Shown piece after piece: positions 1 through 64,000 of a stretch of DNA of 64,000 nucleotides. Source of the stretch: Hydractinia symbiolongicarpus (Eukaryota > Cnidaria > Hydrozoa > Anthoathecata > Hydractiniidae); the NCBI RefSeq assembly GCF_029227915.1, contig NC_079888.1:14431001-14495000 (forward strand), read 5' to 3'. The notes beneath the pieces are model-generated. The model had not been told where the DNA came from. It did no database searches and saw nothing but the letters and a program-made list of their open reading frames with translations. The position numbers were made by a program, and so were the translations under genes. How positions within the stretch are numbered: position 1 is the stretch's first letter; each line of letters begins with the position of its first letter.

Positions 1-1
1 C

Positions 2-193
2 AAACTTATCGTCTTTGCTTTAGAACGTTATGGTGTACCACCTTCCTGGATAGAACTTATTAAGATGTCCTATGGTGGTTTATGGAGTAATTCCTTTTCA
101 TTTTCTGCCCCATCAGGGTGGTACTTAAAGGAAGGAGGTATTTATATTGGTTGCACCTTCTCAATTATTCAAATTTATCTTAGAAACTGAACG
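2..193 (+). pseudogene. LINE reverse transcriptase fragment
   Basis: One open frame runs from the window edge to a TGA near base 193. It contains RT-like text including ERYGVP, ELIKMSYGGLW and APSGWY followed by GGIYIGCTFSI, the pattern of the RT palm region in non-LTR retrotransposons. The fragment is cut on the left by the window and on the right by stops, and the following 150 bases in other frames do not clearly continue it. It is a dead piece of a LINE-type element. The exact clade cannot be named from this short stretch. Confidence 0.55.
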
Positions 194-1369
194 CGCTCTT
201 CAATTAATTAACTTCTCAAGACGGCAAAGGCAAATCACCGGACCACATAACTGTGAGGAGAAGGAGATCCTCAGGGTCAACAAAAGAGTTATTGTTTACA
301 AACAGTGGCATACAAAAGCAAGGATAACACTTGCTATGCAAATTCTATTCTGCAATGTTTAAACTACCTATCGCACTTCCATTCGTAGTTATTCCTGCTA
401 ACCTGGCCGCCACTTCGCAAGTTAAAACATTTAACCATGACAAAGTAACGTATGAAATAATCTTGTCAACAAATAAGCGAATAATCATGATTAAATTTCG
501 CCGTAGGAGTTGCAACATCCAACCTGATCAAAGAAACTTGAAGGAAAATTCTTTTTGGTGGTGCTTTTTATTCCATGTACTATAATCTAATATATTTTCT
601 CACATATTTATTCAATTAACAACCTAACTTGCTGCCTTTTTATATTATAAATGATTTTTAATAGACAGCTAATATATATAGCTAATCGATTCATTATGGA
701 GAAATCTGCATATGGTTTGACTTTCTTGATTTGTTGTTGACATCCCTACAATATCAACACAACAGGTTGTTTATATTCTTGTATGAAACTATCCATAAGG
801 TTTTAAAGAATATTTTCATTAGTGCATAACTAATGTCTGAAATTGACACAAGTATTTTTTGGTAGATGGGTTTCCTCATAGAAACGGGTGAAGTGTTACA
901 AAATCCAGGGGATGCTGACACAAAGGCCCTCTTTAGTCCAGGGGTAGCCGTTTTTTCCTTGTGAACTGAAGTTTCTGAATTCAGCAGTTGCAGCCATTGT
1001 CAAACAGAAAAGAAGATTTTTACAAAAAGGTAGGTATGTAGGTATATAAATCTAATATTTTTCGTGCTTTTAGTAATTCTTTCCCCTTTTTCACAAAAGC
1101 CTGCAATTTGTTTAAGCTAAAGTTATTTGTGTCGGGGGACGTCAAATTATTTAGTTTTTTAAATCTTTGGCTTTCTTTCACCAAGGAATTTTAAAATGTA
1201 TTTAGAATATCTGAATAATACCTATTTCCATTGTTTTTAGGCAAATACAGATAAAATAGATGTTCGAAAACTTGTTGACGTCAGCAAAAATAATTGTCCA
1301 CAGTCATCATTTGAGACATGATTTGTGATTGCCATGTCACAAGCATCTTTATAACTTGTAAGGGAAGTT
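194..1369. other. intergenic, nothing recognised
   Basis: AT-rich sequence with only short random frames. I see no exon, repeat or structural RNA that I can support. Confidence 0.5.
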
Positions 1370-2136
1370 ATGGGAAATGGATTTTTGTCTACCCCTTTAC
1401 CGCAGGGACTCTACTCCCCGCGCTTACACTGGGCTTGGATAGGGAAAAACATTATGTTACATACGGAAATTGGGGACTACTTTGCTGAAACTGAGACAAT
1501 AAAACAGAAAAAATGCACACATAAAAAGAAACTGGCTATTGTACTATTTTTTACTTCCTTCGTGAAAACTGGAGAAAAAATTTTATAGTTTTTTTTTATT
1601 TTTTTCAGAAAATAGTGTTATATTTTATGCCATTTGATACAATAAAACATTAATTTGAAACCGTTTGATTTTGAATTTTATAGTATTTTACGAACTTTGT
1701 GAATTGGAAATCCCGTATGGCTGATAGGTCACAACATATTAACAATTCATTAATTACAAAAAATGACTAAAATATGCAGCCGGTTTTATTATTTAAGAAC
1801 TACAATCGATTACACATATTTAAGAGTTCTAATTACTCACACATATTTGAACTCACATTTCCAATCACAATCATTATTAAACACCAATAATCTAAACTAA
1901 ACAAACAAATAAAAAAAAACACGACGAATTCGAAAAAATAATTTTACTACTGTTTTTTCAAGTAACAGCAAAATTTTAATTTTATTTCTACAGTTGTATC
2001 AGATAATGTAAATAAAATTCAATTACAAACTTAAAAAAAAAGGTTTATTGTACGTGAAGACATAATTATATACAGTGGGTATGCATTACAGTGAAATAAT
2101 TTGGACGCTGACTTATTTATATTATTAAAATTAATT
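1370..2136 (-). repeat. 3' flank of receptor gene A, duplicated beside gene B
   Basis: This stretch lies downstream (on the minus strand) of gene A. It matches 55700-56580 in several collinear blocks, for example TATTTAAGAGTTCT, AATCATTATTAAACAC and TAGTATTTTACGAA. The shared flank shows that genes A and B came from one segmental duplication that included more than the coding exons. Confidence 0.65.
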
Positions 2137-4121
2137 TTAAATGTTGTGATTTAGTCCTCCCGTAACGATATATGTATTTTCCTCATCATCAACATCATCT
2201 TGATTACTATTATCATCACCATGGTCAGTCTTGCGGCTTTCGACATTCTTTTTATCTTCGTCGTTGTTACTCCATATTTGATCATAGTGGCTTACATTCG
2301 TCGCATTTACTGGCTTATTGTCAACATGTGACGCTTCTTTTTCACCAAAAACGTTATAATAGTTAGAATTTTTGTTTATATCGTTTGTGTTATAATAATG
2401 ACTGTCTTGTTTTTGTATTTTTTGTTCGTCGCTTTCATCTCTCACTTTTGCGTATAAATTTATTTTATTACCGTAGGTTATATTTGGAAATTCAATTACT
2501 TCGTTTTCGCCTTTCTTTTTGTCTTCTTCTTTTTTGTTTACTTTGTCATAGATATTTTCGTCAATCTAAGTACGAAAAACAAAAAAAAAAAAAAAAAACA
2601 GATAAGAAAAAGAAAAGGTATAGGAACAGAAATAAAAAAAAATCAAGTTAAATTTTTTTTAAAAAAAAGCACTTACATTTGTTTTGGTATAAGCTACTTT
2701 TCTCTTTGATGACCTAAATAAAATTGGTGAGGATTTTTATTTATGCTTTATGAAAGAATAATTTAGAAGGAAAAAGATCTGCATTAAAATAATTTTTTAT
2801 TGTATTTATAGATGAGTTTTGTACGAGGTGTAATTACTATTCATACTTATAAATACTACCTTCTGTCAAGTTTCTTTTTGTAACATATCAAAATGATGAT
2901 GATAGTAACTAGAATCAAAATTACAGTCGCTGCAATTGCTGCTGCCATAGCAATGTCTCTGTTGTTGTTGTGGTCTTTACTTGTACCTGTTGTTGGACTT
3001 AAAGGTATTGATGTTTCACTGTAATTTGTTACTGGAGTAGTAGTTTCCAAGCTTGCATGTGTAACTTTTGTACTTTTTTTAAAATTTGTGTTGGTTTCTG
3101 TTGATGCTTTCGTAGTTGTTGGTATGGTAGTTGTTGTTGTTGTTGTCGTTGTTGCCGTCGTTGTCGTCGCTATTTTTGATACTGTCGGTTCTGGTGTTGT
3201 TGAAGATACAGGTGCAAACGAAGATAGCGTTAAAGGATCTATAAGCAAAAGTAAAAATAATCCTTTCAAAAAGCTAAACTTTGGCATTTGCAATTTGTGT
3301 GAAAATGAAAGACATAATACCTTTTTTTGCTTAATTTAAAGGGCTCTGAAAGTAAGTTTATTCAAAAGATGATCACTCTTCTGTGTACCAGAAACAACGT
3401 GGCATTAAAATTTATTATTAACGAAGATGCCAAGTTATTAAGCTAACATAGGTTATATTTAACAATAAATAATCACTGTGGTGTGAAAAAATATTTTTGC
3501 TTGAAAGTGAGTCAGTTATTGAATAAATAGCCATATAAGGGACCTTAAAACAAGTAAAGACCATTGGAAAAGTGTTTTCACTTCGATATTTCAGAAATGC
3601 TGTTCCTACTTACACGTTGCTGTGCCTTCATATTTGAAGAGAACGCAATTTTCACGTGGTGTGTATTCGTTTCCATTACTTGCTTTACACTTGACTTCAA
3701 GTTTTATCAGCAACCCAGACCATACTGTATGAAACGTTACATTCACCTAGATTTAAGGTGACAACGTTAATAATATTAATACGAACAAACTTACTTTGTG
3801 ACTGTCAATAAATATATTTTGAGTTTTAAAGTTAAAAGTTTTTAAAGCGAATACAAGCTTATTTTGTTTGCATAATTGTGAATGCAAAAAGCTAACTTAC
3901 TTCTTTTACATTAGGTATACTATACGAAAATAAGTTTGACATAAATGTAGGAACAACTTCCCATGAATCTGTCAGCGCTAACATTCTTACACTTGACGCT
4001 TCAAATGTATTTGGACAAAGATTTCCGCCATCTTTAGTAATGCGAAATTCTCTTTTGTTGAGCATGCTTTGAGTTATTAAAGGTACATCATTTGTGTATC
4101 CATCCACGTTTAATGAACATC
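2137..4121 (-). CDS. Receptor-like gene A, exons 2-6 (tyrosine-rich tail)
   Basis: I assemble five exons on the minus strand by comparison with gene B: exon 2 3901-4121, exon 3 3614-3746, exon 4 2860-3238, exon 5 2677-2713, exon 6 2137-2565. All phases agree, and exons 3, 5 and 6 have the same lengths as in gene B. Exons 2-3 encode a Cys-containing ectodomain (DGYTNDVPLITQSMLNK, then LLIKLEVKCKASNG). Exon 4 encodes a Thr-rich stalk and a transmembrane helix (ATVILILVTIIIILICY) followed by KKKLDRR. Exon 6 is a cytoplasmic tail of about 142 residues with Tyr motifs (IYDKV, LYAKV, YYNV, YDQI). This is probably a type I membrane receptor. No named ectodomain family is recognised. The nearest upstream first exon (5560-5725) is broken, so the gene is dead or uses another first exon. 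Confidence 0.7.
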
Positions 4122-4360
4122 CTACAATAGAAACATTACTAAGTAGCATCGAAAGAGATATTGAGATATATTTAAAAATATGAGGAATGTGACAAGGGTT
4201 ACGACAATTAAATGTCCAACAGTGTATTTTTTTAGAAAATTCTGGGAACTGTTTTAATTTTTTTTCCTTAGTAACTACCACGGATGGTAAAAACAACACC
4301 GGGATAGTGGTAGTCTGCAAAAGTACAGCTATCAAGCATAATAAAAAAAGCAAATTTGTC

Positions 4361-4522
4361 TTTTTATCAGATGCCTGTTTTACCCAATCATAACGTAAAT
4401 GTCATGCAAGTACTTCATCTTGACTCCTTGTCTGCGCTGCATTTTTATCAGATGCCTGTTTTACCCAATCATAACGTAAATGTCATGCAAGTACTTCATC
4501 TTGACTCCTTGTCTGCGCTGCA
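4361..4522. repeat. 81-bp tandem duplication
   Basis: Two essentially identical 81-bp copies, 4361-4441 and 4442-4522, each starting TTTTTATCAGATGCCTGT. They lie in intron 1 of gene A (upstream of exon 2). The near identity indicates a recent duplication. No coding function is apparent. Confidence 0.85.
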
Positions 4523-5559
4523 TTTTTCTCAAATTCCTTATGAATGTCTTAGACTACGCCCTAACGCAGTTGTGTACTATATATAATCAAACATATAAGA
4601 ACTATAACGCCAGGAAATAGGTTGATGAATAAAAAGAAAATAGGAGCAATGGCAGTCCTGATATTTTGCTAATTATGTCTTTTTTATTAAGACCACAATA
4701 GAAATCATAAAATAAATTTCGTGCCAATAATTCTCCGAAAAATTAAGGCGATTTGCGAATTGTGTCACCTATGAAACGATTAACTGTGACCTTTGTGATG
4801 TAATGTAAAAGCAATTCTGGATCTAGCTAATATGCCGTGACCAAATCTCGGAATGTGCAAGTTTGTTTAGGTTAGAATTAAATAATTAAATTTTATTGAT
4901 TCAATGACACAACATTTTTAATTAAGCAGTGATACTTAGGTCTGTCGGTTGTGTTTTTATTTAAACTGACAATTCATTTTGCAAATTTGCGGAAATATAT
5001 ATAAAACATCACTTTTTCTTAACAAAATCACTATCTGCTTAAAGGAGAACAAATTTGTTTAACGTTTCGAAACATTCTGCAAAATTTAACTTAAAATTAA
5101 AGTTATGTTGTAATTTTTTTTAACGAAAGCTATTATATTTTACTTACTAAGGCTTTAATAGATATTTAAGTAGAAGTAATTTCAAGTAACAGCGATTATC
5201 ATACGCAAGCTGAAAGCTTACCATGCAGGTGTCCAAATATGAAATACTGCTATTTAATTTTCCATTTCAGCAAAATGTCTTAAGCAGTCATTTTTTAACA
5301 TTACTATATATACAAAATAGTGAAATCTGCTTTGTTAATTTTTTTGCAATCCCAAATTTTACAATCTGACACATTTAGTCTTCATCAAATATTACTTTTT
5401 CTGCCAAAAGCTACATTTCAAACACAAGATTACAGTTGGTTAAGGCTGCATTTAAACAATTGTCGGTCACACATACTAATTTAACTTGCAAAGTTTAAAA
5501 CATGGGCGTCCGTTTATCTTCACATTATATGTAAATTACATAGTAATGAAGAATAATAC
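4523..5559. other. gene A intron 1, nothing else recognised
   Basis: AT-rich sequence between gene A exon 2 and its broken first exon. No exon, repeat or RNA that I can support. Confidence 0.45.
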
Positions 5560-5725
5560 CTGTACCCATTGCACCTATACATCTCTAATCGTCTGTTAAG
5601 TTAAAGTATGTTGCAGTAGGACTTCGACAATCACTTTCTTTTCCCACTTTATCTCCATTTTTCAATCATTCTACTGCTGCATTGTGGCAAGTTCGTAAAC
5701 ACACCAAGACAACAAACAATATCAT
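5560..5725 (-). pseudogene. Broken first exon of gene A (signal peptide exon)
   Basis: On the minus strand the exon starts MILFVVLVCLRTCH, keeps the family text CRSPTATYFNL and RCIGAMGTG, and ends at a phase-1 junction before GT, exactly as in the intact copies. It has two in-frame stops, a TGA after AAVE and a TAG after LTDD. It sits at the expected place upstream of gene A exon 2. The gene A transcript therefore cannot use it to make a signal peptide and full ectodomain. Confidence 0.75.
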
Positions 5726-6928
5726 TTGATTGTTAAAAACGAAATGTTCATAACTCATTTGTGGTGCTTATGCATCTGTAAGAACATTTCCCTTCTCTTG
5801 TACAACTTATTTTGTTTTGTTATTCCTCATAAACAAAAATGGTCAGCTAATGAAAGCTTTATTAGATCTATTAACGTAATTAAATTATTTTTTTTCCACG
5901 ACTTTGTATCCTCATGGGAACTACATAACAATTTGTTTGTAATTTGTCTCTGTATTAGTAACTGTGCGTTAAGGCTAGATTTACACCTCTTTGTTCTAGT
6001 TACCTTGATATTGTTTGTAAGTTTATATGTCCCGCAGTAATAATGTGGTTAAAAGTGGATTAGAACCTTTACAAATTTAAATATTTGGTAGTTGACCAAA
6101 ATCCCTTTTATAATCTGAAAAATTGACGCAAAAACGAAATAAGTACAATGCTTTTTAATGTTCTTTGCTACAATCTTGATCAAAATATGTCGAGGCAAGG
6201 CTGCTAAATTAGAAGTTCGCTACCACAAGTAAATGCATAGACTATTCCTATATCAGATTCATGCATTTTGAACGTGTCAGTATTCAGATTGGACTTAGGA
6301 CCAGAATGTGCTTAGGACTTAGAATTTTAGGTTATTTGTAAAGACCAATTGACCAATTGTTGCTGTCGTCAGAATGGTCATATTTCTAGAGTTTTATCTC
6401 TTAAATTAAGGCAGGAGCTGATTAATTCGTTGTGTGAGCTTTATATTCTATAAATTGCCATAACAGATATGTCATAAAACAAATAAAAAGAAGTATTGAG
6501 AAAAAGACAATGTTTGATACATAAAACTAAATTCCTTCTGCACGCGCTGATTTATTGCAATAACAGACATTTAAGCTAGCGAAAGTTGGTATAGCTGCTT
6601 GTTGAAAAATAGAGTCCAGTCTAAACGCTAATCTTTTCACGTTATTTTTTTTAAATATTATGTTTTGAAAACAAGCGTCGAACATTGCTTTATTAACTTA
6701 GTCTTTTAATAGTTTATAGTGATAATGTGGCTCCTCTTGTTTACTTTTATAGCTGTAATATTTTATTAAGTTCATCAATTTGTATGAATTGTTCTGATTT
6801 AAATTTAAAAAATTTAGTATGAAAACATGTTACGGAACACACAAATATGGGATAAATCTTTGTTCCTAGGACTATATTCTTGACATGTTGTGCTCAACAA
6901 TTAGGTTCATGAGTAATTATCACTGTAA
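5726..6928. other. intergenic, nothing recognised
   Basis: AT-rich sequence. The frames in it look random and show no family resemblance. No repeat noted. Confidence 0.45.
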
Positions 6929-7067
6929 GAGGCTGCTTACACGTACCCGACATGAAACTCATGCCGACGTGAAATTTTTTTGGTGCCCACAAAGCGTTCC
7001 TGCCGCCATGAAATGCATTTAATCACGCTGGCTTAAAGAAAGATTTTTTACCATCATGTTACGTTTT

Positions 7068-7529
7068 TTATCTACGAATTTGGCTGTGACTTTTTGCCAT
7101 ATTATTATCAGCTGTAGCATTGACAGGCAACTTCTCACTACCTAAAGTATTTTCAGTTTTTTCTTGATTTTCAGCATGATCATCGTCGTCAGAGTCCTCG
7201 AAAAATTCGTTTTCGTCGGCAATCGTACTTTTGGAGTTCGAGATGGAATTTGCTGGTGATGCACCCCAAAGATTCTTCAATAAATCCCAGTTGTCGCATA
7301 CTATTTCGCCACTGCCACTCCGACGACCTTCGTTGACAGCCTTTCTGTAGTCCTGTCTAACTTCTTTAATTTTTGCCTTTATTCTAACGTAGCCACCTTT
7401 AATCAATTTTTTGTCATTCATAGCCTTTGCTTTTTGTACTGCAAGTTCTTCCATAGGCAATTCGAGGTTAACTTCAGTCGCCATAACAAGTCCGAAACCA
7501 CTATATTCGAAACGCTCTGCTATCATCAC
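7068..7529 (-). CDS. Myb/SANT-like DNA-binding protein fragment
   Basis: A 153-residue frame. Residues about 35-95 show the SANT-like pattern of transposon MADF/Myb proteins: KIKEVRQDYRKA, then a basic GRRSGSGE stretch, then WDLLKNLWGASPA. The C-terminus is acidic (EDSDDDDHAE). The first Trp-rich helix of a full Myb/SANT domain is not evident, so the N-terminus may be missing, in another exon, or decayed. The frame sits inside TAA-flanked transposon ends, which supports an accessory DNA-binding protein of a Harbinger-type element. The start is uncertain: M at 7529 or M at 7484 are both possible. Confidence 0.5.
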   Translation of the reverse strand: MMIAERFEYSGFGLVMATEVNLELPMEELAVQKAKAMNDKKLIKGGYVRIKAKIKEVRQDYRKAVNEGRRSGSGEIVCDNWDLLKNLWGASPANSISNSKSTIADENEFFEDSDDDDHAENQEKTENTLGSEKLPVNATADNNMAKSHSQIRR

Positions 7530-8536
7530 ACGAACCTTGTTTTAAGGTTCCACCAGAAAACTTTGGAAATCTACCCCTTCATACTCGTACTGGGATTTCA
7601 GTTCATTCATGCAATTAAGAAGTGCCTCAACCATAGTGTTTTGCCATCGGAATCTTGTCGAATTTGTTTTCACTTTCCTTGCTTTTTTTTTGTGGGGGGG
7701 GGGGTTATTTTCGGATTAATCAGAATCGTCACTTTCACTCATGATTGGTGTTTGGAATTTCTGAATCATATCATTAACGACTTTCGAGGAAGGAATTAAA
7801 GAAAAATATATATTTTCTTTTATGACAGTTTTCTTTTATATTTCTTTCATTTTTAGAAGCAAAAAATGAAACTACGGTGGCTTGTTTGTGCCGTATAAAA
7901 AATCACTTTAAAATATTTTTTGTAAAGTGTATTTTTAACAAAAATAATAGTTTTGCGTTTTTAACTAAGTATGAAGTGCATTTTTAAAATATATAACTAA
8001 CTATGAATGTATTTTTAAAGAATAAAAATTTCACTTAGGCATTAGGTATGAAGTATATATTTTAAAATCAATAATAGAGCACGTGCCCAGGCGAACAAGC
8101 ATGGCGGAAGACATAACTAAGCGTATCTTTTCTAAAAGTATTCTTATACTTTAATAAAAAATTTATATATCACGGATGTGTGTATTTTTTTAACAGATGT
8201 AATAGGAAATGAATTGATCATCCATTATTTCAACTTGTTGGTACACGAACAAGGAAATTAGAGCGTGTTTGTTGGGTACTCGCGGCTTGAGATACATCGT
8301 ATTCTCCGCCATTTTTAATAGTTGTTTACATTCGTGAAAAGCAGAACTTTCGTTTCTATTCAATCATTTTTTTTGAGCATTACCTAACAATAAACAATGA
8401 CGTCAATCTAATTACGCACCACTTTTTATATCACTTAGCAAATATTTTTTATCAAGTGACATTTTTTATCTACAAAAACTACACGTAGCAAAAAAATTTT
8501 ATCAAGTGGTTTTTTTATCGATTAAAATATAGCCAG

Positions 8537-8608
8537 GAGACCCAGCGTAATTTTTTTTACCACCGGGAAATCGGAGTAGTTAAGGTGGGAAAAATTACGC
8601 TGGGTCTC
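8537..8608. repeat. Hairpin-forming inverted repeat
   Basis: Arms GAGACCCAGCGTAATTTTT and AAAAATTACGCTGGGTCTC are exact complements, and a second inner pair (ACCACC/GGTGGG) extends the stem around a loop of about 19 nt. It lies inside the Harbinger-like element and may be a tiny nested foldback element or the end of one. Confidence 0.75.
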
Positions 8609-9342
8609 AAACGATTTTTCTGCGGCCAAAATCTGGCCGCGCTTTTTGATTGGCTAATTCTATTGTTCTTTGCTCACGTTGTCCATATCGGGGAAAGCCC
8701 TTTTCATCCGAATATTCCAGCGAGTGGTTTCACTCACCCTAACAAACATTAGTAAACTATAAGGTTTTTACCACAGTATGATGTGACCAAGCTTGGTAAA
8801 TAACTCACAGATAAATTAAAATGGCCTCCAAAGCGATTAGTCACATTGTCCAATTTAAACTCGGGGTTTCCGCTTTAGTTTGAGAGAAACTCATTTTATC
8901 AACTCGAAGAAGAAAGCTTAGTTAACTAGGCTAACTAAAATACGCTTTATAAAATTTTTGCGAAGTAATTTTTTATATGGAACAAACAAGGCACCGTATA
9001 AAACGCTATAAACTGAAGTTGTTTTTTATTTCTATATAAAATAGTTACCTTGCTGCTGTGTTGGCCATATTTTTCTTCACATAGACATAAATTTGAGTTT
9101 TATATGTTTTAAATTCTATTCTCTGTGAGTTCTGTATGATGACTTCTGTATTATAAATTGTTTTCATACCGGCATAAAACACATTTTGCGTTCACACGGT
9201 AATATCATGCACAAAAGCCCTGATATGAAATTATGGCGGCATGAAATTTGATGTCGGTTGTGACATGTGAGCAGTAATAGGGCTTCCTGAAGACACCGAA
9301 ATGAACTTATGCCGGCATGAAAAAAAGCGCGTAAACAGGGCC

Positions 9343-10027
9343 TAAATTAGTTAACTTTTTCCCCTGTATGGAAATTGATTACTTGAACAGGATGTAAATG
9401 ACGCCATCAATTTTTTTGTTGCCAAAACATAAGTAAATAAAAGGACTATCAACATGCTAAGTCTTTCTATAATACGAATTTTGAATCAAAAATTATTAAC
9501 ACAAGGTAAATAAGCCAAACTTGCTTTGAAAGAAAGTGTGCATTTGCTTATCCCATAAAAGTTTTAATAACTTGTTTGATGGTTAGGCATTGACACCTTC
9601 TTCAGATTGTACTTCCAGTCAGTTTAGCAGCACAACAAACCCATGCACAAATTTTTTTTAGTAGATGCCAAACGAATAGTCACAAGATTAGCGCTATAAA
9701 TGTTTATAATAAAAGGAAGTATATACTTTACTTTCCTACCTTTGATTAACCTAACTTTTCCTGTTAATAGCTACATAACACATTGAAGTTTGCAGAAAAC
9801 AGCTAATAATAAATCATTCTTAATTATTCTAGTTAGTCTTTACGGTTGGTTTCCATTAAATTGTTTTTGTATGCACCTCTATAGGTGTTATCGTCGGCGC
9901 TTAATGTACTTAATTTACGCAGCTTATTCGTCTTTACTTTCAACACTAGCAAGAAGAAGGTAAAAAAAATGTATAAATTGCATTTCTGAATACTGTATAA
10001 GCGGCAGTCAAGAATACTAAACTGAAT
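9343..10027. other. intergenic, nothing recognised
   Basis: AT-rich spacer between the Harbinger-like and Penelope-like elements. Nothing supportable. Confidence 0.45.
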
Positions 10028-10039
10028 ACAACTCTATTA
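10028..10039. repeat. Left target-site duplication of the Penelope-like element
   Basis: ACAACTCTATTA here is repeated exactly at 13055-13066 on the other side of the element, consistent with a 12-bp target-site duplication. Confidence 0.6.
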
Positions 10040-10112
10040 TATAATTGCAGAAACGAGCTGATAATTACAGTTAATTACGGTAATTAACATTTTCGGACCT
10101 GGATGTAGGTAA

Positions 10113-10449
10113 CTACTTCTTCTGTAGGGCTGGTAACCAAATCTCAGGAAGTTGATACGAGATGCTGTTTATGTGTTTGTTACGTTCTACACTGTTGATG
10201 GTTTCTTTAATCTTCCTGGCCGTTGTTCTGGATTCTCTGTCAATGATTTTCTTCTCTTCCCAATTAAACTGATGACTTCTGCTCCAGCTGTGGTCCGCAA
10301 TTTCGTTTTTCTTCACATCTCCGTTTTTCACTGCGCGCATATGTTCTTGTACTCGTTGCTTAAACTTTCTTTTTGTTTCGCCTATATACACTGCATCACA
10401 ATCTTTACACGGGATTTCGTAAACAACATTTTTTTGCTCTTCCAGGTTT
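10113..10449 (-). CDS. GIY-YIG endonuclease domain of the Penelope-like element
   Basis: The frame encodes the C-terminal endonuclease part of the Penelope polyprotein. Upstream of the first ATG the same frame reads VVYEIPCKDCDAVYIGE, then TKRKFKQRVQEH, giving the YIG-type motif (VYIGET) and the following Arg/Lys helix; a conserved Glu in KIKETINS follows. The domain would nick target DNA for target-primed reverse transcription. It is separated from the RT frame by a one-base frame change next to an A-run near 10449, so it would be read only by frameshifting or is inactivated. The inverted copy at 12520-12798 is almost identical. Confidence 0.8.
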
Positions 10450-12538
10450 ATTTTGTCTTTTGGTTTAGGGTGTCTTTAGAGGTAAGAATGCATTTGATCT
10501 TGTGTTGCCTTAAAACTCGACGAAGGATCTCGCTGGTACCTGGTACGAAGGGTAGGAATGCTGATGCGATAAATTCCTCTGATGTTTCCTTGTTGTCCCC
10601 GTTGCATCTTCTCTTCATTTTATTTTCTACTTGCGTGATGACTTTATGACTGTATCCATTTGTGATTAATGCATTTCTTACACGTCGAATTTCTATTTTC
10701 CTCTCCTGTTTGTCACTGACTACACTGTTGGCACGATTCAGTAATGAAGATATGACACTTTCTTTGCAAGATTTCTGATGGTTTGAATCGAAGTTAAGGT
10801 ACTGGTCAGTGTGTGTTGGTTTACGATACACTGAAACTGAAATGGAACCATTCTTGCGTTTGACCAAAGTGTCCAGGAAAGTGATACTTCCATCGTGTTC
10901 AAGCTCAACAGTGAATTTGATTTGTCGATGTAGGCCGTTGATGTGTTCATGGAACTCTTCTAGATGAGATCTTTTGATTATGGCGAATACGTCGTCAACA
11001 AATCTTTTCCAAACCTTTGGACGTCTGTCTGATGTGACTAATGCTGTTGTCTCGTGTGCTTGCATGTATATTTCTGCGACTACTGATGATGCAGGGCCTC
11101 CCATGGCAACTCCGTCTGTTTGAGTGTAGAAGTTCTTATTAAACAGATACCATGTTTTGGTTAGAACAAGTTCGACCAAACGCAGAAAATCCGGTACTGG
11201 AATCTTTGTCTTTTCACCGAATGCAGCATCGTTTTCGATAATGTCTTTAATGATGTTTAAGGTGTCTTTTATGGGAACATTTGTGTAGAGTGATGTGACA
11301 TCAAATGATACCATGCATTCGTCGTCTGCTATCTTTATTTCTCTGATGTATTCCGAAAATTCTTTTGAGTTTTTGCTGTGGTCACTTGCTGTGAATTTGC
11401 TGAGGATGGAAGCAACAAATTTTGATAGGTTGTATAACGGTGTTCCAGTGCAGGAAACTATTGGTCGAATTGGGTTTCCCTGTTTATGAATTTTGGGTAG
11501 TCCGTAAAATCGCGGTGGTGGTCCGTCACAAGGTTTCAGTCGGTAATACTGCTTATCGTCGATGTATTCTTTTCTCTTCAACTCCATTAAGATGTTCCTC
11601 GCTTCTCGTTTGATGACTTCTGTGGGATCTTTCTTGAGAAGTTTGTAAGGCCCGTTGTTGATGTGTTCGTTGCACTTGTTGATGTAGTAAAGTGTATTCA
11701 TGATAACCGTTGTTCTCCCCTTGTCTGCCGGTAGGATTATGATATCTTTGTCCTTCTTTAGATTCTTCAATGACAGTCTTTCAGATTTTTGCAAATTGTC
11801 CTTTGGTGTTTTGCTTTTCTGTAGCGTGAGGCTTACTTTAGCTCTTACTGTGTCTGCCTCTTCTTTTGGTAGATCTTTAATTGCCTCTTCCACTTTCGCA
11901 ACTATTTCTTTCTTTGGAATTGAAGCTGGTGTCATGCAGAAATTCATTCCTTTTGATAGAAGGTTTGTTTCTTCTGTCGTGAGTTGTCTGTTGGAGAGAT
12001 TGACAATCCATTTGCTCTTTTCTATACCCGTTTGTGTATCATCATTGAATCTGTCATTGATTTTGTTGAACTTTTTAAGGTGTCTGTCTTTAACCGATCT
12101 CATTTCTTTTTCATACACGCTATCATGAATATTCTTAACCTGTTTATATTGGTCGGTGGAGAGTCTCGATTTAATGGTGGTGTCAAGATCAAGTATTTGG
12201 CGATGTAGGGTGTTACGTGTTACGTGATTTAGATGGATTCTTTCTTGCAACAACTGGCGGCTTGCGCGTTGTAAGATTTTCTTACTTCTTTCAGTCTTGA
12301 CTCTGCAGGTAAGTCGAAGATCTTTAGGTGTTATCTCGTTGTGAAGACAACGTAGAGAAAACCGAAGATGGTTAGTGTATCTTGCGTATTTTATTCTTGA
12401 TTTCTCTAGCGATCTGACTTCTGCCAAGATGGATTCTCCATATTGCTGTTTGATATTATTGAAGATATTTAGAGCAAAACAATGTTGTTTACGAAATCCC
12501 GTGTAAAGATTGTGATGCAGTGTATATAGGCGAAACAA
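10448..12538 (-). CDS. Reverse transcriptase of a Penelope-like element
   Basis: A 696-codon frame with the Penelope RT blocks in order: RFYGLPKIHK, VSFDVTSLYTNVP (catalytic Asp), GVAMGGPASSVVAEIYM, RFVDDVFAI (the catalytic DD) and TFLDTLV with a following thumb. The N-terminal 250 residues are the usual basic Penelope extension with a DKGRTTVIM block. The first 20 or so codons run into the inverted endonuclease copy, so the listed ATG is not the original start; the true protein probably began at or beyond the junction near 12471. The frame stops at a TAA where the endonuclease continues one base out of phase. The RT core itself looks intact. Confidence 0.9.
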   Translation of the reverse strand: MFRLYTLHHNLYTGFRKQHCFALNIFNNIKQQYGESILAEVRSLEKSRIKYARYTNHLRFSLRCLHNEITPKDLRLTCRVKTERSKKILQRASRQLLQERIHLNHVTRNTLHRQILDLDTTIKSRLSTDQYKQVKNIHDSVYEKEMRSVKDRHLKKFNKINDRFNDDTQTGIEKSKWIVNLSNRQLTTEETNLLSKGMNFCMTPASIPKKEIVAKVEEAIKDLPKEEADTVRAKVSLTLQKSKTPKDNLQKSERLSLKNLKKDKDIIILPADKGRTTVIMNTLYYINKCNEHINNGPYKLLKKDPTEVIKREARNILMELKRKEYIDDKQYYRLKPCDGPPPRFYGLPKIHKQGNPIRPIVSCTGTPLYNLSKFVASILSKFTASDHSKNSKEFSEYIREIKIADDECMVSFDVTSLYTNVPIKDTLNIIKDIIENDAAFGEKTKIPVPDFLRLVELVLTKTWYLFNKNFYTQTDGVAMGGPASSVVAEIYMQAHETTALVTSDRRPKVWKRFVDDVFAIIKRSHLEEFHEHINGLHRQIKFTVELEHDGSITFLDTLVKRKNGSISVSVYRKPTHTDQYLNFDSNHQKSCKESVISSLLNRANSVVSDKQERKIEIRRVRNALITNGYSHKVITQVENKMKRRCNGDNKETSEEFIASAFLPFVPGTSEILRRVLRQHKIKCILTSKDTLNQKTK

Positions 12539-12862
12539 AAAGAAAGTTTAAGCAACGAGTACAAGAACATATGCGCGCAGTGAGAAACGGAGATGTGAAG
12601 AAAAACGAAATTGCGGACCACAGCTGGAGCAGAAGTCATCAGTTTAATTGGGAAGAGAAGAAAATCATTGACAGAGAATCCAGAACAACGGCCAGGAAGA
12701 TTAAAGAAACCATCAACAGTGTAGAACGTAACAAACACATAAACAGCATCTCGTATCAACTTCCTGAGATTTGGTTACCAGCCCTACAGAAGAAGTAGTT
12801 ACCTACATCCAGGTCCGAAAATGTTAATTACCGTAATTAACTGTAATTATCAGCTCGTTTCT
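12471..12862 (+). pseudogene. Inverted, truncated endonuclease copy (Penelope-like)
   Basis: This is the reverse complement of about 10046-10441. It reads YIGETKRKFKQRVQEH and the rest of the endonuclease to the same stop, with only scattered differences. It begins abruptly inside the endonuclease domain, as expected for a 5'-truncated insertion. It keeps about 32 bases near 12864-12895 that are missing from the left copy. Confidence 0.8.
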
Positions 12863-12930
12863 GATTGGTTAATTTTTATGAATTTCGATCCTCTGCAATT
12901 ATATAAATACATGCGCAACATCATTTTACT

Positions 12931-12972
12931 TTGCCCGATGATGGGAGAAGGATCTCCCGAAACGTCGCCTAC
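12931..12972 (+). ncRNA. Hammerhead-like ribozyme core
   Basis: The sequence CCGATGA is followed by a perfect stem (GGGAG, loop AAGGAT, CTCCC) and then GAAAC. This is the hammerhead core order CUGAUGA - stem II - GAAA with one core change (U to C). Hammerhead motifs are known in the terminal repeats of Penelope-like elements, and this one lies just downstream of an endonuclease end. I could not identify a convincing stem III partner, so activity is doubtful. Confidence 0.45.
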
Positions 12973-13066
12973 TAAACTATCATGTCCAAGAAATGATAAA
13001 CTTTCCACAGTAATATGAATACTGAACAGACAAACCGAAATAATATCTTCAATAACAACTCTATTA

Positions 13067-13637
13067 GTTAACAATTTCTCAGTCATGAAAGGGTGACAAA
13101 AAGAAGTTCTAATGTACAATTTATGTGTTTTAAAAACGGTGCAGATCTAAACTCGATTTTGAAGGTTCTTGTTAAGATTAAACCTGTGTTCTAACCTTAA
13201 CAGATTTTTAATAAAAAGTGAAGTATTTGAAAAAAATGCAAAACTAGCGCATGTTCTGGGTTGTATAAACCGAACTAGAATACTTCATCATAAAACAGTA
13301 TTCCGCCGAACTGAAATATTTGTCGTGTGACCGCATAGAATTTTTTTGTCAACGCGTTTGCAACAGGTGAAAAAAGCGTTTGAAGACATTTATTTCAGAC
13401 TGTATGAGTTAAGGGTTATTAATGCCTTTTCTAAGTTTCTTTAGTACTAATGAGAAACGGTTACTTTATATTCTGTATTTTATGACGTTTCTTAATAAAT
13501 AATTCAATGTGGGTATACAACATACATGTGGGTCAACAAAGTAAGTCAAGAACCTTGGATATATTTGAAATGTAGTTATATGGTTGTTTTAACAATCTAT
13601 GTAGCGTTATTATAATAAAAAAATTAAGCAGTTATAC
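13067..13637. other. intergenic, nothing recognised
   Basis: AT-rich spacer between the Penelope-like unit and a first-exon copy. The intact first exon starts beyond it. Confidence 0.45.
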
Positions 13638-13818
13638 CTGTCTCACTGGCATGTATACATTTCTCTTCTCCTAGTAGATTATAGTATGTGGGATGCATAG
13701 CTGGACAATCACACTCTCTACAAAATGCTGCACCTTCTAATTTATCACCAGCTTCAAAACGTGTCACTTCTTTACTTTTACAAGTATGCAAACACAACAA
13801 GATAATGTACAAAATCAT
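13638..13818 (-). CDS. Orphan first exon 1 of the receptor family
   Basis: Open from ATG at 13818 to a phase-1 donor (ACAG|GTATAA). It starts with a signal peptide MILYIILLCLHTCKS and continues with a Cys-rich segment (CRECDCPAMHPTYYNL, then EKCIHASETG). It is the most diverged of the intact first exons (PAMHPTYYNL where others read RSPTATFFHL). No exon 2 lies between here and gene A, apart from the broken local exon 1, so it may splice to gene A exon 2 about 9.5 kb downstream across the Penelope-like and Harbinger-like elements, or be an orphan. Confidence 0.6.
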
Positions 13819-14140
13819 TTTAGTAATTTATAAACCAATAAGTTGCAGCGTTATAAAAAAATAGAAAAGATCACCAAAATTAGAATCTCTCATATGATAC
13901 GTTTGTCATGCGTTTGTCATCTATGTGTTCAGATGATCTCTTACTTACTTTCTCTTTAACATGTTTTTATTTCACTGAACTTTCTGTATTGGTATCTTCT
14001 ATAACACAAGTCTATTTGCAATAGGCAGTTAAAAGTGCTTTCAAATCTATTCTTATTAAATAATTATGTGTTTTTTATTTAACTGTTCTGCGCAGCCTTA
14101 TGGGGGATAACAATAGAGTTATGTATCAACGGAACATATG
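13819..14140 (-). promoter_or_regulatory. Duplicated upstream flank of a first exon
   Basis: The block upstream of the exon shares ordered words with the flanks at 16877-17120, 22148-22450 and 62459-62770: TTTCTGTATTGGTATCTTCTATAA, then AACAATAGAG and nearby text. The conservation of noncoding sequence upstream of each first exon suggests a shared promoter region or simply the extent of duplication. No specific factor site is identified. Confidence 0.45.
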
Positions 14141-15369
14141 GTTAGCAACAAAGCTAATTTTTCACGACCAACGAATTAGGTGAGTCTGCACGATTGGTAA
14201 TTTTTACGAACAAGTTCGTGTTATTACAAAATTTAGTTCTTGCATATCCAGCTAAGCTCTAGAGATAGCTAGCTATCTTTATGTAGGCGAAAGATATGAG
14301 TATTTCTTTACTGTACCTTTGTAAGATATGATGGTACATTCAAAATTCTTTCTCTGTAAACCTTTCTACACTCGCTTCGAACTAAATTAACTAAAATAAA
14401 ATGTCTAAAACACTCTAAAAAAGGTCCAGACCATGTACATGTGCAGTATAGACTGTATATGAACAAAAATAGGCGCCATGTTGTCAATCCAGGTTAAATA
14501 GGAATCAATATCATTGTAACCGTACAGTACTTTTATTTCTTCGGTAAATCGGCGCAAAATAAGTTTATGATTTCATGTAACCATTATATTGCCCTTTTTA
14601 AAAGCAATCTTACGCAAAAAGTAATCAGCCAACGCAGGTAAGTTACACCCAATCGGGGGTTGTGCACTCACTTGATTGGGATAGAGTCACTTGATAGGGG
14701 AAAGTTCCCGTAATGATAACTAGTCTATAATCATTCATTCCTTTCTTAATTTCGTTGTTTACTTCATTTGTGCCTGACAACGATACGCACTTCTGCATTT
14801 CCAAAATAGATAAAAACTTACTTTTGTTGATTTATTAAAAGCATCGTCATAGAAACAAAAGCAATTAACTTAATATCTGTACGTTATGTACAACTTTAAT
14901 TTGTTAAGGGTGGGTATACATGTACGAAAAATACTTACAGAGATTAGGCGCAATGGCTTTGGCACTCCTTTTATGTTATTGATACTTAGAAAATTGCGGG
15001 AAATTTTAAATGTTAAAAAAAGATTTAAAGGGATAAATATGTTTATAATCATAGCAGTAAAAGAACTGTATGTATTACTTGAATACGAGAGCTGTAACGT
15101 TGTTTTTCACGTTGCGAAGTATACCAACACAACATATTCCTATTACTGCTGGGCCTTATCGGTTTTAATGACGTCAGCATTTTTCGTGATGATGTCATCA
15201 AATTCTGTGACATATAGAAAAGAACAACAAACTTTGAATTTTGTTAATTGTTGTATAATTACGATGAATTTAGTAACAATAATAATAGAAACAAAAAATA
15301 ATATAATAATATAAACTAAGAAGTCACATAAAGCTTTTAAAAACATGTAGTTTTATTTTACTCAACATA
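14141..15369. other. intergenic with a local duplicate
   Basis: No gene recognised. The part around 15060-15160 (TATGTATTACTTGAATACGA and following text) resembles 18505-18600, so this block was duplicated along with the first-exon units. Confidence 0.4.
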
Positions 15370-16424
15370 AGTCTACTCTCGATAAGTGGAACCCTGGAAA
15401 AGTGGAACTTTCGTTTAGTGGAAGCAATTTCCCTGGTCCCTTGGATTTGCATTAACCAACCTCTCTTATTTTATTCGGATAAGTGGAACCCTCGATAAGT
15501 GGAACTTTCGATAAGTGGAACTACTTTTAGGGTCCCTTAAGCAAAATTTATTTATATAAGTGGAACTTTTCCAAAAGAAAAATTATCTACAGTACGTTCG
15601 AATCATTTTAATCAAAACATTCTACTTTCGAATGCGAACATTCGATTGCTATCAAGTACTTTCGCGGGCAAGAACTTTCGCGAGTAGAAACTTTCGCGCT
15701 TTTTGCGTTTTTGCCCCTTTTTCGCGAAAGTTTTTGGCTTTACAAATTTCAACACAGGAAAACGCAAAAGCTTTTTCACGCGAAATCATGGCCAATTTAA
15801 AAAACCGCGAAAGTTTTTTCACGCAAATTTTTTTTTCCAAACAAATTTAAGCTCCCTAAAATTCGTTGTTATTATTAATACGTATACAATTTTTCCATTT
15901 TTCAGTCTATTATTCTATTACAACTTTTGTCTCTTTATTTTCTCTTTGCCATGCTAAACATTTCTCTAATATATTTATTTCCTCCAATAACTTGTCGCAG
16001 TTTTCTCCTTTTTTCTATTTTGCTTTTAAACAGGTGGAATTTTCACGACTAGGGGTGAAGTCATTACAAAAATGACAAGGTTTTTCAAAAATGGCAGCTG
16101 TGCAGTCTTTGAAGCAAAGGCTTACCTGTGTAACTTTAGTCGACAAGTACAAGGCATTAAAAGAAATTGATGCAGGTCAAACCTGTATATCTACAGAACA
16201 TAATTATCCATTAAAGCATTTTCTTTTGTTCTTCCCCTGTTTTTGATTATTCGTAAATTCCTTGGTCTCCTGAGATTTCAGATAAGAGAGAAGTTCGATA
16301 AGTGGAAGTTTCTTTCGGTTTCATAGAGGTTCCACTTATCGAGCAATTCGGATAAGTGGAACATTCGACAAGTGGAACCATTTTTTCGCTCCCGTGCAGG
16401 TTTCACTTATCGAGAGTAGACTGT
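15370..16424. mobile_element. Pogo/Tigger-like non-autonomous DNA transposon
   Basis: The ends are inverted copies: GTCTACTCTCGATAAGTGGA at the left, and CCACTTATCG-type text ending TATCGAGAGTAGAC at the right, both next to TA. Subterminal GATAAGTGGAAC motifs recur in both orientations at 15481-15530 and 16300-16390. This end structure is typical of pogo/Tigger-group elements. The interior has TTTCGCG-rich repeats and no transposase frame. Confidence 0.6.
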
Positions 16425-16692
16425 ATAAACACATAAAAAGTTATTAAAACAGTTTAAAAGGGGACGATGTTAATATTGATATTAACGTATGCTTTCAGCA
16501 AAATTTAGTGACTGAAAGCATCGGATAGTGGTTGTATAGTACGCTAGAAACTCCACTTTGCAAATAAAATACAAAATATCGGAAAGAAATATTTGCCAAG
16601 TTGTCTTTATATTTGTGGAAAACATTATGATTTTTTCTATGAACAATATTTTCGTGCTAAGAAATAATGCAAACAAACAAAGTAAAACAAAC

Positions 16693-16876
16693 CTGTTTCA
16701 TTGGCAGACCTACATTTTCCGTCTTCTGGTAAATGAAAGAAAGTTGCAGTGGGACTTCGACAAGTACAGGTATTCCTGCATACCACTTCTCCTTTCGCAA
16801 AGTCAAATAGTTCATCTCTCGTCACAGTTACACAGTGACAAGCATGTAAACACAGCAAGATAATGTAAAAAATCAT
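16693..16876 (-). CDS. Orphan first exon 2 of the receptor family
   Basis: Open exon of 184 nt with ATG at 16876. Signal peptide MIFYIILLCLHACHC, then VTRDELFDFAKGE, the Cys-rich block CRNTCTCRSPTATFFHL and KCRSANETG, ending at a phase-1 donor (ACAG|GTTTGT). It has the same length and phase as exon 1 of gene B. No exon 2 to 6 copy lies before the next first exon downstream, so it is an orphan or an alternative first exon. Confidence 0.65.
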
Positions 16877-17120
16877 ATCAGTATTTATTACACCAATGAT
16901 TATAATTAATACTTAAAACTCAGAATTCTTTCGTGCAATACGCTTCTCATTCATTCTTATTTAACATATTTTTACTTAACTGAACTTATATTGGTATCTT
17001 CTATAACACAAATGTATTTGAAGTAGATAGTTAACATTTTAAATCCAATTAAAATAATTGAACGCTTGTTAATTAAACTTTTTTTGCAGCCTCATAATGA
17101 TGTATTAGATCGATGTATAG
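16877..17120 (-). promoter_or_regulatory. Duplicated upstream flank of a first exon
   Basis: Shares TATTGGTATCTTCTATAAC and adjacent text in the same order with the flanks of the other first exons. It is probably the promoter-proximal region of this duplicate. Confidence 0.4.
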
Positions 17121-17512
17121 TTAACATAAACAATGTGATGTGTTTGTACAGCCTTAAATAAAGCGACTTTTGTTTGAAACAGATATTTTGTGTATTTCTT
17201 GTATTAATGAGAACATGAAGCGGAGTGTCGTAGATGTTGGAAGTGTTGCTAATTAAAGTTCTATTTGCACTTGCATTAATTAACTTTCATGCACAAGTAA
17301 TTAAAAATATTGTCAGCAGCGGGGAGCTCTCAATGTAACTATTACTTTGCATATGGAATATTTTTATAATGAACAGACTTCAAGAGATGTGATGCTATGA
17401 AATTGTTAGGTAGCTAGCTAGCAATATACAAATGTATATTTTAAAAATGTGTTAGGAAATTACCTATTGATAAAAAAATCTTATGTGGCATGTAGATTTA
17501 GTTTACTTGTGA

Positions 17513-17592
17513 GTTTACAAGGATAACAATAACTAACATGTCCGTAAAACGTTTGTTTTATGGACATGTTAGTTATTGTTATACTTGTAAAC
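17513..17592. repeat. Long near-perfect hairpin
   Basis: Two 38-nt arms (17513-17550 and 17555-17592) are complementary at 36 of 38 positions with a 4-nt loop (GTTT). The arm contains GATAACAATAACTAACATG. It is a foldback structure of unknown origin, possibly a miniature element or a recent snap-back event. Confidence 0.85.
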
Positions 17593-19519
17593 AAAACCAA
17601 CCCGTTGCGCGCTAGCCCAGAAGTATATAACGTCTTTCTAATAAAATGAAAAAAATACACAAGAGAACAAAATTGAGATATTTTGCAAGATTCTGCTTCA
17701 CAAACGATTTCATAAATGTTTAAGGAAATGTTAAGCGCAATTAAACCATAGGCACGTGGATTAATCATCAATTTACACTAAACGAAGGAATGTGCTTAAA
17801 AGATCCATAAAATTTCAAAATCAAATTACAGTAGAGCTAGTTTGTGTGTCGCTTACATACTGTCTATGTGTGAATTGGATTCTGGAGGCAGCAGGTCTAT
17901 TTCCACTCTCTGTCAGTCAATAGTAGCCATGAACACAATTGCTCTGCTGTAATTAAATTACACCGATTATACTCATTCTTTAGCGAATGTTTTTGCTATG
18001 ATGTGATCAGAAGCTTAAAATTTACTTTTAGTTATAGAAATTTCTGGTTCTTTTTAAAGTTTTACTTTCCTTCCACTTTAGTTCTACTTTATGAATAAAG
18101 AATAGCACAACTTTTGAATTCTAATCGTAATGACAATCGGGTTAATTACATTATATCCGTTATGGATGTTTGAGAAATAATTCTGCTTACTCGAACCGGA
18201 GCGTACGAGTTATATATTTCGACAAGGTGATATTATGTCTAATAGATAATTACGACAAGTATTATAGCTGTGCCACTTGAAAGATATGAAGGAAACCAGA
18301 ACAGGAAGAGTTCTCAATTATGCTACAATGAAGCTGAGAAAACGTTTTATTTTCTATAAAATCAAAAATTAAACATCGCGACGTCTTTTAACGAATAAAT
18401 TGCGAGAACAGGAAATATTGAGTTCCATGTTAAAATTCCAAAAATAAAATGTTTAAAAAAATGTAGATTTAAAAGAAATAAAAGTATTTATAATTCTTGG
18501 TGCCAAAAAGGATATGTATTAGTTGAATGCGAAAGCTGTTTGCTAAGGTGGTACGCCGTATGAAATGTACTCACACAACATGGTCCATGCTGTTATGCAA
18601 CTAATTAGCTGTAAATTAGCTCAGCCTCAGAAAATCGCATTCTGCTTTAGTCTAAGGTATATTTAGCTACGTCGTGTCGCAACGTCAATAAAGTTAACAA
18701 ATTGAACATAACTTGTTGCGCTACATCAAAGGAAAATGAACACGTCCGTTTGCTGTGCACATATGGAGGAGACACAGTTTTCGTATTAACATAATAGATC
18801 CCCGCTGCTAACGTTAGCATGATGAGACAACAACAATTTTTAAAAGAGTTTGCATAAAATATAAAACTTACAACTTGCAAGATGAAACATCGAATTCTAC
18901 AAAAATTAGTTTCTTCGGTATACTTTATTTATAAAAAAATTGCAAAGAAAAGTTTCAGTCATAACATCTAAAACATAAAAACGCTTTTGATTTAAAGCCG
19001 TATGGGGAAAGACAATAGAGTTAGATGTATTAGCTTAAAGTATAGTGAACATAAACAATGCTATGTCGACCAGCAATAAATTATTTCAAAATGCTAAGCT
19101 ATATAATTCTTACTTTTAGCTTTGGTGGTCGGGTTTCAAATTAATTTGTTAACACACTCGACATGAAATCTGAGATCTTGACCTGAAATCATAACAAGCC
19201 ATTTTCTGGTCACTAAGAAATATTCTACATATTGTATTGTGCATGTGACATTTCTAGAAAATTTCATTTCTCACATTGCATTTACAAATTAGTTTGACAG
19301 GCACACCACAGATTTCAATTTAATTTATGTTGACAGGCATCTGGAAATTAACGGACATATAAAAGTTAATTTCCACTCTTTTAACTTCCAAATACGTCAT
19401 AAACTTTGTCACTCCAGATTTATTGATACTATCTATTGATTTTCTGGGAAGAAAAGGTATTTCCCTAGGAAAAACGTTTTGTTTAAGTGCCAACGTCGTA
19501 AAAAATGTGTTTCATCTAA
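17593..19519. other. intergenic with decayed first-exon flank
   Basis: No exon recognised. Near 18990-19070 a block (GACAATAGAG, then TAGTGAACATAAACAATG) matches the upstream flanks of the first exons, but no open first exon follows it, which suggests a lost unit. Confidence 0.4.
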
Positions 19520-20815
19520 TTAAGGTACCCCTTGTTAATACATTTTAATCTATCTTTCAAAACAGGGAATTGTACCCGAAAACATAAAAATTGCTCGAAA
19601 AACACAAATTTTTAAATCAGATGATCGCACGAATTTTACTAACTATATGCCTATCTTAGCACTACTCTTTTTTCTAAAGTTTTAAATCATTATGTGCAAT
19701 AGAATATTTTCAAATATTTTTTTGCTAAGAATGGGGTTTTACATAAAGCAATTTGGATTTTAACCCTATTCGGTCTGGGGATTTTTGAACATATTATAAC
19801 CAGGGGGAGGGCGGAATCCGCAAAATAGAGCAAATTTTTACATTCTGTTTGAAGTTTCTAGAAACTAAATAAAAGTTATTTAACATATTTCGGTTTTTAC
19901 ACAAATCGTATAAAAAATTGCCAAACATTGCCCGAAAATCGGGATTTTCCGATTTTCGGATTTAATCCGAAAAAATCAAGGAAATCGGATTAATCACGTG
20001 ACGAAAACATGCAAAAGATTCTTCTTGACGAATTAAAGTTGTGTTGTATGTTTCAAGTTCCATACATTATCTTAGCAAGAGTTTTTATATTGTCCCTATT
20101 AAAAGGGTTTCATAGAGATTTTTGTGAAAGTTTTAATAAAGTGTGTTTGACTTTGGGTGTCCATTGATCTTTTAAAAGCATTTAATACCGTTAACCATAG
20201 ATTCTTCTATCAATGTTGCAACATTACAGTGTGCAAGAGTCAAACTTACTTTGGTTTAAAGACTATCTTACAGACAGAAAAAAAGTTTTTAATCCTCATG
20301 GTGATCATACAACTGAACACAAAAATGTTAAATGTGGAGTTTTACAGGTTTTATATTTGGACCGGTCCTATTTTTAATATATATCAATGAAATTATTATA
20401 AAAAAGGAAAGTTCTCTGAATTCTTTAGGTGATCTTATATACAACCCATATACAAACAGTGGAGAATAAGATTTCGAAAAATATTGGAATATTATACAAA
20501 GAAAAGCCATTACTAAATTTTATTGTCTTAAAAATTGGTACTTTTTCTTTATTCACAGTTATTTACCATATTATAACGTTGTCTGGGCTAAAACTTATCT
20601 TTCTAAGCATACAAAAATTTACAGTAAACAAAAGCACGCACGTAACATAATATTTGGCAATGACAGATACACCACGGCCTGAACCATTATTAAAAGAAAT
20701 AAGGGCCTTGAGTATCTATAAACTGAACATACACCAGATCATGTTGTTTATGTATAAAATATATAAAATGAATCAAACCAAAACACATTTTTGTTATTTA
20801 ATGATTTAGATTATT
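19520..20815 (+). pseudogene. LINE reverse transcriptase relic
   Basis: Scattered frames keep RT landmarks of a Jockey/CR1-like LINE: SIDLLKAFNTVNH near 20160 (block A with D and F), a WFKDYLTDRKK-like segment near 20250, a degraded GVLQ and GPIF region near 20340, and a C-terminal ALSIYKLNIHQIM block near 20710. Many stops and shifts interrupt it, and a dispersed repeat has inserted at 19757-20080. It has no remaining function. Confidence 0.65.
19757..20080 (+). repeat. Dispersed repeat family A, copy 1
   Basis: Starts AACCCTATTCGGTC, has GGGGAGGGCGGAATCCG, and ends with a CGGATTAATCACGTG block and TTCTTCTTGACGAA. The same ordered words occur at 23064-23510 and, inverted, at 54770-55200. 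Here it is inserted inside a LINE relic. Confidence 0.65.
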
Positions 20816-21960
20816 CGCGATATTTTTAACATTACATTTTTGTAATTTTTGCAACACTAGAAGAAATCTAAATATTCTTTCCTTGCATTGATTGTAACCT
20901 GCGCTCTTTAATCCATCTCTATTACATGGAGCTTGAAGATAAGAGAAAACATGTCTTAGTTCCAGTCAGTTTTGTATTGTAAAAACGAAAAACATGTTTA
21001 AAATTTGTTATTCTGATGAAATAGATACATACATCCGTATTTTCGTCACAATTAGATCAAAATTAGATCAGTGACTAAAATTGCATTTTTTCTGACAAAA
21101 ATCAGGCTAAAAATGATAATCAAAATGCTGAATATTATAGTGCATAATTGTTTTGAATAATTTTTTCTTTAAAAATAATTAAAATAAACAACAAACGCAA
21201 TCTTTTACCTTCACAGGTACAATTTTCTACATAGCAGGCACAAATTTCACGCTTCGTTTTGAGACCTTTCAATAGTTTTTAGTTGTGATGCAAAATTTTC
21301 TCCCATTGTTCCTCAAAATTTTGAATCTATTTTTGGTTATAATTACCTTGAATTTTAATGACTATCAGTAACAAAGTCACGCATTAATATTGAAAGCCCC
21401 ACAGACATGTTACACGTCTTTTTATTTGACACATAGAACGTCTAAGTTTCAGCTGATGCTGGAGATACTTGTTGCTTTTTAAGCTTTCAGCCTCCTCTGA
21501 AGTCTGTTCTTCAGAAATGTTCCTAGTTCTTTTGAAAATGGGGAATAATATTTTTCCTGCAAAAATAGCCGTTGCCTGTGTGTCGTCAAAGCCAAGGCAT
21601 GCTAAATCAGGAACAAAGTCTTCAAGCCGCAAAAACTAATGCGAAATTTTCAACGAGTATGCTGCGACGAGCAAATTTCAGTGGATTTTTCACGGGCTTC
21701 AAGTAGTTCATAATAAAAAAAAATTAAGACATCAAATGTAAAATGCTTTCTATTTTAATTTATTGGTGTGATTATGTAAAAGTTATTTACTGAGGTCGGT
21801 TTACACAGTAGTGAAGTGTACTTGCACACGATAAGTTTCGCGTTGTTATTCAAAAACCCGTACAATGGCGTTAATAACCTTTCCTACTTCGCCATTGAGG
21901 CACGTTATTTTTTTTTTCTTTAATCAATATCGTCGTCATAAGAAAGCTAAGTAATCAAAC
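20816..21960. other. intergenic, one unassigned frame
   Basis: Contains an 82-codon minus frame (21384-21632; MRLEDFVPDLACLGFDDTQA) that I do not recognise. It could be a transposon fragment or chance. The part next to 21961 (ACTGAGGTCGGTTTAC) also occurs downstream of gene B exon 1 at about 62050. Confidence 0.35.
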
Positions 21961-22147
21961 CTGTTTCATAAGCACCTATACATTTTTCTTCTCCTCGTAC
22001 ATGAAAGAAAGTTGCAGTAGGACTTCGACAAGTACACGTATTTCTACATGCTGCTACTCCTCTTGTTGTAGTATCAGATAGTTCACCTCTCGTAACAATT
22101 ATGCAGTGGCAAGTATGTAAACCCAACAAGATAATGTAAAAAATCAT
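21961..22147 (-). CDS. Orphan first exon 3 of the receptor family
   Basis: Open exon of 187 nt, ATG at 22147. Signal peptide MIFYIILLGLHTCHC, then VTRGELSDTTTRG, CRNTCTCRSPTATFFHV and KCIGAYETG, ending in the phase-1 donor ACAG|GTTTGAT that is also used by gene B. Both the upstream flank and the intronic flank resemble those of gene B exon 1. No exons 2-6 follow within the unit. Confidence 0.65.
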
Positions 22148-22450
22148 TTCAGCAGTTAATAAACCAAAGATATAACAAATTATAGGAACGTAAATTTACA
22201 AAAAAATCTTTAGTGAATTTGAAACTTAGAATTCATCAATCAATTTATCAATGCATTTAAATTATCTCTGTTTTACTTTCTATCAACATATTTTTATTTA
22301 ACTAAACTTTCTATATTGGTATCTTTGATAAAACAAATGTATTTGTAATAGGTAGTTAAAAGTTTGAATTCTAATAAATTGAAAAATGCTTTTGATTTAA
22401 AAATTTTTACAGCCTCATGGGAGGATGACAATAGATATCAGCATGACGTA
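22148..22450 (-). promoter_or_regulatory. Duplicated upstream flank of a first exon
   Basis: Shares TATTGGTATCTTTGATAAAAC, TTACAGCCTCATG and GACGTATAGTTAACA-type words with the flank of gene B exon 1. Likely promoter region of this duplicate. Confidence 0.45.
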
Positions 22451-23063
22451 TAGTTAACAGAGAAATTGTCATATGTAGATAAACCCTATTAAAACAACAC
22501 TTGCTGGAAATGGAAATTTTTTTTATGTGTTTATTGTCTCAAACGTAAAGAGGAGTGTCATAAATGTTGGAAGAGTTACAATCTTTAGGAAGTAGGTCTG
22601 TAACTTTAAGAAAGTAAATCTAAAAAAGCCTATGAGTTTGAATACTTGCTAATTAAAGTTCTATTTACACTTTGATCAATACTATTCAACCACACGTAAT
22701 CTCTTTAATAATAGCCGTCGTCTGTCTATGTATTCGCGAAAGACGCGTCCTGTTACGGAAACACAAAATGCAATACATAAAGGACGGGCGACCCCGTGGA
22801 TATTCCACGGGTTAACGGGTTTACGGGTTAACCACTAGTCTCTTTAATAATAGCCATCGTCTGTCTGTCTGTGTGTCCGCGAAAGCCGTGTCCCATGGCA
22901 GAAACACGAAATTTTTAAAGTGCGCACTAATACCAAATGCGATATATTTTTACCGATTTTGTTTTGACATCTCGCACGTAGTATACCAATCACTATTATA
23001 CCATATACCATACTATTCTGTATGGTATAAGAGATTTTATCTTAGCCAACATTTATTTTTGTA
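22451..23063. other. intergenic, nothing coding
   Basis: Contains GGTTAACGGGTTTACGGGTTAACC near 22810 and two copies of a TAATAGCC(G/A)TCGTCTGTCT word (22712, 22850) that look like ends of dispersed elements. No gene. Confidence 0.4.
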
Positions 23064-23510
23064 TTAACCCTATTCGGTCCGGGTTTTTTCGAACATACTA
23101 TGACCAGGGGGGGGCGGATTCCGCCCCCCCCCTTAATAACTTTTCATAGGGTTGTTCAAATTGAATCAAACTTGGCACACTCATATTACGTCATAAAAGG
23201 AACAAAATAGCGCCAATAAACTTTTGCTTGCGTCAGCACATTTTCTGTGACGTCATCAGAAGCTTGAAAATTGTTAAAAATGCCACTATCTGCTTGAAAG
23301 CAAAATAAAAGTTATTTAACATATCTTCCGGTTTTTACATGGATCGGATAAAAAATTGGCAAAAATTGCCCGAAAATCCGTTTTTTTCCGATTTTTGGGT
23401 AAAATCCGACAAAATCGAGAAATCGGATTAGTCACGTGTTCAAATTATTCCAAATGATTCTTCTTGATGAAACAAAGTTGTGTTGCAAGTTTCAAGTTCT
23501 AAGGATAAAA
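23064..23510 (+). repeat. Dispersed repeat family A, copy 2
   Basis: Starts AACCCTATTCGGTCCGG, has GGGGGGCGGATTCCGCCCCC, an AAATCGGATTAGTCACGTG block and TTCTTCTTGATGAAACAAAG. This is the longest copy in the window. No coding frame. Confidence 0.7.
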
Positions 23511-23559
23511 AAGTTTTATGCTAAATGCAATTAGTTACGTAGCTACATCTCTTATTATT

Positions 23560-24345
23560 TTTTCCTGAAAACATTTTGTGCAAATAAAATGACTGACAGA
23601 TTATTTTAGCTGAACCCGTGATGACCGGCTGTTCCCTGTGTTTTCATTAAACCCGAAGTTGTAATGAAGTTTTTTTGGAAAGGGCATTACGCCTATACGC
23701 CTGTTCAACTCTGCTTAACTATACTAAGCGGTTAACCCAGTGTTAACAACAGACTGTTTTTTTTTGGTAAAGGCTGTTACGCCTATGCGCATTTACAACA
23801 TGGTTTACCTGTGCTAAGGGGTCAACCCAATGTGACAATTCATTTTTAAACTTTTTCGGTAACAACACATGTACGGATGCGCAACAATGTTTACCTGGAC
23901 TAACCGCTCAGCCCTGTTGTGTTTCTTTTAAAACAGAGTCTGTGAGAAAGTTTTTTCCAAAAGCGTATTATTCCTATACGCCTGTGCACCACGGTTTAAC
24001 CGTAGTAAGCGCTTAGCCCAGTGTCACAATAAATTTTCAACTTCCACAAAATAAAATAATATTGACTAATTGTTTTTGCTATGATGGGGTAGCGACTGTT
24101 GTTTGTAAACTGTGTTTTTATTTCAGCTATCGTTGTGGTGAATATTTTTTGAAAAACATGTTACAGTCGCAAGACTATAATGGTGTATGCGCTTCACTTA
24201 AGTTACGACATACTGTATACCTGTACTAAAGCGCTCCACCTGATCGTGTGGCACAGTTTACGGCTTTTATTAAACGCTCCACAGAGTGTTCAACGTCAGG
24301 TCACACCTTGACTTTGGCTTACCCCGGCGTTTGCCAAACACGAGT
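23560..24345 (+). repeat. Dispersed repeat family B, copy 1
   Basis: Contains repeated internal segments built around CGCCTATACGCCTGT..ACC.TGGTTTACC and AAGCGCT..ACC, followed by GTGTGGCACAGTTT. Related copies occur at 57440-57950 (same strand) and about 59930-60500 (opposite strand). No coding frame. The internal periodicity suggests a non-autonomous element built of sub-repeats. Confidence 0.6.
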
Positions 24346-24824
24346 CGCGCTTAAGTGGTATAACAAGGATGGGCGGACACGTGGATTCTTCCGCGGGCCA
24401 TCGATCTGACTATATAATAATAGGCCAGTTCCGTCTCTGTGACAGTTGATATGTTTATTTTTCTTTGATGTTGCCAAAAGATATCTTTGATGTTACCGAA
24501 AAAAATATGTCTTCTTTGTCGAGAATAGCCCCAAGTTTTCTTTGTTTGCGTTGTAAAATCACGTGACCAAGATAAAGAATTTAATTGGATAAACCAAAGC
24601 ACGTGATCAAAATAAAGCAATTTTATTTGCTGAAAATTCCAAGTTTCACCTGACGATCAAAACAAACGTAAAAAGTTTGTTAAATGAAGTTCCTAGCACA
24701 AAGTAATGGAAATTGTGTTTGCAAAAAAATGTCTGTTCTTTTTAAGCATTTGTCTGCTCTTTCTTTAAAAATAAATCTTTACAAAATCATTAAAAAAGGG
24801 ACATGGTGTATAAATAAAGTATAG

Positions 24825-24975
24825 AAAGGTGGCGTGTGGCGTTGTGGTTATGGAGTTCGCTTTGTAATCACAAGGTCCGTTGTTCGGTCCACAGCGCGGG
24901 CATGTTTACCAAGTGTCTTTACCACAGCTACGGGTCAACTCATGCCATGTTAGGGAAAATGGATAGGTAATACCG
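24825..24975 (+). repeat. tRNA-derived SINE-like sequence
   Basis: The start resembles a tRNA: an A-box-like TGGCGTTGTGGTTATGG, a CTTTGTAATCACAAGG anticodon arm, and a B-box-like GGTCCGTTGTTCGGTCC. It is followed by unrelated sequence and an AAT microsatellite, a common SINE tail. It is not a functional tRNA gene because the T arm is disturbed and no CCA-ready acceptor stem closes. Confidence 0.5.
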
Positions 24976-25070
24976 GCGTATACTTAATGTATACATTTCA
25001 AACACAGGATCCACATTGATAACAGTGTTTCCAACGCTGGAGTGGCTATATCCTGTATCAGTATTCGAAA

Positions 25071-25200
<130 letters not shown>

Positions 25201-25471
25201 CGTAGGAGATTATTTTTGTTCCGCTGCAGCATTCGTTTGTATTACTTAGCAGAACATGGCTAACAGGCAACTGCGAAGTGAAGTTTTGAAACGCGGCCTG
25301 AAGGCATGCATCGTCCAACCGGTAATAAGAAAATATCAGGTAGTAGCCGTCCGTGCGATGTGGGGAAGTGATGTTGGTGCCCGCGAGGTCATTTGGGGCA
25401 AGAGAATGCAGATGGAGAACATATTGCTTAGCAACGAACAAGTATCCTGTTTTTTTTCTTGTATTACCTAT

Positions 25472-28400
25472 ATGGCCAGACCTCGTAAGAGAAAGTCGAT
25501 GAGGAATGAAGGGGAGGAAGAAGAAGGAGCCGACTCTAGCAGTGAAGGTGATAACAGAAACGGCGCAAATGCGCCTGAAACATTTCCTGGCATTTCTTTC
25601 TGGATCGCGTGCGACTTGCCAAACTGTACATTAAGTCAATTTGAAACAAATTTGTCGAAGTCTTTTATGCAAGCCGGATTGAATTTAACAACGTGCAATG
25701 CTATACAGACAAGAGGTAAATACTTGAACCTTTTAGTACTTGAAATACTGTCAATGTTCTTCAAATATTTTACGCCACATTTGATATTTGTAGGCAAAAC
25801 CAGTGCATTGCAAGCATTCTCAGGATCGTTATACCAAGTCTAGAAAGACCACAATAGGGAAGAAGCAAAACGGATAGTTAATATATCCCATCGCACAATG
25901 ATTAGGAGTGCAGCTAGAGTTGAAGGTGTTCAGCTTGACCACGTTGCTGTTATGGAAAGCGAACAGTACTCGATGAAACCCTGTCAGCTAATTCTAACAA
26001 AAAATATTGATAAAGAGGTATATCAAGATGTAATTCGTGGTTTATCCGAAATCAGATTTACATCGCTTGATTTAAAAGTAATTGATAAATCGGAAGGTAA
26101 GTTGGCACGAACAAATTTACTTACTTTCTCCAATAATAAGACTAAGTTTTTTGTAGAAGTTAAAACATGTTTTTACATTGTTACTCGCATAGGCACAGAA
26201 GTAACTATTCCCGTTAAGCCAACTAACAAACTTTGTCAATCTGTGGATATAGTGCGAAGGATGATGGAGAGGAATAGCTTTGGACTGTGCAATGGAGGTG
26301 TATATGAAAAAATAGGAGAAAGCAGATACACATACGTTTACTGTTGTTCGGTGAAAAGCTATCTCTATCGCTCGTTGAAAAACAAAGCAATCGCCAACGA
26401 AATTACGCCAAATTTACGAGAGTTGGTATTTATGCTGTCGGACGGCGAGTGTCAAATAATTGATCAAATAACTCTGGATTACAATTACATTGAATGCTTG
26501 CCAAATGGAGTTTGTTATAACATCGCCAAAAAATGTTTCGATGTCAAGCCAAATTTAAAGGGATCTCCCCGAGCATTCGTACGGTACTTTCATCGTGAGG
26601 GAAAAAATCCCGAACCAAAGCCATTTATAGAAGGTAATTGTTTTTACTTTTCTTTTAACGCGTTGTAACGTATCAAGGTGGTAGTTGTAACGTGTTGTAA
26701 CGTATTGTAACTTGTTGTAACGCATTGTCAGTGAAGAAAATGTGTTTTTTTTCTTTTAACGCGTTGTAACATATCGAGGTGGTAGTTGTAACGTGTTGTA
26801 ACGTATTGTAACTTGTTGTAACGCATTGTCAATAAAAAAATGTTGGCTCTTTTTCTTTTAACGCGTTGTAACATATCGAGGTGGTAGTTGTAACGTGTTG
26901 TAACGTATTGTAACTTGTTGTAACGCAGTGTCAGTGAAGAAAATGTGTGTTTTTTTAACGCGTTGTAACATATCGAGGTGGTAGTTGTAACATGTTGTAA
27001 CGTATTATAACTTGTTGTAACGCATTGTCAGTGAAGAAAATGTTTTGTTTTTTTATCTTTTAACGCGTTGTAACATATCAAGGTGGTAGTTGTAACGTGT
27101 TGTAACGTATTGTAACTTGTTGTAACGCATTGTCAGTGAATAAAAATGTTGGCTCTTTTTCTTTTAACGCGTTGTTATATATCAAGGTGGTAGTTGTAAC
27201 GTGATGTAACGTATTGTAACTTGTTGTAACGCATTGTCAGTGAAGAAAATGTTTTGTTTTTTTATCTTTTAACGCGTTGTAACATATCAAGGTGGTAGTT
27301 GTAACGTGTTGTAACGTATTGTAACTTGTTGTAACGCATTGTCAGTGAATAAAAATGTTGGGTCTTTTTCTTTTAACGCGTTGTAACATATCAAGGTGGT
27401 AGTTGTAACGTGATGTAACGTATTGTAACTTGTTGTAACGCATTGTCAGTGAAGAAAATGTTTTGTTTTTTTATCTTTTAACGCGTTGTAGTATATCAAG
27501 GTGGTAGTTGTAACGTGTTGTAACGTATTGTAACTTGTTGTAACGCATTTTCAGTAAAAAAAATGTTGGCTCTTTTTCTTTTAACGCGTTGTAACATATC
27601 GAGGTGGTAGTTGTAACGTGTTGTAACGTATTGTAACTTGTTGTAACGCATTGTCAGTGAATAAAAATGTTGGCTCTTTTTCTTTTAACGCGTTGTAACA
27701 TATCAAGGTGGTAGTTGTAACGTGATGTAACGTATTGTAACTTGTTGTAACGCATTGTCAGTGAAGAAAATGTTTTTTTTTATCTTTTAACGCGTTGTAA
27801 CATATCGAGGTGGTAGTTGTAACGTGTTGTAACGTATTGTAACTTGTTGTAACGTAGTTCTAAAAAAGGTGCACTGAACTACATTTGTAGGTGTCGAAAA
27901 TAGCTTCCCAGATAGAAATGTGCGGTTGCGTTTTTATCAAAAATGGTACCAAATTTTGCTCGCCGGTCAGTATCCCATGAAAGAAAAGAAATTGTTGCTG
28001 GTAGGTCCTCCTGGTAGTGGAAAGACTAGTTGGTTTGCTCCATTTCAAGGTAATTAAATAAAGTTCGTGAAAACTTCTGACTTTTAGACGGCACTTACTG
28101 ACATACATTTGTCCTTTTAGGCATTATTCCAGAAATGTACATTGCTGGCGTGGTTCGGGATGGTCGATTCTCAGGCCACCTGATAAATAGAAATACACAA
28201 GTCGTATTTATGGATGAATGGACTAGCGACAGTCTATGTTGTGAAGATGCAAAAAGAACATTGCAAGGTAAGTCGATGTCGATGCAGTACATAAACATTT
28301 ACTTTGAATAAAATGTGGCAATGTGCAGATGGGATACCACTTTCTCTTATAGGCGGCTTGGTTATGATCCCGCAAAAACACAAAGAACCGGCCCGTTTTC

Positions 28401-29475
28401 AATACAATTCGGGTTTTTTTATAACAACTAATATAATGCCGGACTTCGGAAATGGTGTAGATGGTGAGGCTATCCTGCGTCGTCTTGAAGTTTTCGAAAC
28501 TAAGACACTTCGAGTGAAGGACAATAGCATAACAAGTAAGTATCTCATGAGAATAAATGATAACAATGGTGTAAATCAATATGCATAAAAATAAGTAGTG
28601 ACTTTTGTCCCGTAGAGTGGATGAGAATGCACTGCATGGAAATATTTGTGTACGTTGCCAGCCAGTTGAAAGACATCTCACTTTTCACCAGCGAAACCAA
28701 TGTTGCGAAGAAAAATCAAGTAGGCGCTGTGTACAACGACGTTGATTGTGATCCGTCGGTTTTCTTGGACGAAGAGCAAACATTGGAAGCATCTAGAAGT
28801 GGTCTAAGCACACGAGTTCAGATTGAGAATGCAGTTCCGCAAGAGGCTATCGACTATGCCATTATTGCGGCGATAGGGATGGCATTTTGTACCATGCGCT
28901 TAACTTTGATCATGAACTGTTTGACATAGAAAACAAGTTACACAGTGCTGAATATATGCGCAAAATGTACGAGATAGCCCCTGGGGCATGGGGGGAAATC
29001 TGCCCATTAATTAATAACGATGAGACCTTGGTAGCATTCAAACGCCGTAAAAGGATCAACTGGCATGGGTAGTGACACGTTCTACGACACGTGGTTGCTT
29101 GCTACAAACTCCTGCCGCGATTGATTCCAGACGAAAGAAATGAAGGAGCTCTACCCTGATTGGGCACAACTAATTGAGCAAGACGAAGACGAAGGAGTAG
29201 GTAGTAGCCACGACCGCGAAGAGAACGAGGAAGAAGAAGAGGAAACAAACGAAGAAGGGGAAGGTCATAGCGAAGAAGAAGAAACAGAAGAACATGAAAT
29301 CAATGCTCAGTCGACAAAACTTGTTTCCACTGTTAAGCAAGAATATATGCCGTTTTGTCCAGCAAATAACAGTACTGCTTTTATAGACCTCGAGAGCTAT
29401 TTTCCGCAGATAATTCAACCACTTCTCTCGATTGTGATGTTATCTGCATTAGTTCGGACGAAGAAGACAATTAAA
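25472..29475 (+). CDS. SF3-type (E1/Rep-like) helicase gene, multi-exon
   Basis: Clean phase-1 splicing joins exons 25472-25715, 25794-26633, 27891-28049, 28121-28267 and 28353-28535, and a phase-consistent acceptor adds 28616 onward. The first 350 residues are unassigned, with a basic/acidic N-terminus (MARPRKRK). The helicase core follows: Walker A GPPGSGKT (28003-28026), Walker B VVFMDEW, a motif-C-like FFITTN and an Arg-finger-like RRLEVF. This order fits superfamily 3 helicases of papilloma/parvovirus-like Reps, which unwind DNA at origins. One in-frame TAG lies at 25841, and the region after about 28870 needs a frame change and ends in an acidic tail (29200-29300) and a CDVICISSDEED end. 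The start could also be ATG 25256. Confidence 0.7.
26651..27856 (-). repeat. Iteron-like array I, 12 units, inside a helicase intron
   Basis: Twelve units of about 100-107 bp, each starting TTTTAACGCGTTGTAAC. Read on the minus strand each unit has four GTTACAA heptamers exactly 10 bp apart, a 15-nt spacer (CTACCACCTCGATAT type), and a fifth GTTACAA. Units differ by few substitutions. The array fills almost the whole intron between helicase exons 2 and 3. The one-helical-turn spacing suggests binding sites on one face of the DNA. Confidence 0.9.
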
Positions 29476-29566
29476 AAAAAACTTTTTTGCCTTTTTCTTT
29501 CCTCATATCCCACCACATACTCCTTTTCTAAAGTGACATGCGAAAAGCGGTTTTCTCTACAGAAAT

Positions 29567-30865
29567 AGGTTACAAAGCGTTACAACGTGTTACAAGGCGT
29601 TACAATCAGCATGTCCATGCGTTACCAGGCGTTACAAGAATCACTCTAGCCATTTCCAAAAATTTCACAGTCATTTTTTCATGAAAATAGGTTACAAAGC
29701 GTTACGTGTTACAAGGCGTTACAATCAGCATGTCCATGCGTTACAAGGCGTTACAAGAATCACTCTAGCCATTTCCAAAAATTTCACAGTCATTTTTTCA
29801 TGGAAATAGGTTACAAAGCGTTACAACGTGTTACAAGGCGTTACAATCAGCATGTCCATGCGTTACCAGGCGTTACAAGAATCACTCTATCCATTTCCAA
29901 AAATTTCACAGTCATTTTTTCATGGGAATAGGTTACAAAGCGTTACAACGTGTTACAAGGCGTTACAATCAGCATGTCCATGCGTTACCAGGCGTTACAA
30001 GAATCACTCTAGCCATTTCCAATAATTTCACAGTCATTTTTTCATGGAAATAGGTTACAAAGCGTTACAACGTGTTACAAGGCGTTACAATCAGCATGTC
30101 CATGCGTTACCAGGCGTTACAAGAATCACTCTAGCCATTTCCAATAATTTCACAGTCATTTTTTCATGGAAATAGGTTACAAAGCGTTACAACGTGTTAC
30201 AAGGCGTTACAATCAGCATGTCCATGCGTTTCCAGGCGTTACAAGAATCACTCTAGCCATTTCCAAAAATTTCACAGTCATTTTTTCATGGAAATAGGTT
30301 ACAAAGCGTTACAACGTGTTACCAGGCGTTACAATCAGCATGTCCATGCGTTACAAGGCGTTGCAAGAATCACTCTGGCCATTTCCAAAAATTTCACAGT
30401 CATTTTTTCATGGAAATAGGTTACAAAGCGTTACGTGTTACAAGGCGTTACAATCAGCATGTCCATGCGTTACAAGGCGTTACAAGAATCACTCTAGCCA
30501 TTTCCAAAAATTTCACAGTCATTTTTTCATGGAAATAGGTTACAAAGCGTTACAACGTGTTACAAGGCGTTACAATCAGCATGTCCATGCGTTACCAGGC
30601 GTTACAAGAATCACTCTATCCATTTCCAAAAATTTCACAGTCATTTTTTCATGGGAATAGGTTACAAAGCGTTACAACGTGTTACAAGGCGTTACAATCA
30701 GCATGTCCATGCGTTACAAGGCGTTACAAGAATCACTCCAGCCATTTCCAAAAATTTCACAGTCATTTTTTCATGGAAATAGGTTACAAAGCGTTACAAC
30801 GTGTTACAAGGCGTTACAATCAGCATGTCCATGCGTTACAAGGCGTTACAAGAATCACTTTAGTC
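29567..30865 (+). repeat. Iteron-like array II, 11 units, downstream of the helicase
   Basis: Eleven units of 119-122 bp, starts at about 29568, 29690, 29809, 29931, 30053, 30175, 30298, 30419, 30539, 30660 and 30782. Each has four GTTACAA sites 10 bp apart, a 15-nt spacer (TCAGCATGTCCATGC), two more GTTACAA sites 10 bp apart, and then a T-rich part ending in TTTTTTCATGGAAATAG. Two units lack 3 bp in the second site. The frames running through the array are artefacts of the repeat. Confidence 0.95.
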
Positions 30866-31002
30866 ATTTTAAGTAGGAATGGGGATGAGTGTGCGTTTAA
30901 TGAATGTCGCATTTGCGCCATTATTTGCATACTTAAAGGCTTACAGCGTGTAAGTTTCACCTAAATTGTGTGGACGCTTATGTGTACGTTAAAATGGTGA
31001 AT

Positions 31003-31305
31003 GAAGAGGCAGTTGTGGTAAACGTTTCGGATAACGAATGCTCAGCATCTAAGGAGGTTTTACCGTTCTCACATTCCTGTTCAACGCTGGCAATTTCCGT
31101 GGAAAAAAATATTGTTTGCCTATCAGATGATGAAGTTTTCCTAACTATACCGATAGCGGCTTTGAAGGGAGAACCAAGTTTTTGCGAACCCCCTTATTAT
31201 TGGCCAAATCGTAAGAGGAAAAAAAGCCTTTATGTGTACGCCGGTTTTGACTGTAACAAAGTTAAAAGACTATTTGAATATTCTGGTTTTCAAAAATCTT
31301 TGTAA
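31003..31305 (+). CDS. Small acidic ORF with SIM-like motifs
   Basis: An open frame of about 100 codons from ATG 31003 (an in-frame earlier start exists at 30970). It has two motifs of hydrophobic residues followed by acidic ones, VVVNVSDNE and IVCLSDDE, which resemble SUMO-interacting motifs, and a basic KRKK stretch. It ends 22 bp before the stop of the convergent recombinase gene. The helicase tail has a similar CDVICISSDEED motif. I do not recognise the family; it may be a third gene of the element or a 3' exon of the helicase transcript. Confidence 0.45.
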   Translation, partial: EEAVVVNVSDNECSASKEVLPFSHSCSTLAISVEKNIVCLSDDEVFLTIPIAALKGEPSFCEPPYYWPNRKRKKSLYVYAGFDCNKVKRLFEYSGFQKSL

Positions 31306-31327
31306 ATTTACAAAGTTATTTATTTTA

Positions 31328-32869
31328 TTATAAATACAATTTAAACTTATATAAATTTTTTGTCTTCGCTCTAACCGCCAATGTACTAGCTTTACGGCTA
31401 CAATGAAAGGAGTATTTAGGATCTGCGAGATAGGAAGTCCATTTTGCATTGCCATATTTTTGTAGCCCAGCTTGTAAAAACTTGTCCTCCATGGCACTAA
31501 AACTAACTTTTTTCTGTCTCGTTTGAGCAGGTGTTTCGTGTTCCAAAGTACTTCCAGACGTTTTCACATTTTTGGTGTTACTATTGATTTCGCTTACAGT
31601 TAAAGTACACGTTGTTTGATCTCGTAATTTATCCATACATAACCTGGCTTTTGCAGCCTTCTGGTAATGAACTTTAGCTACCTGCGACGTGTGTTTTTGA
31701 TCTTGAGAAAGAATTGCTTGTTCTTTTGTTTCTAAGTGTGCAACACTTTCGGTTTCGATGATTTGCCTATATCGTGTAGGATTTATATACTTACCAATTG
31801 CTTGATAAACAATTCTACCGAATACGTCCGAAATACGCGTCAACTGCTTACCATTTCGACACACTAGTAGATAATCGTTGGTGGGGTTCAATATTCGTCG
31901 TACATTGTCAATGTATTCGTTTATTAGTGTGAGTACATCTATGGAAAAATAAAGAGAGTCAAATCCGTATTTCTCCGCAGTTTTAAAGACATTCTGATCT
32001 ATAAAACCATCCTCTTTCACGCCTTTAATCATTGTTACTGTAAGAGTTTGATACGTCATGGGTCTTGAAGCCTTCACCATTAAAAATAATACAGCTACTA
32101 TGAAGGAAGTCGAAAATGATAAATCGTGTGCTGCGACACATGCACTTGCGTTTTTAGCATTTAACACAATTTGTTTATATTTTTCACTATGGTATGGTAT
32201 CACCTTTTGTAAATCATATAGTGTCGCCCAACAGTCTATACTGTTTAGATATTCAACACTTAAGATACACTTCCATTCACCTTTCATTTTACGAAGGAGG
32301 AATTTCTTAACACGGTGCAAATAAATCTCTGCAGCAACAAATACCCACAAATTTTTTTCAGTCGTACCTGTGCTTCGTCTGTAATCAAGCATGTGCCCAA
32401 TAGCATTCATGTAGCCAATTATTCCTAAGAAGCCAACCTTCCATTGGTCTCTCAAAAAATCTACGAAATCAGAAAGCATATTAATAGAGCCAACACAGTA
32501 GTCGATAACAGGGAATGGTACTTCCCATACCGAAGGAAAATCCTCGTTACAAGTTATTTGATCGGCCTGAGAATGATCTTTACCACCACCACCTGGACTT
32601 TTTAACCATGTCCTAAATACAACTGCCAAATAACATGTTTTAGCAAAAGACGGCATTGAAAATGTGGAGGCGCGCTTTCTTTGGGGATCTTTTATGCGAT
32701 TTCTCGTACTGAAGTGGGGAAGTACTTCGTCGATATTCGGTCTTTTATCGAAATAATAAAACCATCCATGACGGTTATAGACATGTTTTCTACACCCTCT
32801 TTTACTTCCATACTACTCGCTGTCACAATCAGCCACAGGACAACAAAAGCGGTTATCTTTATCAGGCAT
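31328..32869 (-). CDS. Crypton-type tyrosine recombinase with zinc finger and Myb/SANT domain
   Basis: The frame from ATG 32869 is open except for one TAG at 32813-32815; from ATG 32656 it is fully open for 442 codons. The N-terminal part before that ATG has Cys/His residues (FCCPVADCD, then CRKHVYNRH) like a C2H2 finger. The recombinase core, in 442-residue numbering, has Arg198 (ASRPMTYQ), Lys225, Arg295/297 (NPTRYRQ), His322 (DQKHTS) and the probable nucleophile Tyr331 (VAKVHYQK). A Myb/SANT-like domain follows (FSAMEDKFLQAGLQKYGNAKW, shortened here to its core Trp end). The enzyme would integrate or excise a circular intermediate. It resembles animal Crypton recombinases. Confidence 0.75.
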
Positions 32870-33590
32870 TAACTTAAGCCTTTTCGATCTCATTGAGGCT
32901 CCCAATGCCTCTTTTCACGCAGGCTTTTGCAAGACTCGTTTTGTCATTCCGATTTCTTTAAAGTTCTCTAGAAACAAAATTTATAGAAAGTTTATAACAA
33001 TATTAGTTTTTAACAAAGCATAGAAAGTAGGATAAAAAAAAGAATTCATTTGAATAAAAAAAGAATCCTATTTACTATAAATTTAAAGTTTGGACAACTT
33101 ACCTTATACTTTACTTCGTATACAAAGTATTAGTTGAGAAACTTCTCATTAAAACAATTCCTTTTTATAATGAAGGACGCTCTCCATAGCAAAGTTAAGG
33201 TAGCAGCGAAAACGGAATTATTTCAAGTGGCACAATATAAATTAGACTGCAGAGTATTCACAATTAAATAACTATTCCTCAAGATAATCATTTCGCATAT
33301 ATTATCGTTATGATATATAAAAGAATTCAACGGAACAAATAGAGTGGAACGATATATACCGTCACATAAATTCCATCAAATTCCCTATGGGAACGACACG
33401 TTTTTGTCTTGTGAGTAACAATAGAACAATACATTCCGCTTTTATAACAATGTTTTAATAAGTTGTTAAAGAACACCAAGTTCCTTAAAAATGGTTCTTT
33501 TTTAAAAAATTGGAACACGTAAAGTATTTAATGTGTTTAGGGTGTAAGATAATCGCACATAGAATCACGGACCATTATAATTTCATACGC

Positions 33591-33625
<35 letters not shown>

Positions 33626-33778
33626 GTTTCTGTAAGATTTGTTTATGTTTTTTTTTAGTTTTGATGATATTATTGATGCGAGACATGTTTGTTAGCTAGC
33701 ATCAAACACACAAACAACAACTAGCTAGTTGTAGCTAGAAATTACATTTTTGCATAGTGTATATACTATAAAAAAAAG
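32870..33778. other. intergenic, short ATA microsatellite
   Basis: No gene recognised. A TAATAATAATAATAATAATA-type run occupies 33594-33624. The promoter of the recombinase gene should lie in the right-to-left start of this stretch, but I see no certain motif. Confidence 0.45.
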
Positions 33779-34938
33779 GCTGGAGTGAATTTTTATTGAT
33801 ATACATAATGTATATAATACATACAAACTGTTGTGTGTGTGTGTTTTTTTTTTGAAATTTTAGGTTAACTTTTGTGGCAAAAGGATCATGCAATATACTG
33901 AAAGAATTAATGTTTTGCAGAGTTCGACTTAACACCTTGCAAGCCATTCCTGTTTTTATATTAAAATGTGAAATTCAACTTAGATTATATAAAAAAAATA
34001 TAATTTTCCACAAAATCCATCAAACGTTATTAACCCCGAAAATTTTCAACATTTTCCTGATTCTTTTTTTGGCTTGCGAAAATCTTTTCCTGTAAAAATT
34101 TCTTAAAATAAAGTATAGAAAATTCCTATTTTGGCTTGCGAAAATCTTTTCCTGCATAAATTTCTTAAAATAAAGTATAGAAATTACCTATTTTTAAAAT
34201 GTAAATTTAATTTCTTTCAATTTATAGTTTTGAGTTTGTGGGCAAAGACATAAATCAGCATGCTAAAAGAACTGATGTTTGTTGGTGTAGAACTACTAAA
34301 CACAATCAATACACTAAAAAAGCTACTTTGTTGATTTGGTTTCATACTCTTTGTAAGCTATTTTTTTTCTTCTTTTTGACATGTCGGGTAACCTTATTGC
34401 TGCAGCAGACATATACAACATGCATATAAAAAATTGGAATTTCACAAATTTCTGTTTTACCACTCAATTTTTACATTTTATAAAAATTATTTGGGAAAGG
34501 ATGGTATGAAATAGACCAAAATTAGTTGTTTTTAATTTACAGACTGTGCATTGTGAACCATTAAGATGAACCTTTTGTGTAAGACAATAACATGCCATAT
34601 ACTGATAGAACTGACTTTTGTTGTTTTGATGTTATAACTGATTTTTTTGACATATTTATGTTATTTTGTGATGGAGTACCATACACAGAAGAAGAATTAG
34701 ATTTTACACATTGCAAGCTGTGTTTTCTATATTTTGCATAAATTCTTACCGGGCAGGACTCTGTACAACATAACGAAATGACTGATCCTTCTCTATTTAA
34801 TTTTAATGCATTCCAAATCGCAGTTTTTTTTTAAATTTTGGGTAAGACTTAATGGGTAAGGACAACATGCAAAAAGTCAAAAAAATATTTGTTCAAACAG
34901 AAGTACTTCCTACAACCATTCTTTTTTTTTTACACTTT
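33779..34938. repeat. Degenerate tandem repeat, left part
   Basis: Diverged units recur every few hundred bases, each with words like AATTTTGGGTTAACTTT, GGCAAA.GGA, CATGCAA.ATACTGA, AGAACTGATGTTTGTTG and TTGCAAGCTATTTTTTT. One related unit also occurs at 59700-59900 in a gene B intron. The Polinton has inserted into this array, and related units resume at about 50380. Confidence 0.55.
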
Positions 34939-35204
34939 AGAGATAGAGAAATGTATGTTCTGGCACAACGCACATCTTGCACACGCGCACGCACATCATC
35001 ACAAGTACTTAGGCGAATACCCACAGTCAAACCCAATAAATCAGCGTCATGCTGTGTTTATCCATACATAGTCCTTATAATGCTATGTTTATTTATACCA
35101 TCAAATCAATGAGGCAAATGAGTAAAAAATGTCTAGCGCGCAGTAAATTCCCCTACCCGCACACTGCTGACGTCAATTAACGCATGCGGAGTAAAGATGT
35201 GAAC
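34939..35204 (+). repeat. Polinton left terminal inverted repeat
   Basis: 266 bp matching the reverse complement of 50111-50368 with few substitutions and small indels, ending in GTAAAGATGTGAAC. It contains an ACACGCGCACGCAC stretch that is a few bases longer than in the right copy. Confidence 0.9.
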
Positions 35205-35242
35205 ATCTACGTCAGCAAACATGAAATTCACGGACAATTTAA

Positions 35243-38200
35243 TTGTACAACTGGTTAGTGGACGCAGTTCCCAAACCTATAAAAAAGCGAGTTAAGAGAA
35301 CATATGCAGCATTCAAGCGCAAGGTGATGAATCGCTATGATAGTGCGACTAACATAATCGCGAAATCTACGCTTCATAATGAAGTGGAAAAACAGGCCAA
35401 AGAAGACTATCTAGAAGATATTCAAAATCTCTATCAGCCGGGGCAAGCTTTTACACCTGAGGAAGGCACGCGTTGCATAAGACTTTTCGAAGTTTTGGCA
35501 TTCCTGGTGTAGGAGGAGCCGGCGTCGATGGTTATATAACAATGGTGCGACCCAATCTGAAAACCTTGATCAAGGACCAGGTTGGGGAAATGGGATCAGG
35601 AAAGGTACAGATGTCCCTATGGATCAAGTGGAAGAAGAATATACTATCAAACTCAGAGGAGGCTAACGATGAATACATTGAGGTGAAGAAGGCCTTTAAC
35701 ATAAGATGACAAGAATTTTCCAAGGTAACGACGTAGACGACGTGCTGGATAGGATGTTTGCTGATATCAAGACACACGTGGAACATCCAACAACAGGATC
35801 AAATTTCAACACTGGCCCGTGGACATTACCGCCGGTAGACACCCGAAAATAAAAACCATGGAAGTGTGTCTACTAATCTCTATACTTATACCTTATGCCC
35901 TAATGGCGTTTTGTTTTTTACGATATCGTCGTAAAATGAAGAGAATGTCAGAGCTTGCACAAGTATTCGACACAGCCTCAGAAAATTTTGAAACCACCAA
36001 CGGATAAACGCCAAGCCTGGAAGGATGACCTGCATAATGGATAGCCTCGAAAAAGGCCATCATCAACCCAAAAAATGAGGATGAAGCATGTTTTAAATGG
36101 GGCGTCATAGCATCCCTACATCATATTAAAAAAGACATGCAAAGAATCTCTAAGCTGAGGCCCTATGTAGATCTCTACAATTTAGAGGGTATAGGGTTCC
36201 CGACAACCCTCAATGACATATCCAAGTTTAAGCGGAATAGACCGGACATTGCGGTGAACGTGTTATATATAGCAGATAAGAGTATCAACATCCTTCGACA
36301 ATCCGAGCACAATATTAAGAGTAGCAAGCAAGTGAACCCATTGCTTATCACAGATGGTAAAAAGTCCCACTACACAGCTGTCAAGAGTCTATCGCGACTA
36401 TTGGGAAAGAGACATCGAAGAACACAAAATCAATGTATTTTTGTCTGAACTGCCTGCAGGCATTCAACACAGTTAAATCGAGAGACAAGCATTATGGATA
36501 CTGCAAGTATCATGAGGTTGTTAAAATTACAATGCCAAGAGAGTCTGAAAAATGGTTACAATAATATGGAAAGTCAGATGCAGTTTAGGGTACCTTTTGC
36601 TGTATATGCAGATTTTGAGAGCTTACTTGTCCCGGTAAATAATGTAAGGCGGAAAAAGACGAAAAAACTGAGCAAGCATGTACCATCTGATTGGTGTACC
36701 TATAGTACATTAGCAAACGGCTCCATACCAGATCCCTTAACAGTCTACTGGGGTAAGGATTGTGTCACGCGATTCGCGAACCATCTGGAGGATGAGGTGA
36801 AGAGGTTATATAGGGCATTCCCGCAAGAGCCAATGTTAAAAATAACAGAGGTGTTAAAAGGGGAACATAACGAGGCCACAGAATGTCATATATGTTTGAA
36901 ACCGTTTAAGGACTGCGTGAGTAACCGTAAAGTTCGGGATCACTGTCACTATGCGGGGCTGTATAGAGCCGCAGCGCAAAACAGCTGTAACCTTATTTAC
37001 AAGATACCTAATCATATACCCATCATCTTCCACAACCTAAGCGGCTACGATGCGCATCTCTTCATCCGAGAATTGGGATAGAAATACGACACCCAGGACA
37101 TTGGTTGCATAGCAGAGAATACTGAAAAATATATCAGCTTTAATGTTTGCGTCAAGGTACCGATCGCAGTTCTGCGCCATGGTGACGGAGAAATATTTAA
37201 GAAGATAGAAATTAGGTTCATCGACAGCTGTAGATTAACGCAATCAAGCCTAGACAAATTAGCAAGCAAATCACTGACGAACAATGCAAAAATCTCCGCT
37301 TGTTTTTCCACAAGGATGATACATTTCAACTCATGCATAGAAAGGGTGTTTATCCGTACGAGTACGTGGGTTATTGGCAACGATTCGAAATGTTGGAGCT
37401 ACCACCTAGGAATGCCTTTTACAGCAAGCTGAACATGAATGAGGTTAGTGATGATGAATATGAACATGAAAAATAAGTATGGAATTTAATCACCCTGCAG
37501 GATGATGTAGTCGCCATGGGGGACTACCACGATGTGTATCTTAAGACAGACGCTCTACATTTTGAAACGTATGTTTGACAAACTACAAGCTTGATCCTGC
37601 CCATTTCTACTCCACACCTGGTTTGGCATGGAAAGCAACACTCAAGTACACTGGAATTAGGTTAGAGCTCCTGACCCCAACATGCTATTAATGTTCGAGC
37701 AAGGTACCAGGGGAGGTATAACCCAGGCGGTACACAGGTATGCGAGAGCTAACAATAAGTAAATAGGAGACGAGTATAACCCGGATGTTGAGACATCATA
37801 CCTACAGTACCTTGACGCGAACAACCTGCACGGATGGGCAATGTGTCAAGACCTACCAACGGAGTGTTTTAAGTGGATCTCAAACGTTGATGAATTTACT
37901 GAAAAGCAAAAAGTGAAACTCGTTAAGGTCAATAAACATGGGTATATTTTAGAGTTAGATATCGACTATCTTGAAAGGTTGCATGACAAACATAATGAGT
38001 TACCATTTTTTCCCGAACGCATGACGATCAATAAAGTCGAGAAACTGGTATCTAATTTGAAAAACAAGCGTGGGTACGTGGTGCACATTAAAGTCCTCCA
38101 CGAAGCCATAAAGCAGTCTGAAGTTGAAGAAAGTACATAGAGTCATTCAATGCAATCAAAAGCGATTGCTTAAAGGGTACATCGATCACAACAGGAGGCT

Positions 38201-38993
38201 GAGGACTGCTGCTAAAAATGAGGTCAAGAAAGGTTTTTACAAACTCATAAACCTCTCGGTCTTTGGCAAGACGATGCAGAATATCCGGAACCAACGGAAT
38301 TTCAAACTCGTCACTAACGAGAACGTATATATAAAGCTTGTCATGAAGTCCAACTTTAAGTGTGGAAGCCGATTTAGTAAACACCTCCTAGGTGTAGAGA
38401 TGAGTAAGACGCAGATCAAGATAAACAAACCGGTGTATATAGGTCAGGCAATCCTGGATTTGTCAGAAATTGTGATGTACAAGCTTCACTATGACTATAT
38501 GCAGCCCAAATATGGTAGCAAGCTGCAGCTCTGCTACATGGATACTGAGTCGTTTATATACCATATTGCACAAGATGTCGAGACACCTTTCGATACAAGC
38601 GCCTACAACAAGGACGGTAATAGACCTCTTCACATTGGGAAGAACAAAAGAGCGTTGGCTTGATGAAGGAAGAACTAGCAGGAAAAATCATCACTGAGTT
38701 CATAACGTTGAAAGCAAAATTATATGCTTACGAGAGCCTTACAAAAGAGGGCGGTGACAGGAAAGCGAAGGGTGTGAAAAAGTGCGTTACCAAGAAGTCA
38801 ATCACTTTTGACGACCATAGGCGATATTGGAAGAGGGTGTTAACATTTACAAAAGTCAGGTATTGATTCAAAAAAAGAACCCTAAATACATACCCAAGAG
38901 GTGCACAAATTAGCGCTGAACAGAGCAGATGATAAAAGGCTCGTACAACAGGATCAAATTTCAACGCTGGCCCGTGGACATTACCGCCGGTAA
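35243..38993 (+). pseudogene. polB: Protein-primed family B DNA polymerase (Polinton)
   Basis: This gene copied the element from a protein primer. Fragments in order: an N-terminal region (VRPNLKTLIKDQVGEMGSGK), a region with NPKNEDEACFKWGVIASL and HYTAVKSLSRLL, exonuclease motif Exo I (YADFES near 36610), a zinc/HNH-like CHICLKPF..DHCHYAG block, NLSGYDAHLFI, polymerase motif A (YLDANNLHGWAM near 37810), motif B (FGKTMQNIRNQRNF near 38260), motif C (YMDTES near 38540) and the end STLARGHYRR. At least six frame changes or stops break it, and a 250-bp foreign segment sits in the N-terminal part (35790-36040). Motif C reads MDTES instead of the usual TDTDS. Confidence 0.85.
35790..36040 (+). repeat. 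Duplicated segment inserted in the polymerase gene
   Basis: About 250 bp nearly identical to 38946-39198, the native junction between the polymerase end and the next gene. It carries the polymerase C-terminus (CTGGCCCGTGGACATTACCG) and the start of the membrane-protein gene. The duplicate keeps an open MEVCLLISILIPYALMAF start that is frameshifted by a small deletion in the native copy, so it preserves an older state. Confidence 0.8.
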
Positions 38994-39012
38994 ACACCCG
39001 AGAATAAAAACC

Positions 39013-39619
39013 ATGGAAGTGTGTCTATTAAAATCTATACTTATACCTTATGCCCGTTTTTTTTTTACGATATCGTCGTAAAATGAAGAGAATGTCAGAG
39101 CTTGCACAAGTATTCGACACAGCCTCAGAAAATTTTAAACATGTCGAAAAACCAACGGATAAACGCCAAGCCTTAAAGGATGCCCTGCATAGGGCTAAGG
39201 AACATCTCCTACCGAAAAAATGTACAGAAGGCTTTATCAACAAGGCCCCTGATGAGGCGGTAGAAAAGGTACAGGACAAGTACGTGCAACGGGAACTACA
39301 TGAGAAGGGGGAGATGACGGCCAAGCTGTTGAATACTCACGTGGTAAGCCTATACGCAAATTTGATTGGAAATGTCGTGGATATCGACAATGTCGATGAT
39401 TTACGTAGGGAAATTGAAGAGGACCCTATTATCCAAGACGCTATGACAGACCTGGGGATTCTCATGTACTGCACCATTGGTAGATGTCTAGCTCCAATTT
39501 TAGTGACAGGGAATACCGCGAGACACATGTCCAAAAAGAGGAGGAGGCGGAGGAGAAGGGAAAGATCGTCAATGGTCAGGGCCTACATTGAAATTTCTTA
39601 TAAGCCATATGGCTTATAA
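39013..39619 (+). pseudogene. Polinton membrane-anchored protein of unknown function
   Basis: The start MEVCLLKSILIPYA would give an N-terminal transmembrane helix, as shown intact in the 35857 duplicate. A deletion in the native copy then shifts the frame, after which it reads RRKMKRMSELAQVFDTASEN and continues for about 180 residues with charged helices and a basic RRRRRRRERS stretch. It directly follows the polymerase. Function not recognised. Confidence 0.55.
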
Positions 39620-39624
39620 GATAA

Positions 39625-39973
39625 ATGAGTGAAGAACAGAAACAAGAAGATAGAGTCATTACAAAGCTAGTAAATCTTCCGTGGCGTGCGGCCCAAGGAC
39701 ACAAGTTGGCAGCACTGATGAAGAAAAGAAAGGAAGAAATGAAACAACAATAGGGTACTGTAGAACCTACAGTCAAAACCTCTTCTTGAACCAGTTCTGG
39801 ACAATGTCTACCCATATGGTGTAGATACGCTAGCTGTGCTTGCGATAGGGGTCGGCGTCTGGTACTAATTTGGTAGAGGCAAAGATGATGGAGAATCTCA
39901 CAAGCCCGTGACTCATCCCGAGCCTCAACAGGGCAAAGCCCAACGTCGGATTAACATTTTCCGAATGCACTAA
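39625..39973 (+). pseudogene. Small Polinton protein with one membrane segment
   Basis: Starts MSEEQKQEDRVITKLVNLPW and reaches a TAG at 39751. After a one-base shift the text continues as VLDNVYPYGVDTLAVLAIG with a hydrophobic segment, a second stop (TAA at about 39867), and a hydrophilic tail ending RRINIFRMH. The parts look like one short membrane protein broken by a shift and stops. Function unknown. Confidence 0.45.
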
Positions 39974-40064
39974 TTTTTTTTTCAAAAGATGGTATTAAAC
40001 AAATGACTACAAGTAAAGCTCACATGGATAGCAACGTAACCCCAAAGAGAAGAAAATTTTGGAT

Positions 40065-40274
40065 ATGTTGTACGCGACTGTCGTAGGTTTATCTTTCACA
40101 TTTGGCTATGCCCTAGCAGGTAAGAAATTCTTGGGTATTACAAGGCCATCTACCAAGATGGATATAAGCGATGTTCTCAAGATGGTGGCCTATTTTGCTG
40201 TAGGAAGAGCGAGTCGTGAAATGACTGTGAAAAAGGGGTGGATCCCCGCGAGTATCATGCCGAAACCTAAATGA
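40065..40274 (+). CDS. Small Polinton membrane protein
   Basis: An intact frame of about 69 codons: MLYATVVGLSFTFGYALAG, a hydrophobic N-terminal segment, then PSTKMDISDVLKMVAYFAVG, a second moderately hydrophobic segment, and a basic tail ending SIMPKPK. It is one of the few unbroken genes of the element. No function is known to me; the size and two hydrophobic stretches suggest a membrane or capsid-associated role. Confidence 0.5.
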   Translation: MLYATVVGLSFTFGYALAGKKFLGITRPSTKMDISDVLKMVAYFAVGRASREMTVKKGWIPASIMPKPK

Positions 40275-40321
40275 GCGTCTAGTAAATGTTCTGTTTGTGG
40301 TATAGACAAATAGAAATCAAC

Positions 40322-40771
40322 ATGAAGGAGGCTAACAAATGTTCAAAATTTAAAATTTTTTTATCTATGGACAATTTCAAGATTAAGGGTAATGGTCAAA
40401 CCAGAAAAAGTGTATCAAATGCTTCGCTGCTAACAAGGCGTCAAAGGAGCGCACAAGGTGCCCGCATCAAAGGCAAAGATACCAGTACAAGGATTGTAAG
40501 TGAAGTAATCTCGCTTGCGTTGTAAGCAGCCGACCCCGCAAGGCTCTACATGAAAACAAGGCGGTCGTAGTTACGCTGCGGGTCATATTGAAGCACAATT
40601 CATGGAAGGGATGACCTGGGAAAGTTACGAGTGGTTGCATATTCATCACAAGGTGCCACTTAAGTATGAAAAAAATGGCAATGCTCCAACGCTTGCTGAG
40701 GTTGCTAGTAGATTACACTAACACTCAACCCATTTGGGCGAGTCGCGGGTTTGTAAAAATAAAGGGATCTA
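40322..40771 (+). pseudogene. HNH-nuclease-like gene (Polinton accessory)
   Basis: Begins MKEANKCSKFKIFLSMDNFK, a Cys-containing start, and with a frame change shows KCIKCFAANK and RCPHQRQRYQYKDCK, a Cys/His cluster. Further on, GHIEAQFMEGMTWES, LHIHHKVPLKYE and a LHYTNTQPIWAS end (after another shift) fit an HNH-type endonuclease, with the usual W-H-I-D-H changed to L-H-I-H-H. Stops and shifts show it is dead. Such nucleases occur as cargo in Polintons and large DNA viruses. Confidence 0.5.
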
Positions 40772-40807
40772 GACCCCATCAGAAAATATAGAAAACATAG
40801 AGGATCT

Positions 40808-41156
40808 CATCGGGATGAGAATTATCTACGTTTTTACACCCTGTTCACATACGACATTGTGCCTCGGAACATTGAGCTGTTAAAAACACTGATCAAAATA
40901 CGCTTTTTTAACCTCGCCCCCTGCCTTTTCAGCCAGGAAAAGGGGCGGCTGGTTAAGAGGTACTGCAAAGTACTGCGGTACCTAGATGGCAAGCTATCGT
41001 TTGACCCACTACCTCCCGAATACCACACACGGAGGACCAAGTTCTGCCCTTCCTGTCGGGGGTCTCTTGTTAGTAAGCATGGGGGCGTGTGGATTTGTTC
41101 TACTTGCGCTGCTACGTACCCAAAAGTCCATTCAAAAGAGTGGTCCTACCAACAAA
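40808..41156 (+). pseudogene. Zinc-ribbon protein (Polinton)
   Basis: An open stretch with no ATG in a good place, reading NYLRFYTLFTYDIVPRNIEL, then RYLDGKLSFDPL, then the zinc ribbon FCPSCRGSLVS..GGVWICSTCAA (two CxxC pairs). It directly precedes and probably overlaps the ATPase start. The role is unknown. Confidence 0.45.
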
Positions 41157-41725
41157 TGGTAGATATTGTAAAAGATTTCCATACGTTATGTTTACGGGTC
41201 CGACAAGTTGTGGTAAGACAAAACGTGTTTTGGACCTGCTGGAAAAAGAATACAGACACCACTATCACAACATAGTGATACTATATCCTACACTGCAATG
41301 GAATAAGACATACCTTGAGAGGGCCTCGCTCTGGAGGGACGAGTACGTGTTCCTAGTAGGTCCCAAAGATCAACTCTTCGAATGGATTCAAAAATTATCA
41401 TCATTACTGGCGGGCGAAGACACTCTTTTCGTCACGGACGACGTCATAGCCTTGACAAGCGGCGACAGGCCCTAAATGAGTTAGAGTAGACACCAAGGAT
41501 AGTCTTTGGCTACTCACGCAGTCTTACACTGCTTTACCTAAAAATCTGAGAAGGCAAAAGAAGCAGCTGTTTATGTGGTATCCAAACGAAAGATTGTACA
41601 TGAAAATGATAGAAAAGGAAACCAATCTTATTTCAGAATGGGATGATATCAAGGCTCAGCTGAAAAAATCCAAGCATGCATGCCTCTACGTGAGGTTGTA
41701 ACATCCCCAAAGCTATAAAATCCTT
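41157..41725 (+). pseudogene. FtsK/A32-like DNA packaging ATPase (Polinton)
   Basis: The start MVDIVKDF is followed after a one-base shift by YVMFTGPTSCGKTKRVLDLL, which contains Walker A (GPTSCGKT). Walker B is LFVTDDVIA near 41430. After another shift at about 41475 the sequence continues LWLLTQSYTALPKNLRRQKK, where a Gln-containing sensor motif is expected, then KKSKHACLYVRL. This is the genome-packaging ATPase of Polintons and related viruses. Two shifts and a late stop inactivate it. Confidence 0.75.
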
Positions 41726-41763
41726 GAGTGAAATCTTCTGGCTGAGCATTGGTATATTAGGAA

Positions 41764-42577
41764 TGTCTTCGCAACTTTCTCTCTTTAACACAGTACCTGC
41801 TGGAGCCATCAAAACTCTATTCGATGGACAAAATCAGCCTCTATTCAAACGTGCCGATCTAGGCAGGCTTTTGGGTATTGCTGACATAGCGCGCAATTTT
41901 CAATATTTGGCTGGGGAAAATATAACAAGGCAAGATATTGTAGGAAAAAGTGAAGGGGTGCCACCCTACCCCGATCGGGCATGCTAGGGGGAGGTAAAAA
42001 TCCGCATGATGTCTCTGTCACGTTAGATTGCGCCTTAGGGATTGTTGTCAAATCAAAAAAGCCCAAGGCCGTAGCTTTGACAAAATGGTTGACTATGAAG
42101 AGTATGGAAAAATTACAGGAAACCAATCGTGGAAACCAGAGATATTGCCGTCGCCATCCTCGAGGACGATCTAGCGGATAGGGATAACCAGCTCATGGTA
42201 CTGGGGGATAAGCTCAAGGACAGAGATCGACAACTTTAAGCACAGGCCCAGGAAAATGCAAAGCTTCGGAAAAAAAATGTACCACATGCCCAAGATATAA
42301 GCAAAGACAACGTCATCATAATCCATCGAAAGCACAGTGCACAGACCGACGATGAGTACCATCATCTTCCCTATTACTGCACGCGTGTTCAGAAGCGTAG
42401 CAACAAGACCAAGAGATGGTGGTAGAGATTGTAGTCATCGACAACACCAGCGGCATACACGCCTCTAATCGGTTTGAAGAGGAGGAGCAGGTGGTGCGTT
42501 GCAGAAACCATTTCAGGCTTATCAACCTTACTCGAGATGACCTGTACGATTTGGGTTTTCCGGCACTAGAAGACTAG
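41764..42577 (+). pseudogene. KilA/BRO-domain protein (Polinton)
   Basis: MSSQLSLFNTVPAGAIKTLF and QPLFKRADLGRLLGI fit the BRO/KilA-type N-terminal DNA-binding domain; KSKKPKAVALTKWLTMKSME is its C-terminal helix pair. A coiled-coil-like part (DDLADRDNQLMVLGDKLKDR) and a C-terminal domain ending NHFRLINLTRDDLYDLGF follow. At least three frame changes and a TAA break it. BRO/KilA proteins are frequent DNA-binding cargo of large DNA viruses and Polintons; the target is unknown. Confidence 0.65.
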
Positions 42578-42589
42578 GGAGGCAATAAT

Positions 42590-43285
42590 TTTAATCCTCA
42601 CGAGAGTATTAAAACTATCATTTTTGACCCGTTTGGTTTCATGCTTCCATCTATTCAAATATCAATGGATAAAGGCATACATAAAAACACAACAATTTAC
42701 AAGGGATTCTCAATCTCCAGGTACCTGTGCTACGATGTTGTATCAACGCAGGGTCAGTGACCGTTTATTGCCCAACATACTTAGAAAATTTTAGGTTTCA
42801 AGATGGAATATACTACGAAGGATTTGAACCTCCTACCGGCGAAGATCTTTTTAACAGGGTAGCTTCAGGCGAAAAACCATGGGGGACATTTGCAAGAAAA
42901 AAAAAAGTTGGAGAAGGATATAAAGCGCCTAAGGTTGCATATTGTTCAAAAGGCTAGGAACAACTATGGGACACTCTGTTATCAGGTCATCAAGGATAAG
43001 GACTTGATGCTATCGAATCTGGCTGATATCACAAGAATAAGCGATAAACTAAACTTTAATATAGAAGATAGACGCTTGGATGACATTGACCTGGAACATG
43101 AATCCAATGTCATCAAAGGTATCGTCTATGGGTACCTGTTCTATACACTACATCCTTTAGATTATCTGCGAGATCCGAATGAAGAAGATGAGGATCTAGA
43201 TGACAAGGATGAAGTAGATTTAGATGCCATAGATGAACGCCTGAAGAACTATTACCAAGCCTTAGCATCCTCCGGAGGTACCTGA
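42590..43285 (+). pseudogene. Polinton protein of unknown function
   Basis: Two broken parts: FEPPTGEDLFNRVASGEKPW (42835-42895) and, in another frame, KKKLEKDIKRLRLHIVQKAR to HESNVIKGIVYGYLFYTLHP with an acidic tail. It abuts the opposite-strand integrase remnant, with only a few bases between or overlapping their 3' ends. The family is not named here. Confidence 0.45.
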
Positions 43286-43805
43286 ATTTCTTCAGGTACA
43301 AGCATCAATAATTCTGACACGAAGCTTCTTTCAGGGTCGTCTTTTAAAATGTACAAAACACGACTACCCGCTACGCTACGATCCAGCCTGTACATATGTT
43401 GGCTCCAAAAGTCGTCAGTTGCGCGTCCTTCCGAATCGCCATGCTCCTTTCCTGGTTGTAGCAGATAGATGTACAAACCATCTTCAGGTAATGGCTTCTC
43501 TTCAGGATATTGTTGACTTTTCGCAAGTGGTAGTGAGGCATGTGCAGTAGATCAAACTGATGCATCTCGTTGGGCCTCTTATTAGTGAAGTGGGGATGAT
43601 CGATACGTTTTGGACCCTTGATGTGTCGTAGCCACAACACTTGCCTACTCTGCCAGTGGGTGACTAGCTTTTTGGATAAACCGCTCTTCTTCGCGAGTAA
43701 TCTAATAGCTTTGCGTCCAGTCCAGAGATGTTCTGGCATGTAGTAAGTTTGGTTTAATTTTCCCGCCTCCCCCTCAGTAACACTTTGCGGTGGTGCTTTC
43801 GACAT
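43252..43805 (-). pseudogene. Polinton integrase with deleted catalytic core
   Basis: The N-terminal part reads YYMPEHLWTGRKAIRLLAKK, SKKLVTHWQSRQVLW and KRIDHPHFTNKRPNEMHQFD, the His-containing and core-entry region of retrovirus-like Polinton integrases, including the first acidic residue (QFDLL). Soon after, the frame changes and the sequence joins DFWSQHMYRLDRS and RSFVSELLMLVPEEIQVPP, the C-terminal domain. The part with the second and third catalytic acidic residues (DDE) is missing, so the enzyme is dead by an internal deletion. Confidence 0.75.
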
Positions 43806-43830
43806 GTTTATTATACATGTTAAAAACATT

Positions 43831-44229
43831 CTACAAATACTTGTATGCTAAAAATCCTAGCAGAGACAATGAGCCAACGATAAAAGTAAGCTCGCCATCT
43901 TTTTGCTGAGGGGAAGGCGTATAGTAATCTGACAATTTCGGGAAATTATCATTCGAGGCGATGTAGTATTTGTACATGTCATCGTCCAGCTCCCGAAGGC
44001 TCTTTCCGGCCCGTAGTTGTAATTGCCGGTGCCTGTTGAACCATTCAATTTTTGCTTGTCTGTCCCGGACCCACTGTGCCTGGGCAAGTTGGAGCTTCTC
44101 TATGGCTTCATCATGCTTTCTCCGCTCTGCCTCGCCGTGTCCTGAGAGTTTGCTAAATAGGAAGTTCGTGCCACTGAAGGCCAGAGTGTTAATCGCGGCA
44201 CCTGCAACAAGAACAGCGATAGTTGCCAT
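43831..44229 (-). CDS. Conserved Polinton virion-type protein
   Basis: An intact frame of 132 codons. It begins with a hydrophobic segment (MATIAVLVAGAAINTLAFSG), continues with a charged helical middle (EAERRKHDEAIEKLQLAQAQ), and ends with DYYTPSPQQKDGELTFIVG and a second hydrophobic helix. This pattern with two end membrane segments occurs in many Polintons next to the capsid gene. The biochemical role is unknown; a capsid-associated membrane protein is a guess. Confidence 0.6.
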   Translation of the reverse strand: MATIAVLVAGAAINTLAFSGTNFLFSKLSGHGEAERRKHDEAIEKLQLAQAQWVRDRQAKIEWFNRHRQLQLRAGKSLRELDDDMYKYYIASNDNFPKLSDYYTPSPQQKDGELTFIVGSLSLLGFLAYKYL

Positions 44230-44231
44230 TT

Positions 44232-45330
44232 ATTTCGGCCCTCGGCCGAATGATAACGGCCGTCTAGGATGTTCAGTTGGATATACTGAAGCAAGTACAC
44301 ATAGCACCTGAAATACCCGGTGCTGTCGGCTTTCGTTGTCATATGGAGGGTAATGCCGTCACTCAGACGTTGTAGGATTCTCAAACTAACATGTAGGGTA
44401 TGATCAGGAGAAGCTCGGAAATCGATAAAAAGCGCATATCTCTCGTTGAAGAATTGCCCAATCGTCACATTCGAGTCGTGACTCCCAAAAGGGTGCTCGA
44501 GGTGGTCCTAAGGAAGGTTACACGAAGAGTAAAGGACGCCTTTCAAACTCTTCTCAGGCGTGCCAATTTGTAAATTGTATCTGGTATAAGCCTTTTTCAT
44601 TGTGACTACTTTGCTACGGAGTATCCTTTCATAGGGTAGTGCCAGTCTTGCATACCTTGACATCACGGCACTTGCGAGACCTTAATGAGTGACTTTGTCG
44701 AATTCTAGCTTGATGTTGGTAATTTTATATGTGGCATCGGCCAACTTTGCCGCCGTGCTCCCGTACAACACGAAATGTAGAACAAACTGTAGCCTGTCAT
44801 GAAGCCCTGCCTGGTAAAACGGCAGGTCTCTCGTCAGCTTAAACATCTTGCCCAACGGGATACAGAAAGCGTTAAAATAGGCCGCAGCGATGACCTTCTC
44901 CTCATCCGTCCCGACATACTCAGTAGCCTTGACCTGCAAGGCCCTTATAGTACCATTATTGGGTTGATCTCCTCCAAAATTAGGTTATTGTCCCTGTCGA
45001 TGTTTTGGTAGCCATAGGTCTCGGTAGACCGCCAGGGTGTTGAAATCGCTTAAATTCTATACTTTGTTACCGTTCAGGGTAATACGTAAATATCGCGCCA
45101 GTCTTTTGCCTATGTTGCTAACTAGGGTACGTTTCGTATTGTTCCCCGTTAGTACCAGGTCAAATAAGAGTTTGATACTTCCAGGAAATATGACATCGTT
45201 CTGCAACATGTTGAAAATATCCACGTACAGGTCTTCATTTTGATTAATCGTAGATGGTATGTTACTTATCTGAACACGTTGCTTTCTCCCCTTAATACCG
45301 AATAGCTGTTCGTCTCTGCGTAAGGGTTCA
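44232..45330 (-). pseudogene. Probable Polinton major capsid protein
   Basis: Pieces in order on the minus strand: GRKQRVQISNIPSTINQNED, VSNIGKRLARYLRITLNGNK, TIRALQVKATEYVGTDEEK, PFYQAGLHDRLQFVLHFVLY, ITNIKLEFDKVTH, YERILRSKVVTMKKAYTRYN, and, after an apparent internal deletion, NERYALFIDFRASPD and LLQYIQLNILDGRY. Length (at least 350 residues), beta-rich character and position fit the double jelly-roll capsid protein of Polintons. The region between the SLKGVL and GQFFNERY segments is shorter than expected. Several stops interrupt it, and no ATG is present at the 5' end. Confidence 0.6.
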
Positions 45331-45375
45331 ATGTAGTTTCAAATGAATTTATTCAATATAGGTAAATTTAAATAA

Positions 45376-46420
45376 ATGGCGGATAATCCGTTATTTACGA
45401 ATGAAGATGATTTAGAGGATAAGGGTGGGACAGATGATAAAGATGAATATCATCAATCAACGTCAAAACTCCCTTCAACGCCGGGGCGTTCAAAGTAAAA
45501 AAAACAACAGCAGGGAGAACAAGGAGACATCACGACTACGGGCATGGGGATAATGTTATAAGGAAAGGTTAACGATCTTTACGATCAGCTTATTAAGGGT
45601 TTGAAGCTGACGCCATCCGCAAGACATTATGATAATTTCAGATTGGGGAAAAGCAATCAACTTTTTATCAAAAAAATAGTGTTTGGGAATAAAATTTTAA
45701 ATGAAAAATTGCTTACGAATCAAGATGGCACATTAAAAGCCACTAACTCTCTAGAAAAGGTCTTAAGTAATTATCGTCTGCAAGCCCTAGATTTTACCGA
45801 TTATGCTACACCTAACAAAGGTAACAAAGAAATGGTCCAGGAACTTTCGCCAGAGGCTGATGTCATTGTTAAGAATGGTGAAACGAAGGGTGAGAATACC
45901 ATTTCGATGGATTCGTTAGATGATATCGACGAATTTGTAGATGATACAGATAACCTTATACAAGACACTTTGTTCTGAGGGCCTGATGATGTCATCAGCG
46001 AGGGCGTTAGAAGAGGAATCAACCGGGAAGTACAGACTATAAAGGGCGCTGTAAGGTTACTGAAAGGTAAGATGATTCTATGCAATAGCGATATTGACAG
46101 GGCAAAAGCCAGGATGAAACAACTCGAGGATCAGAAAGATGGGGCATACGATGGTGAGATTTCTAACCTTGATAAAAAAATAATACTGTACTCGCAGTTA
46201 CAGGGGAAGTGCCGCAACAGGTGCAAGAGGAAATACCGAATTGTGTGCGGAAGGCTTTGGAGAAAAGCAGTTTGAAAGGCTTGGAAAATTCCTCAAAGAT
46301 CTAGCAAGTGAAGCAGGTGCTGACTTATCCGGGATTATTGGTACCATAGTCTCATTCTTTCTGAGGGTAGCGGCAACTATTGTCGAATATGCAGCGAAAC
46401 AATCTGTATGGCCATCATAG
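45376..46420 (+). pseudogene. Polinton protein with C-terminal membrane segment
   Basis: Starts MADNPLFTNEDDLEDKG, with an acidic low-complexity N-terminus, continues with SARHYDNFRLGKSNQLFIKK and the open 45601-45978 part, then a coiled-coil-like DIDRAKARMKQLEDQKDG, and after a shift FERLGKFLKDLASEAGADLS with a hydrophobic end (GTIVSFFLRVAATIVEY). Stops at 45500, 45556 and 45976 and at least one shift break it. It may be a minor virion protein. Function unknown. Confidence 0.5.
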
Positions 46421-46476
46421 CCTCATGCTTTTGTCGTGACCGACGTTGGAGGGAGGAAAACAGCTTGATCTACTAT

Positions 46477-47229
46477 TTAAGTCATATGTAGGCAATGATG
46501 AGCCCTTCCCCTGCCGTGATCAACACTGTTTTTGTATCCTCGTGTTGTGATCGATGTAGGGTTTGTTCGGGAGTATGTATAGGGGGGGCGTAGTATGTCT
46601 AGGGGGTGTAGTATGCGAACATCTTGCAGCACCTTCTGAAATTGCGTGATGTTATGTCCTACATTCTCCTGACGTTGTACCATGGCTTCAAACTTTTGTA
46701 ACAAGACTTGCCTTGCTGTGAAGTTATCCCCACCAGACCCGAGTAGGGATGCCATGGGCCCTGCTTGCGACACAATCAACAAGATTACGTAAACGTGAAT
46801 ACTTTCACTTAGCTTTTTTAGACCTTCCGACGTCAAACCCTGACTTGTTGGTATGATGAATTTATCCCAATCACCATCAACCTGAGGCCACCCTGAACCG
46901 TTGGTGAGTGACGACATGACAGTCTTGAATTTGTACAGACTATTGGGATCTGCACCGTATTTTCGAAACACTTGTGCATATCCAGAGGTTGAGTAGGGAT
47001 TTTTGTACTGAGAAAGTCCATCGTCATACGGTATCGGCACCCTCATCCTGGCAAGGATGCGGCGCATGTGGTAATAGACATGAGATTTAAATATCGAGTT
47101 GACATGGAGTACGGAGCCCGTCATGTGCTTAGCAGAGATGGCTTGTCCTGTCCAACCCACTCTGACAGGATCATTCAGCAAATTAGTTGGAATTTTGATG
47201 GTATACTGGGTAAGCTTAGGGAATACCAC
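46477..47229 (-). CDS. Conserved Polinton protein of unknown function
   Basis: A 250-codon open frame. The well-ordered part is VRVGWTGQAISAKHMTGSVL, HVNSIFKSHVYYHMRRILAR and YKNPYSTSGYAQVFRKYG, a text common in cnidarian Polintons. The last 60 residues are low in order (ILRPPYTYSRTNPTS) and may be out of the original frame. It has no recognised catalytic motif. A structural role is a guess from its position among virion-type genes. Confidence 0.5.
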   Translation of the reverse strand: MVFPKLTQYTIKIPTNLLNDPVRVGWTGQAISAKHMTGSVLHVNSIFKSHVYYHMRRILARMRVPIPYDDGLSQYKNPYSTSGYAQVFRKYGADPNSLYKFKTVMSSLTNGSGWPQVDGDWDKFIIPTSQGLTSEGLKKLSESIHVYVILLIVSQAGPMASLLGSGGDNFTARQVLLQKFEAMVQRQENVGHNITQFQKVLQDVRILHPLDILRPPYTYSRTNPTSITTRGYKNSVDHGRGRAHHCLHMT

Positions 47230-47338
47230 GGGAATATGTGATTCTGTGGAGACATATAGGCCCTGATTCTCCCATTTTTGATTTGAACTTTGCCTTGGGG
47301 TTGTACGAATACATGTTTATCCTTTCTTAGAAGAAAGG

Positions 47339-48113
47339 ATGAAGCAACTCTACATCACTGATATTGAAAAACCTACGATTTTTGAAGACTATCTGGGACA
47401 GGATACGAGACTAGCTCTTAATTCTATCAGCATCCGACCCGTATGGCTGAACATTTACAGTGATAATGACTTTACGATTCGTAAGGTAGGGTCCACGGAC
47501 GTACTTTGAAGAATTGAAATTATGAACGGCTTGTACAGGATCGAGGATTTGGCGACTATCGTCAAAAACCAGGTACAGGACAGGATCAAAATGCTTGTCC
47601 TGAAAGACGGGCTCTGCAGGATAAGTATCAATGAAGGGTATACGGTTGTGTTTAATCATCTACTGCAGGAACTCCTAGGACTGCTCTACGACCCTATGAA
47701 AAAGTACTATACGAAAGGTGACTATGACGGATTCTACAAAACTGACGTTTATCAAAGATTGAGACTCCTTTTCCCTCAGTTGGATGAAGACGACTGCCTG
47801 CTAGATGGTAAAATGTATTAAATTCGCTTTACTCCCCACCAAGGAGCTAAACGATTTGGGATACATGCTGACCTGAAGCTTTGACATTACAACTTACCTT
47901 CCTTTGAAGGGCTCCGTGGACCGCTCCGAGTTCATGCTAACAGAAAAATTTCACCACGAGAAAAACGTTTCGTTCACCGGAATTAAAATGCGTTTTCTTA
48001 TTGAATCAATGAGCAATATCACCAGGCTGTATCCTTTTTTACCAAGTGTGCCTGTGGAAAGCGCGGACATTCAGAATAAAACTCAAAAATTAAGACTTGT
48101 CAAGATTGACTAA
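47339..48113 (+). pseudogene. Polinton structural-type protein, broken
   Basis: MKQLYITDIEKPTIFEDYLG starts a beta-rich protein. The open parts are 47522-47821 (GLYRIEDLATIVKNQVQDR, LLYDPMKKYYTKGDYDGFYK) and 47904-48113, with a TGA near 47508 and shifts in between. It could be a minor capsid or penton-like protein, since this lies between other virion-type genes, but the fold is not demonstrated. Confidence 0.45.
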
Positions 48114-48652
48114 ATTGAAAAGTATCTGCAAAGTGAGATAAAAGATCGGGACAAACTTGCAAAAAAGTTAAAAATGCACGGGAAAGGGTACAATAATTTG
48201 ACCACGGACTGCTGGGTATTACTATAGTAACGTCGGGAGTTGGGATTGGGGCGTTGGTCTCGGGTCTTGGTGTTCCAGGCTGTATTGTCATGAGCGGTAT
48301 CACAATAGCTGTTGAGATTGGACAAGCCGGTCTGAGAAACGCCGGAAAAGGCTTGGTGTGATATCAAAAATCATGAGAGTATTAGGCTGCTTGTGGAGTC
48401 AAAATTGAATTCCATCATTGATCTTATTCAAAGGCTGTAGAAAACGGGGTTATAAGCGAATATGAATTCACTACCATTATCCAAGAGAAAAAAGTATATG
48501 CTGATAAAGTAACAGATGCGACAACGTTTGATTCGTATTGTCAACTCGGTCAATGAACAGGAGCGTGCCCAGTTAGTTGCAAAAGGTCAGGAGGAAGACA
48601 GGAAGGATGCGTTAAAAAAACTTCAATCTGTACAGTATGCAAGCGCTACCTA
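48114..48652 (+). pseudogene. Polinton glycine-rich hydrophobic protein
   Basis: Reads YLQSEIKDRDKLAKKLK, then after shifts SGVGIGALVSGLGVPGCIVM, a glycine-rich hydrophobic hairpin, then ESKLNSIIDLI-like text, a VISEYEFTTIIQEKKVYADK helix pair and EERAQLV..KKLQSVQYASAT. The order (basic start, Gly-rich hydrophobic segment, EF-hand-like helical end) matches a recurrent Polinton gene. Several shifts and stops. Function unknown. Confidence 0.45.
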
Positions 48653-48728
48653 GAGTCTCCACCTGCCCACAAACCTTATTTTTATATATTTTATAGGTCT
48701 TGTAGGACCTATAAAATAGATGGTTTTT

Positions 48729-49307
48729 TTAATCCTCACTCAGCAACCATTCTTTTTTGATTTCCTTATACAGACTTTCCACAACATGTACCTGAGGGTA
48801 GTAGATTTTACCTTGCACATACACAGATGATAGTGCCAGGATGGCACTGACTTGGTATGGCTCATCATGGGGTACTGGCATAGCGTATAATTTAGATTTT
48901 ATCGCGTCCTTGTAGTATTTAACCTTGGCATTGATGTAACGGTCCTTTTTCACAGGCTCCGTCATCAATTGCTCAGAAATCAACTCTTCGATTTTGTTCC
49001 AGATGTGGCGATACTTTGCAACCCAATCGGGGTACTCTTCTAAATCAAGACTCATCGCTAGTACAGCATTGGCGTTGTACCGGCTGACCCCATGTGGGGA
49101 CCAGATTTTTGGTGTTTTTACCCTGAGGGCTGCTACGAGTTCTCGTGTATGACACCCCACTACGAATCGTTGATCCTTACTTTCATTGGCAGGGATAGGT
49201 TCTGACACTGATAGATAGTCCACGTTAATATCATTAATGTTGGTAAAAGTAGCATCAAATTTGTAGAAAAATTTAGGGTTTAAAATTTCTTCTTCAAATT
49301 TTGGCAT
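48729..49307 (-). CDS. Conserved Polinton protein, intact frame
   Basis: A 192-codon open frame with ATG at 49307. Notable segments: FFYKFDATFTNINDINVDYL, the text IPANESKDQRFVVGCHTREL, KIWSPHGVSRYNANAVLAMS and YYPQVHVVESLYKEI. Related proteins accompany many animal Polintons near one end. I see no known catalytic motif. It is among the best preserved genes of this copy. Confidence 0.6.
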   Translation of the reverse strand: MPKFEEEILNPKFFYKFDATFTNINDINVDYLSVSEPIPANESKDQRFVVGCHTRELVAALRVKTPKIWSPHGVSRYNANAVLAMSLDLEEYPDWVAKYRHIWNKIEELISEQLMTEPVKKDRYINAKVKYYKDAIKSKLYAMPVPHDEPYQVSAILALSSVYVQGKIYYPQVHVVESLYKEIKKEWLLSED

Positions 49308-49728
49308 CTTGTTTATTGAAATTCAAACGACTTCAGAGAATTGCTTCTCGTTTTACATACACAGCTACCCCCATTATACGTGATATATTCATTATAACAG
49401 TACCAACACAACATTTTACCCTTTACCACAAACCTTCGTCCACAGCTACACCTGTCACGCGCTCACAGTCTTTATATTGTTCCATTTATTTACAGTTACA
49501 AATGTCATCCTCTAAGTCTCGAATCCTTCGCTCATTCTCCTTTTCTTTTCATGACTCAAACATTCTTGTACTAAAGTCAACGCCATAAGTGGAATGGAGA
49601 GACCAATGCCAGCTATAAAAATTAAAGCTACTAAGTTTTCTATGGCCTCACATTTTGTTTAACGGTTGATGCACATTTATTAATACTATTTTCTAAAAAA
49701 AAAAAGGATTGTAAGATAACTTAGAATT
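49308..49728. other. Polinton spacer, nothing recognised
   Basis: Between the intact minus-strand gene and the repeat ORF near the right end. Short frames here are not convincing. Confidence 0.4.
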
Positions 49729-50077
49729 TCACCTACATATAGGGCACATGTTGTCACTTATTTCCTGCGTTTTGAAAATGCCTGGCACAAGCGTCTTTGC
49801 TGCACCAGTCTTGTGTCTTGAATTGTTTCGGAATGAACCAGAACATCTCATGGTTTTTATTGAAGGCTTTGCTGCACATTTCCCTTGTCTTGAGCCGGTA
49901 TAGTCCAACTCGAGAACGCAGCGATCCTCCTCAACAGCATTATTGCACATGTCTTGCGTCTTCAACTGGTCTGGCACATCCACAAGCATCCATAAGGGTG
50001 TATTTTTCAACAGACTTGTTGCACGTGTCTCGTTTTTTGATCTCCTCTGTTGCGTACTTTAACATCTTCTCTTTACA
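49729..50077 (-). pseudogene. VPDxLKTQ-type repeat protein (Polinton cargo)
   Basis: The frame contains LWMLVDVPDQLKTQDMCNNA, followed by two degraded relatives (SIKTMRCSGSFRNNS and LVPGIFKTQEISDNMC). Repeats with the pattern VPD..KTQEMC..AV occur in large families in some Polintons and large DNA viruses. This copy has about four repeats, with the middle ones decayed. The start is unclear, and the function is unknown. Confidence 0.5.
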
Positions 50078-50110
50078 ACAAGCTTTTTTTTCTCTTAAGG
50101 TGGTCAAGCT

Positions 50111-50368
50111 GTTCACATCTTTACGTTTGCGTTAATTGACGTCAGCAGTGTGCGGGGAGGGGAATTTACTGTGTGCTAGATATTTTTTACTCATTTGCCT
50201 CATTGATTTGATAGGCATGAATAAACATAGCATTATAAGGACTATGTATGGATAAACACAGCATGACGTTGATTTGTTGGGTTTGACTGTGGGTATGCGC
50301 CTAAGTACTTGTGATGATGCGCGTGTGCAAGATGTGCGTTGCGCCAGAACATACATTTCTCTATCTCT
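50111..50368 (-). repeat. Polinton right terminal inverted repeat
   Basis: 258 bp, the reverse complement of 34939-35204, ending ATACATTTCTCTATCTCT and followed by ACTTT. Confidence 0.9.
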
Positions 50369-50373
50369 ACTTT

Positions 50374-51400
50374 GTAAAGGTTTTGCGGGGAATGAGTGTA
50401 TGCAATATCATCGGAATAATTTTTCTGTATTTTAGAACAGTGTTTTGGAGGGCATAAGCAATAGATATATATACTAAAATAATTAAATTTTGCAAACTTT
50501 GATTTCGTCGTTAACCTCTATCTTTTATATTTTAATTAAACTTTGTGGAAGACCGTGGGTATGCAATGTACCAAAATAAGAGAATTTAGTATTATTTAGA
50601 ATTTGTTTTTGTGTTGCAAATTTGGTGCAAAAATTGATATAAAATGATCTTTTAGATTGATTGTTGACTCAAACTTTTTTTTTTGCATTTAAAATTTGAC
50701 TAATTGGCCTAAAAAAGATTTTGCCAATTTGTTTCACACTATACAAGCTGTTTTTTTATATATATTTTATGTGACATTTGTGACAGAATACTATTTGACA
50801 TTTGAAATTTTGTGTAGGACTTATTGATGGGTAAAACAGCATGCAAGATGATAAAAGGAGTGGTTGTTATTAATTTTGGGGTTACAAACTGTTTTCTTTT
50901 TTTACATTTTGTCTAAAGTTTAGTGCGGAAGGACTGTATGCAATATATAAACAACTGTTTTGTTGCATTATAATTTATCCAATCCATTTGAAGCAAATAA
51001 AAATTTCTGTTAGAGGGACAATTTATTACTTATTTTTTACATTTTGTGTCAACCTTTGGCAGGGTTTGTAATTTAACGTATGCAATTGATAAAGATTTGG
51101 TTTTGACATTGTTCAGCTTTTTTTATGTGACATTTTCAGTGATATAAATTTTATGGGCAAAATACATTTTGAAATGCTTTGGTAAACTTTTTTCAGAATA
51201 ATATTTGCATTGTCAGAGGGTCAGAGCAAGTAATATTAGTAGATTTGGATTTTAAATGTCACACTATACTACATTTGTGGGATTCCTTCAATTTTTTTGT
51301 CAATTATATAACAATGCATATTGTAAAACTCGCACTGCTATATTGTTTTTTTAAGGGACGTACATCTGTTACATGAATTAAATGTGAAATTAGTGGACTC
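50374..51400. repeat. Degenerate tandem repeat, right part
   Basis: Units with AATTTTGTGTAGGACTTATTGATGGGTAAA, CATGCAA and CAAACTGTTTTCTTTTTTTACATTTTGT-type words resume after the Polinton, in the same orientation as 33779-34938. (Words are given in short parts; each occurs with substitutions.) No gene. Confidence 0.45.
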
Positions 51401-51840
51401 TTCCACGGGAAACAGTTATTAAATCACAAAACCCTGGTTATTCATGCTAAAATTGTATGATTTATGGTGCAACAACTAACCAGGCAATCATAATAATTGA
51501 CCAGGTAACAGAGAAAGTCAATTTGCATTTTACTTGCTTCGGTCACTAGTGCAAAATTGCAACATATTGTAAACAGAAAAAGCACATAAGAGGTCGACTT
51601 GGACATATTTTGCAAGACTTTGCTTAGAGTAAGACGTCACAAAGGTGTAAGTACATATTAAGTGTAACTTAACCATAGACACGTAAAGGAATATACCAGC
51701 GCTTGAAAATACCTATAAAATATCAAAATGTTGTTAACAACAGGAGCTGAAACTTCCATCTGAATAAAAATAGCTGTCTCGGATAGCACATTTTACCTAC
51801 TTTGTAGAGGGGGATGTTTTCCATTATTTTAACAATCACC
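51401..51840. other. intergenic, nothing recognised
   Basis: The part 51540-51720 (AGAGGTCGACTTGGACATATTT) also matches 63110-63150, so it belongs to the duplicated receptor neighbourhood. No gene. Confidence 0.4.
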
Positions 51841-51856
51841 GAGTTGTTCATGAGTT

Positions 51857-52240
51857 TTAAAAAGTGATTCTCGAACTTGTGATTGGCATTTGTACTTGGT
51901 TGGGTGTTTTTGGCGATTTTAGTCCTCGATCGAAGTTTTTGTAGTGGAGTACGTATTTTGTATTCGGTTGAAGATTCGGGATTAGTTTTTCTATCTTGTT
52001 TACTTTTACTCTTTGTGGGGCCAGTGGATAATCGTTGTGAAGGTCATGCAGTTCTTTAGGGTATTCGAGATTAACCACCAACAAATACTCCTATCCTTGC
52101 GGTTAAAGTTTATATTCTGTAGTTCGTATTCCTTTATCTATTTAAAACTCATCCGTATACATTGTTTGCGTCCAGCTAAATTACATATTTTGATGGATTT
52201 TTTAGATCGTAGACCGTCAGGTATTTGCTATCACTTGTAA
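51857..52240 (-). pseudogene. Second Polinton DNA polymerase relic
   Basis: Outside the Polinton ends, the minus strand reads NLEYPKELHDLHNDYPLAPQ, then KVNKIEKLIPNLQPNTKYVL, palm-region text of protein-primed polymerases. Just upstream (52100-52200) are degraded KPSKY-like and LDANNVYG (motif A) remnants with stops. It is a separate, older fragment from another Polinton and differs in sequence from the polymerase at 37.8 kb. Confidence 0.7.
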
Positions 52241-53342
52241 AATGTACGTACATTACTTCCACTTTGGAAGCAAACGAATAGCGTAAGTTTCGAATTCTAA
52301 TCCGCATTCACTACTAATTGTAGGAAATTATGGAAATTTAAGTTTAATAATTTCGAGTGATGATATTTAAAATTCCAGAGCGTATGCGTTTTGATAAGAC
52401 GATGTGTAATAAAGGAATACGGCAAGTGTCGTAACTATGCAACTAATAAATTTAAGAAGATAACCAGATATCGCTGTTTGCAGAACAGGGGCCGGTATTA
52501 CTTCATTTTCATGATCAACGGGAAATATCAAAATAGAGGTTACTATTATTATTAACCAGACGTAGCACGAATAAAAGTTTCTTCTCGGTTCAGTAGTCTC
52601 GAAATCCAGGTATTCTCGATGTGTTATGTCACATTTCAATTTTTGAACCAGTTTCAAGTAGCTTTACATTAGCCCTTTTCTTAACAGACTATCAAAGAAG
52701 CTAAAGAGATCTATTTTTATCGCTAAACTGACAAACCAAGCATGGAAATGAAAGATTATGTGTTGGAGATTGTCACCGTTAAAAAGTAGGTTGTGACACT
52801 CTGAAACTTTTTGCTTCGTCACACTGCCACGCCTTATTGCTGTTTTAATGTCATTTCTCATTTTCAAGAGCAAAGTTGTTATTGTGTGTCTTTTTTGGTA
52901 ACTATATTGCGATTCACTATAAACATAATTTTCCTCAGTAAAGTAGCAAAGTTTGTTTTGAACAACTCATTGGTAGAATTTAGACAAAACAGAAAGCGCT
53001 TATATTGGGCGATATTGTTTTGTAGACCTTTCTGAATATCACCTAAATTCAGATCTGATTATCTTGTGTATACAAAATACTATCGCCTATTAATGATGCA
53101 AACATTCGGTGAAACAATCAGAGGTTTAATGTAGCGGATCGGTACATAATCGTGACCAACAGAACATCCATTTTTTAAACTGGTTAAAGTTTTGAAACTT
53201 TTTCGTACGCAGTGTGTTCATGATGATCTAACTTTATCACATATAATTAACCGAATTAGCATAGCAAAAGTTGTTAATTCGTCTTTTTTAGGGAAATTAG
53301 AAAATAATTAAATTATCTTTGTATTTGTTTATAGAACGCTTA
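52241..53342. other. intergenic, nothing recognised
   Basis: No family text in any frame that I can support. Possible upstream exons of gene C are not visible here. Confidence 0.4.
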
Positions 53343-53388
53343 AAATTACCTTTTGAAGCTTCATCTTTGAAGCTTCAAAAGGTAATTT
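53343..53388. repeat. Perfect hairpin before gene C exon 4
   Basis: Arms of 21 nt, AAATTACCTTTTGAAGCTTCA and its exact complement, around the 4-nt loop TCTT. It ends about 20 bp before the gene C exon and includes its polypyrimidine neighbourhood. Confidence 0.9.
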
Positions 53389-53408
53389 GCGTCTTTTTCA
53401 TCTTTTAG

Positions 53409-54473
53409 CGACAACACATGGACCAGCAGAAGACGCAGCAACTACACACCACAGTACGGTTTCTAATAACAAACTGACAGTCCCAGACGTTACATCATTA
53501 CCATTTTTCCCCACAACCTGCAGTAAAATTTCACCTAATTTAAGTCCTAAAAAAAAGAAACAAGGACGAAACAATGTTGCCATGACAGCAGTGATTGCAA
53601 CGGACGTAATTTTGATTTTAGTTGTAGTTATTATCATCCTGATATGCTACAAAAAGAAACTAGAGAGAAGGTATGTTTTACAAAACTTATTTCCAAGGCA
53701 TTGCTATGAAAAATTATACACTTCCACTGTAGCCTGTGAAGTAATATTCACTAGACTGGAAAGAGAAACTGTTTAATAAGCTGAAAAAAAGCATTTTTGT
53801 GATGATAGTCTATCATGCCAACTCCGTGAGTCCAATTTCGACTGGGAATAATTACCTTCGATTGGATCTCCGATCAAGACGTGCCTGAAAGCAAGCGGGT
53901 TTGAATTCGCGCTTGCCAGAACGGAGTATTCTTCCTTAAATCATGACGTAATCCTTTAATAAGGTGTATAGGGAAGTTTATTTTTACTGTTATTTGTTTT
54001 AAGAAACCGAGCAAGTAGGTAACCTACACATAAAACAATTTAAAAGAGTAATTCATAAAAGGAAATATCTATGCAACTTAACTTCTGATTTCCAGTGTTC
54101 CTTCAATAATGGAATATAATATTATTTAGATTCAACAAAGCAAGTTTAGCAGAAACTTGAATGAAGAAAAGGGAAGATGGAGACAGGGAAGGGGAAAGCA
54201 ACAAAATTGAGTTATTTAAATCAACATTTTGGTAATGGAATAGGATTATATACAAATGTCGAACATGAGAAGAACGTATATGAAACACAAAAAAGAGAAC
54301 ATCCTTACTACAACGCAAATAAATTGATAAAAAATTCTGGCTATTTCAATATGATTGATGGGAAAGAAGTGCCACGTGGTGATAGCAAGGTATTAAAGAA
54401 AAATAACGCAGAAAATGGGAACAATTATGAACAAATTTGGAATAATAATGGTGAAACAAAATGTAGTTGGTAA
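53409..54473 (+). pseudogene. Receptor-family gene C, inverted relic (exons 4-6)
   Basis: Exon 4 (53409-53671) encodes a stalk shorter than in A and B and a transmembrane helix VILILVVVIIILICYKKKLE, followed by a GTATGT donor. An exon-5-like stretch at 54001-54037 aligns in frame (KKPSK*VTYT*NN) but has two stops and no donor. An exon-6-like frame from 54177 keeps GLYTNVEHEKNVYETQ, YYNANKL and NYEQIWNNN, diverged from the tails of A and B, and ends early. Exons 1-3 are not found. It lies on the opposite strand to genes A and B and is a pseudogene. Confidence 0.7.
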
Positions 54474-54599
54474 CGAGAGAAGGATAAGAGTAACCATGGT
54501 CACAAATCAAATTTACGAGACAACCTTGTTTGTTGGGACAGAGTTGGATCGCATAGCACAATAAGCTATTCGTAAAATTTTTAAGATTAACGGGCTGCC

Positions 54600-54622
54600 C
54601 CCCCCCCCCCCCCCCCTCCCCC
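54600..54622. repeat. Poly-C tract
   Basis: A run of about 20 C with one T interruption near 54617. Prone to sequencing length error. Confidence 0.9.
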
Positions 54623-54769
54623 TAACGGTGTTTTTAAAATAACTTCCTAATGCTACATTGCATGGCTACAATACTTACTGAGTTTCAGTATTTATCTACT
54701 AAACACCTGCATGTCACATGTTTAGGTGCCATACCGTTCAGAGGCTTTGATATTGGCTATTACTGGAAA

Positions 54770-55200
54770 CTACCCTTACAAATCTCTAGGAAACCCTTGT
54801 AATGGGGAAAATATAATAACTCTTGTTAGAATTATCGTTAGAACTTGAAACTTACAATACAACTTTGTTTCATCAAGAAGATTTAATTTCTATGTTTTGG
54901 ACACGTGATTAATCCGACTTCCCGAGTCTTTCGGATTTTACCAGAAAATCAGAAAAACCCGGATTTCCGGGTAATTTTTGGCAGTTTTTAATGCGATAAA
55001 AATGTATAAAAAAACGTAAAATTTGTCAAATGACTCTTATTTATCTTTTAGAAACTTCAAACAGAATGTAAAAATTCGCTCTAGAACTAAAGTAATTGAA
55101 TTTTAAGCAGATAGTGACATTTTGAACAAATTTTAAGCTTTTGATGACGTCACAGAAATTGTGCTGACCCAAACAAAAATTTATTGCTGTCATTTTGTTC
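54770..55200 (-). repeat. Dispersed repeat family A, copy 3 (inverted)
   Basis: Read on the minus strand it has the family A order: GACGTCATC near the start, TTTCCGATTT-like text, AAGTCGGATTAATCACGTG and TTCTTGATGAAACAAAGTTG. It lies between gene C and the gene B 3' flank. Confidence 0.6.
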
Positions 55201-55699
55201 CTTTTGTGACGGCAAAATATAACACGGCACTGTTCCTGTCAAAATATAAGCTTCCGTAAATTGTAATCAAGCACAAAAACAGATTTTCCAACCGCATTAA
55301 AATAGTTCATTGGGGTACCAAGTTTCCAGTTTTAGCTGGATTAAAAGGAAAACGGTGCATTTGAGTTACTTGCAAGGGAAGTAAAAGTCAACTATGCGGT
55401 CTGCGAATTCCTTTCTTTCTCTAGTTGTAAAAATTAATTAAATCGATTAAATATGCAAACAAAAGAATTATATATTATTATTAGGGAAAATTATAATCTA
55501 ATTTGCCTGTATCACACAGACAAATACAGCTAGCTACCTTATTTTTATAAGAGATGGAAAGAATATTATTCAAAGTTAATTAAATAATACTCAATTCCAA
55601 TATCGACAAAAGTATAGACCAAACAAAAGGTTCGACAACATGTTGATGTTAGCTCACATCATCATTTTATAACTCACAAACTTTTGCAAAGGAAATTAT

Positions 55700-56580
55700 A
55701 GGATAGGACACCCCATGCCCTTCTAGGAGAAACCACTTTTCCCCGCGCCTATACTACGGCATGGATTGAGGAAAGAATTATGTTCCAGACAGTAAATTGT
55801 GACTTTGCTTGCTACAACTGAAACATCAAACGCTTACAGCACAGTTCGTATTGCAGGTTGTAGTGTCTTTATTGAAATTTAGCTTCTCTCTATCCAACAC
55901 CTACGTGTTTGTTTCCAGCCTAAATCTGTTAGCTTTCGAATCATTCCTGTCAGGGGGAGGATACAGAATTTTTAGAAATACCACTGTATTTCCACTTATT
56001 TCTATTATAAGTTCTGTCTAAAAAGACTAGTACTATGTGCATGACAATATAGTTACTCCTGTTGTCTTCACTGAAAAAGATACACATGGTTATAGTACTG
56101 TCTGCTACCTACTTATATTATCAAAACTGGCAATTTAATTTTATGCTTCCGTGTTTAGGCGTAGATACATAGATATTTTTCATGTCATTTTCATACAAAA
56201 AAATTAAAACAGTTTGGGTTGCAGTTTGATAGTATTTTACGAATTAAAAAGTTATCTTTTTAATCCCTTATTGCTAATACGTCACAGCTATATCAGCAAC
56301 TTAAAATACATGATAAATACAGAAAAGAAAAGAAATTAAGTGATACACTGTAGTAAATTTATTAAGAAGAAGCAAATAAATATATTTATTATTTAAAAAA
56401 TTAAATAAATGACTAAGTTGAAACACAGGTAATTTTATTAGGGAGATAGTCATTTAGAACTCCAATGGATCACAAATATTTAAGAGTTCTCACTTATTAC
56501 ACATATTCCCACACATACTCAGGTTCGCAATCATTATTAAACACTGAAAGAATAGAACAAACAAACAAACAAACAAAACA
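55700..56580 (-). repeat. 3' flank of receptor gene B, duplicate of 1370-2136
   Basis: Collinear with the gene A 3' flank (see CCCCGCGC, TAGTATTTTACGAA, TATTTAAGAGTTCT, AATCATTATTAAACAC). It is separated from the gene B end by about 1.4 kb of inserted sequence that includes a family B repeat. Confidence 0.65.
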
Positions 56581-57439
56581 GCCAAAAAATGAATGTTTTA
56601 AATTAAAATTAATACAGTTAAATACTTTGAAGGTTGAATTAAGTTCTCTTTATTAATTTGTTGAATTCTGTTTGTCTTTTCAAAAGAGTTGCCGATATTA
56701 TGATCTTTCCGCGATTTTTTAGAAACCAGGTGATTGTTTAATCAAAAAGATCATTAAAGATTAAAATAAATTCAATTAATAAATTTATTTATTTTAATTA
56801 ATTTAATTACTTTAATTTATAAAATTAATTGAAAAAAATAAAAAGTGATTTAAAATGGATGTATTATTATTTTGATACGCCATTTCGAATATAGAATCCG
56901 GTAAGCTTAATTGCTGATTCCGCGCAGGACCCACAAAAAACGAATGCAACATACTTTCACCAACTTTGTTTTGACCACTCCCGCGTAGTAAACCAATCAC
57001 GACGCCCGGTTCTTTTAAAAAACCAATCCAAGATTGGAACGAAGGAACATGATGACAAAGGACATTATGATTGTGACAGCGGTCGTGGTCAGTGTTACTA
57101 GATCTGTCTGACCTTTTGTCTTCTTATCAGACCTTTTTGTCCTTTAGTAGCTTTTTATTTTTGTAACAGTTGTTTTCTGTATGTTTTCACATTGTTAAGA
57201 TGAATATATTGTCACGTTTTTCAGCCATGTACAAATTTTAACCACACTAACTAAGGATTTTTAGCAGCTAACCTTTGTTATTACCATTTAGTGTGGTATT
57301 AGAGCTTCTTATGCTAGCTAACATTAATTTTTTTGTGTTAGGATGGTGGTTATCTACGTAGCTCCTTAGCTACCTATGACGAAAAGTTGAAAGTAGCCAA
57401 ATGCAGTTAGGCTGCAATAAAATTCTTAGCAATTCTTAT
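56581..57439. other. intergenic, nothing recognised
   Basis: AT-rich sequence between the gene B 3' flank block and a family B repeat. No gene. Confidence 0.4.
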
Positions 57440-57955
57440 GTCAAATACAATTAGTTTGCTTACCTTTTATGATATACTGCGAAATAAGATTGCTAAGCAT
57501 TTTTGTCAAGTAGAAAGGGCAATGACGAACTGTATTTCTTTTTAAACCGAAGTTGCGATAATTTTTTTTTTGCAAAAAAGTATTACGCCTATACACAGGA
57601 CATGGTTACCTGTACCGAGTGTTCCACCTGGTGTCGCAATTAATTGTTAAACTTTTACGGAAACTTATTTCACCAAATAAAATAATATTGACTGATTGTT
57701 TTTGTTTAACGGGGTAACAACGGACTGGAAATTGTATTTTTATTTTTTGAACAATATATTACAGCATTATGTGCACTTTACTCAATTTACAACATACTAC
57801 CTACTTGTGCATACTTGAAAAAAACTCCACTTAAATGTGTGACACAGTTTGCGGCTCTTATTAGGCGCTCCACAAAGCGTTCATAAACAGGTGGCACAGT
57901 TACTTGTGATTTAACCCGGTGTGTTGACGCAGGGTCCCCCCGGCTAGTATATTAT
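57440..57955 (+). repeat. Dispersed repeat family B, copy 2
   Basis: Shares TTACGCCTATACAC, ATAAAATAATATTGACTGATTG and GTGTGACACAGTTTGCGGCT-type words with 23560-24345. It ends just before the gene B stop codon region, so it may be transcribed in the 3' UTR. Confidence 0.6.
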
Positions 57956-57972
57956 TAACACTTTAAAAAACT

Positions 57973-60900
57973 TTAAATGTTATGACTAAATCCTCCTGCA
58001 ACGGTATATGCGTTTTCCTCAACATCAACATCATCTCGACAACTTTTACCTTTACCATGGCCACTTTTGCCGTTTTCGACTTTCTTTTCATCTCCGTCGT
58101 TATTACTCCATATTTGGTCATATTCGTTCACATTCGTCGCATTTACTGACTTATTGTCAACATGTGACGCTTCTTTTTCACCAAAAACGTTATAATAGTT
58201 AGAATTTTTGTTTATATCGTTTGTGTTGTAATAATGACTGTCTTGTTTTTGTATTTTTTGTTCGTCGCTATCATCTCTCACTTTTGCGTATAGATTTATC
58301 CTATTACCATAGTTTGTATTTGGAAACTCAATTACTTCGTTTTCGCCTTTCTTTTCGTCTTCTTCTTTCTTGTTGACTTTGTCATAAATATTTTCTTCAA
58401 TCTGAAGGAGACAAAAAAGTTTGATAAAGAAAAAGAAAAGATAAAAGAACGGAAATAAATGAAATTAATTAGCTACTTTTTATTTAGCTACGTTAACTTT
58501 TCACAAATTAAGTACTTACATTTGATTTGATATAAGCTACTTTTCTGCTTGATTTCCTAAATTGAGTAAAATAAAAATTACACTAATATTGGAGAGGACG
58601 TTTATCCTTCATAGTTTATAAAAGGAAAAATTTAAAACCAAGAAGATCTGCATAAAAATAATTATTTTTGTTGCAGACGTCTTCCTTCAACATATTTGCG
58701 TTTTTATTGTATTTGTAGATGAGTTGTGTAAAAGCAGAATTACTATTAATACTTATATAACATACTTTCTGTTAAGTTTCTTTTTGTAACATATCAAAAT
58801 GATTATAATAGTAACTAAAATCAAAATTACAGTCACTGCAATTCCTGCTGCCATGGCGATGTCTCTATTTTTGTTGTGGTCTTTACTTGTACCTGTTGTT
58901 GGACTTAAAGGTATTGAGGTTTCATTGTTATTTGTAGAAAAAGAAGTTACGGGAGTAGAATTTGCAGGTGTAGCGTTTGTATTGCTTTTAGAAACTATTG
59001 TCGATAGTTTTTGCTGGGTAGTTGCTGTTGTCGTTGATACTGTCGGTTCTGGTGTTGTTGAAGATACAGGCGTAAACGATAATAGATCTAAAGGATCTAT
59101 AAATAAAAATAAAAGTAATACTTTCAAGCAGCTAAACCTCAAACATTGGCAGCGTCTGCAAATATGAATGGCACAAAACCCTTGTTTGTTTAAATTTGAC
59201 GGAAAGTTCGCTTAAGGGATAATCACTTTCTGTTTAACACATACCACATATCATCCTATATTAAATACGCTTGTGTGAGTGGCTATGTGAATCCATGACA
59301 CGCAAATCAGGGGTCACTTTCTTATAACGTGGCGTTACGCTAACATTTACTAAGTTAAAAAGTTAGGGCTGTACTTTATAGAAATCACATATAAGTTGTT
59401 ACTATATAATTGCAGCTATTTACGATATGAATATATATACCCTTATGCCAAAAAATCTATATGGGCATACATATATATAGGTATCGCTACATATGAATTA
59501 ACGGTATTAGATATCCACAAAGCACATAGACTGTTAAATGAAGTTCCTGGCATAAAGAAACAGAAACTTTGTTTACAAAACGTATGGCTGTTCTTTTTTA
59601 GTATTCCCTACTCTTTCCTTTAAAATAAATCTTTAAAAACACATTTTTAAGGAGAGAGGCGGGGGAAAGATTTGCATATTTTTTTTACATTTAGGGAAAT
59701 ATATGTACAGGGAAGGCTGGGATGACTTTTCATTTATATACATGGTATATATAATATATACAAATTGCTGTGGGTTTTTCTTTGTTTTTGAAATTTTGTG
59801 TTAACTTTTGGGGCAAAAGGATCATAATTTTTACTAATTTTTACGGAATTTTTCTTTACATCTTGCAAGCTATTTGTGTTTTTATATTATAATGAGAAAT
59901 TCAACTCTGACATTATATATGTACTAGCCGGGAAACCCGGCGTCGAAACGCCGTGATGAGCCACAAGTAACTGTTGTTGAACGCCCTAAGGAGCACTTAA
60001 AAAAAACCGCAAACTGTGCAACACAGTCAGGTGGAGCGCTTTAGTACAGGTATGCAGTATGTCGTAAATCAAGTGAAGCGACTGTAACATATTTGTCAAA
60101 AAAAACTTTCCCGCAACAAAGGCTGAAATAAAAACACAGTTTACAACCGTTATGACTCCATCATACCAAAAACAATCGGTCAATATTATTTTATTTTGCG
60201 GAATAAGTTGTTGTAAAAGTTAAAAAATTAATCATGACACCGGACTGAGCGCTTAGTACAGTTAAGCGGTGTTACACAGGTGTTAAAGGATAATACCCTT
60301 TTGAAAAAACTTTCTTGCAAACTCTATTTAAATGAAAACACAAGAAACAGTCCTTTTCTAGCACAGGGCTGAGCGGTTAGTGCAGGTAAACATTGTTGCA
60401 CATTCGTAGAGGCGTGATTCCCAAGAAAGTTTAAAAATCAATTGTCACAGTGGGCTGACCCGGATAGGCGTAACAGCCTTTTCCAAAAACAGTCTATTGT
60501 TAACACTTTAAATGAAAACACAGGAAACAGCTTGTCGTTACCCCTCCCGCTAAAGGAATTGCTTCGCCATTTTATTTGCAAAAAACGTTTTAAGGAAAAT
60601 AAGTTAACACTTTAAATGAAAACACAGGAAACAGCTTGTCGTTACCCCTCCCGCTAAAGGAATTGCTTCGCCATTTTATTTGCAAAAAACGTTTTAAGGA
60701 AAATAACTAAAAATGTAGCTACCTAGCTAAACTGCATTTAGCATAAGATTTATTGCTGAGAATATTGCTATATTGATAGCCAAACTGAATTTTTATACTC
60801 TCACTTTTCAGGTAAATATATGAGCTAGCTAAATGGCTACATGTAAGGAAATAATTTAATTTCTGTAATTTCTTTTGATCAATCATAAGATTTTCAATTA

Positions 60901-62458
60901 AACAACCCCCTTGTTTCTAAAAATTCGCAGAAAGATCAAAGGCATATCGGTAACCCTTTTGAACAGACAAAATACGGCTAGTCGTTAGCTCGTAGAAAAA
61001 TCAACGGGTTCACCCGTCCTTTAAATTTAACCATCGCAACACAGTGGATAAAAGTATATCGTATTTAATATTCGTGTTTCTGTAGCATGATTTTTTAACT
61101 CAGCGGGGTCCGCGCAGACACAGACAGACAGAATGCGGCTATTATTAAAGAGACATACAAAAAGGGAAATTGTCACAAAATCCATTAACCCTGAAATTTT
61201 TAAACAATTTTAATAGATTTATGACTTTTAAACAAGTAAAGTCCTTTAGATAAATCTTAGATACTTCAGAAGATATTATTTCTACTTACACGTTGCTGTA
61301 CCTTCATATTTGAAAAGAACGCAATTTTCACGTGGTGTGTATTCCTTTCCATTGCTTGCTTTACACTTGACTTCAAGTTTTATCAGCAATCCAGACCATA
61401 CTGCATGAAACATTACCTTCACCTAGAGTTAATATGACAGCGCAATATTTTAATACGAATCAACTTAGTTAGTGATTGTCAAAAATGCAAACAGTTTTCA
61501 GTTTGTAAAGCGAATATAAGTCTATTTTGTTGGTATAATTGTAAATACATAAAGTCAACTTACCTCCTCGACATTAGGTATACTATATATTATTGAATTT
61601 GACATAAATGTAGGAACAACTTCCCATTGATCTGTCAGTGCTAACATTCTTACACTTGATGCTTCATGTGTACCCAGCATATTTGGACAAAGATTTCCAC
61701 CATCTTTAGTAATTTGAAACTCTGTTTTGTTGAGCATGCTTTGTGTTATTAAAGGTACATCAGTTGTGTATCCGTCCACACTTAAGGAACACCCTACAAA
61801 TAAATACAACATAAGTCTTAATAAACGAGAGTTTCTTTTTCCTTCCCAAGTCGGTGTAACCGGCAAAGTGGATGTGTTCATTTTTCTTTGATGTCGCCGT
61901 AAAATCTTTGATGTTACCGAAAAATATATCTATTTTGTTAGCGGGTTTACTTTGTTTACGTCACGTGATGAAAACGACTCAATTTGATTTGCTAAAATAA
62001 GTTTAACGGCTAACTTTCCAAAAATGGTGTCCCTCATCAAGTTATTCACTGAGGTCGGTTTACGCAGTGGTGTAGCATACTCGTACAACATAAGTATTGT
62101 ATTGTTATGCGACCACCGATGGCATTGATAGCCCTCCTGTAGAAAAATACATCTCGCCAATAAGACGTATGTTACGGCAAAAAGAATTTGAAGTTTTTTT
62201 CTATACGTGATGTTATCCTTCTTTTGTTGTCTTTGAGCAACATTAGCAATAATAAGAAAACTAAGTAATCAAACCTGTTTCATTGGCACCTATACATTTT
62301 CCATCACCTGGTAAGTTAAGAAAAGTTGCAGTAGGACTTGGACAAGTACACGTATTTGTACATGTTGTTCCTTCTTTCGCAGTATCAAATAGTTTACCTC
62401 TTATTACAGTTACGCAGTGGCAAGTTTGTAAACACAATAACATAACGTAGAATATCAT
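57973..62458 (-). CDS. Receptor-like gene B, complete six-exon gene
   Basis: Exons on the minus strand: 62275-62458, 61564-61793, 61290-61422, 58766-59096, 58520-58556, 57973-58401; 1344 nt, 447 residues, all phases consistent and GT-AG throughout. Order: signal peptide (MIFYVMLLCLQTCHC), Cys-rich segment (CTNTCTCPSPTATFLNL), ectodomain (DGYTTDVPLITQSMLNKTEF, then LIKLEVKCKASNGKEYTP), Thr/Ser/Asn-rich stalk, transmembrane helix (VTVILILVTIIIILICY), basic KKKLNR, and a 150-residue tail with IYDKV, YGNRINLYAKV, YYNV, YDQI and AYTV. Likely a plasma-membrane receptor whose tail Tyr residues could bind SH2 proteins when phosphorylated. The ectodomain family is not recognised. Confidence 0.8.
59690..59915 (+). 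repeat. Unit of the 33.8-kb tandem repeat
   Basis: GGGGCAAAAGGATCAT, ATATACATGGTATATATAAT and ATCTTGCAAGCTATT-type words match the start of 33779-34938 in the same order. Confidence 0.6.
59930..60500 (-). repeat. Dispersed repeat family B, copy 3 (inverted)
   Basis: The complement shares AAGTGCTCC/GGAGCGCTTTAGTACAGGTA and CAATCGGTCAATATTATTTTATTTTG-type text with 23560-24345, including the internal sub-repeats. (Words quoted in short parts.). Confidence 0.6.
60499..60706. repeat. 104-bp tandem duplication
   Basis: Two almost identical copies, 60499-60602 and 60603-60706, each starting GTTAACACTTTAAATG and containing GTCGTTACCCCTCCCGC. Recent duplication at the end of a family B copy. Confidence 0.9.
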
Positions 62459-62770
62459 TTTACTAGTTAATCACCCAATGATTATAACTTGTAGGAACGC
62501 AAATTTACAGAAACATCTGTAATAACTTTGGAACTTAGAGTTACCTCACGAAGGTAATTCTAAGGATCTCTTTTTCACTTCCCTTTAACATATTTTTATT
62601 TGACTGAACTTTCTATATTGTCATTTTCTATAAAACGAATCTATTTGTAATAAGTAGTTAAAGTTTAAATTCTAATGAATTTAATAAACTTTTTTCATTT
62701 AATCTTTCTTTACAGCATCATGAGGGATAACAATAGAGTAATCATGTATTAGCTTGACGTATAGTTGACA
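62459..62770 (-). promoter_or_regulatory. Upstream flank and likely promoter of gene B
   Basis: Collinear with the upstream flanks of the three orphan first exons (TATATTGTCATTTTCTATAA, TTACAGCATCATGAGG, TAGCTTGACGTATAGTTGAC). The transcription start and TATA element cannot be placed with certainty in this AT-rich sequence. Confidence 0.45.
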
Positions 62771-64000
62771 GTGTCATGTGTAGATACAACCTTAATAACG
62801 CAACACTTGCTGGAAATAGAAATTTTATGCCCTTATTGTCTTAAACGTAAAGAGAAGAATCATAAATGCTGGAAATGTTACTATCTTTAGGAAGTATGTT
62901 TGTAACTTTAAGAAAGTAAATCTAAAAATGACTATAAGTTTAAACCGATACTTGTCAACTAAAGTTTCATTTACACTTTGATCAATTATTATTTGAGTAC
63001 ACGTAATTAAATAATGAAACCTTAATCACTCATGCTACATTTGTAGGATTTCTAAGGCAAAAGATTAACAGATTATGATATTAAGTGACCGAGTAACAGA
63101 AAAATATCACTTTGCATAGGAGGTCAAGTTGGACATATTTCGCAAGATTTTACTTAGTGTAAAGCCCGAGGCAAACCAGTCCGATATTTCATTAAACACG
63201 CTTCTCCCATGTTGTATGAAATGTTGGATGAAAAACTTCATGTTAGATGAGGTAATATTTTAGGTTTGTGGGCACTTCTTTCATCCAATATTTGAACATT
63301 TGAAAGTTTGCTCGTTCATTCATCTTAAAAAACAAAATGACGGATGACAAGAGGTGTGTAGTGCTTGTTGTGTTACTGAATGAGCTTTTGATTCAGATGA
63401 CGAAAATTCAACACGTGGTAAAACAAGAGAGTAGATAAACAGGAGAGCGAAAAATAGATATTTTAATAATATCCATAATATTTTTCTTGTAACTAGCCTC
63501 TAATGTATTTTTCTTTGATTCATCAACCTTCTCTTTTTTACAAGCTCGTGAGCTTGTATTAAAACGCAAATGTGACCTACAAGAATGGAAATTTTTGCCT
63601 CTCTGAGCACCGACACGGGAGTAGTCGTGTGTTCGAATCTCATCTTGGTAACTATTTTTACTTTTTTTTTTTTTTACTTTCTCGACCGCGAGGACGTGTT
63701 TACAGACTGACCTAACGAAAACTGAAATTTCGAGAAATTTTCTATCAATATTATTGCCTATCCGAATAGCAAAATATGTCGTGTCTAACTTCAGCTTTTT
63801 ATACACTTTTTTGGCGAGGTTGTTTGCGTATATCATACGTCTTGTTTTATATGTTGTGCAAAGGCTTTTCCTTTTCCAGAAGTATCTTTGTCACTGCTAG
63901 AAGACATTTTTGTTTTATCCTGCTTTTTGCCGGTAATCGCAAATGATAATGCTTTTTATTGACGCATTCGAATTGTAAACATTCCATTGACAAATTCAAA
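62771..64000. other. intergenic, nothing firmly recognised
   Basis: The segment to about 63150 continues the duplicated flank (compare 22450-22700 and 51540-51650). The rest has a 142-codon minus frame (63408-63836) that reads through low-complexity sequence and that I do not trust as a gene. Confidence 0.4.

Follow-up and report, generated by a model that had tools for sequence, protein, structure and literature searches.

A mobile element of the hydroid Hydractinia symbiolongicarpus that joins a tyrosine recombinase and a viral-type helicase

Transposons with a tyrosine recombinase are generally believed to have a circular intermediate, and how such circles gain copies is an open question. 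In the genome of the hydroid Hydractinia symbiolongicarpus, one mobile element carries genes for both a tyrosine recombinase and an SF3 helicase. In the window, meaning the whole 64,000-nucleotide stretch of DNA that was analysed, this element forms a single unit of 8.4 kb between (AAT)n microsatellites (Table 1). Judged by its sequence, it looks built for self-copying as a small circle. It is probably an autonomous Crypton-like DNA transposon that excises as a circle, is replicated by its own helicase and re-integrates. The element joins a recombinase, a helicase of viral type and candidate origins, and its copies in this hydroid are recent and nearly identical; consequently, circle formation, replication and stacking are directly testable. 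It is relevant, too, to the exchange of replication modules between transposons and small DNA viruses.

Organization of the element

The genes of the original prediction are real, but comparison of ends among copies shows that the element is wider than predicted, reaching from 25200 to 33597. The window copy is decayed, with an in-frame stop in each gene and frame disruptions in the 3′ part of the helicase. The predicted small ORF between the two genes was also recovered (30994-31302) and has no Pfam match. The segment 30870-31111, which includes the start of this ORF, is not matched in the C4 unit used for comparison.

Table 1. Coordinates of the element and its parts within the window.
Feature	Position	Strand	Basis or remark
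Left (AAT)n microsatellite, insertion target	25069-25199		Tandem Repeats Finder, 43.7 copies
Whole element, one 6-bp core (33592-33597) counted	25200-33597		Comparison with 16 right and 18 left ends of other copies
Helicase exon 1, N-terminal part, 56 bp from left element end	25256-25715	+	Start per NCBI gene model P0001
Helicase exon 2, in-frame TAG at 25841-25843 in window copy	25794-26096	+	Border from P0001 and alignment
Helicase exon 3	26193-26633	+	Alignment
Array 1, 104-bp units, 11.7 copies, within helicase intron	26648-27854		Tandem Repeats Finder
Helicase exon with Walker A	27891-28049	+	Alignment
Helicase exon with Walker B	28121-28267	+	Alignment
Helicase exon with motif-C-like TTN and Arg-finger-like segment (by eye)	28353-28535	+	Acceptor picked to fit relatives
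Helicase 3′ exon, end approximate, frame disruptions in window copy	28616-29476	+	Alignment
Array 2, 122-bp units, 10.8 copies	29562-30869		Tandem Repeats Finder
Small ORF, about 103 aa	30994-31302	+	Between helicase and recombinase
Tyrosine recombinase: C2H2 finger, recombinase domains, TRF-like Myb domain	31331-32947	-	
Non-coding stretch upstream of recombinase	32948-33591		In circle or tandem also upstream of helicase
Right (AAT)n microsatellite	33598-33624		Tandem Repeats Finder row 33594-33624; inter-copy similarity ends here

Genomic copies and the pairing of the two genes

A genome search returned 54 recombinase matches, comprising 22 full-length ones, to which the pairing count applies, and 32 others (older fragments). 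A helicase-side end lies at the paired position and in the paired orientation in all 22. Starting from the other gene, 24 of the 25 places matching helicase exon 3, the best-found exon, also have a recombinase match. The prediction of one mobile element with both genes, as opposed to separate elements, therefore stands for this genome. The copies are very young: 17 recombinase sequences (136 pairs) show a mean of 3.3 and a maximum of 8 differences over 1506 bases.

Several individual loci deserve mention. The partial recombinase match on C12 is likewise accompanied by a left end in the paired position. Two places have helicase-side sequence but no recombinase match, C3:18.45 Mb (C3:18450081, a left end and a helicase exon with no recombinase match nearby) and C10:12.34 Mb (C10:12344621, a left-end remnant). 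An insertion of about 2.3 kb interrupts the right end of the copy at C2:18.27 Mb, and the copy at C6:20.36 Mb is shortened and has no microsatellite on its right side.

Insertion target and ends

The whole unit occurs in many (AAT)n sites. Right ends abut (AAT)n in 16 of 17 cases, and left ends follow AAT-type repeats in all 18 fetched copies as well as in the window copy. The core ATATAA stands at the right end in 15 of 16 loci; at the left end it is found in 7 of 16, the other 9 having target-like letters, so that short direct repeats of the core mark both ends in 7 of 16 loci. This difference between left and right may be a trace of strand exchange. Long terminal inverted repeats are absent from the ends, which were inspected by eye. 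The element thus has these features of the Crypton order: a tyrosine recombinase as integrase, short direct end repeats and no long terminal inverted repeats.

The original prediction proposed a search for conserved ends together with an empty-site allele. The ends and the target were found; the nearest approach to an empty site comes from a host repeat edged by (AAT)n, common to the flanks of three copies (L031, L034 and L036), whose unoccupied copies all carry an AAT-type tract without the element (6 of 6). The other flanks of these unoccupied copies differ, and they are therefore unoccupied sites of the same kind and not empty alleles, of which none was seen at any locus.

Tandem copies

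Ends are joined exactly, head to tail, in tandems. Five such junctions lack microsatellite sequence and are read as the junction expected of a circle, with the right-end and left-end matches separated by 4 bp in every case; four have the same sequence, from which the fifth departs at a single base. Since a tandem junction is the same as the expected circle junction, tandems alone are no proof of circles. In the C9 tandem, unit 2 has 3 differences from the C5 copy and 14 from its own neighbour, and it shares seven minority variants with the former and none with the latter. The C9 neighbours are consequently not sisters, and one element integrated beside another. Only 1-4 sites distinguish the C4 units from one another, and a single site distinguishes the members of the C10 pair, so local duplication could explain these near-identical neighbours.

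The recombinase

The minus-strand recombinase was predicted from its R-K-R-H-Y-type residues, a zinc finger and a Myb domain, and alignment of 31 relatives confirms all of these. In the window copy its ORF covers 31331-32812, with an in-frame TAG just above 32812, and the true start lies at 32947. R304, K331, R401, H428 and Y437 are invariant (31 of 31), and the first position of HxxR is N in 21 members, including the window copy, H in 8 and T in 2. The ligands of the C2H2 finger are kept in 29-30 of the 31 members, and 28 give a match for the C-terminal Myb domain at E<=1. The modelled structure is similar to Xer and Cre and closes with a Myb domain of the telomere-factor type, which fits the DNA-binding domain of human TRF1 at 1.3 A (51 residues, 35% identity). 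The order of the catalytic residues and the fold, consisting of a core-binding and a catalytic domain, place the protein in the tyrosine recombinase superfamily. Neither DUF3504 nor an integrase catalytic domain was present among the 25 Pfam families listed, of 28 in all, for recombinase members. The best protein matches of the element come from Hydractinia symbiolongicarpus and Clytia.

The helicase

The spliced plus-strand helicase also agrees with the prediction, with Walker A (GPPGSGKTSW), Walker B (VVFMDEW), a motif-C-like segment (FFITTN) and, by eye, an Arg-finger-like segment; its coding start had been placed at 25472, which NCBI gene model P0001 corrects to about 25256. Among 7998 scored candidates in the protein database, 27 relatives were obtained at E<=1e-3, and the motifs are kept in relatives. 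Structure-model comparisons, performed with VIA-align, give an SF3 fold for the model of a relative's helicase, which resembles AAV Rep, parvovirus NS1, poxvirus D5 and papillomavirus E1. Assignment to the SF3 helicases draws on Walker A, Walker B, motif C and the fold of this relative's model. In profile comparison, PPV_E1_C of Pfam matches 6 of 10 helicase relatives at 17.6-25.4 bits, below the curated cut-off of 26.5, and does not match the window helicase piece. The product of exon 1 may be origin-binding-like. An HUH nickase in the N-terminus was considered and provisionally rejected; the motif is absent by eye, and one AAV2 Rep68 alignment spans model residues 44-584 with an rmsd of 20.6.

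Motif arrays and their possible role

The two arrays carry GTTACAA motifs in strictly opposite orientation. On the plus strand, array 1 contains 54 TTGTAAC and 0 GTTACAA, and array 2 contains 56 GTTACAA and 0 TTGTAAC. The C15 copy follows the same rule, with 48 and 58 motifs in its arrays.

It is possible, if somewhat doubtful, that the arrays are maintenance or silencing sites, at which the TRF-like Myb domain of the recombinase binds GTTACAA as a tether or sink. The modelled likeness of this domain to that of TRF1 is consistent with such a role, as are the GTTA that GTTACAA has in common with telomeric repeats and the location of the arrays inside the element, not at its ends. Binding of the Myb domain to GTTACAA is a prediction, and tethering would leave the helicase without a loading site. 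Tethering is compatible with the other readings, and an origin function could exist beside it.

Proposed mechanism and alternatives

In the mechanism proposed for an autonomous, self-replicating transposon, the recombinase would recombine the two ends at the core ATATAA and thereby excise a circle. In a later step the circle junction would recombine either with (AAT)n or with a resident copy at its end, the latter event building tandem arrays. The helicase would bind the motif arrays and initiate circle replication by host polymerases, and copy number could thus rise before re-integration. Closure of the circle would also bring the 646-bp upstream region and TATATAA 56 bp ahead of the helicase start; the helicase would therefore be expressed mainly from circles, tandems and some insertions. 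In the seven ATATAA-type insertions the left end retains TATATAA, and expression need not depend on the circle.

A more specific form of this proposal, put forward tentatively, is that of an animal integrating episome that encodes its own replication initiator. Its two oppositely oriented iteron arrays would serve as origins, circle closure would join a TATA-bearing promoter to the helicase, and circles would re-enter (AAT)n or stack on resident copies. Re-entry and stacking of circles would then be as in bacterial integrative elements.

Alternatively, the element may be an ordinary Crypton, mobile through excision and re-integration but without episomal replication, gaining copies through excision in the S phase of the host and unequal crossing-over in tandems, with the helicase in another role such as remodelling of the recombining complex. 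Cryptons are described as moving by their recombinase through a proposed circle (PMC3212892, in the part available), and the near-identical neighbours among the C4 units and in the C10 pair would suit this explanation. So would the protein database, where 899 recombinase matches far exceed the 27 helicase matches; many recombinase relatives may lack a helicase, but detection of the helicase is hampered because the gene is split by introns. This explanation is nevertheless unlikely, given that every full-length recombinase copy in this genome has the helicase-side end, that the helicase motifs are kept in relatives, and that the strictly oriented arrays would fit an origin.

Less probable still is a reduced endogenous virus, in which a virus with circular DNA and an SF3 replicase gained a tyrosine recombinase, its capsid genes being lost or located elsewhere. 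The modelled helicase folds do resemble viral ones. Polinton-like viruses are reported with tyrosine recombinases and SF3 helicases, not in one genome in the passages of PMC12220804, and nimaviruses, whose recombinase bears a C2H2 finger, use repeats as insertion sites (PMC10871703, in part). Against this origin, the compact unit recurs as many young copies with precise ends, no Pfam capsid family was detected in five protein pieces of the element, and scans of viral contigs with the recombinase and then the helicase alignment gave no relatives. Finally, coincidental neighbouring of the two genes is ruled out by the genome-wide pairing of the recombinase and the helicase side.

Comparison with known systems

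The helicase shares the SF3 fold of its relative's model and its motifs with papillomavirus E1, parvovirus NS1 and AAV Rep; it differs in that Pfam E1 matches, found in relatives, are weak and under the curated cut-off, and no capsid gene was seen in the unit. An E1-like Rep is described for cressviruses, certain of which seem to have become endogenous in sea anemones (preprint PMC11071296, accessible sections). Its SF3 replicase likewise occurs in cnidarian data, but in sea anemones a capsid gene is part of the description. The preprint also contains one mention of a tyrosine recombinase.

According to the excerpted account in PMC12220804, polinton-like viruses have a tyrosine recombinase in some members and an SF3 helicase fused to a polymerase in others, and their circularisation before integration has been inferred, as is proposed for the present element. 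They are virus-like elements of protists of 14-40 kb; no capsid gene was seen here. Crustacean endogenous nimaviruses, as far as the consulted text of PMC10871703 describes them, resemble the element in a C2H2-bearing tyrosine recombinase and in simple-repeat insertion, and concatemers or episomes have been suggested for them. They are, unlike the element, large virus genomes with a telomere-type (TAACC)n target and other genes.

Closer parallels exist among Cryptons. CryptonA, F, I and S share with the element a tyrosine recombinase and a proposed circle. In the available passages of PMC3212892, fungal and oomycete Cryptons have 4-6 bp terminal direct repeats, the extra domains named are GCR1_C and a C48 peptidase, and the word helicase does not appear. 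Animal Cryptons are said there to be without terminal repeats and a C-terminal domain, whereas the element has a 6-bp core and a Myb domain.

The original prediction knew of no described animal element with precisely this set of genes, though it allowed that one might exist. No animal transposon joining a recombinase and an SF3 helicase was found in the literature as far as it was accessible, Repbase Reports and most subscription papers lying outside the search. The claim is weakened by CryptonV, already in print: target-site-specific cnidarian Cryptons, tyrosine-recombinase DNA transposons of which some sit in microsatellites (Kapitonov and Jurka, Repbase Reports 2012, known here from partial text). 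The gene content of CryptonV is not given in the parts available of PMC5718144, PMC4455052, PMC5753468 and PMC6431247. Compared by description only, CryptonV and the element are alike in cnidarian host, target specificity and microsatellite insertion, which makes CryptonV the closest described group by description, not by sequences or gene content. If CryptonV has an SF3 helicase, the element is simply a new CryptonV family.

Helicase and Recombinase as One Unit

Genome searches were performed in a single 480.9-Mb assembly, whose contig C14 carries the window, and their counts are lower bounds. The best protein matches come from Hydractinia symbiolongicarpus. The recombinase query gave at least 54 matches, including 22 of full length; 18 of these 22 contain no internal stop, the query having started past the stop present in the window copy. 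For the left end, on the helicase side, at least 30 matches were obtained, of which 24 cover the full length at 98-100%, and for the right end also at least 30, with 24 full or nearly full length and 23 of the 24 at 96% or more. The original prediction that the helicase and the recombinase belong to one mobile element is borne out, as the left end lies 4.5-7.0 kb past the recombinase 3' end and has the same orientation relative to it in 22 of 22 full-length recombinase copies and in a partial copy on contig C12. With a Clytia helicase protein (P0002) as query, at least 97 matches to exons were obtained. The exon detected best, exon 3, turned up at 25 places, and at 24 of these, all except C3:18.45 Mb, there is a recombinase match as well. 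The composition of the element and its spread as a unit are established.

Sequences related to the right end but diverged from it (69-70%) occur at C1:8.83, 8.95, and 11.1 Mb, with recombinase scraps (67%) about 12 kb from two of the three, and perhaps represent an older related family. At C2:18274800-18279750, a copy has its right-end region interrupted by about 2.3 kb of inserted DNA, with a duplication of about 5 bases.

Across 17 copies, the mean number of differences is 3.3 and the maximum 8 of 1506 bases, and 8 of 136 pairs are identical. The window copy, in which both genes are broken, has 15 differences of 1461 from one of the 17, while all six helicase exon stretches examined in another copy are open.

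Features of the window
Feature	Position	Strand	Description
Element	25200-33597		helicase gene (+) and recombinase gene (-)
Array 1	26648-27854		104-bp units within helicase intron; 54 heptamers (GTTACAA/TTGTAAC), one orientation, 0 opposite
Array 2	29562-30869		122-bp units between the genes; 56 heptamers, opposite orientation to array 1, 0 exceptions
Small ORF	30994-31302
Penelope-like retroelement	10116-12547	-	reverse transcriptase PF00078 (just below cut-off), then GIY-YIG PF01541
Likely membrane-protein gene, two copies	2140-3335; 57976-59211	-	very similar tyrosine-containing tails, by eye
Further piece listed with these copies	53357-53773	+	by eye
Second element	~35000-49400		higher G+C

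In the second element, ORFs resemble, by eye, a protein-primed DNA polymerase, a retrovirus-type integrase, and an ATPase of Maverick/adintovirus type; a Pfam scan of seven pieces yielded nothing beyond weak matches to endonuclease VII and zinc-ribbon families. The likely membrane-protein genes presumably resemble Hydractinia allorecognition-type proteins.

Ends and Target

On the right side, similarity among copies ends within an (AAT)n tract, and on the left it starts after an AAT-type tract. (AAT)n adjoins 16 of 17 right ends (16 fetched and that of the window), the exception being the C6 copy, and AAT-type repeats, imperfect in C6, precede the left end of the window copy and of all 18 others fetched. 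At least three copies have landed at the (AAT)n edge of an abundant host repeat (e.g., positions 905-1455 of the fetched stretch L034). A search with this repeat gave 641 first-look candidates, of which 40 were scored; an AAT-type tract is present in all six unoccupied copies fetched, one of which includes AAC units. AAT-type tracts are established as the target.

The left end reads ATATAACC at 7 of 16 loci, AATAATAACC at eight of the other nine, and AATCATAACC at one, and the right end reads CGCTATATAA at 15 of 16 and CGCTATAATAA at one. These letters would reflect a staggered exchange of strands across a short overlap that differs between element and target.

Tandem Copies and Junctions

Three tandem arrays, on C4 (four units), C9 (two), and C10 (two), provide five head-to-tail junctions. 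At all five, 4 bp separate the right-end and left-end matches, and no microsatellite is left between the units; read letter by letter, the junction is CGCTATATAACCATAGG in four, with one substitution in the fifth. The junctions match the expected product of joining the element's two ends, and end joining is established.

Over about 2.3 kb, C9 unit 2 has 7 minority variants in common with the C5 copy and 3 differences from it, compared with 0 common variants and 14 differences for its neighbor. Being kin to the C5 copy rather than to its neighbor, this unit inserted next to an existing copy from a different lineage, which establishes accretion of one element onto another. Comparisons among the C4 units show 1-4 differing sites, and the two C10 units differ at a single site; each of these arrays may be a concatemer or the result of local duplication. 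The C4 unit compared (array C4:15230614-15263087) lacks window positions 30870-31111, with the start of the small ORF, and the letters at the border of the missing segment are identical in all four units. Consequently, the small ORF may be dispensable for whatever produced the C4 array.

Motif Arrays and Working Model

Despite their differing units, the two arrays have the heptamer in common. Neighboring heptamers are spaced by 10 bp in 59 of 108 cases, and only one occurs in the remaining 5821 bp of the element. The C15 copy, with 48 and 58 heptamers, follows the same orientation rule. The distance from left end to recombinase varies among copies (5863, 5681, 5783, and 5987 in the C4 units), which is ascribed to array length. 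Oriented iterons of this kind would be appropriate either for a replication initiator or for a tether.

In the proposed mechanism, the element would pass through a circle, and the helicase, whose SF3 fold is predicted from a relative's helicase, would drive replication from the arrays using host polymerases. In single insertions, what lies directly upstream is microsatellite only; the junction of the ends would create a promoter. After circularization, the two divergent start codons would lie about 700 bp apart, made up of the 646 bp that precede the recombinase start and a further 60 or so, and TATATAA would stand 56 bp ahead of the helicase start. Ahead of the helicase ATG, a stretch (window 25239-25255) ends in ACTTAG before CAGAACATGG and resembles a splice acceptor. 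Spliced-leader trans-splicing occurs in hydrozoans, and this could be a candidate spliced-leader site. Counting against the model, the protein database holds 899 recombinase matches versus 27 helicase matches, so many recombinase relatives may lack a helicase; introns also conceal the helicase from gene callers.

Relation to Known Systems

Cryptons are described as transposons with a recombinase; terminal repeats of 4-6 bp occur in some, and a circle has been proposed (PMC3212892). By its title, one report presents CryptonV as target-site specific and from cnidarians (Kapitonov and Jurka, Repbase Reports 2012), and another paper states that some CryptonV families insert in microsatellites (PMC8869645). 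Going by this description of CryptonV, the element resembles it in its cnidarian host and microsatellite target. Tyrosine recombinases and SF3 helicases have each been reported among polinton-like viruses of protists (PMC12220804), and C2H2 recombinases that target repeats in crustacean nimaviruses (PMC10871703).
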